Below, one piece after another: positions 1 to 64,000 of a stretch of DNA of 64,000 nt (within the stretch, counting starts at the first letter, position 1; every line of letters begins with the position of its first letter). The translations under genes were made by a program, and so were the position numbers. Under the pieces are notes generated by a model. The model was not told the origin of the DNA. It did no database searches and saw nothing but the letters and a program-made list of their open reading frames with translations. Source of the stretch: Streptoalloteichus hindustanus (lineage in GTDB: Bacteria; Actinomycetota; Actinomycetes; Mycobacteriales; Pseudonocardiaceae); NCBI RefSeq assembly GCF_900129375.1, contig NZ_FQVN01000004.1, positions 372,001-436,000 on the forward strand, in the 5' to 3' direction.

Positions 1-1
1 C

Positions 2-34
2 AACGGCGGGAAGAACCAGCAGTGGAACTTCTGA
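2..34 (+). CDS. 3' end of a ricin-type beta-trefoil lectin protein (partial)
   Basis: Only the last ten codons before a TGA at 32-34 are in the window. They read NGGKNQQWNF, the usual closing motif of a ricin B / CBM13 carbohydrate-binding repeat, in which an NQxW core ends each lobe. The rest of the gene lies before the window, so the catalytic or structural domain in front cannot be named. In actinomycetes such repeats usually sit at the C-terminus of secreted glycosidases or proteases. A strong hairpin follows within 10 bases, which fits a gene end. The call rests on a very short stretch. Confidence 0.5.
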   Translation, partial: NGGKNQQWNF

Positions 35-43
35 CGTCAGGGC

Positions 44-73
44 GTCGGGCCACCCCCGCGCGGGTGGCCCGAC
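44..73 (+). terminator. Hairpin terminator after the lectin gene
   Basis: A perfect 12-bp stem (GTCGGGCCACCC at 44-55, complement at 62-73) closes a 6-base loop just 9 bases after the stop of the lectin gene. There is no T-run, which is usual for high-GC actinobacterial terminators. Confidence 0.65.
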
Positions 74-150
74 AGCCTCGATGGTCGTTGGACGCGATCA
101 TCCGTCGCCCGAACCGCGCTCACCGGTGCTGGTCGGCCACTACGACGGCT

Positions 151-165
151 CGTCCACTGTGGACA
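151..165. repeat. 15-bp palindrome NGTCC-N5-GGACN, copy 1
   Basis: Reads CGTCCACTGTGGACA. It lies 15 bases beyond the stop codon of the minus-strand reductase gene. It is one of eleven related intergenic palindromes in the window; see the finding on this family. Confidence 0.6.
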
Positions 166-180
166 GACGGGTGAGGTGGG

Positions 181-1062
181 CTACCCGCGCAGACGGGCCA
201 GCAGCCGGTCCAGGGCGCGGCGCGCCGCCTCGGGTGTGCCCTCGCGGCGCAGGTCGGCCATGAACTGCTCGTTGAGCCCGCCCGGAGTCATGTGCTTGGC
301 GGTCATCGTCGCCAGGGAGTCGGTCCGCCGCGTCAGGGACTGGCCCAACTGTCCGAAGATGTGCGTGACGTAGGCGGCCGCGACCTCGGAGTCCACGCCC
401 TGGTCGGCCAGCCAGCTCACGATGGTGGCGAGGTAGTCCAGGTGCGCGGCGAAGGTGCCGGTCGCCGCGCTGAACGCCTCCAGGGTCGCTTCCTCGCCGG
501 GTACGAGGATCCCGCCCACCCGCTCGAACAGTCCACGGGCGACGGTGTCGTCCGGGTACAGCACAGTCAGGCTCTGGCGCCGCGCCGCCTGCGGCAGCGG
601 GATGGACCGGACGACGCGACCGGCCGGCGCGGTCCAGTCGCGCAGCCGCTCCAACGGGACACCGGCCACGGCGCTGATCACCACGTGGTGCGGGCGGAAC
701 GTCAGCTCCTCCACGACCTCGTGCGCGATCTGCGGGCGTACCGCGAGCACGATCGACGTCGCGTTGTCGAGCACGTCCTGGTTGCTCGGGCACACCCGCA
801 CGTTCGGGAAGCGGTCGGCCAACGCGCGTCCGACCTCGCGGCCGCGGGGCGACAGGAAGACGGCGGGAGGGTCGGCGACCCCCGCGCTGAGGCCCTCCAC
901 GATGGCGGCGGTGATCTCGCCCGTGCCCACGAACCCGTAGCCGGCGGGGGAGGGGTCTGGTGTCTGCTGCTCGCCGGGCTCGGAGGACGGCGTCACCTGT
1001 GGCAAGGGCTCCCCTTTCTGATCGCGCCCGTACCGGCCGGGCCGGAGGGGCGGTGTCGACAC
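181..1062 (-). CDS. Pyrroline-5-carboxylate reductase family protein
   Basis: A 293-residue protein related to pyrroline-5-carboxylate reductases (ProC), which reduce P5C to proline with NAD(P)H in the cytosol. After about 40 non-conserved residues a Rossmann fold opens with GFVGTGEITAAI. The middle holds the typical strand-helix pattern (VLAVRP, then VVISAVAGVPLERL), and the helical dimerisation domain ends with KHMTPGGLNEQ, matching the conserved SPGGTT-type region. The family is normally 260-280 residues, so the true start may be an internal codon closer to the Rossmann strand. Housekeeping ProC has a stricter C-terminal motif, so this may be a specialised paralogue acting on another imine. 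It stands alone. Confidence 0.75.
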   Translation of the reverse strand: MSTPPLRPGRYGRDQKGEPLPQVTPSSEPGEQQTPDPSPAGYGFVGTGEITAAIVEGLSAGVADPPAVFLSPRGREVGRALADRFPNVRVCPSNQDVLDNATSIVLAVRPQIAHEVVEELTFRPHHVVISAVAGVPLERLRDWTAPAGRVVRSIPLPQAARRQSLTVLYPDDTVARGLFERVGGILVPGEEATLEAFSAATGTFAAHLDYLATIVSWLADQGVDSEVAAAYVTHIFGQLGQSLTRRTDSLATMTAKHMTPGGLNEQFMADLRREGTPEAARRALDRLLARLRG

Positions 1063-1190
1063 ATCCCGCCGATGCGCCCGGACCCGGGCACGGTTGCGCG
1101 CACAAGGACCCTAGTCCTCCGGGCGTGCGCCCGGAACCGGTTTCCTGGCCTGGTCACTGAGCCCTCCCGTGACCACCGCCGAGTCCAGTG

Positions 1191-1205
1191 TGTCCACTGA
1201 GGACG
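1191..1205. repeat. 15-bp palindrome, copy 2
   Basis: Reads TGTCCACTGAGGACG, in the gap between the divergent reductase and ArsR genes. Confidence 0.5.
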
Positions 1206-1262
1206 GTTCTCGGAGCGCTCCGGACGCGCCGCCGGACGGCGCCGGTCGCGCGAATCCGGGGG

Positions 1263-1326
1263 TTGACAGCGGCCCGTCCGAGGTGTGCACTTAACCGCAA
1301 GGTTAGATAACCGAGTGGTTAGGTAG
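1263..1326 (+). promoter_or_regulatory. Promoter and tandem operator of the ArsR/AHSA1 operon
   Basis: TTGACA at 1263-1268 could be a -35 element. Two consecutive palindromes follow: TAACC-GCAA-GGTTA at 1292-1305 and TAACC-GAGT-GGTTA at 1308-1321, centred 16 bp apart and ending only seven bases before the ATG at 1329. The position fits autoregulation by the ArsR protein encoded next. No clear Shine-Dalgarno sequence separates the second palindrome from the start codon. Confidence 0.6.
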
Positions 1327-1328
1327 CG

Positions 1329-1679
1329 ATGGCAACGGACCCCCTGAGCGTCATCTTCGCCGCGCTGGCCGACCCCACGCGCCGGGCGATCCTGGCCCGG
1401 CTCGCCGAGGGGCCGGCCACGGTCAAGGAGCTCTCGGCGCCGTTCGCGATGAGCGGTCCGGCCATCTCCAAGCACCTGCGCGTGCTGGAGCGGGCCGGGC
1501 TGATCACGCGGGGCAGGGACGCGCAGTGGCGGCCCTGCCACCTGTCGGCGGCGCCGCTGAAGGAGGTCGCCGACTGGGCCGAGCACTACCGCCGCTTCTG
1601 GGACGCCAGCTACGCCCGCCTGGACAGCTACCTGCAGCAGATGAAGGACGAGGAGAGCGACGATGGCCACGACCGATGA
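1329..1679 (+). CDS. ArsR family winged-helix transcriptional regulator
   Basis: A 116-residue single-domain regulator. It begins DPLSVIFAALADPTRRAILARL, the standard first helices of the ArsR family, and contains the recognition helix in SGPAISKHLRVLERAGL, followed by the wing (ITRGRDAQWRPCHL). No cysteine pair of the metal-sensing type is visible, so this belongs with the non-metal ArsR proteins that accompany AHSA1/SRPBCC partners. It overlaps the next gene by 17 bases, so the two are translated together. Two TAACC/GGTTA palindromes just upstream are the likely self-operator. In related pairs the regulator represses both genes; the inducer is unknown. Confidence 0.9.
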   Translation: MATDPLSVIFAALADPTRRAILARLAEGPATVKELSAPFAMSGPAISKHLRVLERAGLITRGRDAQWRPCHLSAAPLKEVADWAEHYRRFWDASYARLDSYLQQMKDEESDDGHDR

Positions 1680-2151
1680 GCTCGGCACCACCACCTTCAC
1701 CACGCCCTCGGACCGGGAGATCGTCATGACCCGGGTCTTCGCCGCGCCGCGCCGACTGGTGTTCGACGCCTACACCAACCCCCGCCACGTGCCGAACTGG
1801 CTGCTGGGGCCGGACGGGTGGACGATGCCGGTCTGCGAGATCGACCTGCGCCCCGGCGGGGCCTGGCGCTACGTCTGGCGGCGGGAGGACGGCTCGGAGA
1901 TGGAGATGACCGGGCAGTACCGGGAGGTCGCGCCGCCGGAGCGGCTGGTCAACACCGAGTCCTGGGGCGAGGGCTGGCCGGAGACGGTCAACACGGTCAC
2001 CTTCACCGAGACCGGGGGGCGCACCACGATGACGACCATCGTGCTCTTCCCGACGCCGGAGGCGCGGGACGCCGCGCTGCGGACGGGGATGAAGGACGGC
2101 GCGTCGCGCAGCTTCGACCTCCTGAGCGACTACCTGCCCACCATCGCCTGA
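1663..2151 (+). CDS. SRPBCC (AHSA1-like) domain protein
   Basis: A 162-residue single START/SRPBCC-fold protein. The core reads REIVMTRVFAAPRRLVFDAYTNP, then GGAWRYVW, MTGQYREVAPPERLVNTESW and TTMTTIVLFPT, the hallmark of Activator-of-Hsp90-ATPase-1-like proteins. The fold forms a deep hydrophobic ligand pocket; the ligand of these stand-alone bacterial versions is unknown. It starts inside the end of the ArsR gene in another frame (17-bp overlap). This ArsR-AHSA1 pairing is common in actinobacteria and proteobacteria. A 15-bp palindrome begins five bases after its stop codon. Confidence 0.9.
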   Translation: MATTDELGTTTFTTPSDREIVMTRVFAAPRRLVFDAYTNPRHVPNWLLGPDGWTMPVCEIDLRPGGAWRYVWRREDGSEMEMTGQYREVAPPERLVNTESWGEGWPETVNTVTFTETGGRTTMTTIVLFPTPEARDAALRTGMKDGASRSFDLLSDYLPTIA

Positions 2152-2155
2152 GCAC

Positions 2156-2170
2156 TGTCCACTGTGGACA
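2156..2170. repeat. 15-bp palindrome, copy 3
   Basis: Perfect palindrome TGTCCACTGTGGACA, immediately 3' of the AHSA1 gene and upstream of the stop of the convergent integrase gene. Confidence 0.65.
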
Positions 2171-2236
2171 GCCCGGTCGCCGCGCCCCGGTGCCGGCTCC
2201 GGTGGCGGCGCACCGGGAACGCCAGGCCCGGCGTTC

Positions 2237-3469
2237 TCACAGGCCGAGTTTGGTGACGGCGTTGTCGTCCAACGGGTTGGCCACCCGGATGTAGCGGTGG
2301 ACGGTGCGCGGGTTGCTCCACCGGCCCTGCCGCATGATCTCGCGGTCGCTGGCCCCGCCCAGCGCGGCCTGGGTGGCGAACCCGGCGCGCAGCGAGTGCC
2401 CGCCGAACAGGTCGGGGTCCAGGCCGGCGCGCTGGGCGTAGCGCTTGACCAGCTCAGCCACCGCCGGACCCGACATCGCCCGCGCGCCGACCCCGCCGTG
2501 CCGGTTGATCACCGGGAACAGCGGGCGGGCCTGGCCGTCGGCCAACCAGGTGCCCTCGAAGCCGTGGCAGCGGTGCACCGACCGCTCCGCGCCCGCCCCC
2601 TGCGCGACGTGCTCGCGCAGTCCGGGGCCACCGCGCTCGGTGTGGATCTCCAGCAGCTCCACCCACGCGGCGAACGCGCAGACCGGGCAGGTGTGCGGGC
2701 GCGCGCCCCGCGGCAGCACCACCCGCTGCTGCCGCACGCCGCTGGGATCGGTCTTGGTCACGGCCAGATCCACCAGCAGCACCGGCTCGTTCGTGCTCGG
2801 GTCGACGTGCACGACGACGTCGTCGAGGGTCAGGCCGGCGACCTCGCTGCGCCGCAACGCCCCGGCGAAGCCCACCAACAACAGCAGGGCGTCGCGGCGG
2901 CGCGCGGGTTCCCCGGGCCAGCCCGCCTCGGGCCGCTGCGCCAGCAACTCCTCCAGCGTGTGCAGCAGGACCGGCCGCTTGCGGTGCGGGCGGCTCCTGC
3001 GGGTGCGGCGGATGCCGCGCAGGGTCAGGCGCACGACGTCGGCGCGGGTGGGGGAGGGCAGGCCGTTGGCCGCGTGCACCGCGGCGAGCGCGGCGGCCTT
3101 GCGTTCCAGGGTCGCCGGGCTGAACGCCCACCGGGTGGGCCCGGTCTCGCCGGCGCGGGCGGGCCGGCGCTCCTCGGCGGCGGCGGCGAGGTACACGGCC
3201 ACGTCGAGCGGGTCGGCGGGCAGCGCCTGGCGGCCCTCGGCCGCGCACCACGCCGACCACGCGATCCAGTCCGACCGGTAGGCCCGCAGCGTGTTGGGGG
3301 ACTGGGATGCCCGCAGGTAGCGGGTCAGGGCGGCGGCCTGGTCGTCGTCGAACCGGGCGCGCACGGCCGCGAGGTGCTCGGTGTCGACCAGCACGCTGCC
3401 GGTGCGGCGTTCGAGCGCGGCCCGCACCGGCTCGGGCAGCGCCCGCGGCGTCGACGGCGAAACCCCCAC
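2237..3469 (-). CDS. Tyrosine recombinase / phage-type integrase
   Basis: A site-specific recombinase of about 410 residues. An N-terminal SAM-like DNA-binding domain (SQSPNTLRAYRSDWIAWSAW) precedes the catalytic domain. The active-site set is complete: Arg in GALRRSEVAGL, HxxR as GHSLRAG (about H358 and R361), Trp in GRWSNP in place of the second His, and the nucleophile Tyr in HRYIR (about Y393). I chose the GTG at 3469 because GGGGAGGG lies just upstream; an ATG 18 codons further up (3523) has no clear ribosome site. The spacer between the catalytic Arg and HxxR is long and contains a CPVC pair. No att site or tRNA was found beside it, so its element, if any, is not defined. Confidence 0.85.
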   Translation of the reverse strand: MGVSPSTPRALPEPVRAALERRTGSVLVDTEHLAAVRARFDDDQAAALTRYLRASQSPNTLRAYRSDWIAWSAWCAAEGRQALPADPLDVAVYLAAAAEERRPARAGETGPTRWAFSPATLERKAAALAAVHAANGLPSPTRADVVRLTLRGIRRTRRSRPHRKRPVLLHTLEELLAQRPEAGWPGEPARRRDALLLLVGFAGALRRSEVAGLTLDDVVVHVDPSTNEPVLLVDLAVTKTDPSGVRQQRVVLPRGARPHTCPVCAFAAWVELLEIHTERGGPGLREHVAQGAGAERSVHRCHGFEGTWLADGQARPLFPVINRHGGVGARAMSGPAVAELVKRYAQRAGLDPDLFGGHSLRAGFATQAALGGASDREIMRQGRWSNPRTVHRYIRVANPLDDNAVTKLGL

Positions 3470-3639
3470 GTTGCCCTCCCCGGCGCTGCCCGACTGTCGA
3501 CCTCGCGGCCCCCAGCCTGTCATCTCGTGATCATCCTCGCGCGCGGGCCCCGCGCGCGCTCAAACCGGCTGGCGTCCCGGCCGCCACCCTGACCTAGGAT
3601 CACGCGCCGATCCACCACGCGGAAGGACGACGACCTGCG

Positions 3640-4284
3640 ATGCCGCTTCTCCCCGACCCCACGGTGCTGCACCCCATGCCGGAACAGCCCCGCGTGGTGC
3701 TGCTCAAACCGCTGATCACCTCGCCGCTGATCGAGGTCGGGGAGTTCTCCTACTACGACGACCCCGACGACCCGACCGCCTTCCAGACCCGCAACGTGCT
3801 CTACCACTACGGGCCGGACCGGCTGGTCATCGGGAAGTTCTGCGCGCTGGCCACCGGCGTGCGGTTCATCATGAACGGCGCCAACCACCGCATGGACGGC
3901 CCCTCGACCTTCCCGTTCCCCATCATGGGCGGCTCCTGGTCGGAGCACTTCGACCTGATCGCCGGGCTGCCCGCGCGGGGCGACACCGTGGTCGGCCACG
4001 ACGTCTGGCTCGGCTACGGGGTCACGGTGATGCCGGGAGTCCGCATCGGACACGGCGCGATCGTCGCCTCCGGCTCCGTGGTCGTCGACGACGTCCCCGA
4101 CTACGGGATCGTCGGCGGCAACCCCGCCCGCCTGATCCGCCGCCGCTACGACGAGGACGACATCGCGCGCCTGCTGGAGCTGGCCTGGTGGGACTGGCCG
4201 CTGCCGCACATCACCGAGCACGTCCGCACGATCATGTCCGGCAGCGTCGACGACCTCGCGGCGGTGGCTCCCCGCACCCCCTGA
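3640..4284 (+). CDS. CatB/Vat-type xenobiotic O-acetyltransferase
   Basis: A 214-residue left-handed beta-helix acetyltransferase. The order is diagnostic for the Vat (streptogramin A) and CatB (chloramphenicol) group: GKFCALATGVRF, then NGANHRMDG with the probable catalytic His83, then FPFPIMGGSW, then hexapeptide turns through DVWLGYGVTVMPGVRIGHGAIVASGSVVVDDVPDYGIVGGNPARLIRRRY. The closing motif GGNPA contacts acetyl-CoA. These enzymes move an acetyl group from acetyl-CoA to a hydroxyl of an antibiotic or sugar. Length is normal for the family. It is a single gene next to an integrase and converges on the WYL regulator. The real substrate cannot be read from the sequence. Confidence 0.88.
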   Translation: MPLLPDPTVLHPMPEQPRVVLLKPLITSPLIEVGEFSYYDDPDDPTAFQTRNVLYHYGPDRLVIGKFCALATGVRFIMNGANHRMDGPSTFPFPIMGGSWSEHFDLIAGLPARGDTVVGHDVWLGYGVTVMPGVRIGHGAIVASGSVVVDDVPDYGIVGGNPARLIRRRYDEDDIARLLELAWWDWPLPHITEHVRTIMSGSVDDLAAVAPRTP

Positions 4285-4334
4285 CACCCGCACCTGACAC
4301 CCGCACCTGACACCCGCACCTGACACCTGACACC
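4281..4334. repeat. Short tandem repeat (13-bp x3, then 7-bp x2)
   Basis: CTGACACCCGCAC is repeated three times (4281-4293, 4294-4306, 4307-4319), then CTGACAC twice (4320-4333). The TGA stop of the acetyltransferase lies in the first unit. It looks like a replication-slippage repeat, and every 13-mer carries another TGA. Confidence 0.9.
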
Positions 4335-4335
4335 G

Positions 4336-4366
4336 GGCGCCGCCGTGTCGTCGACGCGGCGGCGCC
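4336..4366. terminator. Bidirectional terminator hairpin
   Basis: GGCGCCGCCG (4336-4345) pairs with CGGCGGCGCC (4357-4366) around an 11-base loop, in the gap between the convergent acetyltransferase and WYL regulator genes. Confidence 0.6.
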
Positions 4367-4370
4367 AGGG

Positions 4371-4385
4371 TGTCCACAGTGGACA
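4371..4385. repeat. 15-bp palindrome, copy 4
   Basis: TGTCCACAGTGGACA, a perfect palindrome, five bases after the terminator hairpin between two convergent genes. Confidence 0.65.
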
Positions 4386-4428
4386 CGGCTGGGCGGAACT
4401 CCTTGGCCCGTGGCCGAATCCCGCCCAC

Positions 4429-5400
4429 CTACCCTCCGTAGGAGGCGGCGATCGCGGCGGCGCGGTCGCGCAGGGTGACGCGCAACCACCGCGGGGTCAG
4501 GGCGTGCGCGTCCGTGGCGAGCTGCCACAGCGCCCACTCGGCGTGGCGCGAGTCCTGGAAGGTCACCTCCAGCCGCAGCCAGCCGTCCGCGTCGACTTCC
4601 TCGGCGTGGACGGCCAGCGCGGTGCCCACCAGGTCCTCGCGCCGCGCCGGGTTCACCCGTGCCAGCACGGTGACCTGCTGGTCGCCGCCGGTCCGGAACC
4701 GCGTGCCGCGTTCCTGCCAGGCCCGGCCCAGATCGACCCGCTCCGGTCGCTGCGCGGGTTCGGCGAGCTCCTCGGCGGCCAGGACGCGGGAGAGCCGGTA
4801 GGTGCGGTCCGCACCGGACCTCGTGGCCAACAGGTAGCCGTGGCCGCCGGCGGTGACCAGGCCGATCGGATCGACCGTCCGCCACTGCGGGGTCTGGTCC
4901 GTCGCCGCGTAGCGGATGCGCAGCTTGTGCCCGGCGAGCACCGCGCGCCGGACCTCGGTCATGACGGCCTCGGGCACCTCCTCGGCGACCTGCCGGCGCG
5001 ACAACAGGTCGGTCTCCGGGTCGACGAGCAGTCGACGGGCCGCGCCGGCCGCGGTGGCCCGAGAGCTCTCGGGCAGCGCGTCCACCACCTTGCGCATGGC
5101 CGAGGCGAGCGCCGCGCCGAGGCCGAACGCCTGCGCGCCGCGCCGTGATCCGGCCACCAACAGCGCCAGCGCCTCGTCGTGGTTCAGCCCGGTGAGTTCG
5201 GTCTGGAAACCGGGCAGCAACGCGAAACCGCCGTGCCGGCCGCGTTCGGCGTACACGGGGACACCGGCCGCCGACAACGCCTCGATGTCGCGCAGAACGG
5301 TGCGGGTGGACACCTCCAGCTCGCGGGCCAGCGCGGTCGCGGACAGCCGACCGTGCTGGCGCAGCAGCAGCACCAGCGACACCAACCGGTCAGCGCGCAT
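4429..5400 (-). CDS. YafY-type transcriptional regulator (HTH_11 plus WYL domain)
   Basis: A 323-residue regulator. The N-terminus MRADRLVSLVLLLRQHGRLS then TALARELEVSTRTVLRDI is an HTH_11 winged helix of the DeoR/YafY type. A WYL domain follows (RRAVLAGHKLRIRYAATDQ, then TVDPIGLVTAGGHGYLLATR), then a C-terminal WCX region ending in ITPRWLRV-like sequence and AASYGG. The reading frame stays open further upstream, but the conserved start is the ATG at 5400. WYL domains bind nucleic acids or small ligands and set repressor activity. It is divergent from a RidA gene, and an 11-bp inverted repeat sits in the shared gap, so it probably controls itself and ridA. Confidence 0.9.
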   Translation of the reverse strand: MRADRLVSLVLLLRQHGRLSATALARELEVSTRTVLRDIEALSAAGVPVYAERGRHGGFALLPGFQTELTGLNHDEALALLVAGSRRGAQAFGLGAALASAMRKVVDALPESSRATAAGAARRLLVDPETDLLSRRQVAEEVPEAVMTEVRRAVLAGHKLRIRYAATDQTPQWRTVDPIGLVTAGGHGYLLATRSGADRTYRLSRVLAAEELAEPAQRPERVDLGRAWQERGTRFRTGGDQQVTVLARVNPARREDLVGTALAVHAEEVDADGWLRLEVTFQDSRHAEWALWQLATDAHALTPRWLRVTLRDRAAAIAASYGG

Positions 5401-5418
5401 GGCGAAAACCCTAGCCGG

Positions 5419-5445
5419 AATACACGACACAGGATGTCGCGTATT
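5419..5445. promoter_or_regulatory. Operator-like inverted repeat between WYL regulator and RidA gene
   Basis: AATACACGACA (5419-5429) and TGTCGCGTATT (5435-5445) form an inverted repeat with 10 of 11 matches and a 5-base spacer. It sits 19 bases upstream of the regulator start. It is AT-rich for this genome and is the obvious candidate site for the YafY-type protein. Confidence 0.6.
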
Positions 5446-5532
5446 GGCTGCAAGGCTTCCCACCGGGACGTCAACGACGCGGCTGCCGAGCCGACGGACG
5501 CCCGTACTCTCGATCAAGCGAATGGAGCCGAA

Positions 5533-5934
5533 GTGGCAGTGGAGCGCACGGCCGTCAACCCGGTGACGTGGTCGGTGGGGGTGGGGTTCAACCAGGGTGA
5601 GATCGTCTCCGGGCACACCCGGACCCTGTACTGCTCCGGGCAGGCCGCGACGGGCGACGACGGCACGCCCCGGCACGAGGGGGACATGGCGGCACAGCTG
5701 GCGCTGAGCCTGGACAACCTGGAGGCCGTTCTCGCCAAGGCCGACATGTCGCTGGCCAACCTCGTCCGGCTCACCGTCTACACCACCGACGTCGATCTGC
5801 TCTTCCAGCACTACGGCGTGCTGGCGTCGAGGTTGGGTGCCGCCCGGGTGGCGCCGCCCACCACGATGCTCGGGGTGACGCGGCTGGCGATCCCCGCCCT
5901 GATGGTCGAGCTTGAGGCGACCGCCGTCGCGTGA
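5533..5934 (+). CDS. RidA (YjgF/YER057c/UK114) family protein
   Basis: A 133-residue protein. The GTG at 5533 is preceded by GGAG at a good distance; the frame is open further upstream but that part has no family similarity. It has the RidA layout: GHTRTLYCSGQAATGDDG, then DMAAQLALSLDNLEAVLAKADMSLANLVRLTVYTTD and a C-terminus PPTTMLGVTRLAIPALMVELEATAV. RidA trimers deaminate reactive enamine or imine intermediates. The usual arginine that binds the substrate carboxylate would lie in the C-terminal segment; here that place reads VTRLAIP rather than RxxLP, so the activity may differ from classic RidA. A strong terminator follows. Confidence 0.88.
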   Translation: MAVERTAVNPVTWSVGVGFNQGEIVSGHTRTLYCSGQAATGDDGTPRHEGDMAAQLALSLDNLEAVLAKADMSLANLVRLTVYTTDVDLLFQHYGVLASRLGAARVAPPTTMLGVTRLAIPALMVELEATAVA

Positions 5935-5940
5935 CGCGAC

Positions 5941-5976
5941 CGCGCCGCCTCCGGCAGCCCTGCCGGAGGCGGCGCG
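5941..5976 (+). terminator. Strong terminator after the RidA gene
   Basis: A perfect 16-bp stem (5941-5956 with 5961-5976) closes a GCCC loop, six bases after the stop codon. It may also stop the minus-strand Wadjet transcript arriving from the other side. Confidence 0.85.
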
Positions 5977-6073
5977 AGGGCGCTCAGGTCCAACTCCCAC
6001 GTGACCAGTGACCGCTGCTGCCACACCGCGAACGCGTGACGGAGGCGTTCGCGAGCGCAGGACATCGCGGTGC

Positions 6074-7339
6074 TCAGGCGAGAGCGCGGCCTGCAGGCGG
6101 TTGGGGATCACTGCCTTGCGGTTGATCGGATCCGAAGAGGGCCTCCAGCGCGGCGTCGTGTTCCTGGTATACGACGCGCCCGGAGGAGGCGATGGCGTCT
6201 CGCAGGTCGGGGTCGACCCACTCGGCAGGGTCTCCGAACGCCACGGCAGACGGCGCCGCTCCCGCACGGCGGACGACATCGGGCGACATCGCGATCAGGG
6301 TGGCCCCGTAGGTCGCGGCGACTTGGCTGGCGATGCGCAGACCAGGGCCGTCCAGGTCGCCGGCATAGCGGAGGTCGACGCCGTGGTCGACGGCGAGCTG
6401 CAGCAGGGCGTGGTCGACGCTGCCGAGGTGACCGCTGGTGCACGCGAGGGCGATCGGGCTTTGGCGGCGCATCGCGGCTTCCAGGACTGAGGGGTTCTCT
6501 ACGACGGTGAGCACCTGAGAGGCTAGCGCGGGTGGGTGAACGGTCAGGTCCAGCAGCGTGACCGGCACCGGTGTGGTCGCGTCCCGCAGGCGGCGGTCGA
6601 CCGGCCCGTCGCCTGCCACCTGGACCTGGTGCAGCAGGACCGTGGCCGACAGCCGGTCCGCGAGGATGCCCACTCTGGTCAGCATCGCGCGGATCAGGTC
6701 GGGGCGTGTCGGTTCGGGCGTGCTGGTCCACTCAGCGACCGCGCTCACCAGTCGCGCGCCGGCAAGACGGTCGAGGTCGAAGTAGTGCGGGTCGCCGGCG
6801 TGGTCGTGGGACAGCTTCGCGAGGCTGGCCGGTGGATCGAACGGCAGCCTGGACATCACTTTCACAAGGCTGTCGACGAGACCTAGCACGGACTCCTCGT
6901 TGTCCGTCCCGGCCGCGCGCATTCGCGCGACCAGAGTGGGCAGGGCGGGCAGCTTCGCCTCGACGTCGGCCCACAGGTCGCGCCGTTGGGCGAGGGCTTC
7001 CCTTCGTTGGGCCGCCACGTCGACCACGGGCCGGCCCACAGCCAGTTCCACCAAGGGGATGAGCTCGTCGGCTGGTACCCCGAGGACGTCCAGCACCTGA
7101 CGAATGGGCACCACTGTGACCGCGCCGCGGCTCTCCACCGCCGAACGGTCGCGCCGACGGCGTGCGGTGGTGTCCAACCACGACCTGAGCACGGCGATCC
7201 CGTTGGGGGACAAGCCCTCGACCCGAATCGCCGCGATGGTCGTCGGTTGGGCGCCCGAGCACAACCTTCGGTGCACGGCCGCCCAGAGCGGTGCCAGGTC
7301 CGGGTCGCGTGCCAGGACATCCCGTCGCGTGGGCATCAA
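6074..7339 (-). CDS. jetD: Wadjet nuclease subunit JetD (DUF2399 / TIGR02679)
   Basis: A 421-residue protein of the DUF2399 family, the toprim nuclease subunit of Wadjet. The C-terminal half carries the toprim signature: a strand ending in a glutamate (TVVENPSVLEAA, about residue 290) and a DxD-type loop (YAGDLDGPGLRIA, about residue 335), which bind the metal for DNA cleavage. The N-terminal half resembles the arm that docks to the SMC complex. In known Wadjets JetD cuts closed circular DNA that the JetABC motor has extruded, so small plasmids are destroyed. It is the last gene of jetABCD; its ATG overlaps the jetC stop by four bases. No convincing gene follows downstream before the RidA terminator. 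Confidence 0.92.
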   Translation of the reverse strand: MMPTRRDVLARDPDLAPLWAAVHRRLCSGAQPTTIAAIRVEGLSPNGIAVLRSWLDTTARRRRDRSAVESRGAVTVVPIRQVLDVLGVPADELIPLVELAVGRPVVDVAAQRREALAQRRDLWADVEAKLPALPTLVARMRAAGTDNEESVLGLVDSLVKVMSRLPFDPPASLAKLSHDHAGDPHYFDLDRLAGARLVSAVAEWTSTPEPTRPDLIRAMLTRVGILADRLSATVLLHQVQVAGDGPVDRRLRDATTPVPVTLLDLTVHPPALASQVLTVVENPSVLEAAMRRQSPIALACTSGHLGSVDHALLQLAVDHGVDLRYAGDLDGPGLRIASQVAATYGATLIAMSPDVVRRAGAAPSAVAFGDPAEWVDPDLRDAIASSGRVVYQEHDAALEALFGSDQPQGSDPQPPAGRALA

Positions 7340-10300
7340 CCCTCACCTCCGCCCGCGGACAGGTCGAGCGTCAGGACCTCCGGTTCACCGTGTCCCTCCC
7401 ACAACCACGGCACTGTCACTCGACGCTTGCCCGCGGTGACGAGCTGGTGGACCACAACCCGGCCGGTTTCCTTCTTGATCATCGGGGTGATGAACGGGGC
7501 GGTGGCCAGCACGTCGAAAGCCCAGGAGCGGAGGAGTGCGAGCACCTGCCTGAGGTTGGGTTCGTCGAAGGCGGCGTCGATCTCGTCGATCGAGACCCAG
7601 CGTGGTCCTCGATAGTCCGGGCCCGAGTACATCGACCACGCCGCTGCGAGCAGGGGGAGCATCGTGGCCAGCCGTCGCTCACCGGTGGACAGTGACTCCA
7701 GGGGGTTGGAGCGTGCCGTGACCTCGCGGAACTTCCCCTCGTTCTGGTCGCTGAAGGATGAGTGTGTCACGGAGATCGTCCAGTCGTGCCACGAGCGGTA
7801 GTCGAAGGTGTGTGCGACACGTTCCTTCCACGAGTCGCCTGCTCGCTCGTTCATCCGCTGACGGAGCACGGTGTACATGTCCTCGAAGATCTCGTCGGAC
7901 TGCGGCTGCGAGATCAACTCGACCATGCGTCGGGCGTCCTCGTCCTCCCGGACGGTCCACTCGACCTGGACGCCGACGTTCGCCACCCCGGTGCGCACCT
8001 CGGCGAGAGTCCTGCGGATCTGGCGAACCAGCTCCTGCGCGGCTTCCCGGCGAACCAGGATGTCGCGCCGGAGTTGGGTGAACAGGCCCGTCTTCAGCGT
8101 GCGCTTCACGTCATCCCGGAGGTCGTCTTCCAACTGTGCCGCCGTCGCGGTCAACTTCTCGACCGCGGCGGGCAGGTCCTCGCCCCGGCTCGCGCCGGGA
8201 TCGGCGACCACGGCGCGGCGCCACTCGGTGCCCTCGATGCTCGCCAGCACGACCTGGCGGTCAAACCGCGCCAACGCGGTGCTGGTCGTGCGCGCGCTGG
8301 ACTCCACCTGGGAGAGCGCGCGGCCGCGTGCCTGACGAAGCGTCTCCAGCCGGTCGGTGCCACCCGTGTGGTCAGACAGCAGTCGCCGGGCCCAGGTCAG
8401 CGCTGCCGTGAGGTGCGCGGGCTTGCCTGATTCGTTGCTGAGCTCGTCCGGTATGGACGTGAACCGCTCCTCCACGAGCCGGCCGATCTGCCGCACGCAC
8501 GCGTCCCGGCGTCGTTCCGCCGCCTCGCGTTGGGGGGCGATTCCGTCGAGCGTGGCCTGCGCGGCCGCGGCGGCGTTGCTGGCCTGCTGACCGCGGTCCA
8601 GCACCTCGCCGTGCTCCTTCTTCGCGCGGTTGAGATCGTCGACGATCCCCGTCCTGGCGGACGTAAGTTGTTGGTACTCGGCGCCGTACAGTTCCCGTGC
8701 CTCGGCGACGGTGGAGGCTTCGCGGATCGCCTTGAGCTTGGCAGCGTCCGCTTCGGCCCGATCTCTGGCGGCAACCGCAGCGCGGTTTCTGGCTGAGGCG
8801 GCGGTGGCGCGGGCGTGACGGGCCAGTTCGGTGGCCCGGGTTGCGGCGTGTTCCCACAGCTCGACCTGGTGCCCCAGGCGAGTGGCGGTGACGCGGTGTG
8901 CCTGGAGAAGCGTCCGCTCTGCGGGCAGCAACCGCCCGTCCGGCAGTGTGGCCGCTTGGTTCAGTCGGCGAAGCGCCTCGTGCACCGCCGCACCCGCCTG
9001 CCGATGGCGTTCGGCGACGTCAAGCACCTGCCTGGCTGCCCGGCGCAGTACGCCCTCTTCACGGTCCTCGTCGAGATGGACGCGCCGCACGTGACCCAGG
9101 TCGGGGAACGAGGCGCGTTCGGCGTCAGCCTCGCGCTGCGCTTCGGTAGCCCTGCTCAGCGCGTCAGCCGCCTGGGCCGCCGCAACCCGGCGTTGTTCTG
9201 CTGTCCGAGTCGCCTCGTCGGTTCGGTGGCTGGTCGCACGGGCAACGCCCTCGGCGTGGGAAAGCCGCTGCTTGACGGCGGCGACTCCAGAGGTCCGACG
9301 TTCCGCCGCGGCCGTCAGCAGGGCGAGCACTCTGTCGCGTTCGCGCTGCGCTTCGGCGGTGCGCTCCGCTGCACGGTGCCGCGCCTCCTCGGCGTCGGCC
9401 CGCAGCCGCGCTGCGTCCCGGCGGGCGTCGACGAGCTCGGTGGGGTCGGGGAGTGAGTCGCGTTCCGCTGCGGCCGCGAGCACGTTGGACTTCCGCGTCG
9501 AGACCTCGGACCCAGCCGCGTCGACGGCGGAGGTCGCGCGGGCCAGTGCCGCTTCCAGTTCAGCGACGAGTCTCAACCGTCGACGTTCGCGGGTGGTACG
9601 GCCGATGAACTCCGCGCGGTACCCCTCGGGTGCGGCAGCGGTCAGAGGACCGGTCGTGAGCTGCCCGTGCTCGGCGGTGCGGGGCACTGGTACTGAACGG
9701 AGCAACGCCTCCACGCGATCCGGGGGAACGGCGGGCGAGGGCTCCGGGCGCAGCAGGTCCGCGAGCGTACGGCCCGGGACCGGCGTGCCAGCGGTGATGA
9801 CCAGGTCACCGGCCAGCGCTGCGCCGTCCGACGTCACCAACGCGTCCAGCAGGCCGGAGACCAGAAGGGCGCCCTCCACCAGATTCGCCTGCTCAGGTGG
9901 CAGGCCCTCGGCGAAGTCCACCAAGGCCCACAGCGGCACACCCTGACCTGGATGGCGATCACGCCAGGGCGGCGCTGTCGGCACCGGCGCCGCACGGCGG
10001 GCGTCGAGCAGCTTGCCCTCGACCTCGTCGGCCGCGGCCCGCGCGTCTGCCAGCGCCCGCCGGGACTCGTTCAGGAGCAGCTCCAGATCGACCTTGACCT
10101 GGGCGTGCGCCTGTTCCACAGCCAGGCGGACCGCGGCGGGGTCCACGTCCGCGGCGGGGTCGGGCAGCGCGACGGTGGTCAGGAATCGGTTGGCGGCACG
10201 CCACCGATGGGTTTCCCTCGCCCAGTTGATCGCGGTCCGGTCGGCTGTCGCGGCGGCGTCGACGGCGGCGCGCTCGGTGGCATCGAACTGGTGCCGTGCG

Positions 10301-12294
10301 GCGTCGATCTCCCGTGTGCAGGCCTCCTCCGCCGAGGCACGCCGGCGTTGGTCCGCCGCTGCCTCGGCGAGTGCCGCCGCACGCGCCGCCGCCAGTGCCG
10401 CGGCGGCCTCCGCGGCCGCTGCCTCGGCCTCCCGCTGCTCCTTGCTCGCATCGTCGCGCGCTCGCTCGGCCTGGTCCCGAAGAGCTGCGGCGGTATCGGC
10501 GGCGCGGTGATGCCCCGTCACGTTGATCCGGCCACGCACCAGATCCACCGCCGCCGACATCCACGCCTCGATCAGGTCCGGCTCCAGGTGTTCGTCCGCC
10601 GAATCGCGGTACTCGACCAGCTCGGCGGGTAGGTCGTCGAAGTGCCGGGCCTGTGTCGCCCACCGGCTGATCTGCTCAACCAGGTCTGCCTCGGCCTCCT
10701 GGCGTGCCCGGGTGGTGTTCTCCGCTCGCTGCCGCGCCTCGATTTCGTCTCGTTCGGCGCGACGCAGCTCGTCCGCGGCCGATTGCTCGTCGCGCTGGGC
10801 GTCGGCGTGCGCGTGCAGCGCCTCCGCGACGAGATCGACCTGCTCGACACGGGAGGCCACCCACGCCAGTGGAGTCGCACACACGTGCTGGAGGTCGACA
10901 GTCGGCGTGTCGCGTTCGCCGGCAGCGGTCAGCAGTCCCGTGACCTCGACGATCCGTTCGAGTGCGGCGCCAGCCCCCACCTCGCGGGACGCCGCACGCA
11001 GTTCGTCCAGCAACTGCGTGAGGTGGTCCATGCTCTCCTCGGCGCTCACCGCGGCCTCGGTGGACCGTTCTGCCGCGATCTGAGCATCGACCGCGGCCTC
11101 GTCGGCCCGGCCTTCAGCCCTCTTGGCATCCTGCGCGAGCTCCGCCGCTCGCTGTTCCCGCTGCGGCAGCTCGGCTCCCGCGTGATCACGCAGCGCGGCG
11201 TCAGTGGCGTCCCTGCGGCCTTCGAGCACGGAGATCTCGGCGTCCAGCGCCCTGAGCCGCTCTGCCGCATCGTCCTGCGCCCGTCGAGCCGCCTCAAGCT
11301 TTTCGGTTGCATCCCGGGTCTGGCGAGCCTGAGCGTCGAAGTCCGTGTTGGCTGCCGTGAGCCGCGCCGCCTCCACCTCGACCAGCGCCGAGACGTAGCG
11401 CTGGTACCGCTTGTCGACGGTGGCGAGCTGCTTGGCCTCGTCGCGCATGTCCGCCAGTTGCGTCTCCAGCTCAGAGATGCGCTCCATCGCCTCACCGATA
11501 ACGATCAGGCGGTCCGGATCGAGCGCGGGCAGGGCCTCGGTGAGGACCGCGCGCATCTGCGCCGGCGGGATGGCCTCTGCGGTGCGCAGGCTCCGCAGGC
11601 TGCGCAGCACACCCATCAGCGCCTCGAACTGGACCTCGTCCAACGGGGCGAACAGGCGCTGGCGCACCGCGTGCCGGTAACCGGGCTCATCGCCGACCGC
11701 CGCCAGGTGCCTGGCGGCCTTCGACCTCAGTGGGGCTGCCGAGGTGAACAGCTCCCCACCAGTCTCGGCCAGCTGGCTGGCGAGATCGTCGATGCGCACG
11801 GGATCTCCCGCCCGCGTCAGTACGAGCTGGTCACCAATCCGACCAGGCGTCAGGAAAAAGGCGCGCTGCAGGTTTCCACTGACCGAACGCAGCCATAACC
11901 CAGTGGTCAGGTAGGACGTCGATTTGCTGACCGCGTCTCGCATCCCGTACTCGACCCACCACGTGCCAGTGCGGTCCTCGCGTTCGTTGCGGTCGGTGTG
12001 CCTGCTGGTCAGCGTGCCCGCAGCCTTGCCCGTCACGGAAAGGGCGGTCTGCGAGGTGTCGGCGTCCAGGAGAAGCGTGACCAGCATTGACGCCGTCAAC
12101 GACTTGCCCGATCCGTTCGGGCCGGTCAAGGTCATCCAGCCGTCGGCGAACACCAGGACCTCGTCGGACCAAGCCCAGGAGTTGACCGCTCCGGCACGGG
12201 TGGGCTGCCAGCGGCCGTCAGCCCCAGGCACCCCCACCGAGGGTAGGTCGCGCACCGGCCCCCACCGCTCCGCCGGGTGTTCCACGCTGCTCAT
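7336..12294 (-). CDS. jetC: Wadjet SMC-like ATPase subunit JetC (TIGR02680)
   Basis: A 1652-residue SMC/MukB-like motor. Walker A (GPNGSGKS) is at about 58-65. Long coiled coils rich in Ala, Glu, Arg and Gln fill about 270-700 and 880-1400, interrupted near 740-870 by a globular hinge-like insert (WALVDFAEGLPPEQANLVEG onwards). At the C-terminus LSTGERR (about 1534) is the ABC signature, and WVSIDEIDAAFDEPN (about 1565) is Walker B with the catalytic Glu. ATP-driven loop extrusion by JetC lets the complex measure circular DNA size. The protein seems longer than the family average as I remember it. The gene overlaps both neighbours by four bases, so synthesis is coupled. Confidence 0.95.
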   Translation of the reverse strand: MSSVEHPAERWGPVRDLPSVGVPGADGRWQPTRAGAVNSWAWSDEVLVFADGWMTLTGPNGSGKSLTASMLVTLLLDADTSQTALSVTGKAAGTLTSRHTDRNEREDRTGTWWVEYGMRDAVSKSTSYLTTGLWLRSVSGNLQRAFFLTPGRIGDQLVLTRAGDPVRIDDLASQLAETGGELFTSAAPLRSKAARHLAAVGDEPGYRHAVRQRLFAPLDEVQFEALMGVLRSLRSLRTAEAIPPAQMRAVLTEALPALDPDRLIVIGEAMERISELETQLADMRDEAKQLATVDKRYQRYVSALVEVEAARLTAANTDFDAQARQTRDATEKLEAARRAQDDAAERLRALDAEISVLEGRRDATDAALRDHAGAELPQREQRAAELAQDAKRAEGRADEAAVDAQIAAERSTEAAVSAEESMDHLTQLLDELRAASREVGAGAALERIVEVTGLLTAAGERDTPTVDLQHVCATPLAWVASRVEQVDLVAEALHAHADAQRDEQSAADELRRAERDEIEARQRAENTTRARQEAEADLVEQISRWATQARHFDDLPAELVEYRDSADEHLEPDLIEAWMSAAVDLVRGRINVTGHHRAADTAAALRDQAERARDDASKEQREAEAAAAEAAAALAAARAAALAEAAADQRRRASAEEACTREIDAARHQFDATERAAVDAAATADRTAINWARETHRWRAANRFLTTVALPDPAADVDPAAVRLAVEQAHAQVKVDLELLLNESRRALADARAAADEVEGKLLDARRAAPVPTAPPWRDRHPGQGVPLWALVDFAEGLPPEQANLVEGALLVSGLLDALVTSDGAALAGDLVITAGTPVPGRTLADLLRPEPSPAVPPDRVEALLRSVPVPRTAEHGQLTTGPLTAAAPEGYRAEFIGRTTRERRRLRLVAELEAALARATSAVDAAGSEVSTRKSNVLAAAAERDSLPDPTELVDARRDAARLRADAEEARHRAAERTAEAQRERDRVLALLTAAAERRTSGVAAVKQRLSHAEGVARATSHRTDEATRTAEQRRVAAAQAADALSRATEAQREADAERASFPDLGHVRRVHLDEDREEGVLRRAARQVLDVAERHRQAGAAVHEALRRLNQAATLPDGRLLPAERTLLQAHRVTATRLGHQVELWEHAATRATELARHARATAASARNRAAVAARDRAEADAAKLKAIREASTVAEARELYGAEYQQLTSARTGIVDDLNRAKKEHGEVLDRGQQASNAAAAAQATLDGIAPQREAAERRRDACVRQIGRLVEERFTSIPDELSNESGKPAHLTAALTWARRLLSDHTGGTDRLETLRQARGRALSQVESSARTTSTALARFDRQVVLASIEGTEWRRAVVADPGASRGEDLPAAVEKLTATAAQLEDDLRDDVKRTLKTGLFTQLRRDILVRREAAQELVRQIRRTLAEVRTGVANVGVQVEWTVREDEDARRMVELISQPQSDEIFEDMYTVLRQRMNERAGDSWKERVAHTFDYRSWHDWTISVTHSSFSDQNEGKFREVTARSNPLESLSTGERRLATMLPLLAAAWSMYSGPDYRGPRWVSIDEIDAAFDEPNLRQVLALLRSWAFDVLATAPFITPMIKKETGRVVVHQLVTAGKRRVTVPWLWEGHGEPEVLTLDLSAGGGEG

Positions 12295-13586
12295 GGGGCG
12301 ACGCCCTTCCCGCCGTTCGACGTGGTGCCGCTTGTCTGGGCACCGTGCCGGACTGCGACCCGCCAGAAGTGGACACCAGGTGTGGGTTGCCAGGCGTCCG
12401 GACCCATCGGCACCAACAGCCCGACGGCGACGAGTTCTGCAGCCGCGGCCCTGGCCAGTGCGGGCAGCCGCTGGTCGTAGGCTGCAGCCCAGCGCGGCAC
12501 CCTCGACCGCACCCGCGTGAACAGCTCGATCACCTCGAAGATGTCCAGCTCACCTCGTGGGTCGGGCCGCTGGGTCACCGCGTCCAGCAGCGCGAGCGCC
12601 GCCTGCCGCTCGTTTCGCCGCCCGTTCGGGAAATCGATCAGCGTGCCGATGCCGCTGGCGTCGGTGACCTCCCACCAGTCGCGCCGTGCCGTTGTGGTGA
12701 AGCCCAGGGACGCGGTGACCTCCAGAGCTCGATCACGACCAGCCGGCGTGTGCAGGTACGGCATCGCGGCACGGTCATCCAGAGGGTCAGTGGCTGGGTC
12801 ATCGACCAGGCGGCGAACCGCCCGCAGCCGGCGTTCGTCCACGCTCGGTTCGCTCGCGTTCAGTTCCTCTACCCGCCCGGTCTCGTCACCCAACGCAGCC
12901 AACGACAGGGCGCTCGACGACAGGGCGTCGACGTGCCGGGCTGCTGGCAGGTCCGCCAAGCCGAGGAGCGCGGGGGACAACGACGAGAACTTCTGCGCCA
13001 ACCTCTCCCGTGAGGCACTGACGACCAGGTCGCTCTCATCCTCGCCGATCGCGCGGTCGAGATCGGCGTCGACGGCGATCGACCCCTCGTCCACCAGGAG
13101 CTTGAGCGCGTCGACGAGGTTGGCCCGGCTCGTTTGCGCCTCCTTCTTGCCCGTGCCGTCCGAGGCGACGATCTTGAACTGGGGCAGCTGATCGGCCGGC
13201 GCTTCGGCGGCGCACACCTGGGCGATAGCCTGCATCAGCTCCCGGAGGCTCATCCTCGGCCGGCGCCAGAGCTGTTCGCACACCAGCGCGACCAGTGCCA
13301 GAATCTCCTTCGACGCCAGATGAACGTCGCGGCCGTCCCGTCGCAGCCACGGTCCCCGATCGGCCGGCACGTCGCTGCGGCGCTTGTGGAGGCGGACCAG
13401 CTCGGCTGACTCCACGACCTCCACCGCCCAGCCGAGTTCCACCCGGAAGAAGTCGGTCAGCTCCCGGCGTCCCTGAACCGCCGCCCGGTACAGCTCGACA
13501 TCCAGCTCAGCCCGGATACGGCCGGTGGCGATCAGCTTGCGGGCGGGCTCTTGCAGCTCCGGGGCCAGAGAGCGCCCGCCGCTCAC
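12291..13586 (-). CDS. jetB: Wadjet subunit JetB (DUF2398 / TIGR02678, MukE-like)
   Basis: A 431-residue protein of the DUF2398 family. It opens with a helical segment (LAPELQEPARKLIATGRIRA, then RELTDFFRVELGWAVEVV) and contains winged-helix-like stretches (LASKEILALVALVCEQLW, RANLVDALKLLVDEGSI) as expected of kite proteins such as MukE and ScpB. In Wadjet, JetB bridges the JetA kleisin and the JetC ATPase heads. No catalytic motif is expected or seen. It lies between jetA and jetC with 4-bp ATGA-type overlaps on both sides. The C-terminal 20 residues are Gly/Thr/Ser-rich and probably disordered. Confidence 0.92.
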   Translation of the reverse strand: MSGGRSLAPELQEPARKLIATGRIRAELDVELYRAAVQGRRELTDFFRVELGWAVEVVESAELVRLHKRRSDVPADRGPWLRRDGRDVHLASKEILALVALVCEQLWRRPRMSLRELMQAIAQVCAAEAPADQLPQFKIVASDGTGKKEAQTSRANLVDALKLLVDEGSIAVDADLDRAIGEDESDLVVSASRERLAQKFSSLSPALLGLADLPAARHVDALSSSALSLAALGDETGRVEELNASEPSVDERRLRAVRRLVDDPATDPLDDRAAMPYLHTPAGRDRALEVTASLGFTTTARRDWWEVTDASGIGTLIDFPNGRRNERQAALALLDAVTQRPDPRGELDIFEVIELFTRVRSRVPRWAAAYDQRLPALARAAAAELVAVGLLVPMGPDAWQPTPGVHFWRVAVRHGAQTSGTTSNGGKGVAP

Positions 13587-15130
13587 GCCGCCCCGCCCTG
13601 CTCCGCCATGTCAGCGCCAACCTCGACGTCGGCGGAGCGCAGCACGCTCACCCGGATGTCAGGAGCGGTCAGCACTCCATCTGTGAACCGCACACGCGCC
13701 ACCCTTCCCATGATGCCGAGCCTGACCAGGACCTGGAGGTTCGCCCCGTCCGCGTAGGCCCGTCCAAGGCCGCTGACCGGGTCCAACTGGGCCAGCGCGA
13801 CTTCGACGGCGCGCATCAGCACGTCGGCTGCATCCGTTGGCAGCCCAGCGAAGTGGTCCAGTGCGACCTCGCCGTCGGTCTCCAGCAGCGCGGTGAGCCG
13901 TCGCCGTCGCGCCGCCTGCGCCGCCGCGTCGATCAACGCGGCCTCACGTTCCCTGCTCGTGTCGGCCACCTTGCGGGGCCGCCCGCTGGGCGGCCCGTGC
14001 CGCTCGTGCTCCCGTAGCGTCACCTCGACGTGGTGCCTGGTGCGGCTGCCCACCGCCAGTGTCCCGTGGGCTACGTCTTCCTCGGCGGCCCTTGTCACGG
14101 CGTGCCACGCCGGCCAGTCGCCGAACGCGGCGGCGTACACTTGCCGTGCTGCGGCGTCGGTCGACTGGGCGTGCAGGCTCCGCGCCAGTATCCGGAAGTC
14201 ATGCCCCAGGTCCGAACCTCTGCGCCGAGCCGTGTAGCGACGGTCGATCGCCACGAGCAGCGTGTGCACCGCTCCCGTCGCCGAAGCGATCAGCCGGTGC
14301 ACTGTGCCGTCGGGGTGAAACCACGCCTCCAGGTCGGCCAGCCGCCGCACCCTGTCCTCCACCCAGCTCTGCTGGTCGGCGGCGTCGATCAAGCCGGCGT
14401 GAGCGACCGCTGCCTCCGCCAAGGCGTGGTGGCCCGCTGCCCGCACATCCTCCAGAGCCGCCTCCACCCGTTGCAGCGCCCGTTCGTACTCGCGGGGGAA
14501 CTGACGTAACGCCTCGACGACCCGGTCCCGGTTGTCTCCGAACACATCGTCATCGGTGACGTCGGACTGCACCATCTGCGCAAGTGCGGCGTAGAAGTCA
14601 GCGGTCACCTTCTGAAGTTCGTCCAGCCGCGTTCGCACATCGTCCAGGTCGACCGGCAGCAAACCCGGATCGCTTCCAGCGTGCGCAAGCAGCCCGCGAA
14701 CCGTGCTCTCGACACCGTCGAGAAGCCTGCTGGGCAGTTGCAGCGCCCGGCGCGCATCAACCACCGCAAGGCGGACCGCTGCGACGATAGCCCTGCCCTT
14801 GCGGGTTAATGCCCACGACTCCTGTCGAACGATCACCCCCTGAAAGCTTCGGATCGGTGCCGCGTAATCGCGAAAAGGCTCGGCAAAACCCCATTTCGCG
14901 AGTTGGTCGAGTGCCGAACGCAACTCACCCTCGGGCAGCGGATCGTGATAGCCGACCGCCTTCGCCTGTTCGGCGATGTCGCTCAGGGTGGACATCGGGC
15001 CGCGAGTGGACAACTCCTCCAACGCGGCCAACAGCGCCGTGTACCGCTCGCGCACGAGGTCCTCGGGCAAGGCGAAAACGGACCAGTCGCTCGCCTCGAC
15101 CTCCTGCCACCACCGCCGAGGCTCCCGCAC
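13583..15130 (-). CDS. jetA: Wadjet subunit JetA (DUF2397 / TIGR02677, MukF-like kleisin)
   Basis: A DUF2397-family protein of about 515 residues, first gene of the jetABCD operon. The N-terminus (SVFALPEDLVRERYTALLAALEEL) matches the family opening and leads into a winged helix (LPEGELRSALDQLAKWGFAEPF). The long helical middle fits a kleisin that connects the two JetC heads; the C-terminal part again looks like a winged helix. I place the start at the GTG at 15130, preceded by AGAGGAGA; an alternative GTG at 15181 would add 17 residues but has no ribosome site. Upstream is a 630-base gap that should hold the operon promoter. Whether all four subunits suit the type II Wadjet class is from memory. 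Confidence 0.9.
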   Translation of the reverse strand: MREPRRWWQEVEASDWSVFALPEDLVRERYTALLAALEELSTRGPMSTLSDIAEQAKAVGYHDPLPEGELRSALDQLAKWGFAEPFRDYAAPIRSFQGVIVRQESWALTRKGRAIVAAVRLAVVDARRALQLPSRLLDGVESTVRGLLAHAGSDPGLLPVDLDDVRTRLDELQKVTADFYAALAQMVQSDVTDDDVFGDNRDRVVEALRQFPREYERALQRVEAALEDVRAAGHHALAEAAVAHAGLIDAADQQSWVEDRVRRLADLEAWFHPDGTVHRLIASATGAVHTLLVAIDRRYTARRRGSDLGHDFRILARSLHAQSTDAAARQVYAAAFGDWPAWHAVTRAAEEDVAHGTLAVGSRTRHHVEVTLREHERHGPPSGRPRKVADTSREREAALIDAAAQAARRRRLTALLETDGEVALDHFAGLPTDAADVLMRAVEVALAQLDPVSGLGRAYADGANLQVLVRLGIMGRVARVRFTDGVLTAPDIRVSVLRSADVEVGADMAEQGGAA

Positions 15131-15762
15131 CGCTCTCCTCTTAGCCGCTTCAGCGCATCGAATGCGCAACCATGCAACCACGTCTGTGTTTGTCTGACAC
15201 GCGCCTCATCGGGTTAATTCAGCACCCGAGTCTGCCGTTAGCGCGATCGCGGCTGGCCAGGCTACCCGCCCTTCCATCTGACGATCTGACTACTTTCTTC
15301 GCTGCGACGAACAGGTGAAAGATCACTGATCAACCGCCGTCGTTGACGCTCCGTACTAGAACCTGAGTCCGTGCCAACAACGGCAGCTTCAGCGGCGCGC
15401 GACGAGGTGCTCGCGCGGACCGCTCGTGGCTGACGCCACTGGGCCGCCGGGTGCTCAGCGCCCTGTTGGTTCGTGCGGTCCATGGCTGGCATCTCTTCGT
15501 CCGTTCACATCCCACCGCCGACGCGTTCCTGTGGGACCTGGAGGCATGTTCGCCGTCCTGGTCTGGGACCAGTTGCCGGACGAGCGGACCGTGCGTGCCG
15601 CCGCCTGGCCGCTAAGGAGCGCTGCGCTGTGATTCACAGTGCTGGAGGCCAGGTGCTTGCGTCCAGCGGGCTGCGCCATGTCGCCATTCTTCCTGGCGGT
15701 GGCACCGGTTCTCGTCGCCCAGCCCGCTTCGAACGGCACGTCGAGCCAGACTCGTTGCGGCA
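15131..15762. other. 632-base gap upstream of the Wadjet operon, no confident gene
   Basis: This tract separates jetA from a DnaQ-type exonuclease that reads in the same direction, so it should contain the jet promoter. Short open frames occur on both strands but none has a recognisable domain. One plus-strand piece (about 15421-15605) reads like a decayed coding sequence in two frames (RRVLSALLVRAVHGW, then FAVLVWDQLPDERT), which may be a relic. No terminator, repeat or operator stood out. Confidence 0.4.
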
Positions 15763-16551
15763 TCAGGGATTCCCGTGCGTCGTCGTGCCGGCCACCGCCG
15801 GGAGCCTGGCGGGCCACTGGTCGGCGTCGGCGCGCTCGCCGGCCGCCCGGTCCCGCAACTTCTGCGCTTCGGCCGGGTCGTCGGCGCGGGCGGCGAGCCG
15901 GTCGAGGTAACCGGCGAAGCTGTGCGTCTGCTCCCGGTGCCACTCGGCCTGGCTCTGGTGCAGCTCGGCCAGCGGGACCTGCCCGACCTCGGTGGGGAAG
16001 CGCTGGGCCAGTCGCCAGGCCAGTCGCGCGCAGGCCAGGGCGTCGCCGGCCGAGGTGTGGGCCTGGTCCAGCCGCACCTGGTAGTGCGCGCACAGCGCCT
16101 CCAGGTGGCGCTTGCCCTTGCGGTAGCGGTCCAGGTGCCGGTCCAGGCACATCGGGTCGACCACCGGCCCGGTGACGGCGAACTCCCGTCGGTGGTGCCG
16201 CCACAGCTCCGCGGCCAGCAGCGACAGGTCGAACGGGGCGTTGAACACGCACAGCGGCACGTCCGGGTTCCAGGCCGTCGTCAACGCCTCGGCGACCTCG
16301 GCCACCACGACGGCGGCCGGCTGACCGTGGGCGCGGGCGTGTTCGGTGCTGATCCCGTGCACGGCGCTGGCCTCGGCCGGGATCTCCACCCCGGGATCGG
16401 CCAGCCAGGTCCGCACCCGTGGCTGCTGGCCCGGTGAGATCACCACCAGCGACGCGGTGACCAGCCGGTCCGTCGTCGGGTCCACCCCGGTGGACTCCAT
16501 GTCGAACGCCAACAGGGGACCGTCCGCCCACGAACGCGAAGAGCCGATCAT
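15763..16551 (-). CDS. DnaQ-type 3'-5' exonuclease (DEDDh family)
   Basis: A 262-residue exonuclease domain protein like the epsilon subunit of DNA polymerase III. Exo I is LLAFDMESTGVDP with the DxE pair, Exo II is the stretch CVFNAPFDLSLL, and Exo III is HTSAGDALACARLAW with the His and Asp of the DEDDh class. These residues bind two metals and remove nucleotides from 3' ends. The first ATG consistent with the domain is at 16551; the open frame continues upstream but without similarity. The C-terminal 80 residues form a helical tail not needed for activity. It is transcribed toward the Wadjet operon, but the 630-base gap argues against one transcript. Stand-alone copies of this type are common in actinomycetes. 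Confidence 0.85.
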   Translation of the reverse strand: MIGSSRSWADGPLLAFDMESTGVDPTTDRLVTASLVVISPGQQPRVRTWLADPGVEIPAEASAVHGISTEHARAHGQPAAVVVAEVAEALTTAWNPDVPLCVFNAPFDLSLLAAELWRHHRREFAVTGPVVDPMCLDRHLDRYRKGKRHLEALCAHYQVRLDQAHTSAGDALACARLAWRLAQRFPTEVGQVPLAELHQSQAEWHREQTHSFAGYLDRLAARADDPAEAQKLRDRAAGERADADQWPARLPAVAGTTTHGNP

Positions 16552-16664
16552 GCACAGAACGTAGCGAAAGATCCCGACAGGGAGACACCCAGCCGTGCCG
16601 GGGCTGGATTCCGGTTGTCCTGGCGGCGGAGCCTGTCTGCGGTTGTGATCATCGGACGCGGTTG

Positions 16665-16678
16665 GTTGAATTTTCAAC
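16665..16678. promoter_or_regulatory. Palindrome upstream of the cupin gene
   Basis: GTTGAA-TT-TTCAAC is a perfect 14-bp palindrome, flanked by looser complementary CGGTT and AACCG arms. It is AT-rich and 111 bases upstream of the cupin start, between divergent genes, so it may be an operator. The regulator is unknown. Confidence 0.4.
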
Positions 16679-16789
16679 GAAACCGGCCGGGCGCGACGGT
16701 CGCGTCGGGAGAAGGACCGCACCGCTCCGCCTGACCTCGCAGAAGCCGACGCACAGACAACCCTTGTGCGTGACCGGGAAGGACCTGAC

Positions 16790-17254
16790 ATGAGCATCGC
16801 CCTGATACGGAACCGAGGCGACGGCGAGCCCTACCGGTACTACGACGCGCTGCAGGAACAGGTCGTGTCGACCGTCGAGACCAACGGAGCGGTCACCGTC
16901 GCGCGCCTGAGCATGCGCCGCGGCGACGCGCCACCCCTGCACAGCCACAGCCGCGAGGACGAGAGCTGGGTCGTCTTGTCCGGCCGCGTCCGCTTCTGGG
17001 TGGGGGCGAACTCCCTGGAGGAGTGCGAGGTGCGCGACGCCGGACCCGGCGCCTACGTCTTCGCGCCCCGGTTCGTCCCCCACACGCTCCAACCCATCAC
17101 CTCGACCGCGGAGGTTCTGGTCATCAACAACCCCGGAGCCATCGAGGGCTACTTCCGGTCGGTCGGAAGCGCCGACGCGCGCCGCGACGACGAGCACCTC
17201 GACGACCTCGCGCGATATGGAGTGGTGCTCCTGGACAACCCGCCTCCTGCCTGA
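16790..17254 (+). CDS. Cupin-domain protein (quercetinase-like)
   Basis: A 154-residue single cupin. The ATG at 16790 has GGGAAGGA seven bases upstream; a GTG eight codons earlier is less likely. Cupin motif 1 appears as PPLHSHSREDESWVVLSGRVRFWVG, with two His and one Glu able to bind a metal, and motif 2 follows as GPGAYVFAPRFVPHTLQPI with a further His. All four usual metal ligands therefore seem to be present. Such small cupins include dioxygenases, isomerases and ligand sensors; the substrate cannot be inferred. It stands alone, with the broken transposase gene 80 bases downstream. Confidence 0.82.
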   Translation: MSIALIRNRGDGEPYRYYDALQEQVVSTVETNGAVTVARLSMRRGDAPPLHSHSREDESWVVLSGRVRFWVGANSLEECEVRDAGPGAYVFAPRFVPHTLQPITSTAEVLVINNPGAIEGYFRSVGSADARRDDEHLDDLARYGVVLLDNPPPA

Positions 17255-17334
17255 GGACCGCCCCGTCATCGATCTCGGCGGCGGCACAGCGGGGCGCGTG
17301 CTGATCGGCGCGCGACGGGCGAGAGGACGCGGGT

Positions 17335-17709
17335 GTGACGCGTGCGCGACTCACCGATGAGGAGTGGGAGTTCGTCGAGCCGTTCCTGCCGATCGGCCGG
17401 TTCGGCCCGTATCCCGAGCGACTGCGCGAGCAGTTCGAGGGCGTGATCTGGCGGTTCCGCACCGGCGGCCGGTGGCGGGAGATGCCCGAGCGCTTCGGCC
17501 CGTGGCAGACGGTCTACAACCGCTTCCGGCGATGGCGGGACGGGGGAGTTTTCCAGGCCCTGCTGGAAACACGGGCGCGGCGCGACGTGGCCGGTGCGCG
17601 GGTGGGCGCGGAAACCCTGACCGCGATCGAGGAGGCGGCCGCGCGGAAGAAGGAGCGCATGAGGGACGGCGAGAACACGCGGGACGCGCGTTTCCCGACA
17701 ACGCCGTGA
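17335..17709 (+). pseudogene. Truncated IS5-family transposase (N-terminal part only)
   Basis: The first 80 residues (LTDEEWEFVEPFLPIG, then FEGVIWRFRTGGRWREMPERFGPWQTVYNRFRRW) are the N-terminal DUF4096 domain of IS5/IS427-group transposases. The catalytic DDE domain, which should begin after about residue 120, is missing: the frame ends after a charged, unrelated tail (EEAAARKKERMRDGEN). No intact terminal inverted repeats were found. This is a dead element. Its start is the GTG at 17335. It marks an old insertion or deletion junction between the cupin gene and the HxlR gene. Confidence 0.82.
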
Positions 17710-18049
17710 TGGTGGAGATCCGGTGATCCGGTTGGTCGTGGCGCAGCGGCGGCCATGACGTCCGAGTCGGTTCCCTCGGTGGAGGACCGAATGTCCGCGT
17801 GGGGGCCGGAGTTTGAGGCCACCGGCCCCCACACCACCCCGCGGGCCTCGCGTTTTCGGGACCAGCACACAGATCCAGGGCGCGTCGCCCCTCGCCGTCG
17901 GCTGGTCGGCACCGTCAGGCAGGCGGATGCGGCGCTGCGCGGTACCCACTTTTTTGTGGGTACTTGGCAACGCGTGACGGCCGGGAGAACCTGGTGGTGG
18001 GTGGTCGAAGGCCGCTGTGTCCGGAGACGGCGGGGGAGGTGGTGTCGCG
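17710..18049. other. 340-base gap with two hairpins, no gene
   Basis: Between the transposase remnant and the HxlR gene. It holds a perfect 11-bp stem (17799-17809 with 17822-17832, 12-base loop) and an 8-bp stem GTACCCAC / GTGGGTAC around six T (17942-17963). Open frames here have no recognisable domain. The tract may be the eroded rest of an insertion element or another gene. Confidence 0.45.
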
Positions 18050-18406
18050 TCAGGAGGCCGACTGGGCCTCGATGAGCCTCGCCAGGCGGCGATGGCCCCA
18101 GTCGGACAGGGGCGCCAGCGCCTCGGAGAGCTCGCGGCCGAACGCGGTCAGCGAGTACTCGGTCTTCAGCGGCAGCACGTCGTGCACCTCCCGGTGCACC
18201 AACCCGTCCGCCTCCATCTCCCGGAGTGCCTGAGTCAGCACCTTCTCCCTGATGCCCGGCAGCCGCCGGAGCATCTCCCCGGGCCGGTGCGGACCGGATT
18301 CGAGCAGCCAGAGCAGCGCCGTCTTCCACTTGCCGTCGATCACGGCGATCGCGGCGGTCACTCCGCAGACATTCGTGTTCTGCGCACGACTGCGCGTCAT
18401 GGTCAC
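18050..18406 (-). CDS. HxlR family transcriptional regulator
   Basis: A 118-residue winged-helix protein of the HxlR/YodB type. It has the conserved early cysteine (NVCGV) followed by VIDGKWKTALLWLL, then PGEMLRRLPGIREKVLTQALREMEADGLVHREV with the recognition helix, and TEYSLTAFGRELSEAL closing the wing. The single Cys before the HTH is the redox- or electrophile-sensing residue in several relatives. The gene is divergent from an NAD(P)-dependent reductase, with only 37 bases between the start codons. Such pairs are normally regulator and target, so it probably responds to a reactive carbonyl or similar stress. I infer this from arrangement only. Confidence 0.9.
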   Translation of the reverse strand: MTMTRSRAQNTNVCGVTAAIAVIDGKWKTALLWLLESGPHRPGEMLRRLPGIREKVLTQALREMEADGLVHREVHDVLPLKTEYSLTAFGRELSEALAPLSDWGHRRLARLIEAQSAS

Positions 18407-18443
18407 CCCGTTTGTTGCCTTTGTCCTCTACAGGAGTCATAGC

Positions 18444-19331
18444 ATGTCTTCGCTTTCCGAACAGTCCGCCGTCACCGTGCTCGGTCTGGGACCGATGGGC
18501 CAGGCCCTGGCCAGCGCCTTCCTGAACGCGGGGGTGCGCACCACGGTCTGGAACCGGACGCCGGGCAAGGACGGCGCGCTGACCGCGCGCGGGGCGATCA
18601 GCGCCCAGTCGGCGGAGGAGGCCGTCGCCGCGAGCGAGCTGGTCGTGGTCTGCGTGGTGAACTACGACGCGTCGGACGCCATCCTGCGGCGGGACGCGGT
18701 CACCGAGGCGCTCCAGGGGCGCACGGTGGTGAACCTGACCGCCGACACCCCGGACCGGGCCCGGGACACCGCGGCCTGGGCGGCCGAGCACGGCATCCGC
18801 TACCTGGACGGCGCGATCATGACGCCGACCATCACCATCGGAACGCCGAACGCGGTGTTCATCCACAGTGGACCGGAAGCGCTCTTCCAGGAGCACCGGC
18901 CCGTGCTGGACGCGCTGGGCGGCACCCACACCCACCTCGGTGAGGACATCGGCCGGGCGGCGGCGTACGACATCGCGCTGCTCGACATCTTCTGGACCGC
19001 GATGACGGGTTACGCGCACGCCCTGGCCGTGGCCCGGGCGGAGGGCATCTCCGCGCAGGAGCTCGCGCCGTTCGCCAAGGGCATCGGCGCTGTCCTGTCC
19101 CTGTCCATCGAGCAGGACGCGAAGGAGGTGGACAGCGGCCGCTACTCCGGCGAGGGCAACCCGATCACCTCGGCGGCCTCGTCGATGGCGCACATCGTGC
19201 ACGCCTCCGAGGCCCACGGCATCGACGCGGGTGTGATGCGCGCGGCCGAGGGCCTGGCCCGCCGGGTCATCGGACTGGGCCACGGCACGGACGGGTTCAT
19301 CCGGATCGTCGACATCCTGGGCCGCCGCTGA
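18444..19331 (+). CDS. NAD(P)-dependent oxidoreductase, imine-reductase / 6PGDH-like
   Basis: A 295-residue protein. The start is the ATG at 18444, with CAGGAG just upstream. The Rossmann opening is VTVLGLGPMGQALASAFLNAGVRTTVWNRTPGK, whose WNRTP segment favours NADP. The helical dimerisation domain includes RYLDGAIMTPTITIGTPNAVF, a pattern typical of imine reductases rather than true 6-phosphogluconate or beta-hydroxyacid dehydrogenases. The catalytic Lys of the latter is absent. Imine reductases reduce cyclic imines; natural substrates are mostly unknown. It is divergent from the HxlR regulator and is the probable target of it. A short GCCCGC/GCGGGC hairpin (19349-19364) follows the stop. 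Confidence 0.85.
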   Translation: MSSLSEQSAVTVLGLGPMGQALASAFLNAGVRTTVWNRTPGKDGALTARGAISAQSAEEAVAASELVVVCVVNYDASDAILRRDAVTEALQGRTVVNLTADTPDRARDTAAWAAEHGIRYLDGAIMTPTITIGTPNAVFIHSGPEALFQEHRPVLDALGGTHTHLGEDIGRAAAYDIALLDIFWTAMTGYAHALAVARAEGISAQELAPFAKGIGAVLSLSIEQDAKEVDSGRYSGEGNPITSAASSMAHIVHASEAHGIDAGVMRAAEGLARRVIGLGHGTDGFIRIVDILGRR

Positions 19332-19348
19332 GCGCGGCCGGAGGTTGA

Positions 19349-19364
19349 GCCCGCCTTCGCGGGC
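19349..19364 (+). terminator. Small terminator hairpin
   Basis: A 6-bp GC stem with a CTTC loop, 17 bases after the stop of the imine-reductase-like gene. Confidence 0.45.
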
Positions 19365-19446
19365 GTAGTGCGGCCAGCGGCGCGGCTCCGAGACCGGTCA
19401 GGAATCAAGAAGCACCGGTCACGGGGCCGCGCCTAGCGTTCCTGCC

Positions 19447-20109
19447 ATGACCTCGATCGACAGCGTCACCCTTGAGGTGGCCGACCCCGCCGCCGCCGAA
19501 CGCTTCTACACCAGCGCCTTCGGGCTCGACACGCAGCTGCGCCTGCGGGCCGCGCGGGAACCGACCACCGGCTTCCGGGGGTTCGTCCTGTCGCTGACGG
19601 TGTCCCAGCCCGCCGATGTCAACGCGCTGGTCACCGCGGCCCTGGAGGCCGGCGCGACGGCGCTCAAGCCCGCCGCGAAGTCGTTGTGGGGCTACGGCGG
19701 AGTCGTCCAGGCCCCCGACGGCACGATCTGGAAGGTCGCGACCTCGGCGAAGAAGGACACCGGACCCGCCACCCGGCGCGTCGACGACGTCGTGCTCCTG
19801 CTGGGAGTCGCGGACGTGGCCGCGAGCAGGCGGTTCTACCTCGACCGGGGCCTCACCGTGGCCAGGAGCTTCGGCCGCATGTACGTCGAGTTCGCCACCG
19901 GCCCCAGCCCCAGCCCCGTCGGGCTGGCCCCGGTCACGTCGGCGTCGGTCAAGCTGGCGCTGTACCGGCGTCGTGCCCTGGCCAAGGACGTCGGCGTCTC
20001 CCCGGAGGGCACCGGGTCGCACCGCATCGCGCTCGGTGGGGCTGTCGAGCCGTTCACCGACCCGGACGGGTTCGCGTGGGAGAACACCGCGGTGGCGGTG
20101 CTGTCCTGA
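19447..20109 (+). CDS. VOC/glyoxalase superfamily protein
   Basis: A 220-residue protein with two beta-alpha-beta-beta-beta modules. The first is IDSVTLEVADPAAAERFYTSAFG through GYGGVVQAPDGTIWKVA; the second is DDVVLLLGVADVAASRRFYLDRGLTVARSFG through ALGGAVEPFTDPDGFAWE. The paired modules make one metal-type vicinal-oxygen-chelate barrel, used by glyoxalases, extradiol dioxygenases and fosfomycin or bleomycin resistance proteins. Metal ligands are hard to assign with confidence, so no reaction is proposed. The start ATG fits the domain exactly. It follows the imine-reductase-like gene after 115 bases including a small hairpin, so it may have its own promoter. Confidence 0.8.
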   Translation: MTSIDSVTLEVADPAAAERFYTSAFGLDTQLRLRAAREPTTGFRGFVLSLTVSQPADVNALVTAALEAGATALKPAAKSLWGYGGVVQAPDGTIWKVATSAKKDTGPATRRVDDVVLLLGVADVAASRRFYLDRGLTVARSFGRMYVEFATGPSPSPVGLAPVTSASVKLALYRRRALAKDVGVSPEGTGSHRIALGGAVEPFTDPDGFAWENTAVAVLS

Positions 20110-20305
20110 TGTGCCACTTCCACCTGCTCGGTATGGCCGCCGCGCTCGCCGAGGAAAGCACCGTCAGCGCCGCCGGCGCCGACCACCCGGCCGATCACCC
20201 ATCTGGTGTTGACGACATCACATGTCCGGCCTCCGAAAAACACCAGGTCAGTACGGCGGGTCGGGTTACGGTCCCGCGCACCACCCCCTGAAAGGAGACA
20301 CCCCC

Positions 20306-20758
20306 ATGAGCCGCACCAAGACCAGCAACTACGAGGGCTTCACCGCCGAGGAACGCGCCGCGATGAAGGAACACGCCCAGGAGGTGAAGAAGGCCGCCCG
20401 CCGCAGCTCCCGCGCCGACAAGGCCGCCGAAGCCCTGAAGGACCTCCTCGCCAAGATCGCCACCATGCCCGAGGCCGACCGCGCCATCGCCGAACGCGTC
20501 CACGCCCTCGTCACGGCCAACGCCCCCATGCTGGCGCCGAAGCTGTGGTACGGCATGCCCGCCTACGCCCGGGACGGCAAGGTCGTGTGCTTCCTGCAGA
20601 ACGCGGACAAGTTCAAGACCCGCTACTCCACCCTCGGCTTCAACGACCTGGCGGCACTGGACGACGGCGCGATGTGGCCCACCCACTTCGCCCTGACCGA
20701 GATGACCACCGAGGTCGAGGAACGCATCGCCACCCTGGTCCGACGAGCAGTGAGCTGA
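20306..20758 (+). CDS. DUF1801-domain protein (YdhG-like)
   Basis: A 150-residue protein. The ATG at 20306 follows AAAGGAG at eight bases. The first 60 residues are charged and helical ([19 protein letters not shown]). A DUF1801 core follows: [55 protein letters not shown] and [21 protein letters not shown]. The W-Y-G-M-P-A motif is the family signature. The Bacillus member was described as an iron chaperone; most bacterial members have no proven role. It precedes the ABC transporter genes by 68 bases, a link that may be accidental. Confidence 0.85.
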
Positions 20759-20826
20759 ACCGAACTCGCGGTCGCGTTCCCCGCCGGCCCTCCCCGGCAT
20801 GAACCACGTGAAGGAAGACACCGCGA

Positions 20827-21578
<752 letters not shown>

Positions 21579-21582
<4 letters not shown>

Positions 21583-23189
21583 CCCGGACGCTGTTCGCGC
21601 TCAAGCTGCGCCTGTTCCGCAACGGCCCGCACAACGAACGCGGGTTCAGCCTGGTCGCCGGGCTGGTCCTGGCCGCACTGGTGGTCGTGGGGGCCCGCCT
21701 GGCCGCACGCGGCGCGATGCACGAGGGCTGGGTCGCGGTGGCGGTCACCGTCTGGGGCGGCATGTGGGTGTTCGGGCCGCTGGCCCAGCCCCGCCACGAT
21801 CCGTCGGTCATCTCGCGCGAGTGGCTGCGTGGCTACCCGCTGCGGCCGTGGCGGCTGGCGCGCGCCCTGTCGTGGACCGAACTGCTGGGCGTCGGGCCGC
21901 TGATCACGGTGGCGTGCCTGTCGTCCCTGGTGGTGCTGGCCGCGCCCGGCGGCCCCGCGGCGGGCGCGATCGCCGCGGTGGCGGCGTTGGCCCAGCTGTA
22001 CCTGCTGGTGTGGGCGGGCAAGACGGTGGCGGCGCTGGCGGCCTGGCTGTTGCGGACGCGGGCGGGGATGACGCTGGCGGCCGTCCAGACCGCGGTCATG
22101 CTCGCGCTGTCGTTCGCCGGATGGGTGCCGGTCGCGGCCTGGCTGCTGCCGCAGCTGGGGGAGGGCGACACCGCCCTGGTCACCCCCGCGCTCGGGCGGC
22201 TGCCCGCGTCGGTGACCGACCTGCTCGCCACCCTGCCCACGGGATGGGGCTACGCCGCGGCCCTCGCCGCCCGCGACGGCGCCGGGCCGGGTGCCGTCGT
22301 GCCGCCGCTGGTGGCGCTGCTGGCCGTGGGCGCCCTGTTGCAGTTGGGCTGGATCGCGCTGACCGCCCGCGCCCTGCGCCGGCCGCCTCGCCCGCCGCGG
22401 CCACGACGGCCCGCCGCACCAGGACGCCCTCCGGTGTCGCCGTTGACGATGACGCCGGTGTCCGCGGTCGTCGCCCGGGAACTGGCCACCTGGCTGCGTG
22501 ACCCGGCGCGCGGCGTGGAGCTGCGCAGCGCCTGGCTGACACCGCCGCTGATGGCGCTGATCATCGCCTTCTCCGAGTGGTGGTGGGCGTTGCCCCTGGT
22601 GGGGCCCGCGGCGGCGGTGTTCGGCGCGATGGTCGCGACCAACACCTACGCCCTGGACGGCACGGCGCTGTGGCAGCCGCTCACCACGCCGGGCGCGCTC
22701 AAAGCCGATGTGCGGGGGCGGATGGCGGCGTGGGCGGTGCTGTTCGGGCTGCCCTCCCTCGCGCTGGCGGCCGCGTTGTGGGCGGCGACCGGCTCGCCCG
22801 TGGGGGGCGCGGCCGTCGGCGGGGCGCTCGCCGCGGCCGCGGTGGGCTGCGCCGGGGCGCCGCTGCTCGCGGTCGTGATGCCGGCCGTGGGCGCCGACGC
22901 CCGCGATCGGATCCACCCGGGCCAGCGGGCGGGCGATCCCACCGGCGGGCAGATGACGATCTTCCCGGTCGTGCTGCTGGCCGCCGTCCTCCCCGGTGTG
23001 CTCGGCGGGGTGGCCGGTGGACCGCGGTGGGTGGGCGTCCTGATCGCCGTGGGCCTGTCCGCCGCGGTCCTGGCGGTCACCCCCGTCCTCACCCTGCGTC
23101 TGCTCCAGCGGCGCGGTACCGCCCTCCTCGACGCGATGGCCTCCCGCGACGCGGCCGTTCTCCGCGCGTCCACCCGAGGGGCGAGCTGA
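21579..23189 (+). CDS. ABC-2 type transporter permease
   Basis: A 536-residue membrane protein with about twelve hydrophobic segments, for example LVAGLVLAALVVVGARLAA, LITVACLSSLVVLAAPGG, TLAAVQTAVMLALSFAGW and VLLAAVLPGVLGGVAGG. A proline/arginine-rich cytosolic loop (PPRPPRPRRPAAPGRPP) lies near residue 270-290. Length suggests two fused six-helix halves. The ATG at 21579 overlaps the stop of the ATPase gene by four bases; a GTG three codons earlier is less likely. Together with the ATPase it should form an exporter. Nothing in the sequence identifies the substrate. Confidence 0.88.
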
Positions 23190-23210
23190 AACGGAGGGGC
23201 AGGGTTCCTC

Positions 23211-23225
23211 ATCACATCGTGTGAT
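23211..23225. promoter_or_regulatory. 15-bp palindrome upstream of the MetE-like gene
   Basis: ATCACA-TCG-TGTGAT is a perfect palindrome 97 bases before the MetE-like start and 21 bases after the permease stop. It could be an operator or a weak terminator. Confidence 0.4.
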
Positions 23226-23321
23226 CGCTGGGGTCGGCAGTGTCGGGTGCCCGCGCCTGTCGGGTAGTTCTTCCAGCGTTGGTGGCCAGCACGGCGCTGC
23301 GACTGTGAGAGGGCGTGCCCG

Positions 23322-24371
23322 ATGACGATTCCCACCGAACCGATCGGCAGCATCCCCCGTCCCCCCGAGCTGTTGGCCGCGATGCAGTCGGGCGACGCCA
23401 CCGCGCTGGCCGCCGCGCAAGAAGCGGCGGTGCGCGACACGATCACGCGGATGGAGCAGGCCGGCAGTCCGGTCGTCACCGACGGCGAGCAGGCCAAACC
23501 CAGCTTCCTCACCTACCCGGTCGCGGACCTGCCGAACCTGGCGCCGGGCGGCGTGGTGATCCCGTTCGCCGACGGGCACACCCGGCAGCTACCCACCTTG
23601 ACCGCCGGGCCGTTCCGCTACGGCGCCCATGCCGAGCAGTACCTCCGCGCCGCCCAGAAGCACGCGAGCGCGCCGGTCAAGCAGGCGGTGATCGCGCCCT
23701 CGGCGTTGAGCCTGCTGTACCCGGCGGGCGGTATCGACGGCTACTCGCGCGAGTCGTTCCTCGACGACCTGGTCAACGAGGCCGAGGCCGACATCCGTCG
23801 CTGCCTGGACGCCGGCGCGCACGTCGTCCAACTGGACTTCACCGAGGGCCGGCTGTCGCTCAAGCTCGACCCGTCGGGGGGCGTCCTGGACGACTTCGTC
23901 GCCCTGAACAACCGGGTGCTGGAGCGGTTCTCCGACGACGAGCGGGCCCGGATCGGGGTGCACACCTGCCCGGGCGCCGACCAGGACTCCACCCACAGCC
24001 TCGACGTCGACTACGCCGGCCTGCTGCCGAAGCTGTTGCGGATGAAGGCGGGCAACTTCTACCTCCAGTTGGCCAGCGAGCCCGACCCGGACAGGGTCCT
24101 GGCCGTCGTCGCGGACCACCTGCCGCCCGCGGCGCGCGTGTTCGTCGGGGTGATCGACCCGATCGACCCGGCGGTGGAGACGGCCGAGCAGGTCCGCGAC
24201 CGGGTCCTGGCGGCCGCCGGGTACCTGCCCGTCGACCGGCTCGGCACCTGCGACGACTGCGGTTTCTCCCCGTTCGCCGACGACACCTCCACCTCCCGCG
24301 ACACCGCCTTCGCCAAGATCCGCGCGCGGGTCGAGGGCACCGCGCTCGCCGCCGCACAACTCGGGCTGTGA
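23322..24371 (+). CDS. Cobalamin-independent methionine-synthase-like protein (MetE C-domain family)
   Basis: A 349-residue TIM-barrel protein of the UROD/MetE-like family. It lacks the N-terminal half of true MetE (about 750 residues), so it is the core catalytic barrel only. A zinc site is visible: His214 and Cys216 in GVHTCPGAD and Cys310 or Cys313 in LGTCDDCGF, with a Glu or Asp supplied by LDFTEG. Short relatives move methyl groups to homocysteine or cleave alkyl-thiol adducts such as coenzyme M compounds. The opening GSIPRPPEL binds the methyl donor in the long enzyme. Whether this one makes methionine cannot be decided. It stands alone. Confidence 0.82.
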   Translation: MTIPTEPIGSIPRPPELLAAMQSGDATALAAAQEAAVRDTITRMEQAGSPVVTDGEQAKPSFLTYPVADLPNLAPGGVVIPFADGHTRQLPTLTAGPFRYGAHAEQYLRAAQKHASAPVKQAVIAPSALSLLYPAGGIDGYSRESFLDDLVNEAEADIRRCLDAGAHVVQLDFTEGRLSLKLDPSGGVLDDFVALNNRVLERFSDDERARIGVHTCPGADQDSTHSLDVDYAGLLPKLLRMKAGNFYLQLASEPDPDRVLAVVADHLPPAARVFVGVIDPIDPAVETAEQVRDRVLAAAGYLPVDRLGTCDDCGFSPFADDTSTSRDTAFAKIRARVEGTALAAAQLGL

Positions 24372-24430
24372 CCGTGGTCGTCGCGGCCGCTGTCCTCCAG
24401 CGGTGGGCCGCCTGAGCGCTGCCCGTCGAC

Positions 24431-26572
24431 TCATCGGTCGCCCCCGGGTTCGTCGCTGTCCCTCGGGTCGCTGTCCCTCGGGTCGCTGTTCTTCGGAACG
24501 TGGCGCTGGACGCCGAGGCGGGCTTTGAGGACGGCGGCGTCGCGGTGCGCGATCGCCTGGTAGTGGTGGAGGGCCTGTCGCCAGTGGGCGCGGGCGGCGG
24601 CGGCATCGCCGGCGCCCTCGGCGAGATCACCGAGCAGGTGGTACACCGCGCCGAGGTCGTGGTGCGCGCCGATGGACCCCAGGAGGTCTCGTGCCCGGTG
24701 GAGCAGGAGCACCGCGTGGGTGGTGTCGCCGGCGTGGTGGTGGGCCAGGGCGAGCGGGCGCAGCACGCGGGCGACCGCCGTGCCGTCCGCCAACGCCTCC
24801 AGGTCGCGCCGCGCGGTGGTGAGTTCGCCGATCGCGTCGCGGTGTTGGCCCAGGTCGAGGAGGATCCGCCCGACGTGGGCGCGGCGCAGGGCGGCGGCCC
24901 GGGGGTGGCCGTGGTGTTCGGCCATGGCCAGCGCCTGGCGCATCAGCGTGAGGGCGCGGGTGTGCTGGCCACGGGCGTGGGCGAGGGCGCCGAGCTGTTC
25001 CAGGGCGGTGGCCTCGACTGCCTGGTGTCCGGCCTGTCGGGCCAGTTCCAACGCGGGGGTGATGTGCTCGTGGGCTTCGGTGTGGCGGTGTTGGTCGAGG
25101 TAGGCGTGGGCGAGTTGGGTGCGCAGCCGCGCCTCGGCGGCCGGGTGGGCGTCGTGCCGGGCGGCGGCGATGCCGACGAGGTGGGTGCGCGCCCAGTCGA
25201 GGTGGTGGCGGGTGTGCAGCCACAGCGGCCACAACGCCTCGCACAGCTGCCAGGTGAGGGTGTGCCAGCCGTGGCCGGCGGCCACCAACGTCGCGGTGGT
25301 GAGGTTGACCCGTTCTGCCTCCAGCCACGCCACCGTCTCGGCCGCACCGGCCTGCGTGGTCGGGAGGTTCTGGAACCGGTCACCGATCCAGGCCCGGGTG
25401 GGCCGCAGCCGGTACGCGGCGGCCACGGCGTGGTCGAGATACCACTCGACGACCCGGCGCACGGCGAGCAGTCGCGTGTGGACGGTGTCCTGCGCGCGGA
25501 CGCGGTCCAGGGCGTCGACGCGGACCGGTTCGGGTTGGCGGAGCCGGCCGTGGTGCTGGTCCAGCAGTCGGACGTGGGTGAGTTCGGCCAGGACCTGCCC
25601 GGCCCGGTCCCGGCCGATGCCCAGCAGCGCGGCCGCGGCGTCGGGGTGGTAGGCGGGTCCGGGGTGCAGGGCCAGCAGCCGGTGGGCCTGTTGCGCCTCG
25701 AACGACAGTTCCTCGTACATCACGGGGATCACCCCCGAGGTGGGGTCGGTGGCGGACAGGGTCGTGGCGAGTTGGCCCAGGGTGAGGTGGCGCCGCACGG
25801 TCAGGTGGGCGGCGAGCAGGGCCAGGGTGTGGGGGAGGCCGGCGCACCAGCCGACGATCTGACGCAGCGCCTCGGGTTCGGCGTCGGCGCGGGGGCCGGC
25901 GCCGCGACGCAGAACCTGGTGCGCGGCATCGGGTGCGAGTGGGGACAGGGCGATCTTGCGTGCCCCGTCGAGGGTGAGCCCGGACAGCGTGGCGCGGCTG
26001 GCGACCAGCACCGCCGAACGGGGCGAGCCGGGCAGCAGCGGCCGGACCTGGGCGGCGGACAGCGGCCGGTCCAGCAGCACCGCGAGGGCCTTGTCGGCGG
26101 TGAGGGCGCGGTAGAGGGCCGCGCGGCCCTCCAGTCCCACCGGCAGGTGTTGGGGTGGGTGGCCCAGGGCGCGGAGGAACGCGCCGAGGACGTCGCTGGG
26201 CGGTAACGGGTCCTGCACGGGGTCGGTGCCGGCGAGATCGACGTACAGTTGCCCGTCGGGGAACGACTCCTTGGCGCGGCGGGTGAGCCAGTGCACGGCC
26301 AGGGCGGTCTTGCCGATCCCGGCGGGCCCGGTGATCACCACCAGCATCGGGTCGGACCGCTGGCCGGCCCAGGTGTCGAGTTGGGTGAGTTCCCGGTCGC
26401 GGCCCAGGAGAACCGGTGGCGGGAGGGGAAGTTGCCTCGGCACGGGATGCGGCTGGTGGGGTGCGGGGCTGTGGAGGTGGAGGCCGCCGTGGATGTCCCC
26501 GGCCTGGATCGACAGGCCGATGGTGTGCGCGGTGACCTGGTTGACGGGCGGTCGGGGCTGGTCGTGGCTCAC
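24431..26572 (-). CDS. STAND-type NTPase: NB-ARC domain with tetratricopeptide repeats
   Basis: A 713-residue protein. The GTG at 26572 overlaps the stop of the preceding gene (GTGA), so translation is coupled. The N-terminal 40 residues (HTIGLSIQAGDIHGGLHLH) are a short beta-repeat often found before actinobacterial NB-ARC domains. PRQLPL and LLGRDREL lead into Walker A GPAGIGKT (82-89). ALAVLLDRPLS is the Walker B region; the usual acidic pair reads LLDR. A helical bundle and winged helix follow, then TPR-type helices from about 470 to 690. Such proteins are signal-dependent switches, including AfsR-like regulators and anti-phage NLR-like proteins. No SARP DNA-binding domain or effector domain is present. 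The last codons contain a 15-bp tandem repeat. Confidence 0.82.
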   Translation of the reverse strand: MSHDQPRPPVNQVTAHTIGLSIQAGDIHGGLHLHSPAPHQPHPVPRQLPLPPPVLLGRDRELTQLDTWAGQRSDPMLVVITGPAGIGKTALAVHWLTRRAKESFPDGQLYVDLAGTDPVQDPLPPSDVLGAFLRALGHPPQHLPVGLEGRAALYRALTADKALAVLLDRPLSAAQVRPLLPGSPRSAVLVASRATLSGLTLDGARKIALSPLAPDAAHQVLRRGAGPRADAEPEALRQIVGWCAGLPHTLALLAAHLTVRRHLTLGQLATTLSATDPTSGVIPVMYEELSFEAQQAHRLLALHPGPAYHPDAAAALLGIGRDRAGQVLAELTHVRLLDQHHGRLRQPEPVRVDALDRVRAQDTVHTRLLAVRRVVEWYLDHAVAAAYRLRPTRAWIGDRFQNLPTTQAGAAETVAWLEAERVNLTTATLVAAGHGWHTLTWQLCEALWPLWLHTRHHLDWARTHLVGIAAARHDAHPAAEARLRTQLAHAYLDQHRHTEAHEHITPALELARQAGHQAVEATALEQLGALAHARGQHTRALTLMRQALAMAEHHGHPRAAALRRAHVGRILLDLGQHRDAIGELTTARRDLEALADGTAVARVLRPLALAHHHAGDTTHAVLLLHRARDLLGSIGAHHDLGAVYHLLGDLAEGAGDAAAARAHWRQALHHYQAIAHRDAAVLKARLGVQRHVPKNSDPRDSDPRDSDEPGGDR
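24452..24496. repeat. Three 15-bp tandem repeats in the 3' end of the NTPase gene
   Basis: GTCGCTGTCCCTCGG occurs at 24452-24466 and 24467-24481, and a diverged copy at 24482-24496. On the coding strand they give a repeated DPRDS peptide at the C-terminus, so copy number could change protein length without a frameshift. Confidence 0.85.
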
Positions 26573-27318
26573 GAGGCCCGCCCCTGGTCCGGGGCCGCGT
26601 GGGTGTGGGTGGCCAGAAGTTCGTGCACCAGGAGGAAGTTCCGGTGTACGTCCTGAATGGACAGCGCGCGGCCGGCCAGGATCCGGGCGAGGGCGCGGCC
26701 AGCAGCGGTGTGGGGGATCTGGTGGTGTCGGCTGGCGTGCCGCAACCACAGCAGGCCGGGCAACATCGAGCGCAGCAGGGTTTCGTCGAGGAGGTCGGGG
26801 CCGAGGTGGAGGTGGGCCTCGGGCTGCCACATCCACTCCCACACCACCGTTTCCCGGGCTCCGCCCCGCGCGGTGAGGGTGACCAGGTGGGGGACGAGCG
26901 TCATCTCCGGGGGCCGGGCCGTGGCCTGGATCGTCGGGGTGGTGCCGGTGATCGGGGCGCCGGCGAGGAGGTAGGAGTGCGCGGGCCGGCGGCGGACGTG
27001 GTGGAGGTGGCGGCTGTAGGTCACGGCGAGGCGGGCTTCCACGGTGATCGGGCCGGAGGGGATCACGGTGACGGCGTGAACCCCGGGGGCGTGGCGGGCG
27101 TGTTCGGCGTCGGCCAACGCCCTGCGGGTGCGCAACAGCAGCACCTGGGTGTGCTCGGGCCAGGTCGCGAGGCGTTGGCAGGCGGGGATCGAGCCCAGGA
27201 GGCAGTGGGGTGCGGCGAGGATCAGCAGGCCGGGGTGCGGGGCGTAGGGCAGCGGGGGCAGCGCCTCGACCGGGAACACCGGCTCGTCGCCCCCGGTGGT
27301 CTCAGGCGTGATCGACAT
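26569..27318 (-). CDS. Protein of unknown function, coupled to the NB-ARC NTPase
   Basis: A 249-residue protein that I do not recognise. The start is the ATG at 27318 (MSITPET), which lies inside the end of the preceding small gene (17-bp overlap). It is rich in His, Ala, Leu, Pro and Arg, with stretches such as HPGLLILAAPHCLLGSIPACQRLATW and TVVWEWMWQPEAHLHLG. The first could form a buried strand-helix unit; there is no signal peptide or membrane segment. The stop overlaps the NTPase start by four bases, which argues for stoichiometric synthesis and perhaps a direct partnership (sensor, inhibitor or effector of the STAND ATPase). No catalytic motif is visible. Confidence 0.7.
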   Translation of the reverse strand: MSITPETTGGDEPVFPVEALPPLPYAPHPGLLILAAPHCLLGSIPACQRLATWPEHTQVLLLRTRRALADAEHARHAPGVHAVTVIPSGPITVEARLAVTYSRHLHHVRRRPAHSYLLAGAPITGTTPTIQATARPPEMTLVPHLVTLTARGGARETVVWEWMWQPEAHLHLGPDLLDETLLRSMLPGLLWLRHASRHHQIPHTAAGRALARILAGRALSIQDVHRNFLLVHELLATHTHAAPDQGRAS

Positions 27319-27487
27319 GGGAGCCCCCGAGCTGCGGGTGGTGAACGCGGCCGGCCCCCAGCAGGGCGAGGCGTTCGGCGAGAAGCTGTTCCAGCTCCGG
27401 GATGCTGCGCCGTTCCCGCAACATGTCCCAGTGCGTGCGGGCCGGTTTGGTCGGTGATGTGGCGCGGGGTGCGAGTTCGGCGGGCAT
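27302..27487 (-). CDS. Small protein of unknown function (61 aa)
   Basis: Starts at the ATG at 27487 behind GAGGAGGT. The sequence has one amphipathic helix (THWDMLRERRSIPELEQLLAERLALL) and a short C-terminal tail; the N-terminus is Ala/Pro/Thr-rich. It overlaps the next gene by 17 bases, so it belongs to the operon that ends with the NB-ARC NTPase. The helix could be a protein-protein contact. A copy of the 15-bp palindrome lies 34 bases upstream of the start, which suggests that the downstream three genes have their own regulated promoter or that the element acts inside the operon. Confidence 0.6.
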   Translation of the reverse strand: MPAELAPRATSPTKPARTHWDMLRERRSIPELEQLLAERLALLGAGRVHHPQLGGSHVDHA

Positions 27488-27520
27488 GGGATGGTGCACC
27501 TCCTCAACAGGTGCGGTGTC

Positions 27521-27535
27521 CGTCCTGTGTGGACA
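27521..27535. repeat. 15-bp palindrome, copy 5
   Basis: CGTCCTGTGTGGACA, in the gap between the 127-aa membrane protein and the 61-aa protein genes of the NB-ARC operon. Confidence 0.5.
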
Positions 27536-27597
27536 GATCTGGTGGTGGGCGTGGCGGCGTCGGGGGCCGCGCCGCCGGAACCTGACAGGACGGGGCT

Positions 27598-27981
27598 TCA
27601 GCGGGATCGGCGGCGGGCCAGGAGGGCGAACGCGGCGACCAGGAACAGCAGCGAGGCCGGAATCAGCACGGTGGTCAGCAGCAGCGTCGCCCAGGAGATC
27701 AGGATGTGCCGCCAGTCCCAGGGCTGGTCGTTCAGCGCGCACTCGACCAGGGGCAGTGCGGCGGCGACGCAGGCCAGGACGAACAGGGCGCCCAGGCTCA
27801 TCGTGAACCGCATGTCCCGGAGCCGTGGCCGCGACGACGCGGGTGGCGAGGCTTCGGGATGCCACGGGGGCACGGTGGGGGACGGCGGCAGGTGTTCCAG
27901 CCGGCCGAGCCCTCCGTCGATGGCGCTGGGCCAGTCGCGGTTGTCGTCGTCGGCGCCGGGGGTGGCGGGCGGTCGTGGCAC
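27598..27981 (-). CDS. Small membrane protein of unknown function (127 aa)
   Basis: The start is the GTG at 27981, seven bases after the preceding gene stops. The first 55 residues are hydrophilic and Pro-rich. Two membrane segments follow: FTMSLGALFVLACVAAALPLV and LLLTTVLIPASLLFLVAAFALL (roughly residues 60-80 and 97-118), joined by an extracytoplasmic-sized loop with NDQPWDWRH, and the end is RRRSR. The positive tail suggests that both termini face the cytoplasm. It is the only membrane protein of the NB-ARC operon and could anchor or signal for the system. No family was recognised. Confidence 0.65.
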   Translation of the reverse strand: MPRPPATPGADDDNRDWPSAIDGGLGRLEHLPPSPTVPPWHPEASPPASSRPRLRDMRFTMSLGALFVLACVAAALPLVECALNDQPWDWRHILISWATLLLTTVLIPASLLFLVAAFALLARRRSR

Positions 27982-27987
27982 GGGTGG

Positions 27988-28176
27988 TCACCGCCGCCGG
28001 GGCGCGGGGGCGTGGAGGGTGATGGGGACGCCGTCCAGCAACACCGACCGGTAGACGCGCACCCCGATCGCGACCAGGCGGCGGACCGCCTCGGCGTAGC
28101 CGATGTGCTCGGTGGCCATCACCAGGCGCACGGCCTCCTCCATGCTGGGGCAGAGATCCAGGTTCCGCACAGGCAT
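27988..28176 (-). CDS. Small protein of unknown function (62 aa), first gene of the NB-ARC operon
   Basis: The ATG at 28176 has AAAGGA eight bases upstream. The middle, SMEEAVRLVMATEHIGYAEAVRRLVAIGVRVYRSVLLDG, looks like two helices followed by a strand and might be a ribbon-helix-helix or helix-turn-helix scaffold, but the match is weak. The C-terminus is basic (APAPRRR). Its ribosome site lies inside a perfect 15-bp palindrome (28183-28197), so a protein bound there would block translation or transcription. A second copy is 27 bases further upstream. Confidence 0.6.
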   Translation of the reverse strand: MPVRNLDLCPSMEEAVRLVMATEHIGYAEAVRRLVAIGVRVYRSVLLDGVPITLHAPAPRRR

Positions 28177-28787
28177 GACGTGTGTCCTTTCTGGACAGAC
28201 AGTTCTGGTTGTCGCGTGTGGACAGACCGTGGGGGGAAATCCCAGGGGAAAGACGTGGTGGACGGTGGAGGCGGGTCGCGGCACCCGACACGGCGGAGCC
28301 ACCTGGGGCGTGTGCTTCCGCCCGGGGTGCCGCGACCCGTGGACCCGGCGCGCCGTTGCGCGGGCCCGCCCGCCGGGGCCAGGGGACTGTCCGCTGTTCG
28401 CCGTCTCGGTGGGGGAGCGGACGGCGTCCAGCGGTGTTCGACCAACTCCGGCAGGAGATTGCGGGGTGGGGTGGTTGCCCCCTGCCTGACGGGGGACTGT
28501 GCGCTCCTCGGCATGGGGAAGCGCCCAGGCAGGGGGCAACCGGTCTCAAGGAAGTCCAGGCGCGGCCGGGCCACCCGCCGGGTGTGGGGGTGTACGCCCT
28601 GGGGCCGGGCGGCGACGGAGCCACTCCTCGCCGTTCCCGGAGCGGCGCGGCACACGGGAACGGGCAGGGTGCGGGGGTGTCTGCTACGCCGCCGCCCGGC
28701 GGCGCGGTCGCGGTCTGGAGGAGGTGGACAGTCCGCGCCGGCCGAAGCCGCACGACAGGAACATCACCGGGTCACGGTGACGAAGGC
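28177..28787. other. 611-base non-coding tract rich in long hairpins
   Basis: No convincing gene on either strand. Besides the two palindromes it contains three separate inverted repeats: 15 bp perfect (28272-28286 with 28325-28339, 38-base loop), 16 bp perfect (28473-28488 with 28526-28541, 37-base loop) and 9 bp perfect (28631-28639 with 28655-28663). The Prim-Pol-like gene reads into this tract from the far side. It could be a structured RNA, a single-strand origin, or a transcription barrier. Confidence 0.6.
28183..28224 (-). promoter_or_regulatory. Two 15-bp palindromes over the start of the NB-ARC operon (copies 6 and 7)
   Basis: TGTCCTTTCTGGACA (28183-28197, perfect) and TGTCGCGTGTGGACA (28210-28224) are spaced 27 bp start to start. 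The first covers the ribosome-binding site of the 62-aa gene. The second is identical to the 15-mer at 55987-56001. They look like paired operators. Confidence 0.55.
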
Positions 28788-29420
28788 TCAATGCTGGTCG
28801 GGTCTTGTCGTCTTCGTGGTGCGCAACGCCTGGAACAGGGCGTCCTGCACGAGGTTCCGGCATGGCAGGGTCCATCCCGCCGCCTCCGGGGGAATCCGCC
28901 AGCGGTGCGGCCGGTCGTGCTGTTCGGTGGGTGGCAGCACCGCCCACGATCCGGAGCCCAGCACCCGCACCCCGAGTGTGGGGTGCAGGGGAAGGCCGGA
29001 GGTGACCAGCAGCAGCCAACGTCCGTGTGAGGTCACGACGACCGGCCCGATCGCCCCGGACTCCCGCAGCGCGGCCAGGGTGTGTTCCCCTTCTGCCGCC
29101 GGGATGTCCACGGCGTCGATGCCGCGCCCGCAGGCCAGCAGGATCGGGTACGGGGCGTGGGTCCAGGTCTCCAGCGCCTGCGGCGCGGACAAACCCGGCG
29201 GACTCCCACAGGGTTGCGCGACCGGCAAACAGTCCGGGCCGCCGGGAACGATCGGCCAGCCATGGGAAGCGTAGGAGACAGCAGCGTCACGCAACTCGCC
29301 CTGTTCGTCGCCGTGCCGGTGTCCCGGGTCGGCCAGGGCTGGTGTTCCGAGCTGTCGCTGGCGGAGAGCCGGGTCCAGCAGGTCGGGAAGCCCGACGTGT
29401 GGAGAGGCCAGATTGTCCAT
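28788..29420 (-). CDS. Short Prim-Pol-like protein (bifunctional DNA primase/polymerase N-terminal family)
   Basis: A 210-residue protein that resembles the N-terminal Prim-Pol domain of archaeo-eukaryotic-type primases. Matching pieces in order are AVSYASHGWPIVPGG, LACGRGIDAVDIPA (in place of the DxD metal loop, here with spacing DAVD), VVTSHGRWLLLVT and GVRVLGSGSWAVLPPT. No helicase or other domain is attached. Because the acidic motif is altered it may bind but not copy DNA. Similar short proteins are common in actinomycete accessory DNA. The ATG at 29420 is the start. It reads toward the hairpin-rich tract. Confidence 0.68.
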   Translation of the reverse strand: MDNLASPHVGLPDLLDPALRQRQLGTPALADPGHRHGDEQGELRDAAVSYASHGWPIVPGGPDCLPVAQPCGSPPGLSAPQALETWTHAPYPILLACGRGIDAVDIPAAEGEHTLAALRESGAIGPVVVTSHGRWLLLVTSGLPLHPTLGVRVLGSGSWAVLPPTEQHDRPHRWRIPPEAAGWTLPCRNLVQDALFQALRTTKTTRPDQH

Positions 29421-29648
29421 AGATGTCTCCGATATCGACCGAGGTGGCGATGTCGAGTGGGGTGGGCCGCAGGCGACACACGGTGGGGCCGCCTGCGGCC
29501 CGGGCGCCCGGTCGCCGCGCGCTCCGCGCCGGATGAAACAGAGCGGCGTCGACGCCGGGCAGATCTGGGTTTCCCTCTCTCGATCTGAGGCGGGGGAGAA
29601 TCGCGGTGGGGAAGCCTCAGGCTTTCGGCCCCCCGACGGTGGTCGGGT

Positions 29649-29936
29649 TCATGCCGTGCGTGAGCGATCAACCGGCGGTGCTTTGCCCGTCGCACGCGTG
29701 CGACGGTGGTTCTTCCCGCGCCATGTTCCGGAGTCGTCGAGTACGGCTCCGCACGCACACCAGCAGCGCCCGTCGATCTGGTATCTCCGAGTTGTCCGAT
29801 CGAGCTTTCGCCACAGCTCGACGGTCTGTGGCCTGCAGAGGTGCCATCTTCGAGGAAGCGGCGCCTTCCACCAGGGGAGTCCGCCGCGGTGCCGCACGCC
29901 GGCTCGGTCCGGATCACGGACCCAGGGGGCGCGCAC
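29649..29936 (-). CDS. Small protein of unknown function (95 aa) with a Cys/Trp motif
   Basis: Starts with GTG at 29936, six bases after GAGG, and just four bases downstream of the stop of the preceding gene, so both are co-translated. It is very basic (many Arg) and holds the compact motif CWCACGAVLDDSGTW, which could be a small metal-binding knuckle or just a folded hairpin. No known family. The pair lies divergent to an XRE/DUF5753 regulator. Confidence 0.45.
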   Translation of the reverse strand: MRAPWVRDPDRAGVRHRGGLPWWKAPLPRRWHLCRPQTVELWRKLDRTTRRYQIDGRCWCACGAVLDDSGTWRGKNHRRTRATGKAPPVDRSRTA

Positions 29937-29939
29937 GCC

Positions 29940-30185
29940 TCACCTCAGGCGCTCGACGCTCTGGCGGGTGCCCGAGTTGTCGAGGAGATCGACGCTGCGG
30001 GCGAGGAGTTGCATGAGGCCGTCCTTGTCCAGGCGAACCAACCCCTGTGGCGGAGCCAGAAGCACCAGGGACCCGCCCGCGCCAGGCCAGAGCCTCAACG
30101 TGGCCTGGTGTCCGCGGATGTCCGTGCACGGGATTTCGAGGGGCTGTTGGTGGGAGTGGTGGCTGTCTTCCTGTGGTGCTGGCAC
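29940..30185 (-). CDS. Small protein of unknown function (81 aa) divergent from the XRE regulator
   Basis: I place the start at the GTG at 30185 because GGAGG lies five bases upstream; another GTG at 30242 would add 19 residues. The sequence begins with a His/Gln/Ser-rich stretch (EDSHHSHQQPLEIP) and continues as a likely small beta fold (GHQATLRLWPGAGGSLVLLAPPQGLVRLD) with a C-terminal helix (GLMQLLARSVDLL). Short proteins of this kind often accompany XRE/DUF5753 and DUF397 genes in actinomycetes. Function unknown. Confidence 0.55.
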   Translation of the reverse strand: MPAPQEDSHHSHQQPLEIPCTDIRGHQATLRLWPGAGGSLVLLAPPQGLVRLDKDGLMQLLARSVDLLDNSGTRQSVERLR

Positions 30186-30294
30186 TGTCACCTCCAGAGT
30201 TGGCGCAGTGCAGACAGGATCTTCTGCAAGAGCAGAGAACACAAGATGAAAACTTGCAGATTCACCCTGTTGGACCCCGGGTTCATGCCGGTGT

Positions 30295-30307
30295 AAGCCC
30301 TAGGCTT
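30295..30307. promoter_or_regulatory. Palindrome in the XRE promoter region
   Basis: AAGCC-CTA-GGCTT, a perfect palindrome 46 bases before the XRE gene start in a relatively AT-rich gap shared with the divergent small genes. Possible autoregulatory site. Confidence 0.35.
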
Positions 30308-30352
30308 GCAGCGAAGACCATAGGGACCGACGAGTTCTGAGGTGGAGGCAGG

Positions 30353-31204
30353 GTGCGCGAACCGACGCCCACGATCCGGCAACGCAAGGTGGCCAGAGCG
30401 CTGCGCGCCTGGCGCAACGCACGCGACCTGAAGCTGAAGGAGGTCTCGGCTCGCATCGGCTGGTCCGACGCGAAGATCAGCCGACTCGAGAACGCCGTGA
30501 CCATCGCCGGCCCGGCCGAAGTCATCGTGCTCGCAACGATCTACGGCATCAGCGAAGCCGAACGAGACGAGTACGTGGCGCTGGCGCAGAACGGTGACCG
30601 GGTGGACTGGCTCCGCCGGTTCCCCGCGGATCTCGTTCCCGGCACCTTGAAGGACTACATCGAGCTGGAGGCTGAGGCGACACAGCTCGACAACTTCGAA
30701 ACGACCATCGTCCCCGGCCTCCTCCAGACCGAACGCTACGCAAAAGCGATCGCGCGTGGCTGGGAACTGCGCCCGAGCGACGATGTGGTGGAGGACAGAA
30801 CCGCCCTTCGAGTGCAGCGACAGGCCCGGCTCCAAGCGGAGCGTCCGCTGCGCCTCCACGCAGTGATCTACGAGCCCGGCCTCCGTGCGCCGGTTGGCGG
30901 GACGGAGACGATGCGGGCACAGCTTCTGCACTTGGTGGAGATGGCGGAACTGCCCAACGTCACGATCCAGGTGTTGCGCGCGATCGGTGCGCATCCCGCG
31001 ATGGGCGTATCCTTCTGTCTCCTCCACCTCGGCGAGCACACAGCACCGGTCGCCTATACGGACGCCCTTACACGAGGCGTGTTCGTGGAGGAAGAAGATG
31101 ATGTTGAGCGGTGTAGGCTCACCTTCCAGCGCCTGACGGAACTGGCGCTGGAACCACAGGAGTCTGTCGATCTCATCGCGCAGATCGCGCAGGGTCACAG
31201 CTAA
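30353..31204 (+). CDS. XRE family regulator with C-terminal DUF5753 domain
   Basis: A 283-residue protein. Residues about 15-70 form a helix-turn-helix (VARALRAWRNARDLKLKEVSARIGWSDAKISRLENAV). The rest matches DUF5753: LEAEATQLDNFETTIVPGLLQTERYAKAI, then VIYEPGLRAPVGGTETMRAQLLHLVEMAELPNVTIQVL and YTDALTRGVFVEEEDDVERCRLTFQRL. Such proteins, with a DUF397 protein next door, form a very common actinobacterial pair that is annotated as Scr1-type toxin-antitoxin-like. The start GTG at 30353 follows GGAGG. The DUF397 gene begins 19 bases after the stop. Confidence 0.92.
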   Translation: MREPTPTIRQRKVARALRAWRNARDLKLKEVSARIGWSDAKISRLENAVTIAGPAEVIVLATIYGISEAERDEYVALAQNGDRVDWLRRFPADLVPGTLKDYIELEAEATQLDNFETTIVPGLLQTERYAKAIARGWELRPSDDVVEDRTALRVQRQARLQAERPLRLHAVIYEPGLRAPVGGTETMRAQLLHLVEMAELPNVTIQVLRAIGAHPAMGVSFCLLHLGEHTAPVAYTDALTRGVFVEEEDDVERCRLTFQRLTELALEPQESVDLIAQIAQGHS

Positions 31205-31222
31205 CGAAAAGGGGTGTGCCGG

Positions 31223-31435
31223 ATGTCTACCCCCAAGACGTCCCGCTGGGCCTGGCGTAAGTCCTCTCGTAGCACGGGCAACGGACAGTGTGTCGAGATG
31301 GCGTTCGACTGCGACAGGCACGTGGGTGCGCTCCGGGACAGCAAGAACCCGGAGGGGCCCGCGCTGGTCGTGCCGGCCGAGACGCTGACCGCGTTCGTCG
31401 CGGCAGCCAAGCTCGGCAAGCTCGACCCGCACTAA
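31223..31435 (+). CDS. DUF397-domain protein
   Basis: A 70-residue protein; the ATG at 31223 fits the domain. It shows the full DUF397 pattern: WAWRKSSRSTGNGQCVEMA, then GALRDSKNPEGPALVVPAETLTAFVAAAK. DUF397 proteins are partners of DUF5753 regulators; they have been linked to developmental control and to toxin-like effects, but no biochemical activity is established. It is 19 bases downstream of the XRE gene, so the two are one operon. Confidence 0.93.
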   Translation: MSTPKTSRWAWRKSSRSTGNGQCVEMAFDCDRHVGALRDSKNPEGPALVVPAETLTAFVAAAKLGKLDPH

Positions 31436-31464
31436 CCACAGAACATGGCTGGGCCCCGGCAATC

Positions 31465-32316
31465 TCATCGCCGGGGCTCAGCCATGTCAGGCCGGCCAGC
31501 GCCTTCCTGGGCTTCGCTTGATCTGTAGACCTGATGCCCAGGCTCTTCCCCTACCCAAAGGGAGCGTCGCTCGCCTTCGAACGGGCCGAGTGGCAGTCTT
31601 GCGTACGGGCGGCGAAGCAGGGACGCCTGGACCAGCCTCTCCCAGTCCAGCCCGCCGATCTCGATCAGGGTGAGCAGCAGCGTCCACGCACACCAGGTGT
31701 CGTGACTGGCGCGGTGGCGGCGCTGCTCGGTGACGCCGCTGGTGTCCACCTTCGCCACCCGCAGAAGGTTGTCGAGCCCGTAGCCACCGGCGAGGTTGGG
31801 CAGGACCCGTTTGGCCAGCCGCAGGGTGTCGAGCACCATCGGCGGCTTCCAGCGCGGGAGGTGGGCGGACAGGACGTTCAGTTCCACCGAGGCGTTGTGC
31901 GCGATCAGCGTGCGGCCGGTCAACAGCTGCTCGACCTCGGCCGCGACCGTGGACCACGGTGGGCAGTGCGCCACGTCCTTGTCGCTGATGCCGTGTACCT
32001 TGCGCGTCACCAGGGGGTTGATGGGCCGTTCAGGACGGATCATCCATGCCCGCAGGTGTTCAGCCGTTGCCTCGCCGTGCACGGGCAGCACCGCGATGTC
32101 GATGATCTCGGGTGGCTGCTGGCCGTTGCCCTCCACATCGACCACGGCGAGCTTCTGGCCCCTCAGAGCCGCTGGCAGGGAACCGTTCACAGCGTCGTCT
32201 CCTTCACCACCGCAGGCCAACCCAGGTCGGCTCGCCCGTAGTTGCTCATCCAGTCCGTCGACCACCACGGCACGTTCGTTGATGGTGACCAGCCTGCCGC
32301 CCAGCGCCTCGGCCAT
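31465..32316 (-). CDS. DnaQ-like exonuclease-domain protein
   Basis: A 283-residue protein with a DEDD-type exonuclease domain in the middle. Exo I reads KLAVVDVEGNGQQPPEIIDIAVLPV with the DxE pair; RKVHGISDKDVAHC and TLIAHNASVELNVLSAHLPRW follow as the Exo II region; the Exo III part contains HRASHDTWCAWTLLLTL, where the expected HxxxxD is present as HRASHD. The aspartate of Exo II is replaced by Glu (SVELNV), which may still bind metal. The N-terminal 45 residues and the C-terminal 60 are extra. It opens the region of the deazaguanine island and points away from it. Role in repair, restriction or RNA trimming is unknown. Confidence 0.78.
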   Translation of the reverse strand: MAEALGGRLVTINERAVVVDGLDEQLRASRPGLACGGEGDDAVNGSLPAALRGQKLAVVDVEGNGQQPPEIIDIAVLPVHGEATAEHLRAWMIRPERPINPLVTRKVHGISDKDVAHCPPWSTVAAEVEQLLTGRTLIAHNASVELNVLSAHLPRWKPPMVLDTLRLAKRVLPNLAGGYGLDNLLRVAKVDTSGVTEQRRHRASHDTWCAWTLLLTLIEIGGLDWERLVQASLLRRPYARLPLGPFEGERRSLWVGEEPGHQVYRSSEAQEGAGRPDMAEPRR

Positions 32317-32487
32317 GACGGCAACCTCCCGTGTCTGCGGCAGAGTCCACGACGAAGTGCTTCCTCCTGGGTGGTTCTCGCTGACGGGCTGGCCTGAAGC
32401 GTCGCAGTTCGCTGGGTTCGGTCGATCTCCTCGGGCACACTGCTCAAGCGCAGACAGTCACCTCTGGTGACAAGGGGAGCAGCGGGA

Positions 32488-33273
32488 ATGCGACAGGTGG
32501 AGTTGACGTCTATCGACGGGACGCGGCTCGACGCCTCGTGGCATCCCGCCCGAGCACAAGGACAACGAGGCGTGGTCATCCAGGCCCATGGGATCAACGC
32601 CACCATGACCGAAGGAGGGATGTTCGTTCGTCTCGCCGAGCAGCTGGCGGAAGCGGGCTTCACCGTGTTGCGGTTCTCGTTCCGGGGACACGGTGACAGC
32701 CAGGGAACACAGCGGGGTGTGACGATCGCGGGCGAGATGCTCGACCTGCAGGCCGCCGTCGAGCACGTGGTTGGACGCTTTCCCGGTCGGTTGGTGATCG
32801 TGGCGTCGAGCTTCGGCGCGGTACCCACCTCGCTGTCCCTGCCGTGGCTGGGGGACCGCCTCGGTCGGCTCGTTCTCTGGAACCCCGTGCTGGACCTCCA
32901 ACGCACCTTCGTCACCCCGGAACTGCCGTGGGGTAAGGAGAACTTCAACGCGGAGCAGCAGAAGCTGCTGGCCACCCAGGGTTTCCTGACGCTGGACGGC
33001 GAGTTCGAGGTTGGCAGAGTCCTGTTCGAGGAGTTCCATCGCTACGAGCCGCTGCAGTGCCTGACGGCGAACACGGTCCCCGCGCTCGTGGTACACGGTG
33101 ACCAGGACACCGCGGTCTCCTACGAGATCGCGCGGCAGGCGGCTGCTGCCAGGCCGAACACCGAGTTCCACACGGTCCGCGGTGCAGACCACGGGTTCGA
33201 CACGCGGGAACGAGAGGACGAGGCTGTGGCGGTCACCGTGGAATGGCTGGTCAACGGCCGGGAGACGGTGTGA
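32488..33273 (+). CDS. Alpha/beta hydrolase
   Basis: A 261-residue hydrolase. The ATG at 32488 is preceded by GGGGAG; a GTG seven codons earlier is possible. The fold is clear: VVIQAHGINATMTEGG (oxyanion region), VLRFSFRGHGDSQG, then the nucleophile elbow VASSFGAVPTS with Ser, the acid in VVHGDQDTAV, and His in GADHGFD. It resembles serine aminopeptidase S33 or acyl-hydrolase types. Its stop overlaps the start of the hexapeptide transferase by four bases (GTGA), so they act together, perhaps as acyl transfer and removal. The natural ester or amide is unknown. Confidence 0.86.
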   Translation: MRQVELTSIDGTRLDASWHPARAQGQRGVVIQAHGINATMTEGGMFVRLAEQLAEAGFTVLRFSFRGHGDSQGTQRGVTIAGEMLDLQAAVEHVVGRFPGRLVIVASSFGAVPTSLSLPWLGDRLGRLVLWNPVLDLQRTFVTPELPWGKENFNAEQQKLLATQGFLTLDGEFEVGRVLFEEFHRYEPLQCLTANTVPALVVHGDQDTAVSYEIARQAAAARPNTEFHTVRGADHGFDTREREDEAVAVTVEWLVNGRETV

Positions 33274-33947
33274 ACAGCGCCTTCCTCTACGCACCCGTGA
33301 GCCTCGGCAGCGGCAGCGTTGTGGGTGAGCACTGCGTGCTGGGCTGTCCCCAGGAGGCCCGCCTGCGGGCCGAGCAGCAGAACCCCGGCTCCTCGCTGAC
33401 GGGTGAGCAGGTCACGGTTGGGCCGAAGTGTTTGCTGGCCCACCATGTCGTGGTCTACGAAGGGGTTCGGATCGGTGCGGAGTGCGTGATCGAGGACCGG
33501 GTGCGGATTGGTTACAACAGCGTGATCGGCGATCGAACCCGCATCGTCTATGGAGCGTACCTGTGTGATCGGGTCACGATCGGCGTCGACGCGACCGTGG
33601 CGGGATTCATCTGTGACGGCACGACTATCGGCGATCGATCCACTGTGATGGGCGAACTGGTGCACGAGTACACCCGCCCCCACGAAGGGTGGTGGGACGT
33701 TGATGAGGAACCCCCGGTGATCGAGGCCGACTCCGTGGTTGGCTACGGAGCACGGGTGGTGGGCGGAGTCCACATCGGCCCGCGCAGCTATGTCGCAGCA
33801 GGCGCAGTAGTCACCAAGGACGTACCGCCTGAGTGCGTCGTGACCGGCGTCAACGTCCAGACCCCGGCTGGGCAATGGAAGGGACGCCGACTGCAGAACC
33901 TGATTGAGCACTGGCAGTCGCTGTCTCAGGCCCGCCTGCGAACGTGA
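33270..33947 (+). CDS. Hexapeptide-repeat acyltransferase (left-handed beta-helix)
   Basis: A 225-residue protein. The GTG at 33270 overlaps the stop of the hydrolase gene. Repeats of the LbetaH type run from about residue 8 to 200, for example VSLGSGSVVGEHCVLG, VTVGPKCLLAHHVVVYEGVRIGAECVIEDRVRIGYNSVIGDRTRI, then DSVVGYGARVVGGVHIGPRSYVAAGAVVTKDVPPECVVTG. An insert with HEYTRPHEGWWDVDEEPP lies before the last coils. This looks like the N- or O-acyltransferases that act on sugar nucleotides, or serine acetyltransferase relatives. The neighbouring glycosyltransferase supports a sugar substrate, but this is inference. Confidence 0.82.
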   Translation: MNSAFLYAPVSLGSGSVVGEHCVLGCPQEARLRAEQQNPGSSLTGEQVTVGPKCLLAHHVVVYEGVRIGAECVIEDRVRIGYNSVIGDRTRIVYGAYLCDRVTIGVDATVAGFICDGTTIGDRSTVMGELVHEYTRPHEGWWDVDEEPPVIEADSVVGYGARVVGGVHIGPRSYVAAGAVVTKDVPPECVVTGVNVQTPAGQWKGRRLQNLIEHWQSLSQARLRT

Positions 33948-33968
33948 GCCGAGATCGTTCGCTTTCGC

Positions 33969-34703
33969 CTACGGCTCGACGAAGTCGGAGTCCTCCGTGT
34001 CACTGCCAGCTTCGTCCTTGGAGCGCTGACGAACCAGTGGTGGATCAAAGGCCATTGCTTTGAGCTGCTTGGGGAAGCGTGCCCGTACGTCGGGCCGCGG
34101 ATGGTCGATGTAGAGGGAGGGTAGGAACTCGTCGATCGGCACGATCGCGTGCTCCAAGTGCGTTGCGAGCAGGACGTTGAGCGCGGACCGGGTGAGCAGG
34201 TAGCCAAAGGTGCAGTGGCTGTAGGCGGGCGACACGAAACCGGTTGTCACTGCCTGGTCTTGTTCAGGATCGAGGGGACAACGTCCTAGGTAGAGCACAT
34301 CGAATGTGTTGCCGGAGACGACGCGACGTAGTCCGACGAGTAAGTCATCAAGGAACGTGGATCTGACGATCGCATCGTCTTCGAGGATGACGACGAACTT
34401 CTCGTCGCCGGTCTCGGCGGCATGCCGCCAGCAGGCGAGATGCGCCAGCGTGCAGCCAATCTCGCCGTACTTCAGGGGCCTGCTCCACCACGGATTGTCC
34501 GACTCGATCTTCCACGGGAAGAGCTTGTAGCCGGCGGCTTCCAGCTGGTTCCGGGTTAGCTCGTGGCCGTCGAAGGGTCCGGTCCAGTCTGACGTGAAGG
34601 TGACCGGCATGCCGGGAGGCAGGACCGTGGTCATCCACGTGCGCCGATCTGGGCGTCGAGGCAGGTTGATCACGTAGGTGCGGAGGTCAGCGGGCGTGAT
34701 CAA
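33969..34703 (-). CDS. Glycosyltransferase family 25 protein
   Basis: A 244-residue protein of the GT25 (LPS-type, procollagen-galactosyltransferase-like) family. It begins TYVINLPRRPDRRTWM, contains GEIGCTLAHLACWRHAAETGDEKFVVILEDDAIV with the metal-binding acidic run, and ends the domain with CTFGYLLTRSALNVLL and PIDEFLPSLY. The family transfers a hexose to a sugar or a hydroxyl-lysine. It starts within the end of the preceding gene in another frame (17-bp overlap with the 453-aa protein). A GT25 gene beside deazaguanine genes raises the possibility that the modified base or nucleoside is glycosylated. Confidence 0.88.
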   Translation of the reverse strand: MITPADLRTYVINLPRRPDRRTWMTTVLPPGMPVTFTSDWTGPFDGHELTRNQLEAAGYKLFPWKIESDNPWWSRPLKYGEIGCTLAHLACWRHAAETGDEKFVVILEDDAIVRSTFLDDLLVGLRRVVSGNTFDVLYLGRCPLDPEQDQAVTTGFVSPAYSHCTFGYLLTRSALNVLLATHLEHAIVPIDEFLPSLYIDHPRPDVRARFPKQLKAMAFDPPLVRQRSKDEAGSDTEDSDFVEP

Positions 34704-36048
34704 TGCGACGGATTCCTCTCCCGGCTCGATGATCGAGGTAGCGGTCGGAGTTGTCAGCGACCGCGGTGAACGGTTCGTTGTGTCGGCGAGCCAGCAGTAG
34801 TAGCGGATTGACCATGGTCAGATCCGTGACGTCGGTGATACCGCCGATCCGCCTGGCCTCGGTTACCAGGACGAAGTCCGCGTCGCCGACTTGTTCGGTG
34901 ACGTAACGGACGCTTCGTGCGCCGCGCTCGGCTTCGAGTAGACAGCGAGCAGAACCGAGCACGCCGAGGGTCAAACACCCGCCGAGCAAGAAGACCGTGG
35001 TGCCCTGGGCGAGCGTGAGGCGAGTGAACACGGCGAGGTCTTCGAGGAGTTCCTGGCGTTGCGTCCACCGTGGTCCCAGGGTGAGCCCGCCCAGATCGGG
35101 GATGACCAGGGGGTCGTCCTCGCCGAGCGGGTGAGGTTCGAAGTGGAACGGCAGCTGGGGTAGGAACTCTCGGTACTTCGCGTTCCACGGTGGGCCGCCG
35201 ACGACTACCAGGACATCTGCCTGGGTGTCGTAGTACTCGGAGGGCGCGAAGTCCCGGATTGTCACCGTCGGAGCCAGTTGCGCGAATCGAGTTCGCAGGT
35301 AGATGAGCGTGTCCAGGTCAGCGAACTTGGCGTATCGGAGGTAGTTCCGGTCGGTCGGCGAGGCGTATTCGGGGAGCTCGTCTTCTGGGATCTCCGAGCA
35401 CACGATGTCGACCCGTGGCCCGTTCGACAGCCGCCAGAAGGCGCGGAGGTCTTCCTCCCAGTGTGCGGGCTGGCTGGCCGCGGGTTGGCGTTGGGCGGAA
35501 ACCATGCCGTTGCCGGAGGGCGACGGTCGGGGAGGTGCCGATACCCCGTTATTGCTCAAGAGCAGGTAGGCGAGGGTGTCCAGGGCGCGGTCGGCGCGAC
35601 GCCGTACGGTCTTCGCCGCGCACCTCCGCAGCCGCGCGAGTGACTCCTGCCGTTCGGTCAGCGTTGGATACCGGTGCTCGGCGACGAGGTTGAAGTCCAC
35701 CTCGACGTACAGCCGCTCGTCGTCGGCAAGGCACTCCATCGCCCGGCGAAGTACCACCACAAGCTGGTTCACTTCCTCGACTGAACCAGGCTCGCGGACC
35801 GCACCGTTGGCGAGATATGCCCGCACGGAGGCAGTCAGCGTGGTGAGTAGCGCCGTTGGTCGGGCGAGGCCATGGCCTTGACGTAAGCGCTTGAGGCCGT
35901 CCTTGACCTCATCGACGGAGAGCGAGGAGCTGGACACCCTGTCCAGGATATGTCCAGCTGCTCGACCAGTGACCAGCAACACGGGTGACGAAGGGCCTGG
36001 TCGACCACGGCATGGCGCGACAGCCTGGGACCAGGCGGAATTCACCAT
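34687..36048 (-). CDS. Protein of unknown function with actinobacterial regulator-type C-terminal domain
   Basis: A 453-residue protein. Residues about 40-160 are helical (VDEVKDGLKRLRQGHGLARPTALLTTLTASVRAYL onwards). The C-terminal 240 residues form an alpha/beta domain with DIVCSEIPEDELPEY, YAKFADLDTLIYLRTRFAQL, ADVLVVVGGPPWNAKY, and GTTVFLLGGCLTLGVLGSARCLLEAERG. From memory this second domain also follows helix-turn-helix domains in Streptomyces proteins, where its job is unknown. The repeated hhGG loops would suit a nucleotide- or ligand-binding sensor. It may be a regulator or an effector of the neighbouring island. The start ATG at 36048 is tentative; internal starts exist. Confidence 0.6.
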   Translation of the reverse strand: MVNSAWSQAVAPCRGRPGPSSPVLLVTGRAAGHILDRVSSSSLSVDEVKDGLKRLRQGHGLARPTALLTTLTASVRAYLANGAVREPGSVEEVNQLVVVLRRAMECLADDERLYVEVDFNLVAEHRYPTLTERQESLARLRRCAAKTVRRRADRALDTLAYLLLSNNGVSAPPRPSPSGNGMVSAQRQPAASQPAHWEEDLRAFWRLSNGPRVDIVCSEIPEDELPEYASPTDRNYLRYAKFADLDTLIYLRTRFAQLAPTVTIRDFAPSEYYDTQADVLVVVGGPPWNAKYREFLPQLPFHFEPHPLGEDDPLVIPDLGGLTLGPRWTQRQELLEDLAVFTRLTLAQGTTVFLLGGCLTLGVLGSARCLLEAERGARSVRYVTEQVGDADFVLVTEARRIGGITDVTDLTMVNPLLLLARRHNEPFTAVADNSDRYLDHRAGRGIRRIDHAR

Positions 36049-36178
36049 CCTGCCGTGAACCTCACCCCGTCCCGGACAAGATCACGAAACGCCGACAACG
36101 AGACGGCCTGCGCACCAGTTCCGTCGCCAGCGCACGTCGTCCGAGTGCTGTTCGACATGACCGAGGAAGGAGGGCTAC

Positions 36179-36871
36179 ATGAAGGCCGCTGACGAGAAGT
36201 GCGTGGCGAACGGCCAGATCACCATCTCGCAGTCCTTCGCCTTCAGCGCCAGCCACGAACTGAGGCTGCTACCAGCCAGTCACAAGTGTCGCCGCAACCA
36301 CGGCCACAACTACGTGGTGACCGCCTCGGCGCTCGTGCGCGATGACGCCGCCCCCGGAGACCTGTCGCCCCTTGGGGACTATCTGGCCACGACGTTCGAC
36401 CACCGGTTACTCAACGAGCAGGTCATCTTCCACCCGACGAGCGAACTTCTCGCGGCCTACCTCGCCGAGTGGTTCCGAGACAACGTCGCATCGTCGACGC
36501 CAATCACGCTTGTCACCATGGAGGTTTCGGAGACCACGACCACATCAGCGCGCTGTGACGGCGTCACCGGCGAGGTCACGATCTCGAAGACCTTCAAGAC
36601 CAGTCACGGCGACGTCACGCTGGTGCTGGGGGCGGACGGGCTCAACGAGGTTGGGTTCATCACCGATTTCGGTGACCTGAAGCCGTTCGGGACGTATCTC
36701 CAGGCGCCTGACGCCGACGCGGGGTTACGTGCTGCCGGCCCTGCGCTGGTCGCCCACCTGGCTGGCTGGTTCGTCGACAACGTCGAGCCGGAGACCCGCG
36801 GTCGACTCGTATCCGTACGGGTCGACTCGGGTACCACCACCGGCCTGTGGGAACGAGGCGATGCCTCGTGA
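36179..36871 (+). CDS. queD: 6-carboxytetrahydropterin synthase with tandem domains
   Basis: A 230-residue protein made of two QueD-type halves. QueD converts dihydroneopterin triphosphate to 6-carboxy-tetrahydropterin in 7-deazaguanine synthesis. The first half is complete: zinc ligands His26 (FSASHEL), His41 and His43 (RRNHGHNY), and the catalytic Cys37 (SHKCRRN). The second half (about residues 115-230) has the same ending (WFVDNVEPE, VSVRVDSGTTTGLWE) and the motif TDFGDLKPF, but no HGH and no Cys, so it is degenerate. The T-fold usually works as a tetramer or hexamer; the fusion would give pseudo-symmetric assemblies. AGGAAGGAGG precedes the ATG perfectly. Its stop overlaps the queE start. 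Confidence 0.88.
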   Translation: MKAADEKCVANGQITISQSFAFSASHELRLLPASHKCRRNHGHNYVVTASALVRDDAAPGDLSPLGDYLATTFDHRLLNEQVIFHPTSELLAAYLAEWFRDNVASSTPITLVTMEVSETTTTSARCDGVTGEVTISKTFKTSHGDVTLVLGADGLNEVGFITDFGDLKPFGTYLQAPDADAGLRAAGPALVAHLAGWFVDNVEPETRGRLVSVRVDSGTTTGLWERGDAS

Positions 36872-37572
36872 ACACGCTGACTGTGGCTCCCGAACGGGTA
36901 GAGGGTTCCGCGATTCTCACCGAGAAGTTCGAGTCGTTCCAGGGCGAAGGTCCCTGGACCGGGCAGCGCTGCGTGTTCGTCCGGTTCTCCCGCTGCAACC
37001 TCCGGTGCGGCTTCTGTGACACCCCGGAGAGCTGGGACTGGAGCAGGTACAACCCAGCCGAGGTCAGCGAAAGAGCCCCCGTCGCCGAGCTGGTGTCGTG
37101 GGTGCGTGAGCGCGGCGTGGACATGATGGTGATCACCGGCGGGGAGCCGATGTTGCAGCAGCCCGCCATGACCGCCCTCGCCCGCGGCCTGGCCAACGTT
37201 CGGGTGCAGGTCGAAACCAACGGCACGATCGCGCCCACACCGGAGCTGGCCTCCCTGGTCGACCTCTGGGTGGTGAGTCCGAAACTCGCGAACTCCGGCA
37301 TGACCTACTCCACCCGCATCAAGCCCGCTGCCCTCTCGGCGTTCGCCGTGACAGACCGTGCGGTGTTCAAGTTCGTGGTCACCGAGCCCGACCGCGACCT
37401 CGACGAGATCGCCCAGCTCGTCGAGGAGCACCAGCTAGCTCCGGTGTGGGTGATGCCGGAAGGCACCACCCGGGAGAAGATTCTGGCCGGCATGGACGCG
37501 CTCTACAGCCGGGCCACTGAACGCGGATGGAACGTCTCCACCCGCCTGCACATCCTGACCGGAGCGCGGTGA
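36868..37572 (+). CDS. queE: 7-carboxy-7-deazaguanine synthase (radical SAM)
   Basis: A 234-residue radical SAM enzyme. The GTG at 36868 overlaps the queD stop (GTGA). It shows FESFQGEGPWTGQRCVFVRFS, then the cluster-binding CNLRCGFCDTPESW (CX3CX2C; QueE proteins vary here), then ITGGEPMLQ as the SAM-binding GGEP motif and VQVETNGT. QueE contracts 6-carboxy-tetrahydropterin to 7-carboxy-7-deazaguanine. The length and the order of motifs are normal. It is the second gene of the operon, 238 bases before folE. Confidence 0.93.
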   Translation: MNTLTVAPERVEGSAILTEKFESFQGEGPWTGQRCVFVRFSRCNLRCGFCDTPESWDWSRYNPAEVSERAPVAELVSWVRERGVDMMVITGGEPMLQQPAMTALARGLANVRVQVETNGTIAPTPELASLVDLWVVSPKLANSGMTYSTRIKPAALSAFAVTDRAVFKFVVTEPDRDLDEIAQLVEEHQLAPVWVMPEGTTREKILAGMDALYSRATERGWNVSTRLHILTGAR

Positions 37573-37810
37573 CACCGGCTCCCCGCCCGAGCACCGGATC
37601 ACGGGACTTTCCGCGCCAGCACCAAAACCTCGACGACCTCCTGTGAGTCACGGCTTCCGAATGCCTGACCAAAACCACCCTGAATGCTCGCCGTCGCCGT
37701 CGCCGCGCTGGCCTGGCACCCCCTGCCTGCGCGCAGTGGCGCTACTACGGGCCGCTGCTGCTGCTGACGTCCTTGACCCGTTCACCACACCCGGAAGCGA
37801 GGCGAAGTCC

Positions 37811-38440
37811 GTGACCAACACCCTCGACAGGCTGGCTCCTCCCCGTGGAAGCCAGGACCTGATGTCGTCGGGTCCAGTCGACATCGAGCGCGTCGCCGAT
37901 CTTGTCGGCCAGCTCCTCGCCGCGATCGGTGAGGACCCCGGACGGGAGGGCCTGTCGGAGACGCCAGTCAGGGTCGCCGCGTGGTGGCGCAGTTTCTTCT
38001 CCCCGGAGCCGTCAGCCACACCGACCTGCTTCACCGAGCAGCACCTGAGCGACCAGCTGGTCGTGATCGGCGGCATGAGCGTCTGGTCCCTGTGTGAGCA
38101 CCACCTGCTGCCCATGAACCTGGACGTCGCCGTCGGTTACGTACCGGACGACGAAGTGATGGGCCTGTCGAAGTTCGGCCGCATCGCACAGCGGTGTGCG
38201 GGTCGCCTTCAGGTGCAGGAGCGCTTCACCCAGCAGGTAGCCGACGAGATCGCCGTCGTGATCGGCAGTACGGACCTGGCCGTCGCGGTCCGCGGCACGC
38301 ACCTGTGCATGAGCGCGCGGGGCGTGCGGATGGAGGCGGCTCGTACCACCACACTGAAGGCGGGCGGCCGATTCAAGAGCGATCCTGTGCTCTCCCAACA
38401 GTTCCTCACCCTCGCCACCGCCAGGTGGAGGGCCGCCTGA
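37811..38440 (+). CDS. folE: GTP cyclohydrolase I
   Basis: A 209-residue GTP cyclohydrolase IA. I chose the GTG at 37811 with GAGGCGA upstream; the open frame to the left is low-complexity and has no similarity. The domain begins ERVADLVGQLLAAIGEDPGREGLSETPVRVA. Zinc ligands are Cys and His in SLCEHHLLP and the distal Cys in THLCMSARGV; GLSKFGRIA and ERFTQQVADEI are also typical. It supplies dihydroneopterin triphosphate for QueD and is probably a dedicated copy, as the folate gene is expected elsewhere. The stop overlaps the ATG of the next gene by one base. Confidence 0.93.
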   Translation: MTNTLDRLAPPRGSQDLMSSGPVDIERVADLVGQLLAAIGEDPGREGLSETPVRVAAWWRSFFSPEPSATPTCFTEQHLSDQLVVIGGMSVWSLCEHHLLPMNLDVAVGYVPDDEVMGLSKFGRIAQRCAGRLQVQERFTQQVADEIAVVIGSTDLAVAVRGTHLCMSARGVRMEAARTTTLKAGGRFKSDPVLSQQFLTLATARWRAA

Positions 38441-39255
38441 TGGCCAAGAGCATCCCCTTCTCCGCGATCGCGCCGCCCAACTACCTCAACGCCTTCGTCG
38501 CACAGGAGCCCGCCAGCGTCCACCACGTGGCTGCCCAGCGTGTTCTGACCGACGCCGCCTACCGCGCGTTCTTCCACCGTGAGGCCCGGCGCGGTGCTGA
38601 GATCGTTGTCGACAACGGGGTCTTCGATCTCGGCCACGCCCTGCCAGCCGCCGACCTGATCGCGGCGGCCCGCCTCGTCGATGCCCGCGAGATCATCCTC
38701 CCGGACGTCATGCGTGACGGGCTCGCCACCCTCAGGGCCAGCGACGAAGCCGCCCGCGAGATCCTCGACCTGAGCGACGAGTTCCGGCTGTGCGTCGTGC
38801 TGCACGCGGCAGACGATCAAGAGTGGCTGCGCTGCTACGACTACTTCGCGTCCAGCGACTACGTCGGAGCGATCGCGCTGCCCGCCTCCCGGCGTCGAGC
38901 GCCCGAAGACGAGCTCTGCCGCACCCGCTGGGCAGCCACCCGGTACCTGGAAGACCACGGCATGATCGAGGGCGGCATCGTTTATCGGCTGCTTGGCCTC
39001 GGCCGCACCGGGCACCTGGAACTCGTCGAACAGCGCGAGCACGAATGGATCGCCTCGGTCGACGGCGCCGCCCCGGTCATCCTCGGCGCGATGGGCATCG
39101 CGATGCTGCCCGACGGCCCCTACGAGAAGCCACCGACTCCTCGTATCGAGAACCTGGGCCGGATCCCCGAGGAGCGGTTCGACTTGATCCGACGGAACAT
39201 CGCCGTCGTCCGCGCGGCGGCGGGCAGCAGCGTGCGGATCCCGGAGGCCGCATGA
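38440..39255 (+). CDS. DpdA-like tRNA-guanine-transglycosylase-fold protein
   Basis: A 271-residue protein that resembles the TGT-fold base-exchange enzymes, particularly the DpdA family that inserts 7-deazaguanines into DNA. The barrel segments line up: AEIVVDNGVFDLG (Asp58, in the place of the TGT DSGGF motif), AREIILPDVMRDGLATLRASDEAAREI, CVVLHAADDQEWLRCYDYF, YVGAIALPASRRR, YRLLGLGRTGHLELVE, and WIASVDGAAPVILG, where Asp208 sits where the TGT nucleophile lies. No zinc Cys cluster of tRNA TGT is present, as for phage DpdA. It overlaps folE by one base and the next gene by four. Which nucleic acid it acts on is unknown. Confidence 0.72.
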   Translation: MAKSIPFSAIAPPNYLNAFVAQEPASVHHVAAQRVLTDAAYRAFFHREARRGAEIVVDNGVFDLGHALPAADLIAAARLVDAREIILPDVMRDGLATLRASDEAAREILDLSDEFRLCVVLHAADDQEWLRCYDYFASSDYVGAIALPASRRRAPEDELCRTRWAATRYLEDHGMIEGGIVYRLLGLGRTGHLELVEQREHEWIASVDGAAPVILGAMGIAMLPDGPYEKPPTPRIENLGRIPEERFDLIRRNIAVVRAAAGSSVRIPEAA

Positions 39256-40322
39256 TGAACCTCCTCGCCAACGCGGTCCTGCCCGCACGTCCGAGTCGGA
39301 CGTTGCGCGCATCTCCCATCGCGGTGGACGGACACACGATGGCTCCGGACCGCCTTCTGCGCTACCTACAGATCAAGGTGCACCACCTCATCCAGGACCA
39401 CGACTGGGACAGCATCCACGTCGTCGGCAGCTACGACCGCCAAGCGGTGATCTCCGCCCACGAGAAGAACGGCAAGCTGTTCAACTTCGAGCGTCCCACC
39501 GCCCAGATCAACGGCCGAGCCCTGGTGGTCAAGGCATTCCCCGGCGGTGACTACGTCCACCACTACGCGCTGATCATCGCCACGTACCTCGCCATGACGG
39601 GCAAGGCGGCCGATACCGTCACCTACGAGCTTCCCGAACCCGCGGTAGCCCGTGCGGCAGCACAGCAACTCGCCCTCGACCTCGACGGCGACCTCGTGAT
39701 CGTCGGCTGGGGCCTTGCGCACCTCGCCCCGCCGGACGGTGTGTGGAACTACGGGCACGGCTACGCATGGCAGCGCACCGAGGTCAACGGCCGCCGGGTG
39801 GTCTACCTCGGTTTCCTGCACAGCATCTGGGGTGACGTCGCCGGACGAGTCGTCACGCGCCTGGCGGAGCTCGGCGCCCGCGACGTCGTCTACGTCGGCA
39901 AAGTCGGCGCACTGAACCCCGACATCGAGCCCAACACGTGGCTGGCCACCGGAAACACGAGCCTCGTGGGCGGCAGCCTCGCCACGTGGCCCGACTTCTT
40001 CGGTGGCTTCGCTACCGCCCAACCGGGCGTGCACACCGGCGTCCATGTCACCTCGCCGTCGATCCTGCTGGAGAACCAGGACTGGCTGACCGAGCACACC
40101 GAGTACGCCTTCGTCGATCCGGAGATCGGCCCCATGGGGGTCGCAGCCCGCGATGCCGGGATCGGTTTCGGCTATCTACACGTCATTTCCAACAACCTCG
40201 CTCGCCGTTACCCCGCGGACTTGTCCAACGAGCGGCACAGCGAAGTTGTCCGACAGCGCACCGTCCTCATCAGACAGATCCAGAACATCATCGCCGACCG
40301 ACTGGTCGCCCGGCCGATCTGA
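39252..40322 (+). CDS. Nucleoside phosphorylase-like protein of unknown function
   Basis: A 356-residue protein. The ATG at 39252 overlaps the stop of the DpdA-like gene. The C-terminal 200 residues resemble the PNP/UDP-phosphorylase fold: VVYVGKVGALNPDI (like the G-x-A-G glycine loop), WLATGNTSLVGG, and EYAFVDPEIGPMGVAARDAGIGFGYLHVISNNLA, in the place of the ribose-binding DME motif followed by the SD motif. The N-terminal 130 residues are less clear but carry DWDSIHVVGSYDRQAVISAH. If it is a phosphorylase it could free a base from a nucleoside or load a deazaguanine onto ribose-1-phosphate. Key residues are not conserved enough for a firm call. Confidence 0.5.
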   Translation: MMNLLANAVLPARPSRTLRASPIAVDGHTMAPDRLLRYLQIKVHHLIQDHDWDSIHVVGSYDRQAVISAHEKNGKLFNFERPTAQINGRALVVKAFPGGDYVHHYALIIATYLAMTGKAADTVTYELPEPAVARAAAQQLALDLDGDLVIVGWGLAHLAPPDGVWNYGHGYAWQRTEVNGRRVVYLGFLHSIWGDVAGRVVTRLAELGARDVVYVGKVGALNPDIEPNTWLATGNTSLVGGSLATWPDFFGGFATAQPGVHTGVHVTSPSILLENQDWLTEHTEYAFVDPEIGPMGVAARDAGIGFGYLHVISNNLARRYPADLSNERHSEVVRQRTVLIRQIQNIIADRLVARPI

Positions 40323-40342
40323 ACCCCCTGGAGGAGCACCAC

Positions 40343-41038
40343 ATGACGAACACCGCACCCCTCGTCAACCCCGCGCGGGGACGGGAGATCACGGTCGTCG
40401 GCATTGACGGCGCGGGCAAGTCCACTCTCGCCATCCGCCTGCACCACGCGCTCAACGAGGCCGGCCACGAAGCGATCCTGATTGGCAAGCACAGCACCGA
40501 AGTCCCGATGGACCCGGAGTTGTCCGCCTACGTCGATCGGCTCAACGCCCTGGTCTATCGCCGCGACGCGCGCGTCGCCCAGGCGTGCGGCGATCACTAC
40601 TGGCTGCTGGCGTTGGCCGCCTGGTACACCCTCCAGGACAAACTCGTCATCCAGCCCGCTCTCGCCGCCGGAACCCACGTGATCCTCGACAACGCCCACC
40701 ACAAGATCCTCGCTCGCTACGCGGTGAATCCCGACGTCCCCACCAGCCTGGCCGAGCAGGTCTTCGCCCACCTCACCAAAGCCGACCTGGTGTTCTTCCT
40801 GTGCATCAGCGCCCGCGACGCGCTCGCCCGCAAGGGCGAATTCAGCTCCCTGGAAACCGGCCACTCCGGCGGTGCGGACGAGGACTTCATCCGCTACCAG
40901 GACATCGTCCTCGCGAAGCTACGTGAGCACGAGCAGCGCGGCGGATGGCTGTCGGTGGACGTGACCGACATGGACCGCGACGCGGTCTTCAAGACCGCCG
41001 CTGGTGCGCTCGCCGACCGCCTCCAACTCTCCATCTGA
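40343..41038 (+). CDS. Thymidylate-kinase-like P-loop nucleotide kinase
   Basis: A 231-residue protein; the ATG at 40343 follows GGAGGAG. The P-loop is ITVVGIDGAGKSTLAIRLHHAL, the same GIDGxGKST as in thymidylate kinases. VILDNAHHKILARYAV replaces the usual DRY motif, and DLVFFLCISARDALARKGEFSSLE resembles the lid region of TMP kinases (LDxxPExxxxR). It probably phosphorylates a nucleoside or nucleotide that is made in this operon. Specificity cannot be read from the sequence. Confidence 0.8.
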   Translation: MTNTAPLVNPARGREITVVGIDGAGKSTLAIRLHHALNEAGHEAILIGKHSTEVPMDPELSAYVDRLNALVYRRDARVAQACGDHYWLLALAAWYTLQDKLVIQPALAAGTHVILDNAHHKILARYAVNPDVPTSLAEQVFAHLTKADLVFFLCISARDALARKGEFSSLETGHSGGADEDFIRYQDIVLAKLREHEQRGGWLSVDVTDMDRDAVFKTAAGALADRLQLSI

Positions 41039-41069
41039 CCCCGCCCGCAGCCACCACGAGGAACGCGTT

Positions 41070-41990
41070 ATGCCAGCAACCCGGCCGGCTGACAGCGAGT
41101 ACGTGTGCCACGGCATCACCTGGGCGACAGGAGATCCCCGGCTGTTGCTGGCCCCGCTGCCCGACGGGCCCCTGGTCTACGCCGAGATCATGAACCAGCG
41201 ACTCGGCTTCGCGGTTGGCGCTGGCCGCTGGTGCACCGGCCGGTACCAGTTCACCGACACGGTGCGCGTCGAAGCCCTCGCATGCCCCGACCGCGCGCCG
41301 ACCGAGCAGGGCGACCAGTGCGCCCGGTGCCTGCGCCAGGACGAGTTCCGCTTCGCCCACCAGTTCCACCAGCACGGCAACGTCCCTGAGGCCCTGCGCC
41401 AGTACATGGACCAGCCACACTGGCTCTACCTCGCCACCTTCGCCGACGGCGCCACCAAGGTCGGCACCGCAGCCGAACCACGCAAGCAATCCCGCCTCGA
41501 CGAGCAGGGCGCCCTGATCGCCACCTACCTGACCAGGAGTCCCGACGGCCGGGCCGTACGCCACCTCGAGGACGCCATCACCCGCGGCCTGCAGATACCC
41601 CAGACCGTCCGGGCCGTGACCAAGCTCAGGGCGCTGGCCAACCTGACCGACCTGTCCACCGCGAGCGCGACCCACGACCGCCACGTCGCCCGTGCCGCTG
41701 ACACGCTTGCCGACATGGGCACCCCGGCAATGCCGGAGAAGTGGACTCCTCCTGCCGAAGGCGAGCGGATGCGCGTCGCCAACGGCGTACGGATGCCGTA
41801 TCCGCACGATCTGCGCGACGGTGAGCACGGCTTCGCCGTCGTCTCGTGCGTCGGCACCCAGGTGCTGGCCGTCCTGGACGGTGACGACGAGGTGGGCTAC
41901 GTGCTCGACCTCGGCGCCCTCAGGGGGCGCCGCATCACGCTCGGCCCGTTCGTGTCGCCCGCCGCCGCCTTCCAGAGCTCTCTCTTCTAA
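41070..41990 (+). CDS. DUF2797-domain protein
   Basis: A 306-residue protein. The start is the ATG at 41070 after GAGGAA. Residues 65-90 hold CPDRAP and CARCLRQDEFRF, a likely zinc knuckle. The centre, HWLYLATFADGATKVGTAAEPRKQSRLDEQGALIATYLTR, is the DUF2797 core and resembles the first strand-helix of GIY-YIG nucleases (YLxxF...xKVGxT...R), with the second motif Tyr replaced. A beta-rich C-terminus follows. Family members have no known role; a GIY-YIG-like fold suggests nucleic-acid binding or cleavage. It is the seventh gene of the operon. Confidence 0.78.
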   Translation: MPATRPADSEYVCHGITWATGDPRLLLAPLPDGPLVYAEIMNQRLGFAVGAGRWCTGRYQFTDTVRVEALACPDRAPTEQGDQCARCLRQDEFRFAHQFHQHGNVPEALRQYMDQPHWLYLATFADGATKVGTAAEPRKQSRLDEQGALIATYLTRSPDGRAVRHLEDAITRGLQIPQTVRAVTKLRALANLTDLSTASATHDRHVARAADTLADMGTPAMPEKWTPPAEGERMRVANGVRMPYPHDLRDGEHGFAVVSCVGTQVLAVLDGDDEVGYVLDLGALRGRRITLGPFVSPAAAFQSSLF

Positions 41991-42060
41991 CCCGCGCCTG
42001 ACTCGCCAACGTCCCGTCCACCAAGAACCCAACCCCGCATCCTGCACGCGAGGTACCCCC

Positions 42061-42903
42061 ATGGCACCCGTGGACGCCGTTCTCGGCTGGGACGAGGACA
42101 CGACCGCGGAGGCGTACGCCGCCTTCACCCGTGACTTCCCTATGTACGGAGCCACCAGCCGAGACCTCGCCCGCCGCGCCGATCTCGCCGGCAGCCGCCT
42201 GGTGATCGACCTGTGCGGCGGAGCCGGCGCGACCGCGGAGGCGATCCTCGATCTCGTCCCATCCCAGGCCCAGGTCATCTCCCTGGACAACGCCGCGGCC
42301 ATGCAACGCGTGGGCATCCGGATGCTGACCGACCCGCGGCTGACCTGGATCACGGCCCCGGCCGAGAACATGGCCGACCACGTTCCCGGCATGGCGGACG
42401 CCGTGGTGTGCAACTCCGCGATCTGGAAGACCGACGTGCTCCAGGTGTTCGCCGCCGTCCACCAGGTCCTACGGCCAGGCGGACGGTTCGTGTTCAACGT
42501 CGGCGGCGGCTTCGCCGGCGTCCGCCACCCCGACGAGACCAGCGTGCGCACCGGACCATCGTTGAACACCCTGGTCCGTCAAGTCGCAGCTCGTGACTAC
42601 GGCTACGTCCCGCCGCCTCCAGCCGCCGAGGCAGCTCCCACGCTGCCGCTGGACATGGTCGCCGACCACCTCGCGGTCGCCGGGCTGACCGTGCTCGACA
42701 GCGAGATCGTCGCCCAGCACAGCACGATGGCCGAGAAGAAGGCGTGGCTGTCGATTCCGGTCTTCGCTCGACCCGACGGCGAGTTCACCCACGCTCAACG
42801 GATGGACATCCTCAACAAGGCGTACTCGCTGACCACACCCGACACGCCGACCGTGACGAGTTGGCTCGTGGTCGTCGCACAGCGCCCCAGAGAACAACAT
42901 TGA
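42061..42903 (+). CDS. Class I SAM-dependent methyltransferase
   Basis: A 280-residue methyltransferase. Motif I is LVIDLCGGAGATAEAIL, the acidic end of strand 2 is QVISLDNAAAMQ, and MADAVVCNSAIWKTDVLQVFAAVHQVLRPGGRFVFNVGG gives the later strands. The N-terminal 30 residues (AEAYAAFTRDFPMY) form a lid as in UbiE-like enzymes. The C-terminal 90 residues are an extra substrate domain. It is the last gene of the plus-strand operon (70 bases after DUF2797). It may methylate the deazaguanine product. Confidence 0.85.
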   Translation: MAPVDAVLGWDEDTTAEAYAAFTRDFPMYGATSRDLARRADLAGSRLVIDLCGGAGATAEAILDLVPSQAQVISLDNAAAMQRVGIRMLTDPRLTWITAPAENMADHVPGMADAVVCNSAIWKTDVLQVFAAVHQVLRPGGRFVFNVGGGFAGVRHPDETSVRTGPSLNTLVRQVAARDYGYVPPPPAAEAAPTLPLDMVADHLAVAGLTVLDSEIVAQHSTMAEKKAWLSIPVFARPDGEFTHAQRMDILNKAYSLTTPDTPTVTSWLVVVAQRPREQH

Positions 42904-42924
42904 CCCTGCCACCGGCAGGAAGCT

Positions 42925-43180
42925 GTGGCAGCGGGACCAAAGTACTGCGACCACGCGGCCGTCGGCGTGCTCATCTCCTCACCGGAAGGGCCGCTTGTCC
43001 GGTCGCCGCGTCCACGCGGGGCACCACTCGGCGGTGTCCGGCTTGGGAGCGGGTGTGGGTTCGGTTCCTTGCCGAGCTTCCGCTGGTCAGGCTGCCCGAC
43101 GGCACCTTGAGTCTGATCGACAAGGTCCTCTGGCTCGTACACCGGCGACGGGCCTCAGTACGCCCCGACGACGTTGCCCG
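42925..43180 (+). pseudogene. Possible decayed NUDIX-type gene fragment
   Basis: Directly after the methyltransferase, a plus-strand piece reads GPKYCDHAAVGVLISSPEGPL, which looks like the start of NUDIX proteins found in Streptomyces (CDHASVGV-type). Similarity then stops and another frame gives RFLAELPLVRLPDGTLSLIDKVLW. No complete NUDIX box is present. I read it as a relic with a frameshift. It reaches into the end of the intact minus-strand NUDIX gene. Confidence 0.3.
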
Positions 43181-43670
43181 CTGCCAATCGGCGCACGTAG
43201 GCGCGGATGCGGTCGCGATCCTCGGGGAACACGCTCTCCCACGTCTCGTCCAGGTCAACCCACCTCGACGGCTGTCCCGTCTCCCCGCCCAGCGGCACGT
43301 CATGGTCGACGACGGCGCCGTAGGACAGGCTCAGCGTCGGCGCCCAGTCGGCACGGAAGGAGCGGACAGCCACCGCGGCCGGCGCAGGCAGTAACTCGCC
43401 CACGACACCGGCCTCCTCCACGAGTTCACGGGCCGCGGCTGCCCGCGGCGTCTCGCCCGGCTCGACCTTGCCACCAGGCGGCACCCATCCACGCACGCGA
43501 TGCCGTACGAGCAGGACGCGGCTGTAGGTCGGGTCGGTGACCCAGACCTCGGCCGCGAGCGGCTCCATCAGCGTCTGATGGGCGCGCAGCCACGCCTGGG
43601 CGTCATCGAACTCCATCGCAGCAAGGCGAGCATCGGCGACCGCCGCTTCCACGGTCAACTGGTCGATCAC
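43155..43670 (-). CDS. NUDIX hydrolase
   Basis: A 171-residue protein with an intact NUDIX box: GGKVEPGETPRAAAARELVEEAGV (GX5EX7REUXEEXGU). The fold before it is SRVLLVRHRVRGWVPP and after it are two strands (VRSFRADWAPTLSLSYGAVV). The N-terminal 40 residues are a helical extension. Substrates of the family are nucleoside diphosphates linked to another group, so it could clean up a non-canonical nucleotide from the island, or act on NDP-sugars. It stands alone on the minus strand, convergent with the operon. Confidence 0.9.
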   Translation of the reverse strand: MIDQLTVEAAVADARLAAMEFDDAQAWLRAHQTLMEPLAAEVWVTDPTYSRVLLVRHRVRGWVPPGGKVEPGETPRAAAARELVEEAGVVGELLPAPAAVAVRSFRADWAPTLSLSYGAVVDHDVPLGGETGQPSRWVDLDETWESVFPEDRDRIRAYVRRLAAGNVVGAY

Positions 43671-44041
43671 CTGGCCCAGCCTAAGCCGAGGTCACGGCCA
43701 CTCCTGGCATTGCGGGGAGAGCACGGCGCTGCGTGTCAGCAGGCTGTGAACGGATCGCCACGACGCAATGACCTGGTCACGATCCCTGGCCGCCGGCGGC
43801 GGGTGCCGTAGCTGGTCAGGGTGCTCCGCACAACCCCGACAAGTGAGGAGCACACCGATCGACCGCAGCACTGTCCGCCTCGCAGGCGGCGTCCCCGGCC
43901 ATCGCAGCCGTCAACCGCGTGGCGCGATGTGTGCCAGCGCGCAATCTCCTTCGGTGCGGTGTGGCCCACCTGGTCCGCGAGGGTGTCGTGCGCACCACGG
44001 CCGGAGGGTTTCGCCTGGTTTCTCAGGCGATGCGGGCCTGA
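43671..44041. other. Gap of about 350 bases with a possible gene relic
   Basis: Between the NUDIX and phosphotransferase genes. A plus-strand frame without a start codon (from about 43847 to the TGA at 44039-44041) reads like real protein at its end (CGVAHLVREGVVRTTAGGFRLVSQ), possibly the wing of a decayed winged-helix domain. Nothing else was recognised. Confidence 0.25.
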
Positions 44042-44964
44042 AGCCACCGGAGCGTGGCCTCGCCCTTGGCTGCCTGCGCCGACCGCAGTCCCGGGATGTT
44101 GGTGGGCGCCGGTTGCAGGGAGCTGTGGACGTAGTCGCCGGCGAGCGCGGCGATGGTGGTGGTGACCGCGTCGGGGTCCGCCGCGCGCCCCACCGTCGAG
44201 CTGGACCACACCTGGTGCGGGTCGATGCCGCTGAGCGCCACCGACGGCGTCAGGAACACCAGGTCCAGCCAGGGTGGTCCGGTGACGGCGTAGGGCCAGT
44301 CGAGGAACACGACCTGGCCGTCGTCGGCGATGAGGATGTTGTCGCCCCGCAGATCGGTGTGGCACAACGTGGTGCCCGCGACGGCCTCGGCCCAGCCGGA
44401 CTCCCACTCCACCAGTCGGTCCAGGTGCGCCCGCGCCCACACATCCAGCCGGTGCACCAGGGCGGGGTCGGCAGCGATCCGCGCCCACGCCCCGAACGCG
44501 TCCCCCAAGTCGACTGCCGCGGAAGGCACCGAGGACAGGGGGCTTGGCGTCAGGTGAGTGGCCAGCACGTCGATCGCGGCGATGACGCGACGCAGTTCGG
44601 GCTCGTGCCAGGGCTCGGCAGGATGGCGGCCCCGCACATGCTCGAACGCCAGCGCCACCCAGTCACCGTCGTCATAGGTCCACAACAGACGCGGTGCCGA
44701 CACATCCGCCGGCAACGCCGAAGCCACCTCGATCTCCCGGCGGTACAGTCCCGGCGCGTCCGGGTTCCTCGCGGCGTTGATCGCCTTGACGAACACCCTG
44801 CGCCCGCCCTCCACCTCGAACGAGGACGCCAGACCGGGGGAGAACCCGCCGGAGTGGCGGTACTCGCCCTCAACCGGGCCCAGCGCGCCGCCCAGGGCCG
44901 CACGGAGACTGTCAGGCAGATCCGCCCAGGACAGACGGGGCGATGCCGCAGGGGTCTGGGCCAT
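44023..44964 (-). CDS. APH-family phosphotransferase
   Basis: A 313-residue kinase-like protein. The start is the ATG at 44962-44964. The nucleotide-binding lobe includes RRVFVKAIN (Lys), and the catalytic loop is TTLCHTDLRGDNILIADDGQVVFLDWPYA, with the HxDxxxxN Brenner motif and the DWP metal-binding aspartate. TLCHTDLRGDN is typical of aminoglycoside phosphotransferase/homoserine kinase relatives in actinomycetes. The substrate may be an antibiotic, a sugar or a nucleoside. It lies on the minus strand between the NUDIX and the phosphatase-type genes and may belong to the same system or give self-resistance. Confidence 0.85.
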   Translation of the reverse strand: MAQTPAASPRLSWADLPDSLRAALGGALGPVEGEYRHSGGFSPGLASSFEVEGGRRVFVKAINAARNPDAPGLYRREIEVASALPADVSAPRLLWTYDDGDWVALAFEHVRGRHPAEPWHEPELRRVIAAIDVLATHLTPSPLSSVPSAAVDLGDAFGAWARIAADPALVHRLDVWARAHLDRLVEWESGWAEAVAGTTLCHTDLRGDNILIADDGQVVFLDWPYAVTGPPWLDLVFLTPSVALSGIDPHQVWSSSTVGRAADPDAVTTTIAALAGDYVHSSLQPAPTNIPGLRSAQAAKGEATLRWLQARIA

Positions 44965-45060
44965 GGGCTCGTTCCTCCACAGGAGCGGGCAGACAGGCGC
45001 TGGGGCACGGTACTCCTTCGGCATCCAGCTCACACAATCCCCAACCCTGCGGTCCGGCTT

Positions 45061-45075
45061 AGTCCACTTTGGACC
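45061..45075. repeat. 15-bp palindrome, copy 8
   Basis: AGTCCACTTTGGACC, upstream of the phosphotransferase gene and just before a small plus-strand open frame. Confidence 0.45.
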
Positions 45076-45090
45076 GAGACGGCACGAAGG

Positions 45091-45192
45091 ATGTTGGACA
45101 CTGAGAGTGGATGGTGGAGGTGCACGGCGCGCGCGGAGGCGGCGGCGTTCGTCGTCCGTATCTGGCTCGACGAGATCACCGGTAGGAGGTGA
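45091..45192 (+). pseudogene. Short fragment (33 aa) of an actinobacterial small protein
   Basis: ATG at 45091 to TGA at 45190-45192. The peptide GWWRCTARAEAAAFVVRIWLDE has the look of the N-terminus of a known type of short actinobacterial hypothetical protein, but the rest is missing and its end overlaps the stop of the convergent phosphatase-like gene. Probably a truncated remnant. Confidence 0.35.
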
Positions 45193-46339
45193 GGAACAGG
45201 ACGTGTTGCTCGGCAGGCGCGAAGGAACCATGGTGAGCGACCATCGCGGTGACATTCGGTTCCGCGTGACTGCGAACGATGCCGTGGTGGCCACAAGACG
45301 CGGTGACGACGTCACCGATCCGCGGCCGAACCCGCCCGGTGACGGGGCCGAACCAACCTGCCTCAGTGGCTTGGTCTCGGGAGAGAACCCATGCCCGCGG
45401 GCCGAGAACCTCCTGCCAGGCGGCCAGGACGTCGGCTGCCGCGCCTGGCTGGGTGTAGACGTGGCGGGCTCGGACGTCTCCAGCGAGGTAGCGGACGCCC
45501 TCGCGAAGCACGGGATGGGTGTCGACGTCGACACGGCAGTCACCAGGCACGTCGATCATGCCGTGGTCGGAGGTAATCGTGAGGACCGATCCAGGCGGCA
45601 TTCGCTCCGCGAGCGTCGAGACCAGATGGTCGACAGTGGACAGATGCAGCCGCCACTCCAGCGATCCCGGCCCGTGAGCGTGGCCAAGGCCGTCGAGATC
45701 ACCAAGGTAGGCGTAGCAGAGGGCCGGATGAGGTTTCGCGAGGGTGGCGAGGACGGCAGCGGCGAGTTCTCCCAGGGCACGGGCGGCACGGAAGTCGCCG
45801 CCACGCAGGACGGCCCGGCTCAGGCCTGAGTGCTCATGCCGTGGCGGAACGACGCAGGTGACGTCGACACCGGCGTGCGTGGCGCGTTCCAGCATGGTGA
45901 CTGTGGGCTGAACCTGTTCGGGGAGAACACGTTCGCGGAGGTCAATCTGGGTGTCGTCGTCGGATGCGGTCCAGGTCAGCGTGTCGAGGAGACCGATTCC
46001 TGGCAGCGCGAAGCTGTAGCTGACGATGCCGTGCACGCCGGCGGGCTGCCCGGTCGCCAGCGAAGCCAAGCTCGTGGCGGTCGTGGCGGGAAACCCGGCG
46101 ACCAGGGGCTCGCTGTCCTCGGCCAGTGACGAGAGGAACGGAGCGTCAACCGCGTGCTCCCGCAGCTGGGCCCACCCCAGGCCGTCGACCAGAAGCACGC
46201 AGGCGGCGCGGACGTCCCGAACCCCGAGAGGGTTGTCGAAACCGGGGACCGCCAGCGCAGCCAGAAGTGACGGCATCACGTGGGTGAGCACACGCGGCCC
46301 GGCACACGGCTGCGCTGGCGGCGGGGAGGTGTCCGTCAA
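45176..46339 (-). CDS. Alkaline-phosphatase-superfamily protein (nucleotide pyrophosphatase/phosphodiesterase type)
   Basis: A 387-residue protein of the NPP/type I phosphodiesterase family. The metal and nucleophile sites are visible: CVLLVDGLGWAQL (first Asp), FPATTATSLASLATGQPAGVHGI (nucleophile Thr in the PATT motif), CYAYLGDLDGLGHAHGPGS (Asp and His of metal site 1), and LTITSDHGMIDV (Asp-His of site 2). A late HHG supplies another ligand. These enzymes cleave phosphodiesters or pyrophosphates of nucleotides or remove phosphate from nucleotide-like compounds. There is no signal peptide, so it acts in the cytosol. It lies downstream of valS on the same strand with a 32-base gap. Confidence 0.86.
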   Translation of the reverse strand: MTDTSPPPAQPCAGPRVLTHVMPSLLAALAVPGFDNPLGVRDVRAACVLLVDGLGWAQLREHAVDAPFLSSLAEDSEPLVAGFPATTATSLASLATGQPAGVHGIVSYSFALPGIGLLDTLTWTASDDDTQIDLRERVLPEQVQPTVTMLERATHAGVDVTCVVPPRHEHSGLSRAVLRGGDFRAARALGELAAAVLATLAKPHPALCYAYLGDLDGLGHAHGPGSLEWRLHLSTVDHLVSTLAERMPPGSVLTITSDHGMIDVPGDCRVDVDTHPVLREGVRYLAGDVRARHVYTQPGAAADVLAAWQEVLGPRAWVLSRDQATEAGWFGPVTGRVRPRIGDVVTASCGHHGIVRSHAEPNVTAMVAHHGSFAPAEQHVLFLTSYR

Positions 46340-46371
46340 GGTGTCAGTGGCTTCCCATCACGGTCTTCTCG

Positions 46372-49038
46372 TCAGATCCCGCGTCCTGGTGGCTTCTGTT
46401 CGGGCGCGAGCACAACCTCGACGCGGAGCTCCTGCTCGGGGACTGGCGACAGACTGAGGTTCTCGATGTTGCCAGCGGCCACCAGATCAGCCGTGAGGGC
46501 ACTGATCACGTTGAGGGCGCTGGGTTCTCCCGCGATCACGACCTTGCTGACAGGAGTGCGCATCGAGCGCCTGGCCTCGGACTTGGCCTTGCGGACCGCG
46601 CCAATCACAGCGCTGGCCAGGGAGGCCGTGGACGCGTGGTCGGCGGAGATCCTGTCGTCCTTCGACGGCCAGGGTGCGGTGTGGATCGAGTGGTCGTGCC
46701 ACCAGGACCACGCCTCTTCGGTGCTGTAGGGAAGGAACGGTGCGAACAGGCGCAGCAAGGCGGACAAGGCGGTGCGGAGCGCGAGGCGCGCCGACTGGGT
46801 GGGGTCGGCGGTGTCATCGCCGTAGGCGCGTTGCTTGACCAGTTCCAGGTAGTCGTCGCAGAAGAACCAGAAGAAGCGCTCGGCGCGTTCGAGGGCGGTC
46901 GTGTACTCGAAGTTCTCCAGGGCGACGGTGGCCTGCGTGATCACGTCGTTGAGCAGGCCCAGCATGGCGCGGTCCAGTGGTGCGCTCACCTCGGCGTCGT
47001 CAGCCGGGGCGGGGAAGCCGAGCACGAACTTGCTGGCGTTGAGGACCTTGGTCGCCAGCCGCCGTCCGATCTTCATCTGGCCCTGGTCGAAGGCGGTGTC
47101 GGTGCCGGGCCGTCCGTTGGCCGCCCAGTACCGGACCGCATCGGAGCTGAACTGGTCGAGCAGGCCGACGGGAGTGACGACGTTGCCCTTGGACTTGCTC
47201 ATCTTCTTCCGGTCGGGATCGAGAATCCAGCCGGAGAGGGCGGTGTGACGCCACGGCAGCGTGTGGGCGTCCAGCTCCGCGCGCAGGACTGTGGCGAACA
47301 GCCAGGTGCGAATGATGTCGTGGGCCTGGGGCCGCAGGTCCATGGGGAAGGTCTGCGCGTACAGGTCGGGATCGTGCTCCCAGCCGCACACGATCTGCGG
47401 AGTGAGGGAGGAGGTCGCCCAGGTGTCCATGACATCGGTCTCCCCGACGAATCCCCCTGGCTTCCCCCGTTGGTCCGCGCTGTATCCCACGGGAGTGTCG
47501 GAGGAGGGGTCGACCGGAAGCGCGTCCTCGTTGGGCAGGATGGGCGCCTCGTAGTTCGGCTCCCCGTTCTCGTCGAGCGGGTACCACACGGGGAAGGGGA
47601 CACCGAAGAACCGTTGGCGGCTGATCAACCAGTCGCTGTTGAGACCCCGCACCCAGTCGTCGTAGCGGGCCTTCATGTAGGCGGGGTGCCACCGCAACTG
47701 CTCACCCCGCTCAAGCAGCGCCTCCTGGTGTTCGACCGAGCGGACGAACCACTGCCGACTGGAGACGATCTCCAGCGGCTTGTCGCCCTTCTCGTAGAAC
47801 TTGACCGGTCGGACGGTCCTGCGTGGCTCGCCGTCGAGATCGCCGGACTCGCGTAGCATCGCGACGACGCGCTCCCGGGCAGTGTGCACGGTCGTGCCCG
47901 CGATTTCCGCATACGCCTCGCGGCCACGCGCGCTGGTCAGTCCGTTGGGCGGGTCGGCCAGGAGGCGCCCGTCCCGCCCGATGACCGAGCGTGTGGCAAG
48001 CCGTAGTTCGCGCCACCACTGCACGTCCGTGAGGTCACCGAAGGTGCAGCACATCGCGATACCCGCGCCCCGGTCGGGTTCGGCAGCTGGATGGGGCAGA
48101 ACGGGCACTTCGACACCGAACACCGGGGAGACCACAGTGGTGCCGAACAGAGCCTGGTAGCGCTCGTCCTCGGGATGGGCGATGAGCGCCACGCACGCGG
48201 GCAGCAACTCGGGACGCGTGGTCTCCACGAACACAGCCGGGGCTCCATCGCCGCGGTGGAACCTGATCCGATGCCACGCCCCGGGGTGTTCCCGGTCCTC
48301 CAACTCGGCTTGTGCGACCGCGGTGCGAAAACCGACGTCCCACAACGTGGGGGCCTCCGCCTGGTACACCTCGCCAGCTCGGAGCAGACGGAGGAACGAC
48401 AGCTGGGAGACGCGCTGCGCGCGCCGACCGATGGTCGTGTAGGTCATGGACCAGTCCACCGAGAGCCCCAGACGACGCCAGAGCGACTCGAACGCCTTCT
48501 CGTCCTCGGCGGTGAGCCGCTCGCACAGCTCCACGAAGTTGCGGCGCGACACGTCCAGGACCGGCCGCTCGCCCTTCTTCGCCACAGGTTCGGGCACTTC
48601 GAAGGTCGAGTCGTACGGCAGCGACGGCTCGCAGCGCACCCCGAAGTAGTTCTGGACCCGGCGCTCGGTGGGTAGACCGTTGTCGTCCCAGCCCATCGGG
48701 TAGAAGACGTGCTTGCCGCGCATGCGTTGGAAGCGCGCGACGATGTCGGTGTGGGTGTAGGAGAAGACGTGCCCCACGTGGAGCGAGCCACTCACCGTGG
48801 GCGGTGGGGTGTCGATCGAGAAGACCGCAGCCCGCTGTCCCGGGGCGCGAAAGCGGTATACACCCTCACGTTCCCACCGATCGGCCCACTTGGCCTCCAA
48901 GCCTTCCAGTGAAGGCCGCTCGGGCACATTCGGCGTGATCTCGGAGGACACGTCTTTCGCCACCTCATCCAGCAGATCGCACTCGTTCAGCGGTTGTGGG
49001 CATCGGCGAGCAGCCAGTGAGCTTGACTGGCCCGGCAC
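46372..49038 (-). CDS. valS: Valyl-tRNA synthetase, archaeal-like type
   Basis: An 888-residue class I synthetase. HIGH is present as GSLHVGHVFS (87-90) and KMSKS as RKKMSKSKGNVV. The signature MGWDDNGLPTERRVQNYFGVRCEPSLPYD and the editing domain are complete (HRIRFHRGDGAPAVFVETTRPELLPACVALIAHP, and CTFGDLTDVQWW). Unlike standard bacterial ValRS there is no C-terminal coiled-coil arm; the protein ends soon after the anticodon-binding bundle. The first 30 residues are not conserved, and the true start may be near VSSEITPNVPER. This could be the cell's second ValRS. Its position beside a biosynthetic island suggests aminoacyl-tRNA supply or resistance; no T-box leader was seen. Confidence 0.9.
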   Translation of the reverse strand: MPGQSSSLAARRCPQPLNECDLLDEVAKDVSSEITPNVPERPSLEGLEAKWADRWEREGVYRFRAPGQRAAVFSIDTPPPTVSGSLHVGHVFSYTHTDIVARFQRMRGKHVFYPMGWDDNGLPTERRVQNYFGVRCEPSLPYDSTFEVPEPVAKKGERPVLDVSRRNFVELCERLTAEDEKAFESLWRRLGLSVDWSMTYTTIGRRAQRVSQLSFLRLLRAGEVYQAEAPTLWDVGFRTAVAQAELEDREHPGAWHRIRFHRGDGAPAVFVETTRPELLPACVALIAHPEDERYQALFGTTVVSPVFGVEVPVLPHPAAEPDRGAGIAMCCTFGDLTDVQWWRELRLATRSVIGRDGRLLADPPNGLTSARGREAYAEIAGTTVHTARERVVAMLRESGDLDGEPRRTVRPVKFYEKGDKPLEIVSSRQWFVRSVEHQEALLERGEQLRWHPAYMKARYDDWVRGLNSDWLISRQRFFGVPFPVWYPLDENGEPNYEAPILPNEDALPVDPSSDTPVGYSADQRGKPGGFVGETDVMDTWATSSLTPQIVCGWEHDPDLYAQTFPMDLRPQAHDIIRTWLFATVLRAELDAHTLPWRHTALSGWILDPDRKKMSKSKGNVVTPVGLLDQFSSDAVRYWAANGRPGTDTAFDQGQMKIGRRLATKVLNASKFVLGFPAPADDAEVSAPLDRAMLGLLNDVITQATVALENFEYTTALERAERFFWFFCDDYLELVKQRAYGDDTADPTQSARLALRTALSALLRLFAPFLPYSTEEAWSWWHDHSIHTAPWPSKDDRISADHASTASLASAVIGAVRKAKSEARRSMRTPVSKVVIAGEPSALNVISALTADLVAAGNIENLSLSPVPEQELRVEVVLAPEQKPPGRGI

Positions 49039-49094
49039 GCCTGGCCACGAAGAGTAAGCGTAGCCGGCACGTTCCGTGCGTCTTACCCAGACTG

Positions 49095-49591
49095 ATCGCG
49101 ACTTTCAACGTGTGCTCGTCCGACGACGGTTCTGCCCCGCCAGCGCCGGTTGATCCGAATCTGTGGCGCGACGCAGCTCAAGAGGTGGTCCTGGTTCGCC
49201 ATCGCGCCCACTACGGCGGGGCTGCTGCCCTCAACACCGGCTGTCTGCTGGCGTCTGGAGACAACATCGTCATGCTCGACGCCGACATGGCCGTTCTGGC
49301 CTGCCTTGTCGCCGGCTTCCGCCGCACGCTCGCCGTCAGCGACGAACTCTGCGTCGTGGGGCTTCCCTGGTACCGCGCCACTGAACAGCGATGGCGTTTC
49401 TTCCCGCTTCCACGCGTGCCGACGACTGACGTGCTCAGGTTGAGCCGAACGAGACCTTTCAGGTCCTCACCGTCGACCCGCACCAAGCTCAGCCTGAACG
49501 GCGGGTGTTCCGCCTTCTGGAGGAGACACAGCAGTGGCGAGAGTTCGCCGCCGTGGCCACCGAAACACTCCTCGGTGAGCACGATCGATGA
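49095..49591 (+). pseudogene. Decayed family 2 glycosyltransferase
   Basis: In the first frame the sequence contains SSDDGSAPPAPVD and YGGAAALNTGCLLASGDNIVMLDADM, the nucleotide-sugar-binding core of GT2 enzymes. After about 49435 the similarity continues in another frame as ETFQVLTVDPHQAQPERRVFRLLEE up to a TGA at 49589-49591. The N-terminal strand of the GT-A fold is missing because the divergent valS begins there. So the gene lacks its start and has a frameshift. It is likely a left-over of a larger island. Confidence 0.6.
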
Positions 49592-49814
49592 ACCCGTCGT
49601 GGTGCGGGAGTGGTGCAGGGGTGGGCTACGCTGGGCGGCGATGATCACCGGGACGGCATTGCGCCACACACGGATTGGTGACCCGGTGCCCTCCTGAGCG
49701 CCGTGCGGGCCGGGGTGGGCCCGTTGCTCGGTCGAGGGTCTCGCGCCGCGGCGCGGGCTCCACCTCCGTCGTGTTGATCTCAGGTTCGACAGGTCAACCA
49801 CGACAGGAGAAGTC

Positions 49815-50549
49815 ATGCCCATCAAGGCTCTGCGGATTCCCACCACCGATGGCGAGGCCGATGCCTTCGCCGCCTTCCCCGACCACGGCGAGCGGCACCC
49901 CGGGGTGCTGATGTACGCGGACGGCTTCGGCATCCGGCCCGTGCTGCGGGAGATGGCCCTCGAACTGGCCGGGCACGGGTACTACGTGCTCGTCCCCAAC
50001 TTCTTCTACCGTCACGGCCCGGCGCCGGTGATCGAGCTTCCCGAGCACATCGGAGAAGAGATCCGGCCCGCGGTCTTCGCCCAGCTGATGCCGTTGATCG
50101 AGGCGCACACCACTGAACGCGCCCTGAGCGACGCCAAGGCATATCTCAGGTTCCTCACCGCCCAGCCCGAGGTCAGCGCCGGGCCGGTCGCGGTGACCGG
50201 CTACTGCATCGGCGGTCTCCTGGCGGTGCGCACCGCGGTGGCCCACCCCGACCAGGTAGCCGCGATCGCCGCGTTCCACGGCCCGGTGGGCGCTGACGGA
50301 CCCGAGAGCCTCGCCAAGCTCACCGCCCAGGTCCACTTCGGCCACGCCGAAACCGACATCACGCCCGAGGCCCTCGACGGGCTCAACCAGGCCCTCGATG
50401 CCGCGGGTGTCGACTACACCTCCGAGATCTACCCCGGCACCGTCCACGGCTTCACCATGTCCGACACCGACGCCTTCGACCCGGCGGCGTTGCGACGCCA
50501 CTGGGACCGCCTGCTCCCTCTCCTCGGCCGTGCCCTGACCAACAGCTGA
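49815..50549 (+). CDS. Dienelactone hydrolase family protein
   Basis: A 244-residue alpha/beta hydrolase of the DLH type, with the cysteine nucleophile in VTGYCIGGLLAV, His in YPGTVHGFT and an acid in GHAETDIT. It begins IPTTDGEADAFAAFPDHGERHPGVLMYADGFGIRPVLREMA. DLH enzymes hydrolyse dienelactone to maleylacetate in the chlorocatechol pathway, but most actinobacterial members have other unknown esters. GACAGGAGAAGTC precedes the ATG. It stands alone. Confidence 0.9.
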   Translation: MPIKALRIPTTDGEADAFAAFPDHGERHPGVLMYADGFGIRPVLREMALELAGHGYYVLVPNFFYRHGPAPVIELPEHIGEEIRPAVFAQLMPLIEAHTTERALSDAKAYLRFLTAQPEVSAGPVAVTGYCIGGLLAVRTAVAHPDQVAAIAAFHGPVGADGPESLAKLTAQVHFGHAETDITPEALDGLNQALDAAGVDYTSEIYPGTVHGFTMSDTDAFDPAALRRHWDRLLPLLGRALTNS

Positions 50550-50655
50550 GAGTCCGGCTCGGACACCAGACCCGAACGCCGGAACCAGAAAACCCGGTTC
50601 GGTCGCCGGCCGCGCAGTAGCGGTCGGCGACCGTCGTCGGTGTCCGCGAACGCGG

Positions 50656-51216
50656 TCAGGAGCGTCGGGGTTCGAAGTGCAGCAGGGCGATCCCGCACTC
50701 GAAGGCGCGGGTGGCGACCAGACGGAGCCGCTGGTGGGCGCCGGTGTCGGGGAAGACGGGGATTCCGGAGCCGATCGCGGTCGGGTTGACGAACAGGTGG
50801 AGCTCGTCGACCAGGTTCTCGGCGATCAGGCTGGAGACCAGCTCCCCGCCGCCGTAGGCGATCAGGTCGCCGCCGGGCTGGGACTTGAGGCGGGTCACGG
50901 TCTCGACGAGGTCGGCGGCGACGACGGTGTTCTCCCACGGCGACTCGGTGAGGGTCCGGGAGATCACGACCTTGGGCGTGTTGTTGATCTTCTCGACGCC
51001 CTCCTGGGGCTCGCCCTCCGGCTGCGACGCCCAGTGCGGGATGAAGTCCTCGGCGAGCTTGCGGCCCAGCACGATGCGGTCGACCGGGTCGGTGAGGGCC
51101 GTGACGTAGGCGTTGAGGTCGTCGCTCCAGGGGAAGGTCAGCCAGTCCAGCTCGCCGTTCGGGCCGCCCATGTAGCCGTCGGCGCTGGTGTGGACCTGGA
51201 GCTTGAACGTGCGCAC
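50656..51216 (-). CDS. RibD C-terminal / dihydrofolate-reductase-like protein
   Basis: A 186-residue protein with the DHFR fold as in RibD: VHTSADGYMGGPNGELDWL, DRIVLGRKLAEDFIPHW, PKVVISRTL, LIAYGGGELVSSLIAENLVDELHLFVNPTAIGSG. NADPH binding is expected in the GGGELV loop. Stand-alone members are common, and their substrate is not known. Transcribed alone, with AGGAAACACC before the ATG. Confidence 0.9.
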   Translation of the reverse strand: MRTFKLQVHTSADGYMGGPNGELDWLTFPWSDDLNAYVTALTDPVDRIVLGRKLAEDFIPHWASQPEGEPQEGVEKINNTPKVVISRTLTESPWENTVVAADLVETVTRLKSQPGGDLIAYGGGELVSSLIAENLVDELHLFVNPTAIGSGIPVFPDTGAHQRLRLVATRAFECGIALLHFEPRRS

Positions 51217-51311
51217 GAGGTGTTTCCTCTCGGGGGTTCGCGGGCGGGCCGCTCCTGGCCCGGCCCGGTTGCGCGCACGCTAGCGACCGACACCGACAGA
51301 AGATCGGGACG

Positions 51312-51878
51312 TCAGCTCGCGGTACTGGAAGGCATGGCCGGGGACCACACGCCGAACCACTGCTCGGCGCCGTACTCCTCGAACCGCTCCACCTCGGTGA
51401 ACCCCAGCTTCGCGGCGAGGCGCATGCCGCGGTCGTTGGCGCTCTGGGTGCACAGCACCACCGGCTCGCCGGGAAACGCGTCGGCGAACCAGCCCAGTGC
51501 CGCCACGCAGGCCTCGGCGGCGTACCCCTGTCCCCACGCCGTGGGCAGGAACAGGTAGCCGAGCTCGGCCTCCCCGCCGTCCGGGCGGAGGTGACCCCGA
51601 CGCTCCGGGGCGCGCCGGTCGAGCGTGACCATGCCGATCATCGCGCCGTCGAGTTCGACCACGAAGAAGCCGGGGCGCCGCCCCGGCACCTCGGGCACCA
51701 CGCGTTCGAGCTCCGCACGCGGCCGAGCGCCGCCGACGTAGGCGCCCACCTCCGGCGAGGCGAACAACTCGATGAGCGCCGCGCGGTCCCGGGCCTCGGA
51801 CTCGCGCAGCACGAGCCGGTCGGTTCTGATCGGCGCTGGTGGCCAGGCAACGGGTCCGAGATCAGGCATGGCAGGCAA
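51312..51878 (-). CDS. GNAT family N-acetyltransferase (RimJ/RimL type)
   Basis: A 188-residue acetyltransferase. IRTDRLVLRESEARDRAALIELFASPEVGAY is the standard opening; GEAELGYLFLPTAWGQGYAAEACVAALGWFAD holds the acetyl-CoA-binding GQGYA loop, and NDRGMRLAAKLGFTEVE the last helix and strand. The start may be the ATG at 51878 or the one three codons later. Targets may be protein N-termini, an antibiotic or a small amine. No operon partner. Confidence 0.9.
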   Translation of the reverse strand: MPAMPDLGPVAWPPAPIRTDRLVLRESEARDRAALIELFASPEVGAYVGGARPRAELERVVPEVPGRRPGFFVVELDGAMIGMVTLDRRAPERRGHLRPDGGEAELGYLFLPTAWGQGYAAEACVAALGWFADAFPGEPVVLCTQSANDRGMRLAAKLGFTEVERFEEYGAEQWFGVWSPAMPSSTAS

Positions 51879-51908
51879 CCTAGCGCAGACCCGCCGACCG
51901 TCTATCCT

Positions 51909-51943
51909 TACCTAAGAGTCCCTACAAATGAGATAGTTAGGTA
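51909..51943. promoter_or_regulatory. AT-rich inverted repeat between GNAT and hydrolase genes
   Basis: TACCTAA (51909-51915) and TTAGGTA (51937-51943) are inverted around 21 bases in a markedly AT-rich patch. It could be an operator or include the promoter of the hydrolase gene that starts at 52007. Confidence 0.4.
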
Positions 51944-52006
51944 TTTATGGGGGTGTTACGGTCCCTGTTCGGGTCTGGCCCCGCACCCCGAGGAAGGAGT
52001 CGGAAC

Positions 52007-52885
52007 ATGAGTGAGATCTACCGGTCCGAGGCCGGAGCCCGTCTGCTGCGCGAGAGCTACCTCGCGGCGCTGGAGCACTGGCCGGTCGACCACGAGCGTC
52101 TCCGCGTGCCCACCCCCGAGGGGGAGACCTCCGTGATCGTCTGCGGCCCCGCCACCGCTCCGCCCCTGGTGCTGCTGCACGGCTCGGGGAGCAACTCCAC
52201 CGAGTGGATGAGCCGGGTCGCCGACCTCGCGCGGCACTTCCGGGTCCACTCGGTCGACCTGATCGGCGAGCCCGGCCTCAGCGCGCCGTCCCGTCCGCCG
52301 CTGGCGTCCGGCCGGTACCCGGAGTGGGTGGCGGCCGTGCTGGACTTCCTCGGCCTGGAGCGGGTTCGGCTCATGGGCATGTCGTTGGGCGGCTGGGTGG
52401 CGCTGGGCTTCGCCACCCGGTGGCCCGGCAGGGTGGAGCGCCTGGCGCTGGTGTGCCCGGTGGGCGTCGGCAGGCAGAAGAAGGGCTTCCTGCCCAAGGC
52501 GATCCTGCTGAACCTGCTCGGCTCCGCCGGCCAGCGCAGGTCGGTGGCGCTGGCCCTCGGCCCCGCGCTGTCGACCCTGCCGCCGGCGACGGCGGAGATG
52601 GTGGTCGACCAGGTGCTGCTCGTGACGAGGAACTTCCGGCACCGCACCGAGAAGGTGCCCGTGTTCGGCGACGACGCGTTGCGGCGGCTGACCATGCCGG
52701 TCCACGTCATCGCCGGTCAGTGCGACGTCATGCTGGACTCCCGGGAGACCCAGCGGCGGATCGAAGCCGCTGTGCCGCACGCGACGGTGCGACTGCTGCC
52801 GGACGTCGGCCACTTCGTTCCCTTCCAGGCCACCGAGGAGCTGGAGTTCCTGACGGGCACTGGCCGGGAGGCGCGGCGCGCCTGA
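52007..52885 (+). CDS. Alpha/beta hydrolase
   Basis: A 292-residue hydrolase. The ATG at 52007 follows AGGAAGGAG; the open frame to the left is not conserved. The fold contains LVLLHGSGSNSTEWMSRVADLA, VDLIGEPGLSAP, GMSLGGWVALGFA with the nucleophile Ser, HVIAGQCDVML with the acid, and LPDVGHFVPF with the His. It is similar to esterases and C-C hydrolases; the cap (KKGFLPKAILLNLLG) suggests a hydrophobic substrate. It converges with the TetR gene. Confidence 0.88.
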   Translation: MSEIYRSEAGARLLRESYLAALEHWPVDHERLRVPTPEGETSVIVCGPATAPPLVLLHGSGSNSTEWMSRVADLARHFRVHSVDLIGEPGLSAPSRPPLASGRYPEWVAAVLDFLGLERVRLMGMSLGGWVALGFATRWPGRVERLALVCPVGVGRQKKGFLPKAILLNLLGSAGQRRSVALALGPALSTLPPATAEMVVDQVLLVTRNFRHRTEKVPVFGDDALRRLTMPVHVIAGQCDVMLDSRETQRRIEAAVPHATVRLLPDVGHFVPFQATEELEFLTGTGREARRA

Positions 52886-52926
52886 GGCGGCGCGGGGCGC
52901 GCCGGGGCGCGGTCAACGGAGCTGGG

Positions 52927-53460
52927 TCAGCGGGGCCGCAGTCCATTGAGGACGATGGCGAGCCCGGCGGCGAAGGCGTGGTCGCGGTCGGACCTCGCGA
53001 TTCTGTCGATCTTGCGGGCCTGCTCCTCGATGGTGAAACCGTTGACGTAGCTGGTGATCGCGTCCGCGCCGACGTTGGCCTCGTCGGTGGACAGGCCGGT
53101 CTCGCGCAGCACCGCGACCGTCCGCTCGAAGAAGCTCCGGCCGTTGGGTCCCGGGGTGCTCATGGTGGCGATGATCCGCGCGCCGTCGGGGTGGGCGAGC
53201 ATGGCGTCGCGGTGCGCCCCGGCGAGTGCCCGGAGTTTGTCGTCCCAGTCGGCGTCGGGCAGCGGCATGGTGGCCGCCTCGGCGATGATCCGGTCCGCCA
53301 TCGCGTCCAGCAGCGCCTGCTTGCTGGGGTAGTGCCAGTACAGGGCGCCGACGCGGACGCCGAGGCTGGTGGCCAGCCGGCGGGTGGACAGCTCGTCCAG
53401 TCCGACCTCGTCGAGCAGGGTCAGCGCGGCGTCCAGCACCACGGCCTGGGTCAGGGGCAT
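52927..53460 (-). CDS. TetR family repressor (tetracycline-repressor-type C-domain)
   Basis: A 177-residue TetR protein. The HTH is VVLDAALTLLDEVGLDELSTRRLATSLGVRVGALYWHYPSKQALLDAMA. The core RSFFERTVAVLRETGLSTDEANVGADAITSYVNGFTIEEQAR resembles TetR_C_1 domains that bind drugs. The start is the ATG at 53460 (MPLTQAV); the frame upstream is not conserved and would overlap the operators. It is divergent to a flavin monooxygenase, and the gap contains three TTGANC-N3-GNTCAA repeats, so it surely represses itself and the monooxygenase until an inducer binds. Confidence 0.92.
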   Translation of the reverse strand: MPLTQAVVLDAALTLLDEVGLDELSTRRLATSLGVRVGALYWHYPSKQALLDAMADRIIAEAATMPLPDADWDDKLRALAGAHRDAMLAHPDGARIIATMSTPGPNGRSFFERTVAVLRETGLSTDEANVGADAITSYVNGFTIEEQARKIDRIARSDRDHAFAAGLAIVLNGLRPR

Positions 53461-53489
53461 GGGGTCAAGTCCATCACACGCCTTGCTGG

Positions 53490-53539
53490 TTGAACACCGC
53501 TCAAGTAGCTTGAGCACTGTTCAATTGAGCGGCGTTCAA
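53490..53539. promoter_or_regulatory. Triple TetR operator
   Basis: Three 15-bp elements: TTGAACACCGCTCAA (53490-53504), TTGAGCACTGTTCAA (53510-53524) and TTGAGCGGCGTTCAA (53525-53539). Consensus TTGANC-N3-GNTCAA. The first two also form a larger inverted repeat (14 of 16 matches). The third ends just before the ribosome site of the monooxygenase gene. Confidence 0.82.
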
Positions 53540-53549
53540 GGAGTGCGGC

Positions 53550-54644
53550 GTGCGAGTCGTGGTGATCGGCGCGGGACTGGGCGGGCTGTGCCTGGCCCAG
53601 GGGCTTCGGCAGGCCGGGATCGAGGTGGACGTCTACGAGCGGGACCCCGGCGTGCACGCCCGGTTCCAGGGCTACCGGCTCGGGCTGTCCGAGGTCGGGG
53701 CCGAGGCGCTGCGCGGCTGCCTGCCCCACCACCTGCACCCGGTGCTGACGGCGATCACCGGCGAGCTGGCCGGCGACCGCCCGGTGGTGGACCCGCGCCT
53801 GGAGCCCGTCGGCGACCTCGGGCCGACGACCGGGACCGCCGTGGACCGGCACGTCCTGCGGCACCTGCTGCTCGACGGCCTCGACGTGCGCTTCGGCCAC
53901 CAGCTCACCGACCACCAGGTCGGGGAGGACGGCCGGGTGCGCGTCCACTTCGCCCACGGCCAGACCACCACCGCCGACCTGCTGGTCGGCGCGGACGGCA
54001 TCGGCTCGGCCGTGCGGGCCCAGCTCGCCCCGGAGATCCGGCCCGAGGACACCGGGGTCCGGTTCGTGCTCGGCCGCACCCCGCTGACCGACCGGTTCGC
54101 CCGGCTGGTGCCCGGTTTCGGCACCGTGGCCAAGGGATCGGGGCTGACCCTGATGCTGGGCCTGATGCGGTTCCGGGTCCCGCCCCGCCAGGCGGCCCCG
54201 TGGCTGCCGGACACCCCCGACTACGTGCGGTGGGTGGGGATGCCCACCTCGCCGGCCCCGTTGGCGGAGCTGATGCGGGACTGGCACCCGGACCTGCGCG
54301 CGGTGGTCGAGGCCACCGACACCGCGCACAGCGCGCAGCTGTCGATCAGGGTCGTGCGGCCGGGCGCGCGCTGGCCGCTGGGGCCGGTGACCCTGCTCGG
54401 CGACGCGATCCACGCCACCTCACCCAGCGGCGGCAACGGAGCCAACACCGCGCTGCGCGACGCGGACCTGTTGCGCCGCAACCTGATCGCCGTCGCCGCC
54501 CACCGGGGAAACCTGCTCGACGCGGTCGACGACTACGAACGACAGATGATCGACTACGGCGCCGAGGCGGTCGCCCACAGCCTGCGCGCGCTGCCCTCGT
54601 TCGTGCCCACGCCCGGCCCGGAGCCGCTTCCGACCACGCGGTAG
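53550..54644 (+). CDS. FAD-dependent monooxygenase (TetX/PHBH-like)
   Basis: A 364-residue flavoprotein. The GTG at 53550 follows AAGGAG by six bases. RVVVIGAGLGGLCLAQGLRQAGIEVDVYERD is the FAD-binding Rossmann fingerprint (GxGxxG), LLVGADGIGSAVRAQL is the DG motif and VTLLGDAIHATSPSGGNGANTALRDADLL the GD motif. It is related to TetX-like and aromatic hydroxylases, which use NAD(P)H to reduce FAD and hydroxylate the substrate. Under TetR control it is a candidate antibiotic- or xenobiotic-inactivating enzyme. Confidence 0.92.
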   Translation: MRVVVIGAGLGGLCLAQGLRQAGIEVDVYERDPGVHARFQGYRLGLSEVGAEALRGCLPHHLHPVLTAITGELAGDRPVVDPRLEPVGDLGPTTGTAVDRHVLRHLLLDGLDVRFGHQLTDHQVGEDGRVRVHFAHGQTTTADLLVGADGIGSAVRAQLAPEIRPEDTGVRFVLGRTPLTDRFARLVPGFGTVAKGSGLTLMLGLMRFRVPPRQAAPWLPDTPDYVRWVGMPTSPAPLAELMRDWHPDLRAVVEATDTAHSAQLSIRVVRPGARWPLGPVTLLGDAIHATSPSGGNGANTALRDADLLRRNLIAVAAHRGNLLDAVDDYERQMIDYGAEAVAHSLRALPSFVPTPGPEPLPTTR

Positions 54645-54745
54645 CGCCCGCGCGGGCGCGTCCGTCCGAAGGGGAGGCGGCGGTGCACGGCGCAGGGGGT
54701 GGATGGCCGGTCGCCACAAGCGATCCGGCCACCCACCCCCTCCGG

Positions 54746-55918
54746 TCACGCGGTCGAAGCCAGCGACCTCGTCGTGCGCCGGCGGACCAGGTGCGCGGCG
54801 GCGCCGAGAACCAGCGCCAGGACCACCAGCGCGGCGCTGACCCAGAGCGGGGAGCGGTGGCCCAGGCCCGCGCTGATCGTGATCCCGCCCAGCCAGGGGC
54901 CCAGGGCCGCGCCCACGTTGAACGCGGCGGTGGCGAACCCGCCCGCCAGGGTCGGCGCCCCCGGCGCCGCGTAGAGCGCCTGCGAGATCAACGTCGAGCC
55001 GACCCCGAACGCCAACGCGCCCTGAACGCACACGAGCACCACCATCGCCACCGGGCTGCCGGCGGTGAGCGCGAAGACGACCCAGCCGAGCCCCAGCGCC
55101 ACCCCGCCGACCACCAGCAGCGGAACCGGGCGACTGTCGGCCACCCGGCCGCTGACCGCCACGCCGACGAACGACCCCACGCCGAACAGCGCCAACAGGG
55201 CCGGCACCCACAGGGAGTCGAGGCCGGCGACCGTGGTCACCAGCAGCGCGAGGTAGGTGGAGGCGCAGAACGTCGCGCCGTTGACCAGGGCGCCCAGCAG
55301 CAGGGTCACCACCAGCCGGGGGTTGCCCAGCGCCCGCAGTTCGGCGCGCGTGGACGGGGTCGTGGTGTCGGAAGCGCGGTCCGGGACCGAGCGCAGGATC
55401 GCCACGACCGCCGGCGCCGAGACCAGGGCGATCGCCCAGAACGCCGAGCGCCACCCCCACAGCTGGCCCAGCAGCGCGCCGGCGGGAACACCCGCCACGC
55501 AGGCCAGGGTGATGCCGCCGATCAGGACCGAGGTGGCCCGGCCCTTGGCGTCGGGCGGGACCATGCCCGCCGCGGCCGCCAGGGCCACGGCCAGGAACCC
55601 GGCATTGGCCAGGGCGGCGACGATCCGCGTGGCCAGCAGCACCTCGTAGCTGGAGGTGAGCGCGCCGAGGACGTGGACGAGCAGGAAGACGACCAGGAAG
55701 GCCAGCAGCGCGCGGCGCGGCGGCCAGCGCAGGCTCAGCGCCGCCACCAGCGGCGCGCCGAGGACCATTCCGACGGCGAAGGCCGAGGTGAGCGCCCCGG
55801 CGGCCGAGAGGGAGACATTCAGGTCGGTGGCGATGTCGGGCAGCAACCCGGACAGCATGAACTCGGACGTTCCCTGGGCGAAGATCGCCAGTCCGAGGAC
55901 GTAGAGAGCGAACGGCAC
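54746..55918 (-). CDS. MFS drug-efflux transporter (Cmx/CmlR type)
   Basis: A 390-residue MFS protein with twelve membrane helices. I chose the GTG at 55918 (PFALYVLGLAIFAQGTSEFM), because actinobacterial chloramphenicol exporters of the Cmx type start exactly there, with GGAG eight bases upstream; a longer open frame (to 56002) is not conserved. Motif D-like SEFMLSGLLPDIATDLNVS, motif A region SLRWPPRRALL, and motif C region LIGGITLACVAGVPAGALLGQLWGW are present. It likely exports a hydrophobic drug with protons. The promoter region holds a copy of the 15-bp palindrome. Confidence 0.9.
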   Translation of the reverse strand: MPFALYVLGLAIFAQGTSEFMLSGLLPDIATDLNVSLSAAGALTSAFAVGMVLGAPLVAALSLRWPPRRALLAFLVVFLLVHVLGALTSSYEVLLATRIVAALANAGFLAVALAAAAGMVPPDAKGRATSVLIGGITLACVAGVPAGALLGQLWGWRSAFWAIALVSAPAVVAILRSVPDRASDTTTPSTRAELRALGNPRLVVTLLLGALVNGATFCASTYLALLVTTVAGLDSLWVPALLALFGVGSFVGVAVSGRVADSRPVPLLVVGGVALGLGWVVFALTAGSPVAMVVLVCVQGALAFGVGSTLISQALYAAPGAPTLAGGFATAAFNVGAALGPWLGGITISAGLGHRSPLWVSAALVVLALVLGAAAHLVRRRTTRSLASTA

Positions 55919-55986
55919 GATGAGGACTCCGCAACCATCGAGAGGTCGACAGGGCAGGCCGCGGTGAGCGCGCGCACGAACGGAAG

Positions 55987-56001
55987 TGTCGCGTGTGGAC
56001 A
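55987..56001. repeat. 15-bp palindrome, copy 9
   Basis: TGTCGCGTGTGGACA, upstream of the MFS gene. Identical to the copy at 28210-28224. Confidence 0.55.
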
Positions 56002-56150
56002 CACGAGCACCGCGGGGGAGAAGCCGGGCGAGGTCAGGGAAGTGACGTCACCACGGCGGAAACAGCCCGTACGACGGTGATCCGGTGGCGGTCCTCAGCC
56101 AGCGACGCCCACGACCTTCCTCAGGGCGTGGCGGGGCGAGAACGCGGAAG

Positions 56151-56172
56151 AGCCACCGGATGACCGGTGGCT
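56151..56172 (-). terminator. Hairpin after the MocR gene
   Basis: AGCCACCGG (56151-56159) and CCGGTGGCT (56164-56172) close an ATGA loop, about 115 bases after the stop of the minus-strand MocR gene. Confidence 0.5.
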
Positions 56173-56263
56173 AGCGTCTTGACGCCTCGGGGCTGGACAC
56201 GAGCGCAGGCTAGCCGCGCCGCGTTCGTCTCGTCCAGACGTTTACCGCCCGCCTCGCTCCGAG

Positions 56264-56278
56264 CGTCCACTGTGGACC
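56264..56278. repeat. 15-bp palindrome, copy 10
   Basis: CGTCCACTGTGGACC, ten bases beyond the stop of the MocR gene. Confidence 0.5.
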
Positions 56279-56288
56279 CACGGTGGGA

Positions 56289-57716
56289 TCACCCGTCGGC
56301 TCGCCGATCCCCGCAGCGGGCCAGCACGCGGCCGATCAGCCGGGCGCCGTCCGGGAAGCGGTCGGGGTTCGGGCCGGCGTAGTTGAGGCGGACGAACGAG
56401 CCGGAGGGCTCGGCGGGGAACCACCCGCCGCCGGGCGCGATCATCACGCCCTCGGCCTCGCAGTCGTCGGTGAGCCGGTCGAGGTCGGTCGCGTCGGGCA
56501 GCCGGGCCCAGAGGTTCAGGCCGCCGGGGGGAACGTGGTCCAGGTGTGCCTGCGGGACGTGCTCGGCCAGGCTGGCGACGAGCAGATCGCGGCGGGCCCG
56601 CAACTGGTCGCGCAGGGCGCGCAGGTGCGTGCGCCACCCAGGCTGGGTGACGACGTCGAGTGCGGCGGCCTGCAGCAGGCTGCTGACGTACATCCCTTCC
56701 GCCCCGCGGTCGGCCAGGACGCGGTCGCGCGCGGGGCCGCGGGCGACGACGGCGGCGACCCGCAGGGCCGGCGACACGCTCTTGGTCAGCGAGCGCAGGT
56801 AGACGACGTGGCCGGAGTCATCCAGCGCCGCGACCGGCCGCGCGGTGGTGTCGATCCCGAAGTCGTGAGCCCAGTCGTCCTCCACGAGGAAGGCGCCGTG
56901 GGCGCGGACGACGTCGAGGACCCGTTCGACCAGCTCCGGGGACCACTGCGCGCCGGTGGGGTTGGCGTAGTTGGGCTGCGCGTAGAACATGCGCGCCCCG
57001 GTCTCCTCGAAGGCGCGCGCGAGCTCGTCGGGGTCCGGGCCCGCCGCGCCGCTGGGCACGGGGACCACCCGCACGCCGGCCTGCGCCGCGGCGAGGATGG
57101 CGCCCCAGTAGCTGGGCGACTCCATCAGCAGCGGCTGCCCGAAACCCACCAGGGACCGGAAGATCGAACTCAGGCCGCTCTGGCTGCCGGGCAGGACCAC
57201 GACGTCGCGCGGGGCCGGCGGGGTCACGCCGACCGGGGTGGCCTCGGCCAGCTCGTGGGCGAACCAGGCCCGCAACTCCGGCAGCCCGGCGACGTCGGAC
57301 CGGGCCAGCGCCGCGTCGCCGCGGGCGGCCCGCGCGAGCGCGGCGCGCACCAGCCGCTCCGGGAGCAGGTCGCGGTCGGGGTAGCCGGCGTGCAGCACGA
57401 TCGCGTCGGGCGAGCCGCCGCGCATCGCCGTGGACAGGACCGGGATGCGGGCCTGCGGGGCGCGCAGCGCGCCGGTCTGCCACCCGTAGTCGGGCGGGCG
57501 AACGGTCCGCGTGGCCCGGACGAACGTCCCCACGCCGGGGCGGGCCTCGACGAGCCCGAGCGCGCCGAGCGCGTGCATCGCCTTCTGGACCGTGACCGGG
57601 CCGGCGCCGTACTTCGCCATCAGCGCCCGGTTGGACGGCACCCGCGCGCCGGGGGGCGCCTGCGCGATCCACGCGCGTAGATCAGCCACGATCCGCGCGG
57701 TGTTATCGTTGGACAT
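56289..57716 (-). CDS. MocR-type regulator (GntR HTH fused to class I aminotransferase domain)
   Basis: A 475-residue protein. The start is the ATG at 57716 (MSNDNTARIV). Residues 1-75 are a GntR winged helix (VPSNRALMAKYGAGPVTVQKAMHALGALGLVEARPGVGTFV). From about 90 to 470 is a fold-type-I PLP domain: VVLPGSQSGLSSIFRSL, YAQPNYANPTG, VEDDWAHDFG (Asp for the PLP nitrogen) and YLRSLTKSVSPALRVAAVVA with the Schiff-base Lys. MocR proteins sense PLP or amino compounds and control a divergent gene, here an EamA exporter. Operator-like TATCG elements lie around both start codons. Confidence 0.92.
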   Translation of the reverse strand: MSNDNTARIVADLRAWIAQAPPGARVPSNRALMAKYGAGPVTVQKAMHALGALGLVEARPGVGTFVRATRTVRPPDYGWQTGALRAPQARIPVLSTAMRGGSPDAIVLHAGYPDRDLLPERLVRAALARAARGDAALARSDVAGLPELRAWFAHELAEATPVGVTPPAPRDVVVLPGSQSGLSSIFRSLVGFGQPLLMESPSYWGAILAAAQAGVRVVPVPSGAAGPDPDELARAFEETGARMFYAQPNYANPTGAQWSPELVERVLDVVRAHGAFLVEDDWAHDFGIDTTARPVAALDDSGHVVYLRSLTKSVSPALRVAAVVARGPARDRVLADRGAEGMYVSSLLQAAALDVVTQPGWRTHLRALRDQLRARRDLLVASLAEHVPQAHLDHVPPGGLNLWARLPDATDLDRLTDDCEAEGVMIAPGGGWFPAEPSGSFVRLNYAGPNPDRFPDGARLIGRVLARCGDRRADG

Positions 57717-57762
57717 GTCAGGAGACGATAGCGTTACTGGAAATCGCGTGGCGGTGCTATCG
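57702..57762. promoter_or_regulatory. TATCG repeats between the MocR and EamA genes
   Basis: GTTATCG (57702-57708), CGATAGC (57726-57732) and GCTATCG (57756-57762) are related heptamers in direct and inverted orientation. They overlap both start regions and are candidate MocR sites. Confidence 0.5.
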
Positions 57763-58731
57763 CCCTCGCGGGCCGGCCTGTGGTGGGGTCTGCTGGGCGT
57801 GGTGGCGTTCTCGTTCACCGTCCCCTTCACCCGCGTCGCCGTCGGGGGCCTGTCGCCGTTGTTCATCGGCTCGGCGCGCGCCGTCGTCGCGGCGCTGTTG
57901 GCCGCCGCCGCGCTCGTCCTGACCCGGCAGCCCCTGCCGAGGGGGTGGCAGTGGGGGCGGCTGGCCGTGGTCGGCGGCGGGGTCGTCGTCGGTTTCCCGC
58001 TGTTGACCTCCTACGCGCTCACCACCGCGTCGGCCGGCCACGGCGCCGTGGTGATCGCGCTGCTCCCGGCGACCACCGCGGCGATGGCGGTGGCTCGCGG
58101 CAAGGAACGCCCGCCCGCGTCGTTCTGGGTCATGGCGGTGGCCGGCGCCCTCGCCGCGCTGGGATTCGCGTCCCTGCAGGGCGACGGGTTCGGCCGGCTG
58201 AACTGGTCGGACCTGCTGCTGTTCGCCGCGGTCGCCGCCGCGGCGGTCGGCTACGCCGAGGGCGGACTGCTCGCCCGCGAGCTCGGCTCCTGGCAGACGG
58301 TGTCCTGGGCGCTCGTGCTGTCCGCACCCCTCATGATCGCCCTGACGGTGGTGTCGGTGGTCCAGCAGCCGCCGTCGGGCACGCCGGCGCAGTGGGCGGC
58401 GTTCGCCTACCTCGCGGTGGTGAGCATGTTCCTCGGCTTCTTCGCCTGGTACCGCGGGCTGGCCATCGGCCCGATGGCGCAGGTCAGCCAGGTGCAACTG
58501 GTCCAGCCCGTGCTGAACATCGCCTGGGCGGCGCTGCTGCTGCGCGAGGAGCTGACCTGGCCGACCGTCCTCGGCGGCCTCGCCGTCATCGTCTGCGCCG
58601 GCGTCGCCGTGCGCATCCGCCTCGACCGCGACCCGGCGGGCACGGGCGGGCAGAAGCGAGCCGGGCGGACCGACAACGCTGTGGCCAGCGAGAACACCGA
58701 CTCGGCCACGGATCTCCACGCGGTCCGGTAG
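57748..58731 (+). CDS. EamA/DMT-superfamily exporter
   Basis: A 327-residue membrane protein with ten helices in two EamA repeats (LWWGLLGVVAFSFTVPFTRVAV to about residue 145, then LLLFAAVAAAAVGYAEGGLLA to about 300). The C-terminal 35 residues are hydrophilic. I prefer the GTG at 57748 with GGAA upstream; an ATG at 57715 would overlap the divergent MocR start. EamA proteins export amino acids or metabolites, or are sugar/nucleotide transporters. The MocR neighbour suggests an amino compound as inducer and cargo. Confidence 0.88.
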   Translation: MAVLSPSRAGLWWGLLGVVAFSFTVPFTRVAVGGLSPLFIGSARAVVAALLAAAALVLTRQPLPRGWQWGRLAVVGGGVVVGFPLLTSYALTTASAGHGAVVIALLPATTAAMAVARGKERPPASFWVMAVAGALAALGFASLQGDGFGRLNWSDLLLFAAVAAAAVGYAEGGLLARELGSWQTVSWALVLSAPLMIALTVVSVVQQPPSGTPAQWAAFAYLAVVSMFLGFFAWYRGLAIGPMAQVSQVQLVQPVLNIAWAALLLREELTWPTVLGGLAVIVCAGVAVRIRLDRDPAGTGGQKRAGRTDNAVASENTDSATDLHAVR

Positions 58732-58874
58732 CGGTGCTCCCGCCCGGGTCGCGGTGACCACACGCCGCGACCCGGGCAGGACTGGGGGCCCGGGACGCGG
58801 GTGTGGTCGTCCTCATACTCGGTCCACTTTGACCTTCCCACATATGTGAATGTTTGAGCATGGTCGTACCAGCG

Positions 58875-58889
58875 AGTCCACAGAGGACA
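58875..58889. repeat. 15-bp palindrome, copy 11
   Basis: AGTCCACAGAGGACA, just before the GAGGAGG ribosome site of the deacetylase-like gene. Confidence 0.45.
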
Positions 58890-58903
58890 CGAGGAGGACC
58901 GTG

Positions 58904-59776
58904 ATGGACAACCAGCTCTTCGACTACAGCCCGATCACCGAGCGCGCGCCGATCCAGTGGCCCGGTGGCGCCCGGGTCGCCTTCTACCTCGGCGTCAACG
59001 TCGAGCACTACCAGGTGGACCAGCCCTCGACCAGCATCTTCGCCGGAACCGCCGGGCTGGCGCCCGACCCGCTCAACTACGGCTGGCGCGACTACGGCCC
59101 CCGGGTGGGCATCTGGCGGCTGATCGACACCCTGGACCGGCACGGCCTGCGCGCCAGCGTGCTGCTCAACTCCGAGGTGACCCGCCACAACCCGCAGATC
59201 ATCGAGGCGGGCACGGCCAGGGACTGGGCGTGGATCGCCCACGGCCGGGACAACTCCACCTTCCAGGCGGACATGACCGTCGAGGAGGAGCGCGCCTACC
59301 TGACCGACGTCGTGGAGACCATCGAGAAGGCCACCGGCCGGCGACCCCGGGGCTGGATGGGCCCGGCGCTCACCGAGACGTTCCAGACCCCGGCGCTGCT
59401 GGCCGAACTCGGCCTGAACTACGTTCTGGACTGGTGCAACGACGACCAGCCCTACCGGCTCAACGTGCCCGGCATGCTCAGCGTGCCCTACGGCATCGAG
59501 CTCAACGACATCAGCCTGTTCGTGGGCAAGAGCCTCAGCGGCCCGGACTTCGTCCAGATCGTCAAGGACCAGCTCGACCAGCTCTACGCCGACTCCGCCG
59601 ACAGCGGCCGGGTCATGGCGCTGGCCGTGCACCCCTTCGTGATCAACCAGCCGTTCCGGCACAAGTACCTGGACCAGGCGCTGGAGTACGTCGTGAACCA
59701 CCCCGGGGTGTGGCTGACGACCAGCGACGAGATCGCCGAGCACTACGCCAGGACCACCACCGCGCCCTCGGCGTGA
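58904..59776 (+). CDS. Polysaccharide deacetylase / PuuE-type hydrolase
   Basis: A 290-residue NodB-homology protein. The ATG at 58904 follows GAGGAGG. It contains RVAFYLGVNVEHYQ, GPRVGIWRLIDTLDRHGLRASVLLNSEVTRHNPQI, WIAHGRDNSTFQADMTVEEERAYLTDVVETIEKATGRRPRGWMGPAL, and GRVMALAVHPFVINQPFRHKYL. This is the cofactor-free allantoinase (PuuE) or related arm rather than a cell-wall chitin deacetylase; no signal peptide is present. The reaction is likely hydrolysis of an amide or ureide ring. A very strong terminator follows. Confidence 0.85.
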   Translation: MDNQLFDYSPITERAPIQWPGGARVAFYLGVNVEHYQVDQPSTSIFAGTAGLAPDPLNYGWRDYGPRVGIWRLIDTLDRHGLRASVLLNSEVTRHNPQIIEAGTARDWAWIAHGRDNSTFQADMTVEEERAYLTDVVETIEKATGRRPRGWMGPALTETFQTPALLAELGLNYVLDWCNDDQPYRLNVPGMLSVPYGIELNDISLFVGKSLSGPDFVQIVKDQLDQLYADSADSGRVMALAVHPFVINQPFRHKYLDQALEYVVNHPGVWLTTSDEIAEHYARTTTAPSA

Positions 59777-59804
59777 CCGCCGGCGCCCCGGCACCTTTTC
59801 TCAC

Positions 59805-59845
59805 AGTCGTCTCGCTTCCGTCACAGTGACGGAAGCGAGACGACT
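59805..59845. terminator. Perfect 20-bp-arm hairpin terminator
   Basis: The arms (59805-59824 and 59826-59845) are perfect complements around a single A. It lies between the convergent deacetylase-like and DGQHR genes, so it can stop both. Confidence 0.85.
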
Positions 59846-59880
59846 TTCCAGATCCCGCCTCAACTGCAACGGGTCTATGA

Positions 59881-59918
59881 CGAACGGCGCGCCGTTCCGA
59901 CAGGAGGCGCGCCGTTCG
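59881..59918. terminator. Second hairpin between convergent genes
   Basis: CGAACGGCGCGCC (59881-59893) pairs perfectly with 59906-59918 around 12 bases, 18 bases beyond the stop of the DGQHR gene. Confidence 0.7.
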
Positions 59919-59935
59919 CACCGTTGCTCCCCTTG

Positions 59936-61180
59936 TTACAAGGAAGCCGGAGCCTTCTTGTACCAGCCTGCAATCACGCTAACCAGATGCACGATGTTCT
60001 GGGTGCGCATGATTGGCGCCGCGGCGTTCGGCTCAAAATCGGCGCTCGCGTCACTCGTGCGCCAGATGCTAGTTTCCGTAACTGGCGCGGTCATATGCGG
60101 GTCCAAGCGCTTGAAAAACGCAGTGATATCATCAAGCTCCACTGGGTTCTCGCCCGCGCGCAGCTCGCGGAACACACCCCCGAGGACGCGCAACATGCCA
60201 ACCGAGCCGAGCAGCGAAGTGCGGCGCAGTTCCTGGGCCAGAGTCAACTCTCCTGGCTTTCGTACCGCGTCAGGATCATCCTCAGTGATAGCAGCCAGGC
60301 TGGCGAAGGCGTTGGAGATGACGTCGAGGAAGTCCTTGACCTGCTCGATCACCTCCCCGTCGGAAAGGGTTTGCTCCGCCTTCTTGCTGATTCGTCCACC
60401 GGCTCCAGCAATGACAGCCCGAGTGATGTCGGCGACGTGCTTTGCGCCCATGAGATTCGGGTTCTTCGTCGTCATGCGGTCCTGTTCCGGGTCGACGCGC
60501 CCCTTGAGCAGGGGGTGGTCGATCACGTCGGACAGGGTCCGATTGGCAACCTTGTAGTTATCGAATCGAGCACGGACGGCACTGCTGATGCCTTTAGCAT
60601 TGTCTGCAACATCGACGAACATCTGCTGAGCCTTGATCGGATCTGGCTCCACGTAGATGTCCAGGCCGACGTACTCGTTCTTCAGTCGATTCATCTGGCC
60701 GATGAGCTTCTCGCGCTCGGCCTGCAGCTTGGCGGCCTTCTCGGGGCTGACCTTGCGCGCCATCTCGCGGTCAACATTCGCGATAGCATCGGTAATGCGC
60801 TGCTTCTCGATGGAGACTCCGAGGACGCGGTGCTGCCCGTCGATCGTTCGGAGGGAGGAGATGCCGCCGATCGCCCACGGAACGGTGAGATACCCGACTG
60901 CCCCGTGCTCGTCAACTTTCTCGAACAAACAGCCACCGCTATCTCGCGCCAGAAGGGCGGGGGCGACCCAGTCCTGCTTGCTGTCGAGGTACTGGCCGAA
61001 CTGCTTGGCGTGCAGCCGGTCAACCTTGCGGTTGTCCTTGTCAACGTTGTTGGGGTCAGGGATCGGCAAGATCGTGGGAAGGTCGAGGAGAGGGACACGG
61101 GTGGTGTAGACAGCCCGGCCGCCTTGCACAGTCTTGATGGCCAAGTACGTGCTGGAGTCCTGCGGCTTGGACAGACGCAA
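59936..61180 (-). CDS. DGQHR-domain (DndB-like) protein
   Basis: A 414-residue protein with the DGQHR motif (SLRTIDGQHRVLG, residues 114-118) typical of DndB and its relatives. After it come VDVADNAKGISSAVRARFDNYKVANRTLSDVIDHPLLKG, similar to the FLDVNKNAKPV-type stretch of DndB, and a helical C-terminus. DndB regulates the dnd genes for phosphorothioate DNA; orphan relatives have unknown roles. No dndACDE genes are near. G+C is lower than in the neighbours, a sign of transfer. The only standard start is the TTG at 61180, without a ribosome site; AGGGGG lies six bases before an in-frame ATC at 61201, which might be a mutated or unusual start. Confidence 0.8.
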   Translation of the reverse strand: MRLSKPQDSSTYLAIKTVQGGRAVYTTRVPLLDLPTILPIPDPNNVDKDNRKVDRLHAKQFGQYLDSKQDWVAPALLARDSGGCLFEKVDEHGAVGYLTVPWAIGGISSLRTIDGQHRVLGVSIEKQRITDAIANVDREMARKVSPEKAAKLQAEREKLIGQMNRLKNEYVGLDIYVEPDPIKAQQMFVDVADNAKGISSAVRARFDNYKVANRTLSDVIDHPLLKGRVDPEQDRMTTKNPNLMGAKHVADITRAVIAGAGGRISKKAEQTLSDGEVIEQVKDFLDVISNAFASLAAITEDDPDAVRKPGELTLAQELRRTSLLGSVGMLRVLGGVFRELRAGENPVELDDITAFFKRLDPHMTAPVTETSIWRTSDASADFEPNAAAPIMRTQNIVHLVSVIAGWYKKAPASL

Positions 61181-61201
61181 CGGGTCGACGTTGATGCTGA
61201 T

Positions 61202-61767
61202 GGTAAGCCCCCTGTCGGGTCAGTAACTCTTAAACCTCCCGATCAAGGCGCTACGGTAGCAGACAGTCAACAGCCAGGTCGGATAAGTTCTAGATCTGGG
61301 CGAGTCGTGAACCAGCCGAGACTCAGTTCGCGGTGTGCCGCCTTGGGTTGGCCCTCTTTCAGGCTCATGTATGTTGAGCTATTCGGAGTAGTTTACTAGT
61401 GCATGTCCGCTGGCGAGCAGAACTCTTCGTAGGCCCACCATGACTAGCGCCAAGTGGCTACACCAGCGAGGCGCTCGTCCATTCGGGCCAGGGGCCGAGG
61501 ATGATGGGGAAGCCTCTGAACCAAGGCGGCGAACCTCGAAGCATCGAAACCCGGCAAGTAGGCACTGTCTTATAACTCAATGAACAGCTTGCCCGCCTGA
61601 TCGATGGACACTACTGCGGGGAAGTGAGCACGGGGCCCGCGGGTCCGCGGTGGAGCCTCCCGTCCACTGGCTTGCAGCCCGGTCGACCTCCGCAAAACCT
61701 AGGCCTTCTGGTCGTCAACACCACCAATCTTCACGATGTGGCCAGCTGGGACGGACATTGGGTGCTC
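61202..61767. other. 566-base gap of lower GC, probable gene remnants
   Basis: Upstream of the DGQHR gene and 3' of the nitrilase-like gene. It is less GC-rich than the average. No intact gene was recognised; one minus-strand remnant is listed separately. Confidence 0.45.
61444..61635 (-). pseudogene. Gene fragment interrupted by a TAA
   Basis: On the minus strand one frame reads AHFPAVVSIDQAGKLFIEL, then TAA, then DSAYLPGFDASRFAALVQRL and continues to a TAG at 61444-61446. Both sides have protein-like composition. The family is unknown. It is probably the 3' end of a dead gene with a nonsense mutation. Confidence 0.3.
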
Positions 61768-62661
61768 TCAGAAGGCGGTGTGGGTCTCGCTTCGGGGGTC
61801 GCCGTGCGCGACGTGGGCGTCGTACAGACCGGACCGGGCTGAGCGCCGCCACGGGCGGGCGAGGCGGAGGGCGACGTCGATGGTCGGGTCGGCGGTGTGC
61901 CGGTCGAGATCGGCCACCACGACGCCGGGCTGTCCGTCGCCGGCGCAGCGGGCCGCCCACTGGCCGCCCGGGGCGACGAGGCCGGCGGGCACGGTCGCGC
62001 TGAACTGGGCGGGAAGGGAGTAGCCCACCCAGTAGCAGTAGAGGGTCGCGTACGCCTGGGCGACCGTCGCGCGGGCGGCGTCGTCGACCATCACCGAGAC
62101 CAGCACGCAGTCCACGTCCAGCCGTTCGTACTCGGCGAACAGCTCGGGGAAGCTGACCTCGACGCACACCGCGCAGCCGAACCGGAACCCGTCGACCTCG
62201 AAGACCAGGGGCCGGGTTCCCGGGGTGTACAGGAACTGGAGTTCGGTGTGGGACAGGAAACGCTTGTCGTAGCGGTCGACGAGCTGGCCCTGGTCGGAGA
62301 CGACGTAGAGGCTGTTGTGCGGCCGGCGCGCACCGGAAAGCTGGTGCGGGGAACCGAAAACGGTCCAGATGCCCAGTTCGCCCGCCAGCTCGGCGATCGC
62401 TTCGGCCTCCTCGCGCATCACCGGCCACGCCGCGCGGCTCCAGTCCGCCGGGCCGACCTGGTCCGGGCCGGCGGAGGACAGCGCGTACTTGCTGGGGTAG
62501 GTGATGGCGCCCTCGGGGAACTGCACCAGCCGCGCCCCGGCGGCGCTGGCCCGACGCATCAGCGCGCGGATCTCCCGCCCGCTGGCCCGCAGGGCCCCGG
62601 AGTCGGAAGGGTCCTCCGGCACCGTGCTCTGCGCCACTGCCACCCGAATCTTCCCCGACAC
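61768..62661 (-). CDS. Carbon-nitrogen hydrolase (nitrilase superfamily)
   Basis: A 297-residue protein. The catalytic triad is present: Glu in RLVQFPEGAITYP, Lys in VDRYDKRFLSHTE, and Cys in FGCAVCVEVSFPELF. Further features are GIWTVFGSPHQLSG and the dimer-interface stretch. Members hydrolyse nitriles or amides of small molecules (omega-amidase, carbamoylputrescine amidase, N-carbamoyl amino acids). The middle of the family motif is slightly altered (CxExSFPE in place of CxDxxFPE). It stands alone. Confidence 0.9.
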   Translation of the reverse strand: MSGKIRVAVAQSTVPEDPSDSGALRASGREIRALMRRASAAGARLVQFPEGAITYPSKYALSSAGPDQVGPADWSRAAWPVMREEAEAIAELAGELGIWTVFGSPHQLSGARRPHNSLYVVSDQGQLVDRYDKRFLSHTELQFLYTPGTRPLVFEVDGFRFGCAVCVEVSFPELFAEYERLDVDCVLVSVMVDDAARATVAQAYATLYCYWVGYSLPAQFSATVPAGLVAPGGQWAARCAGDGQPGVVVADLDRHTADPTIDVALRLARPWRRSARSGLYDAHVAHGDPRSETHTAF

Positions 62662-62758
62662 CCGTCGAGCCTAGAACAGGCCACGGAGTCTGGGAGAACC
62701 CGCACGAACACGGCGGAAACCCATGCCACGCACCAGAAACGGGCAGATGCCGAGGTTG

Positions 62759-62796
62759 GTTGGTCGGCGCGGACCGGAATCTCCGCGCCGACCAAC
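62759..62796 (-). terminator. Terminator of the clpP gene
   Basis: A perfect 15-bp stem (62759-62773 with 62782-62796) with an 8-base loop, beginning five bases past the stop of the minus-strand clpP gene. Confidence 0.85.
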
Positions 62797-62800
62797 GGGG

Positions 62801-63403
62801 TCAGGCGGTGGCGGCCCGCTGGTCACCGGCGACGATGTGGTCGACGAAGCCGTAGGCCAGCGCCTCCTCGGCGTCGAACCAGCGGTCCCGGTCGGCGTCG
62901 GCGGTGATCCGCTCCACGGTCTGCCCGGTCTGCTGCGCGGTGATCTCGGCGATCCGCCGCTTCATCTTGCCGAACACCTCGGCCTGGATGCGGATGTCGC
63001 TGGCCACCCCGCTGATGCCGGCCGAGGGCTGGTGCATCACGATCCGCGTGTTGGGCAGCAGGTAGCGCTTGCCCGGGGTGCCGGAGGACAGCAGGAACTG
63101 GCCCATCGAGGCCACGAAACCCATGCCCCAGGTCGAGACGTCCGGCTGGATGAGCCGCATCGTGTCGTAGATGGCCATGCCCGCGGTGACCGAGCCGCCC
63201 GGCGAGTTGATGTAGAAGGTGATGTCCTTGTCCGGGTCCTCGGCGGCCAGCAGCAACAGCTGCGCGACGATCCGGTTGGCCACCTCGTCGGTGACCTCCG
63301 AGCCGAGGAAGACGATGCGGTCCCGCAGGAGATGCTCGTAGATCGAGTCGTTGGCCGACGGTGCGACGGCGGCCCGCATCACGGGCACCAGGTGAAGAGA
63401 CAT
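62801..63403 (-). CDS. clpP: ATP-dependent Clp protease proteolytic subunit
   Basis: A 200-residue ClpP. Catalytic residues: Ser99 in GMGFVASMGQFLL, His124 in RIVMHQPSAGI, and an Asp in the DADRDRWFDAEEAL region. The N-terminal loop (RAAVAPSANDSIYEHLLRDRIVFLG) is typical. The motif around Ser reads ASMGQ instead of ASMGA or ASMGE. Actinomycetes carry several ClpP; the main pair is usually clpP1-clpP2 next to tig and clpX. This single gene is probably an extra paralogue that needs a partner ring and a Clp ATPase. The context does not show which. Confidence 0.92.
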   Translation of the reverse strand: MSLHLVPVMRAAVAPSANDSIYEHLLRDRIVFLGSEVTDEVANRIVAQLLLLAAEDPDKDITFYINSPGGSVTAGMAIYDTMRLIQPDVSTWGMGFVASMGQFLLSSGTPGKRYLLPNTRIVMHQPSAGISGVASDIRIQAEVFGKMKRRIAEITAQQTGQTVERITADADRDRWFDAEEALAYGFVDHIVAGDQRAATA

Positions 63404-63618
63404 GTTGCCTGCCTTGGTTGTCTGACGCCGAACGCGACCGACGGTAGGAGCCCGCCACCGGTGTTCCGGGCGGTGTTCGCTCAGGGCATGCTGGCGTTCG
63501 CCGCAAGCGATCGGCGACTGCTCCGTACGGCCGCCGATGCCTGAGCCCTCCCGTTGACCGGGTGCGGTTGGCCAATCGAACGCCGGAGTCGACCCCGCTG
63601 CCGACTGGAGCGGTGGGC

Positions 63619-64000
63619 TCAGCGCGCGGTCTGGTGGTGGAGCAGCCGTTCGTTGAGGTGGTGGCGCGCGGCGTCCACGTTGATGACCGTGTCCGCGGTG
63701 AGGGTGTCGGTCAGCTCTGCGCAGGCACGGGCGGCGGCCGCCGCGCGGGGCAGCATCAGGTTCTCGTAGGCGCGGACGGCCTGGTCGAGGTCGTCGTGGG
63801 CGGCGAGCGCGGTGGCCAGGTCGGCGCCGTCGAGCAGGGCGAGGTTGGCGCCGATGCCGTACGGGGGCATGAGGTGGGCCGCGTCGCCGAGCAGGGTGAT
63901 GCCGGGGACGTGGTCCCAGGTGTGCCCGACGGGCAGGACGTGCAGGGGCCGGTTGACGAACCCGCCGTCGGACTCGCGGAGCAGGTCGAGCAGGCTGTCG
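63619..64000 (-). CDS. FAD-dependent monooxygenase, C-terminal part (cut by the window edge)
   Basis: The last 126 codons of a flavoprotein. It shows the GD motif [33 protein letters not shown] and a C-terminal helix ([19 protein letters not shown]). This matches TetX-like and aromatic monooxygenases, as in the gene at 53.5 kb. The N-terminal FAD-binding fingerprint lies beyond the window. The stop is at 63619-63621. Confidence 0.85.

Follow-up and report, generated by a model that had tools for sequence, protein, structure and literature searches.

Enzymes of the FolE, QueD and QueE families make 7-carboxy-7-deazaguanine (CDG) from GTP, and their genes recur in several described systems. Operons of the phages Cellulophaga phiST, Flavobacterium immuto, Bacillus BSTP5, Weizmannia Youna2 and Campylobacter CP220 have FolE, QueD and QueE (not in the CP220 stretch read) near a small TGT-fold protein. 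The bacterial dpd islands, which are mobile and patchily distributed, join a TGT-fold enzyme to deazaguanine precursor genes and to partners with DndB, helicase, SNF2, PLD or DUF6884 domains, as listed in the available part of PMC11888242. The clusters for tubercidin and toyocamycin encode FolE, QueD, QueE and a NUDIX hydrolase; on the way to tubercidin, CDG is coupled to PRPP and processed at the nucleotide level, and a NUDIX enzyme completes the molecule (available sections of PMC6112128). The huimycin cluster has QueD, QueE, FolE and a SAM methyltransferase, together with QueC, a glycosyltransferase and a regulator, and no TGT-fold protein appears in the part of PMC7439116 available to us.

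Here we describe a mobile cassette in Streptoalloteichus hindustanus (GCF_900129375.1, NZ_FQVN01000004.1) that shares genes with these systems. The window, meaning the whole stretch of DNA analysed, is 64,000 nt long and covers positions 372,001-436,000 of the forward strand. A literature search, judged mostly by titles and the openings of abstracts, found no description of this operon in print.

Results

Gene content and comparison with known systems

The preliminary description placed eight co-directional genes at 36179-42903, with 238 bases before folE. All eight were found there, the gap has that length, and the remaining neighbours overlap or lie 20-70 bases apart. The extent of the unit had been drawn too narrowly, as two NUDIX genes also belong to it, and often a CYTH-like gene (15/34 loci fetched with the TGT-fold protein). 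The cassette is compact and comprises some ten genes:

36116-43754, transferable cassette, region of shared DNA homology (blastn with the complete window as query, 40 loci)
36179-36871, + strand, QueD-like 6-carboxytetrahydropterin synthase (PF01242 (PTPS), 3.2e-18, residues 15-127)
36868-37572, + strand, QueE-like radical SAM enzyme, CDG synthase (Pfam radical SAM, 2e-11; TIGR03963, 7e-27, below the curated cut-off; phrog_2076, 5e-55)
37811-38440, + strand, FolE, GTP cyclohydrolase I (PF01227, 9e-50)
38440-39255, + strand, predicted TGT/DpdA-fold base-exchange enzyme of the small phage type (AlphaFold, Foldseek, VIA)
39252-40322, + strand, nucleoside phosphorylase superfamily-like protein (PF01048, 25.0 bits against a cut-off of 25.1; alignments)
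40343-41038, + strand, thymidylate-kinase-like (TMPK-like) P-loop kinase (PF02223, 3.4e-9, above cut-off; alignment)
41070-41990, + strand, DUF2797 protein (PF10977, 2.8e-6)
42061-42903, + strand, class I SAM methyltransferase (PF13649 (Methyltransf_25), 4e-10)
42904-43154, + strand, remnant of the second NUDIX gene with an internal deletion (gap alignment; partial match to the intact protein)
43155-43670, - strand, NUDIX hydrolase, convergent, a cassette member (PF00293, 6.8e-16)

The stretch 42904-43154 was considered as a conserved noncoding gap and rejected; only residues 147-177 of the intact second NUDIX protein match there, at 43038, and the intact copy found elsewhere matches PF00293 at 7e-14. 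Two upstream candidates, U1 (34687-36048) and its GT25 neighbour, were placed outside the cassette because they occur in 0/34 loci. A 463-aa minus-strand ORF in one locus (L030), considered as an extra operon gene, is most likely antisense to the CYTH-like gene.

The operon had been proposed to differ from the known dpd system, and it does so with respect to the partner domains given in the available part of PMC11888242: Pfam scans found none of them in the cassette and seven flanking proteins, and for this reason a classic dpd island was rejected for the locus. The cassette lacks DpdB-K domains and has no QueC in the operon, and kinase, phosphorylase-like and DUF2797 genes are present instead. 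Unlike the tubercidin and toyocamycin clusters, it has no matches to TubE (PRPP transferase), TubD (GMP reductase) or TubF (decarboxylase), and no PRPP transferase that would join base and sugar was matched by Pfam among its proteins. In place of these enzymes it encodes the TGT-fold and phosphorylase-like proteins. The phage operons differ from it in other genes: in three phage loci (L048, L052, L053) tblastn found no phosphorylase-like protein, DUF2797 or related methyltransferase, and in BSTP5, CP220 and phiST these are absent by annotation only.

Conservation and spread

In the blastn comparison (40 loci, L014-L053), DNA homology was shared with 37 other loci, all of it inside 36116-43754, the widest limits within the block. 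No match of any length on either strand was found in the 40 loci outside these limits, and the three phage loci named above had no match to the window at all. Because homology is confined in this way, the block is a transferable cassette, moved between antibiotic-producing soil bacteria. Its distribution in actinomycetes is patchy, and it also occurs on Streptomyces plasmids; in one case the plasmid has a phage portal gene.

The operon recurs as a unit in other actinomycetes: by tblastn, with partial matches counted, each of the seven other genes was present in 32-34 of the 34 loci and the NUDIX gene in 31/34, the gaps falling in L020 (truncated) and in L031 and L043 (both ending at contig ends). 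Two loci (L015, L047) show 100% identity with L014 across 16-17 kb and therefore do not count as independent. Alignments comprised the window plus 26 (A1), 22 (A2) or 19 (A3) loci, with near-duplicates, the truncated L020 and L043 and a broken copy (L041) left out where needed. Values of dN/dS between the window and L014 were 0.14-0.26 across the eight genes, which are under purifying selection. In 13/16 Streptomyces/Kitasatospora loci the phosphorylase-like gene carries a TTA codon at position 4, which hints at developmental control.

Precursor supply

The cassette FolE is one of three PF01227 matches in the genome, and residues 127-230 of QueD look, by eye only, like a second PTPS half that has degenerated. 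Because the operon has no QueC, the base is likely to be CDG and not preQ0. QueC matches elsewhere in cassette genomes make preQ0 a possible base as well: strong ones (at least 125 bits) were found in 5/10, including S. hindustanus, where the gene lies about 111 kb away, and one other genome (G170), where it is a GAT-QueC in a second cluster. Four further genomes had matches that were weak but above the cut-off (23-27 bits), which were taken for another ATP pyrophosphatase, and the tenth had none. A canonical queuosine role was rejected because none of the 10 cassette genomes has a tRNA TGT (PF01702).

The TGT-fold protein and its phage relatives

The label DpdA-like, given to the protein at 38440-39255 in the preliminary description, needed a structural test because the protein has no Pfam match, and structure prediction and comparison bore it out as to fold. 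The AlphaFold model (pLDDT 91.8) had a TGT as its best Foldseek match (5e-7), and all 50 VIA matches listed were TGTs (Z 15.8-16.2; best Z 16.2, rmsd 4.0, 240 aligned residues). With these matches a non-TGT TIM barrel was rejected, and we are confident that the modelled protein has a TGT fold. At 271 residues it is short compared with the bacterial TGT chains among the Foldseek matches (337-382). D58 and D208, candidates for the two catalytic aspartates of a TGT, are invariant in 10/10 bacterial and phage members and align, at low probability, with DSGAF and SCDSS of phage 9g DpdA. By hhalign (probability 22.6, E 9e-4) the protein appears only distantly related to that canonical DpdA. A PDB search with the family by sequence gave no significant match; with phage members added, the single match was 7ui4, a DNA-guanine transglycosylase, at a non-significant E of 0.91. 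Weak TGT-like matches in four genomes (G013, G146, G175, G403; E about 2e-4 to 8e-4) were dropped, as tblastn (E 1e-3) found no cassette-protein homologues around them (L058, L059, L060, L063).

Small phage proteins encoded in deazaguanine operons are the closest relatives found, and CGPG_00065 of phage phiST, near FolE, QueE and QueD, is the best named structural match (TM 0.76/0.79). Most of these phages carry QueC, GAT-QueC or QueF, and CDG is therefore not the final base of most of them; phiST alone has no such gene in the stretch covered (50 of 79 kb, no QueC annotated). A DNA polymerase gene lies near the relative in 4/6 stretches read (not in CP220 or the phiST part). A kinase-like gene stands within three genes of it, also in 4/6: a clear AAA_28 protein in CP220 and immuto, by annotation in BSTP5, and as a weak P-loop match only in Youna2. 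L048 has no such neighbour, and none is annotated in phiST or beside the canonical DpdA of phage 9g.

Phosphorylase-like protein, DUF2797 and methyltransferase

PF01048 was matched at E up to 1 by 10 of 11 members of the phosphorylase-like family (best 7e-6), the window protein falling just below the cut-off. Glu291, presumably the ribose-binding residue, is present; the catalytic Asp that would be expected 23 residues later, on the pattern of MTAN and DeoD, is Asn314. This position is Asn in 9/9 deazaguanine-linked rows and in 22/22 A2 rows that reach it, and Asp in 2/2 unlinked rows. We hypothesise from the alignments that the change fits a base without N7.

DUF2797 has a Cys-rich N-terminal part and a C-terminal QSSLF, a clamp-like motif of the QxxLF type; in one divergent cluster (L057) the protein ends in RQTLF, outside this pattern. 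The model is poor as a whole (pLDDT 49.6) and better over residues 111-180 (ten-residue means 58-87). Its best six VIA matches are Slx1 (Z 5.6-6.0, below the caution level of 8; best on residues 107-232), as is the best, weak Foldseek match (E 0.36), and a PDB sequence search gave no useful match. Tyr120, Arg142 and Glu167, candidate catalytic residues assigned by eye, are invariant in 20 rows, and the position of the YIG tyrosine is Lys. This weak evidence suggests a GIY-YIG-like core, and we hypothesise that DUF2797 is a clamp-binding GIY-YIG-like protein.

The methyltransferase matches the PADLOC defence profile mads_2 (3e-13) and resembles BioC and trans-aconitate methyltransferase weakly, far below the cut-offs; the NUDIX protein matches a candidate defence-search profile (4e-7).

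Discussion

The explanation we tentatively prefer, as plausible rather than probable, is that CDG is swapped for guanine on a nucleotide, giving a nucleoside or nucleotide product from which DUF2797 protects the DNA. All substrates and the product are ones we infer. FolE, QueD and QueE, by the established functions of their families, would convert GTP to CDG, which the TGT-fold protein would exchange for guanine; the substrate of this exchange would most likely be a short nucleic acid or a guanine (deoxy)nucleotide, and not whole chromosomes. The modified nucleotide or nucleoside would then be phosphorylated or cleaved by the TMPK-like kinase and by the phosphorylase-like protein, which would be adapted to a base that lacks N7; the methyltransferase might (a guess) cap the 7-carboxylate, and the NUDIX and CYTH-like enzymes would trim phosphates. 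The end product would be a specialised metabolite, and DUF2797 would keep the producer's DNA free of it.

Several observations point to such a product. Nucleotide-handling enzymes dominate the cassette (phosphorylase-like, NMP-kinase-like, one or two NUDIX, CYTH-like), and the L057 cluster, on one strand and nearly contiguous, adds guanylate-kinase-family, HIT and PqqD-like proteins and an MFS exporter. A further locus (L077, a 19.5 kb stretch) has phosphorylase-like, kinase, DUF2797 and HIT genes and neither DpdA nor deazaguanine genes. Asn314 tracks deazaguanine linkage, kinase-like genes accompany the phage relatives, tubercidin offers a precedent, and the missing tRNA TGT and the TTA codon agree with this view. 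However, the window cassette has no exporter or regulator, the MFS and PqqD genes being found in L057 only; CDG is not the final base in most phages with a relative; and QueC elsewhere leaves room for preQ0. To our knowledge, the TGT enzymes whose activity has been characterised work on polynucleotides, and in Campylobacter firehammerviruses dADG nucleotide pools were reportedly sought and not seen.

A close rival, which we also regard as possible, is DNA modification: the TGT-fold protein would put CDG, perhaps later methylated, into host or mobile-element DNA, DUF2797 would act in restriction or repair as a nuclease bound to the clamp, and control of the nucleotide pool would fall to the kinase, the NUDIX proteins and the phosphorylase-like protein. 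A DNA target is favoured because the phage relatives, phiST CGPG_00065 among them, sit in DNA-modification operons, mostly near DNA polymerase genes; the patchy, mobile cassette with its plasmid copy and the defence-profile matches are in keeping with it, and the clamp-like motif and nuclease-like core suit DNA work equally well. But Pfam shows neither DpdB nor a helicase or known restriction domain in the cassette, a tblastn search of 50,697 phage records and a pattern-based scan of IMG/VR gave no phosphorylase-like protein, and L077 has genes for DUF2797, the kinase and the phosphorylase-like protein but no DpdA.

Cadeguomycin is 7-carboxy-7-deazaguanosine, a product of S. hygroscopicus. That the cassette is the cluster for it or a close analogue seems improbable, although CDG is the predicted base, a copy occurs in S. 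hygroscopicus subsp. hygroscopicus (L036), and the compound is among those without an identified cluster in the available part of PMC12648386: the identity of the producer strain was not matched to L036, the methyltransferase and DUF2797 would have no obvious role, there is no exporter, and the cassette is widespread. Placement of CDG in tRNA or other RNA, which the TGT fold and the absence of a competing host TGT would allow, is very improbable, since the relatives found are phage DNA-modification proteins, the protein is shorter than the matched bacterial TGTs, and the nucleotide enzymes would be left unexplained.

The preferred explanation of a nucleotide product can be extended to the phages, in a form that we consider unlikely. 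One TGT-fold branch, in phages and cassette alike, would swap 7-deazaguanine onto free guanine nucleotides and, with a dedicated kinase, yield modified (d)NTPs before polymerisation; the bacterial version would be a mobile nucleotide-antimetabolite pathway whose clamp-binding DUF2797 nuclease guards the DNA. The possibility of a modified dGTP pool in Campylobacter phages is considered in the discussion section of PMC6884629. The cassette bears on how some phages replace guanine, by exchange in DNA or through a modified dGTP pool, and it joins three usually separate fields: deazaguanine modification of phage DNA, nucleoside antibiotics, and mobile cassettes in antibiotic producers. It also provides first specific hypotheses for two little-known proteins, DUF2797 and the phosphorylase-like family.

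Gene content, spread and mobility of the cassette

The eight-gene operon of the preliminary description is present in the window, together with the 238-base gap that was reported upstream of folE, and two NUDIX genes lie next to it:

36179-42903, + strand, QueD, QueE, FolE, DpdA-like, phosphorylase-like, kinase, DUF2797 and methyltransferase genes
42904-43154, co-directional with the operon, second NUDIX gene, a remnant
43155-43670, convergent to the operon, NUDIX gene

Pfam matches supported QueD, QueE (as radical SAM), FolE, a thymidylate-kinase-like kinase, DUF2797 and the methyltransferase. For the phosphorylase-like protein the PF01048 match lay slightly under the cut-off, and the DpdA-like protein had no Pfam matches. 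Elsewhere in the window PADLOC detected a Wadjet-like defence operon (6074-15181, - strand; JetA 1.5e-47, JetB weakly at 4e-5, JetC 1.5e-162, JetD 1e-58), accompanied by a phage-type integrase at 2237-3523.

Scanning genome contigs with the DpdA-like protein yielded 34 loci, and the view of these genes as one unit held up in them. By tblastn counts that include partial matches (L020 is truncated, and L031 and L043 reach contig ends), each of the seven other operon genes was found in 32-34 of the 34 loci, the convergent NUDIX gene in 31, and the second NUDIX gene in 25, two of them clearly partial. A 403-residue protein encoded downstream (15 of 34 loci and three plasmids) contains an ExExK-like stretch; it has no Pfam match, and from that stretch we read it as a putative CYTH-like protein.

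Whole-window blastn against 40 loci gave matches in 37, every one within 36116-43754, with none of any length on either strand outside that interval. Three assemblies from two genera (Amycolatopsis tucumanensis, A. echigonensis and Prauserella flavalba) share 100% identity across 16-17 kb, and the cassette occurs on four Streptomyces plasmid records, with a phage portal gene near one copy. Matches were found in 12 of 200 Pseudonocardiaceae genomes (nine convincing, including this genome and one fragment, and three weak), and a phylum-wide draw of 396 genomes gave three convincing matches, including this genome, and one weak. All eight window genes had dN/dS values of 0.14-0.26 against L014, one of the related loci. 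QueD and QueE are only 38-52% identical in the Streptomyces, Kitasatospora, Dactylosporangium and Microbispora-group loci, indicating swapped homologues; FolE through methyltransferase are at least 63% identical in these loci, except in L043 (FolE 35%, kinase 58%, phosphorylase-like 61%). We read this as a mobile cassette under selection, the precursor genes of which can be swapped provided that 7-carboxy-7-deazaguanine (CDG) is supplied. Conservon-type genes (HATPase, Roadblock, DUF742, GTPase, GAF) lie near the cassette in 12-14 related Streptomyces/Kitasatospora loci, for example at 606-4393 of L030.

Variant clusters were also found. Genome G170 carries a second cluster, in the stretch L057:

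1801-12588, one strand, GAT-QueC fusion (QueC 1.5e-53), guanylate-kinase-family, DpdA-like (42% identity), phosphorylase-like (55%), HIT, kinase, QueE, QueD and DUF2797 genes and, past a gap of about 300 bases, PqqD-like, Rce1-like, nucleotidyltransferase and MFS genes

No methyltransferase was seen among these genes. QueC-type and methyltransferase-type tailoring thus appear to replace one another in this single case, and the cluster could encode a peptide-nucleotide or amidine-deazaguanine pathway. L076 holds a full cassette, with core and NUDIX proteins 52-65% identical and FolE, QueE and QueD 33-41%. Another locus, L077, keeps the phosphorylase-like, kinase, DUF2797 and HIT genes, and DpdA, FolE, QueD and QueE are absent from the stretch read. 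In L078 a phosphorylase-like protein of 25-27% identity adjoins aminotransferase, methyltransferase, P450 and CYTH genes, in what looks like a biosynthetic cluster.

The DpdA-like protein and its phage relatives

The DpdA-like label was upheld by structure. The AlphaFold model is confident (pLDDT 91.8), its best PDB matches in Foldseek are tRNA-guanine transglycosylases (5e-7), and VIA aligned 240 residues at Z 16.2 and rmsd 4.0. Phage relatives reached by tblastn were in Weizmannia phage Youna2 (7e-6) and a Flavobacterium phage, where the protein is annotated as a DNA guanine transglycosylase (8e-3); onward searches with phage relatives reached Bacillus BSTP5-type and Campylobacter CP220-type phages. 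Cellulophaga phage phiST was the second match among viral models and the best with its own organism name (3e-14); its gene has FolE, QueE and QueD close by, and the 50 of 79 kb that were read contain no annotated QueC. Across ten members from bacteria and phages, P12, Y41, D58, N59, D89, T97, I145, R163, L185, G186, S206, D208 and N253 are invariant. A CP220 protein annotated as hypothetical (L090, 5995-6771; 44% to the DpdA of phage immuto) is a further member of this small TGT-like family and a candidate for the base exchanger in CP220-type phages.

Kinase-like neighbours occur in four of six phage stretches, two of them weak: adjoining the TGT-like gene in CP220 (AAA_28, 1.7e-12), in BSTP5 (annotated thymidylate kinase, weak Pfam matches only) and in Youna2 (no more than a weak P-loop match), and at a distance of three genes in immuto (AAA_28, 3e-13). 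No kinase-like gene lies beside the DpdA-like gene of the phage stretch L048, which overlaps an ORF read as DNA polymerase I, and none is among the annotated genes near that of phiST, which has hypothetical neighbours. Phage 9g, with a canonical DpdA, has annotated clamp, polymerase and precursor genes as neighbours and no kinase. Given this pattern of kinase neighbours, we considered base exchange at the nucleotide level. In such Campylobacter phages dADG phosphates were reportedly sought and not seen, which counts against a modified-dGTP route. Use of modified dGTP by a polymerase is mentioned as a proposal for Campylobacter phages in Hutinet et al. 2019 (PMC6884629). Youna2, BSTP5 and L048 encode QueC or GAT-QueC and immuto encodes QueF; the final base in these phages is therefore not CDG.

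The phosphorylase-like and DUF2797 proteins

PF01048 was matched individually by 10 of 11 members of the phosphorylase-like family, and the best PDB enzyme matches of the family profile were uridine phosphorylases (9e-4). RecA fusion chains scored higher in the PDB list through a repeated short match, which we take to be spurious. Glu291 is 23 residues from position 314; in MTAN and DeoD the same distance separates the ribose-binding Glu from the acid Asp. Asn occupies position 314 in each of the 22 rows of the larger alignment that reach it and in all nine deazaguanine-linked rows of the smaller one, whereas L077 and L078, for which the stretches read show no linked deazaguanine genes, have Asp. 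Because a 7-deazapurine lacks an N7 to be protonated, the Asn would fit such a substrate, although the Asp rows number only two and Asn could also reflect a preference for 6-oxopurines. Neither tblastn of phage records nor a pattern scan of viral contigs found a member of the family.

The DUF2797 model is poor overall (pLDDT 49.6), with ten-residue means of 58-87 across residues 111-180 and a strand-strand-helix-strand-helix run within residues 107-215. The top six VIA rows were the GIY-YIG nuclease Slx1 (Z 5.6-6.0), with UvrC lower; Slx1 also headed the list from Foldseek alone, with an E of 0.36 that is not significant, and searching the PDB by sequence gave nothing useful. These matches make a GIY-YIG-like core a lead that falls short of proof. 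At its C-terminal end the protein carries QxxLF, which we take to resemble clamp-binding motifs, in the window, in L076 and in 30 of 31 loci with a called ORF, the lone exception (L041) seeming frameshifted. The ending is shared by one of 210 window ORFs (DUF2797 itself) and 41 of 3276 locus ORFs, of which 36 have DUF2797 sequence marks, three (L051, L065, L076) are DUF2797 by context and two are not. It may be general to DUF2797, as three such proteins outside the cassette or any deazaguanine operon seen also carry it (L064, QDGLF; L065, QFSLF; L067, QEALF); L057 (RQTLF) and L077 (APTLF) diverge from exact QxxLF.

Probable base and possible product

Both the set of precursor genes and the absence of a QueC gene from the operon suggest CDG as the cassette base. 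This is weaker for five of ten cassette genomes, which encode a strong QueC elsewhere; in four others the QueC matches are weak though over the cut-off, and in one there is none. Two genomes (contigs G161:C74 and G105:C12) have a stand-alone QueC about 16 kb from the cassette.

We tentatively favour, as something short of probable, a nucleotide or nucleoside product, because nucleotide enzymes are numerous, position 314 has changed to Asn, locus L077 lacks DpdA and L057 includes an exporter. A role in DNA modification or defence is almost as likely and ranks a close second, given the phage kinship of the DpdA-like protein, the phage-like plasmid carrying the cassette, the clamp-like DUF2797 and the match of the methyltransferase to the PADLOC mads_2 profile (3e-13).

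For a nucleotide or nucleoside product, tubercidin biosynthesis offers a parallel, in which TubE joins CDG to PRPP and a NUDIX enzyme completes the product, as outlined in PMC6112128. The cassette likewise encodes NUDIX proteins but lacks TubE, for which a base exchanger could stand in. Cadeguomycin, which we take to be 7-carboxy-7-deazaguanosine made by S. hygroscopicus, is a specific candidate product of the cassette, and PMC12648386 lists it without a known cluster.
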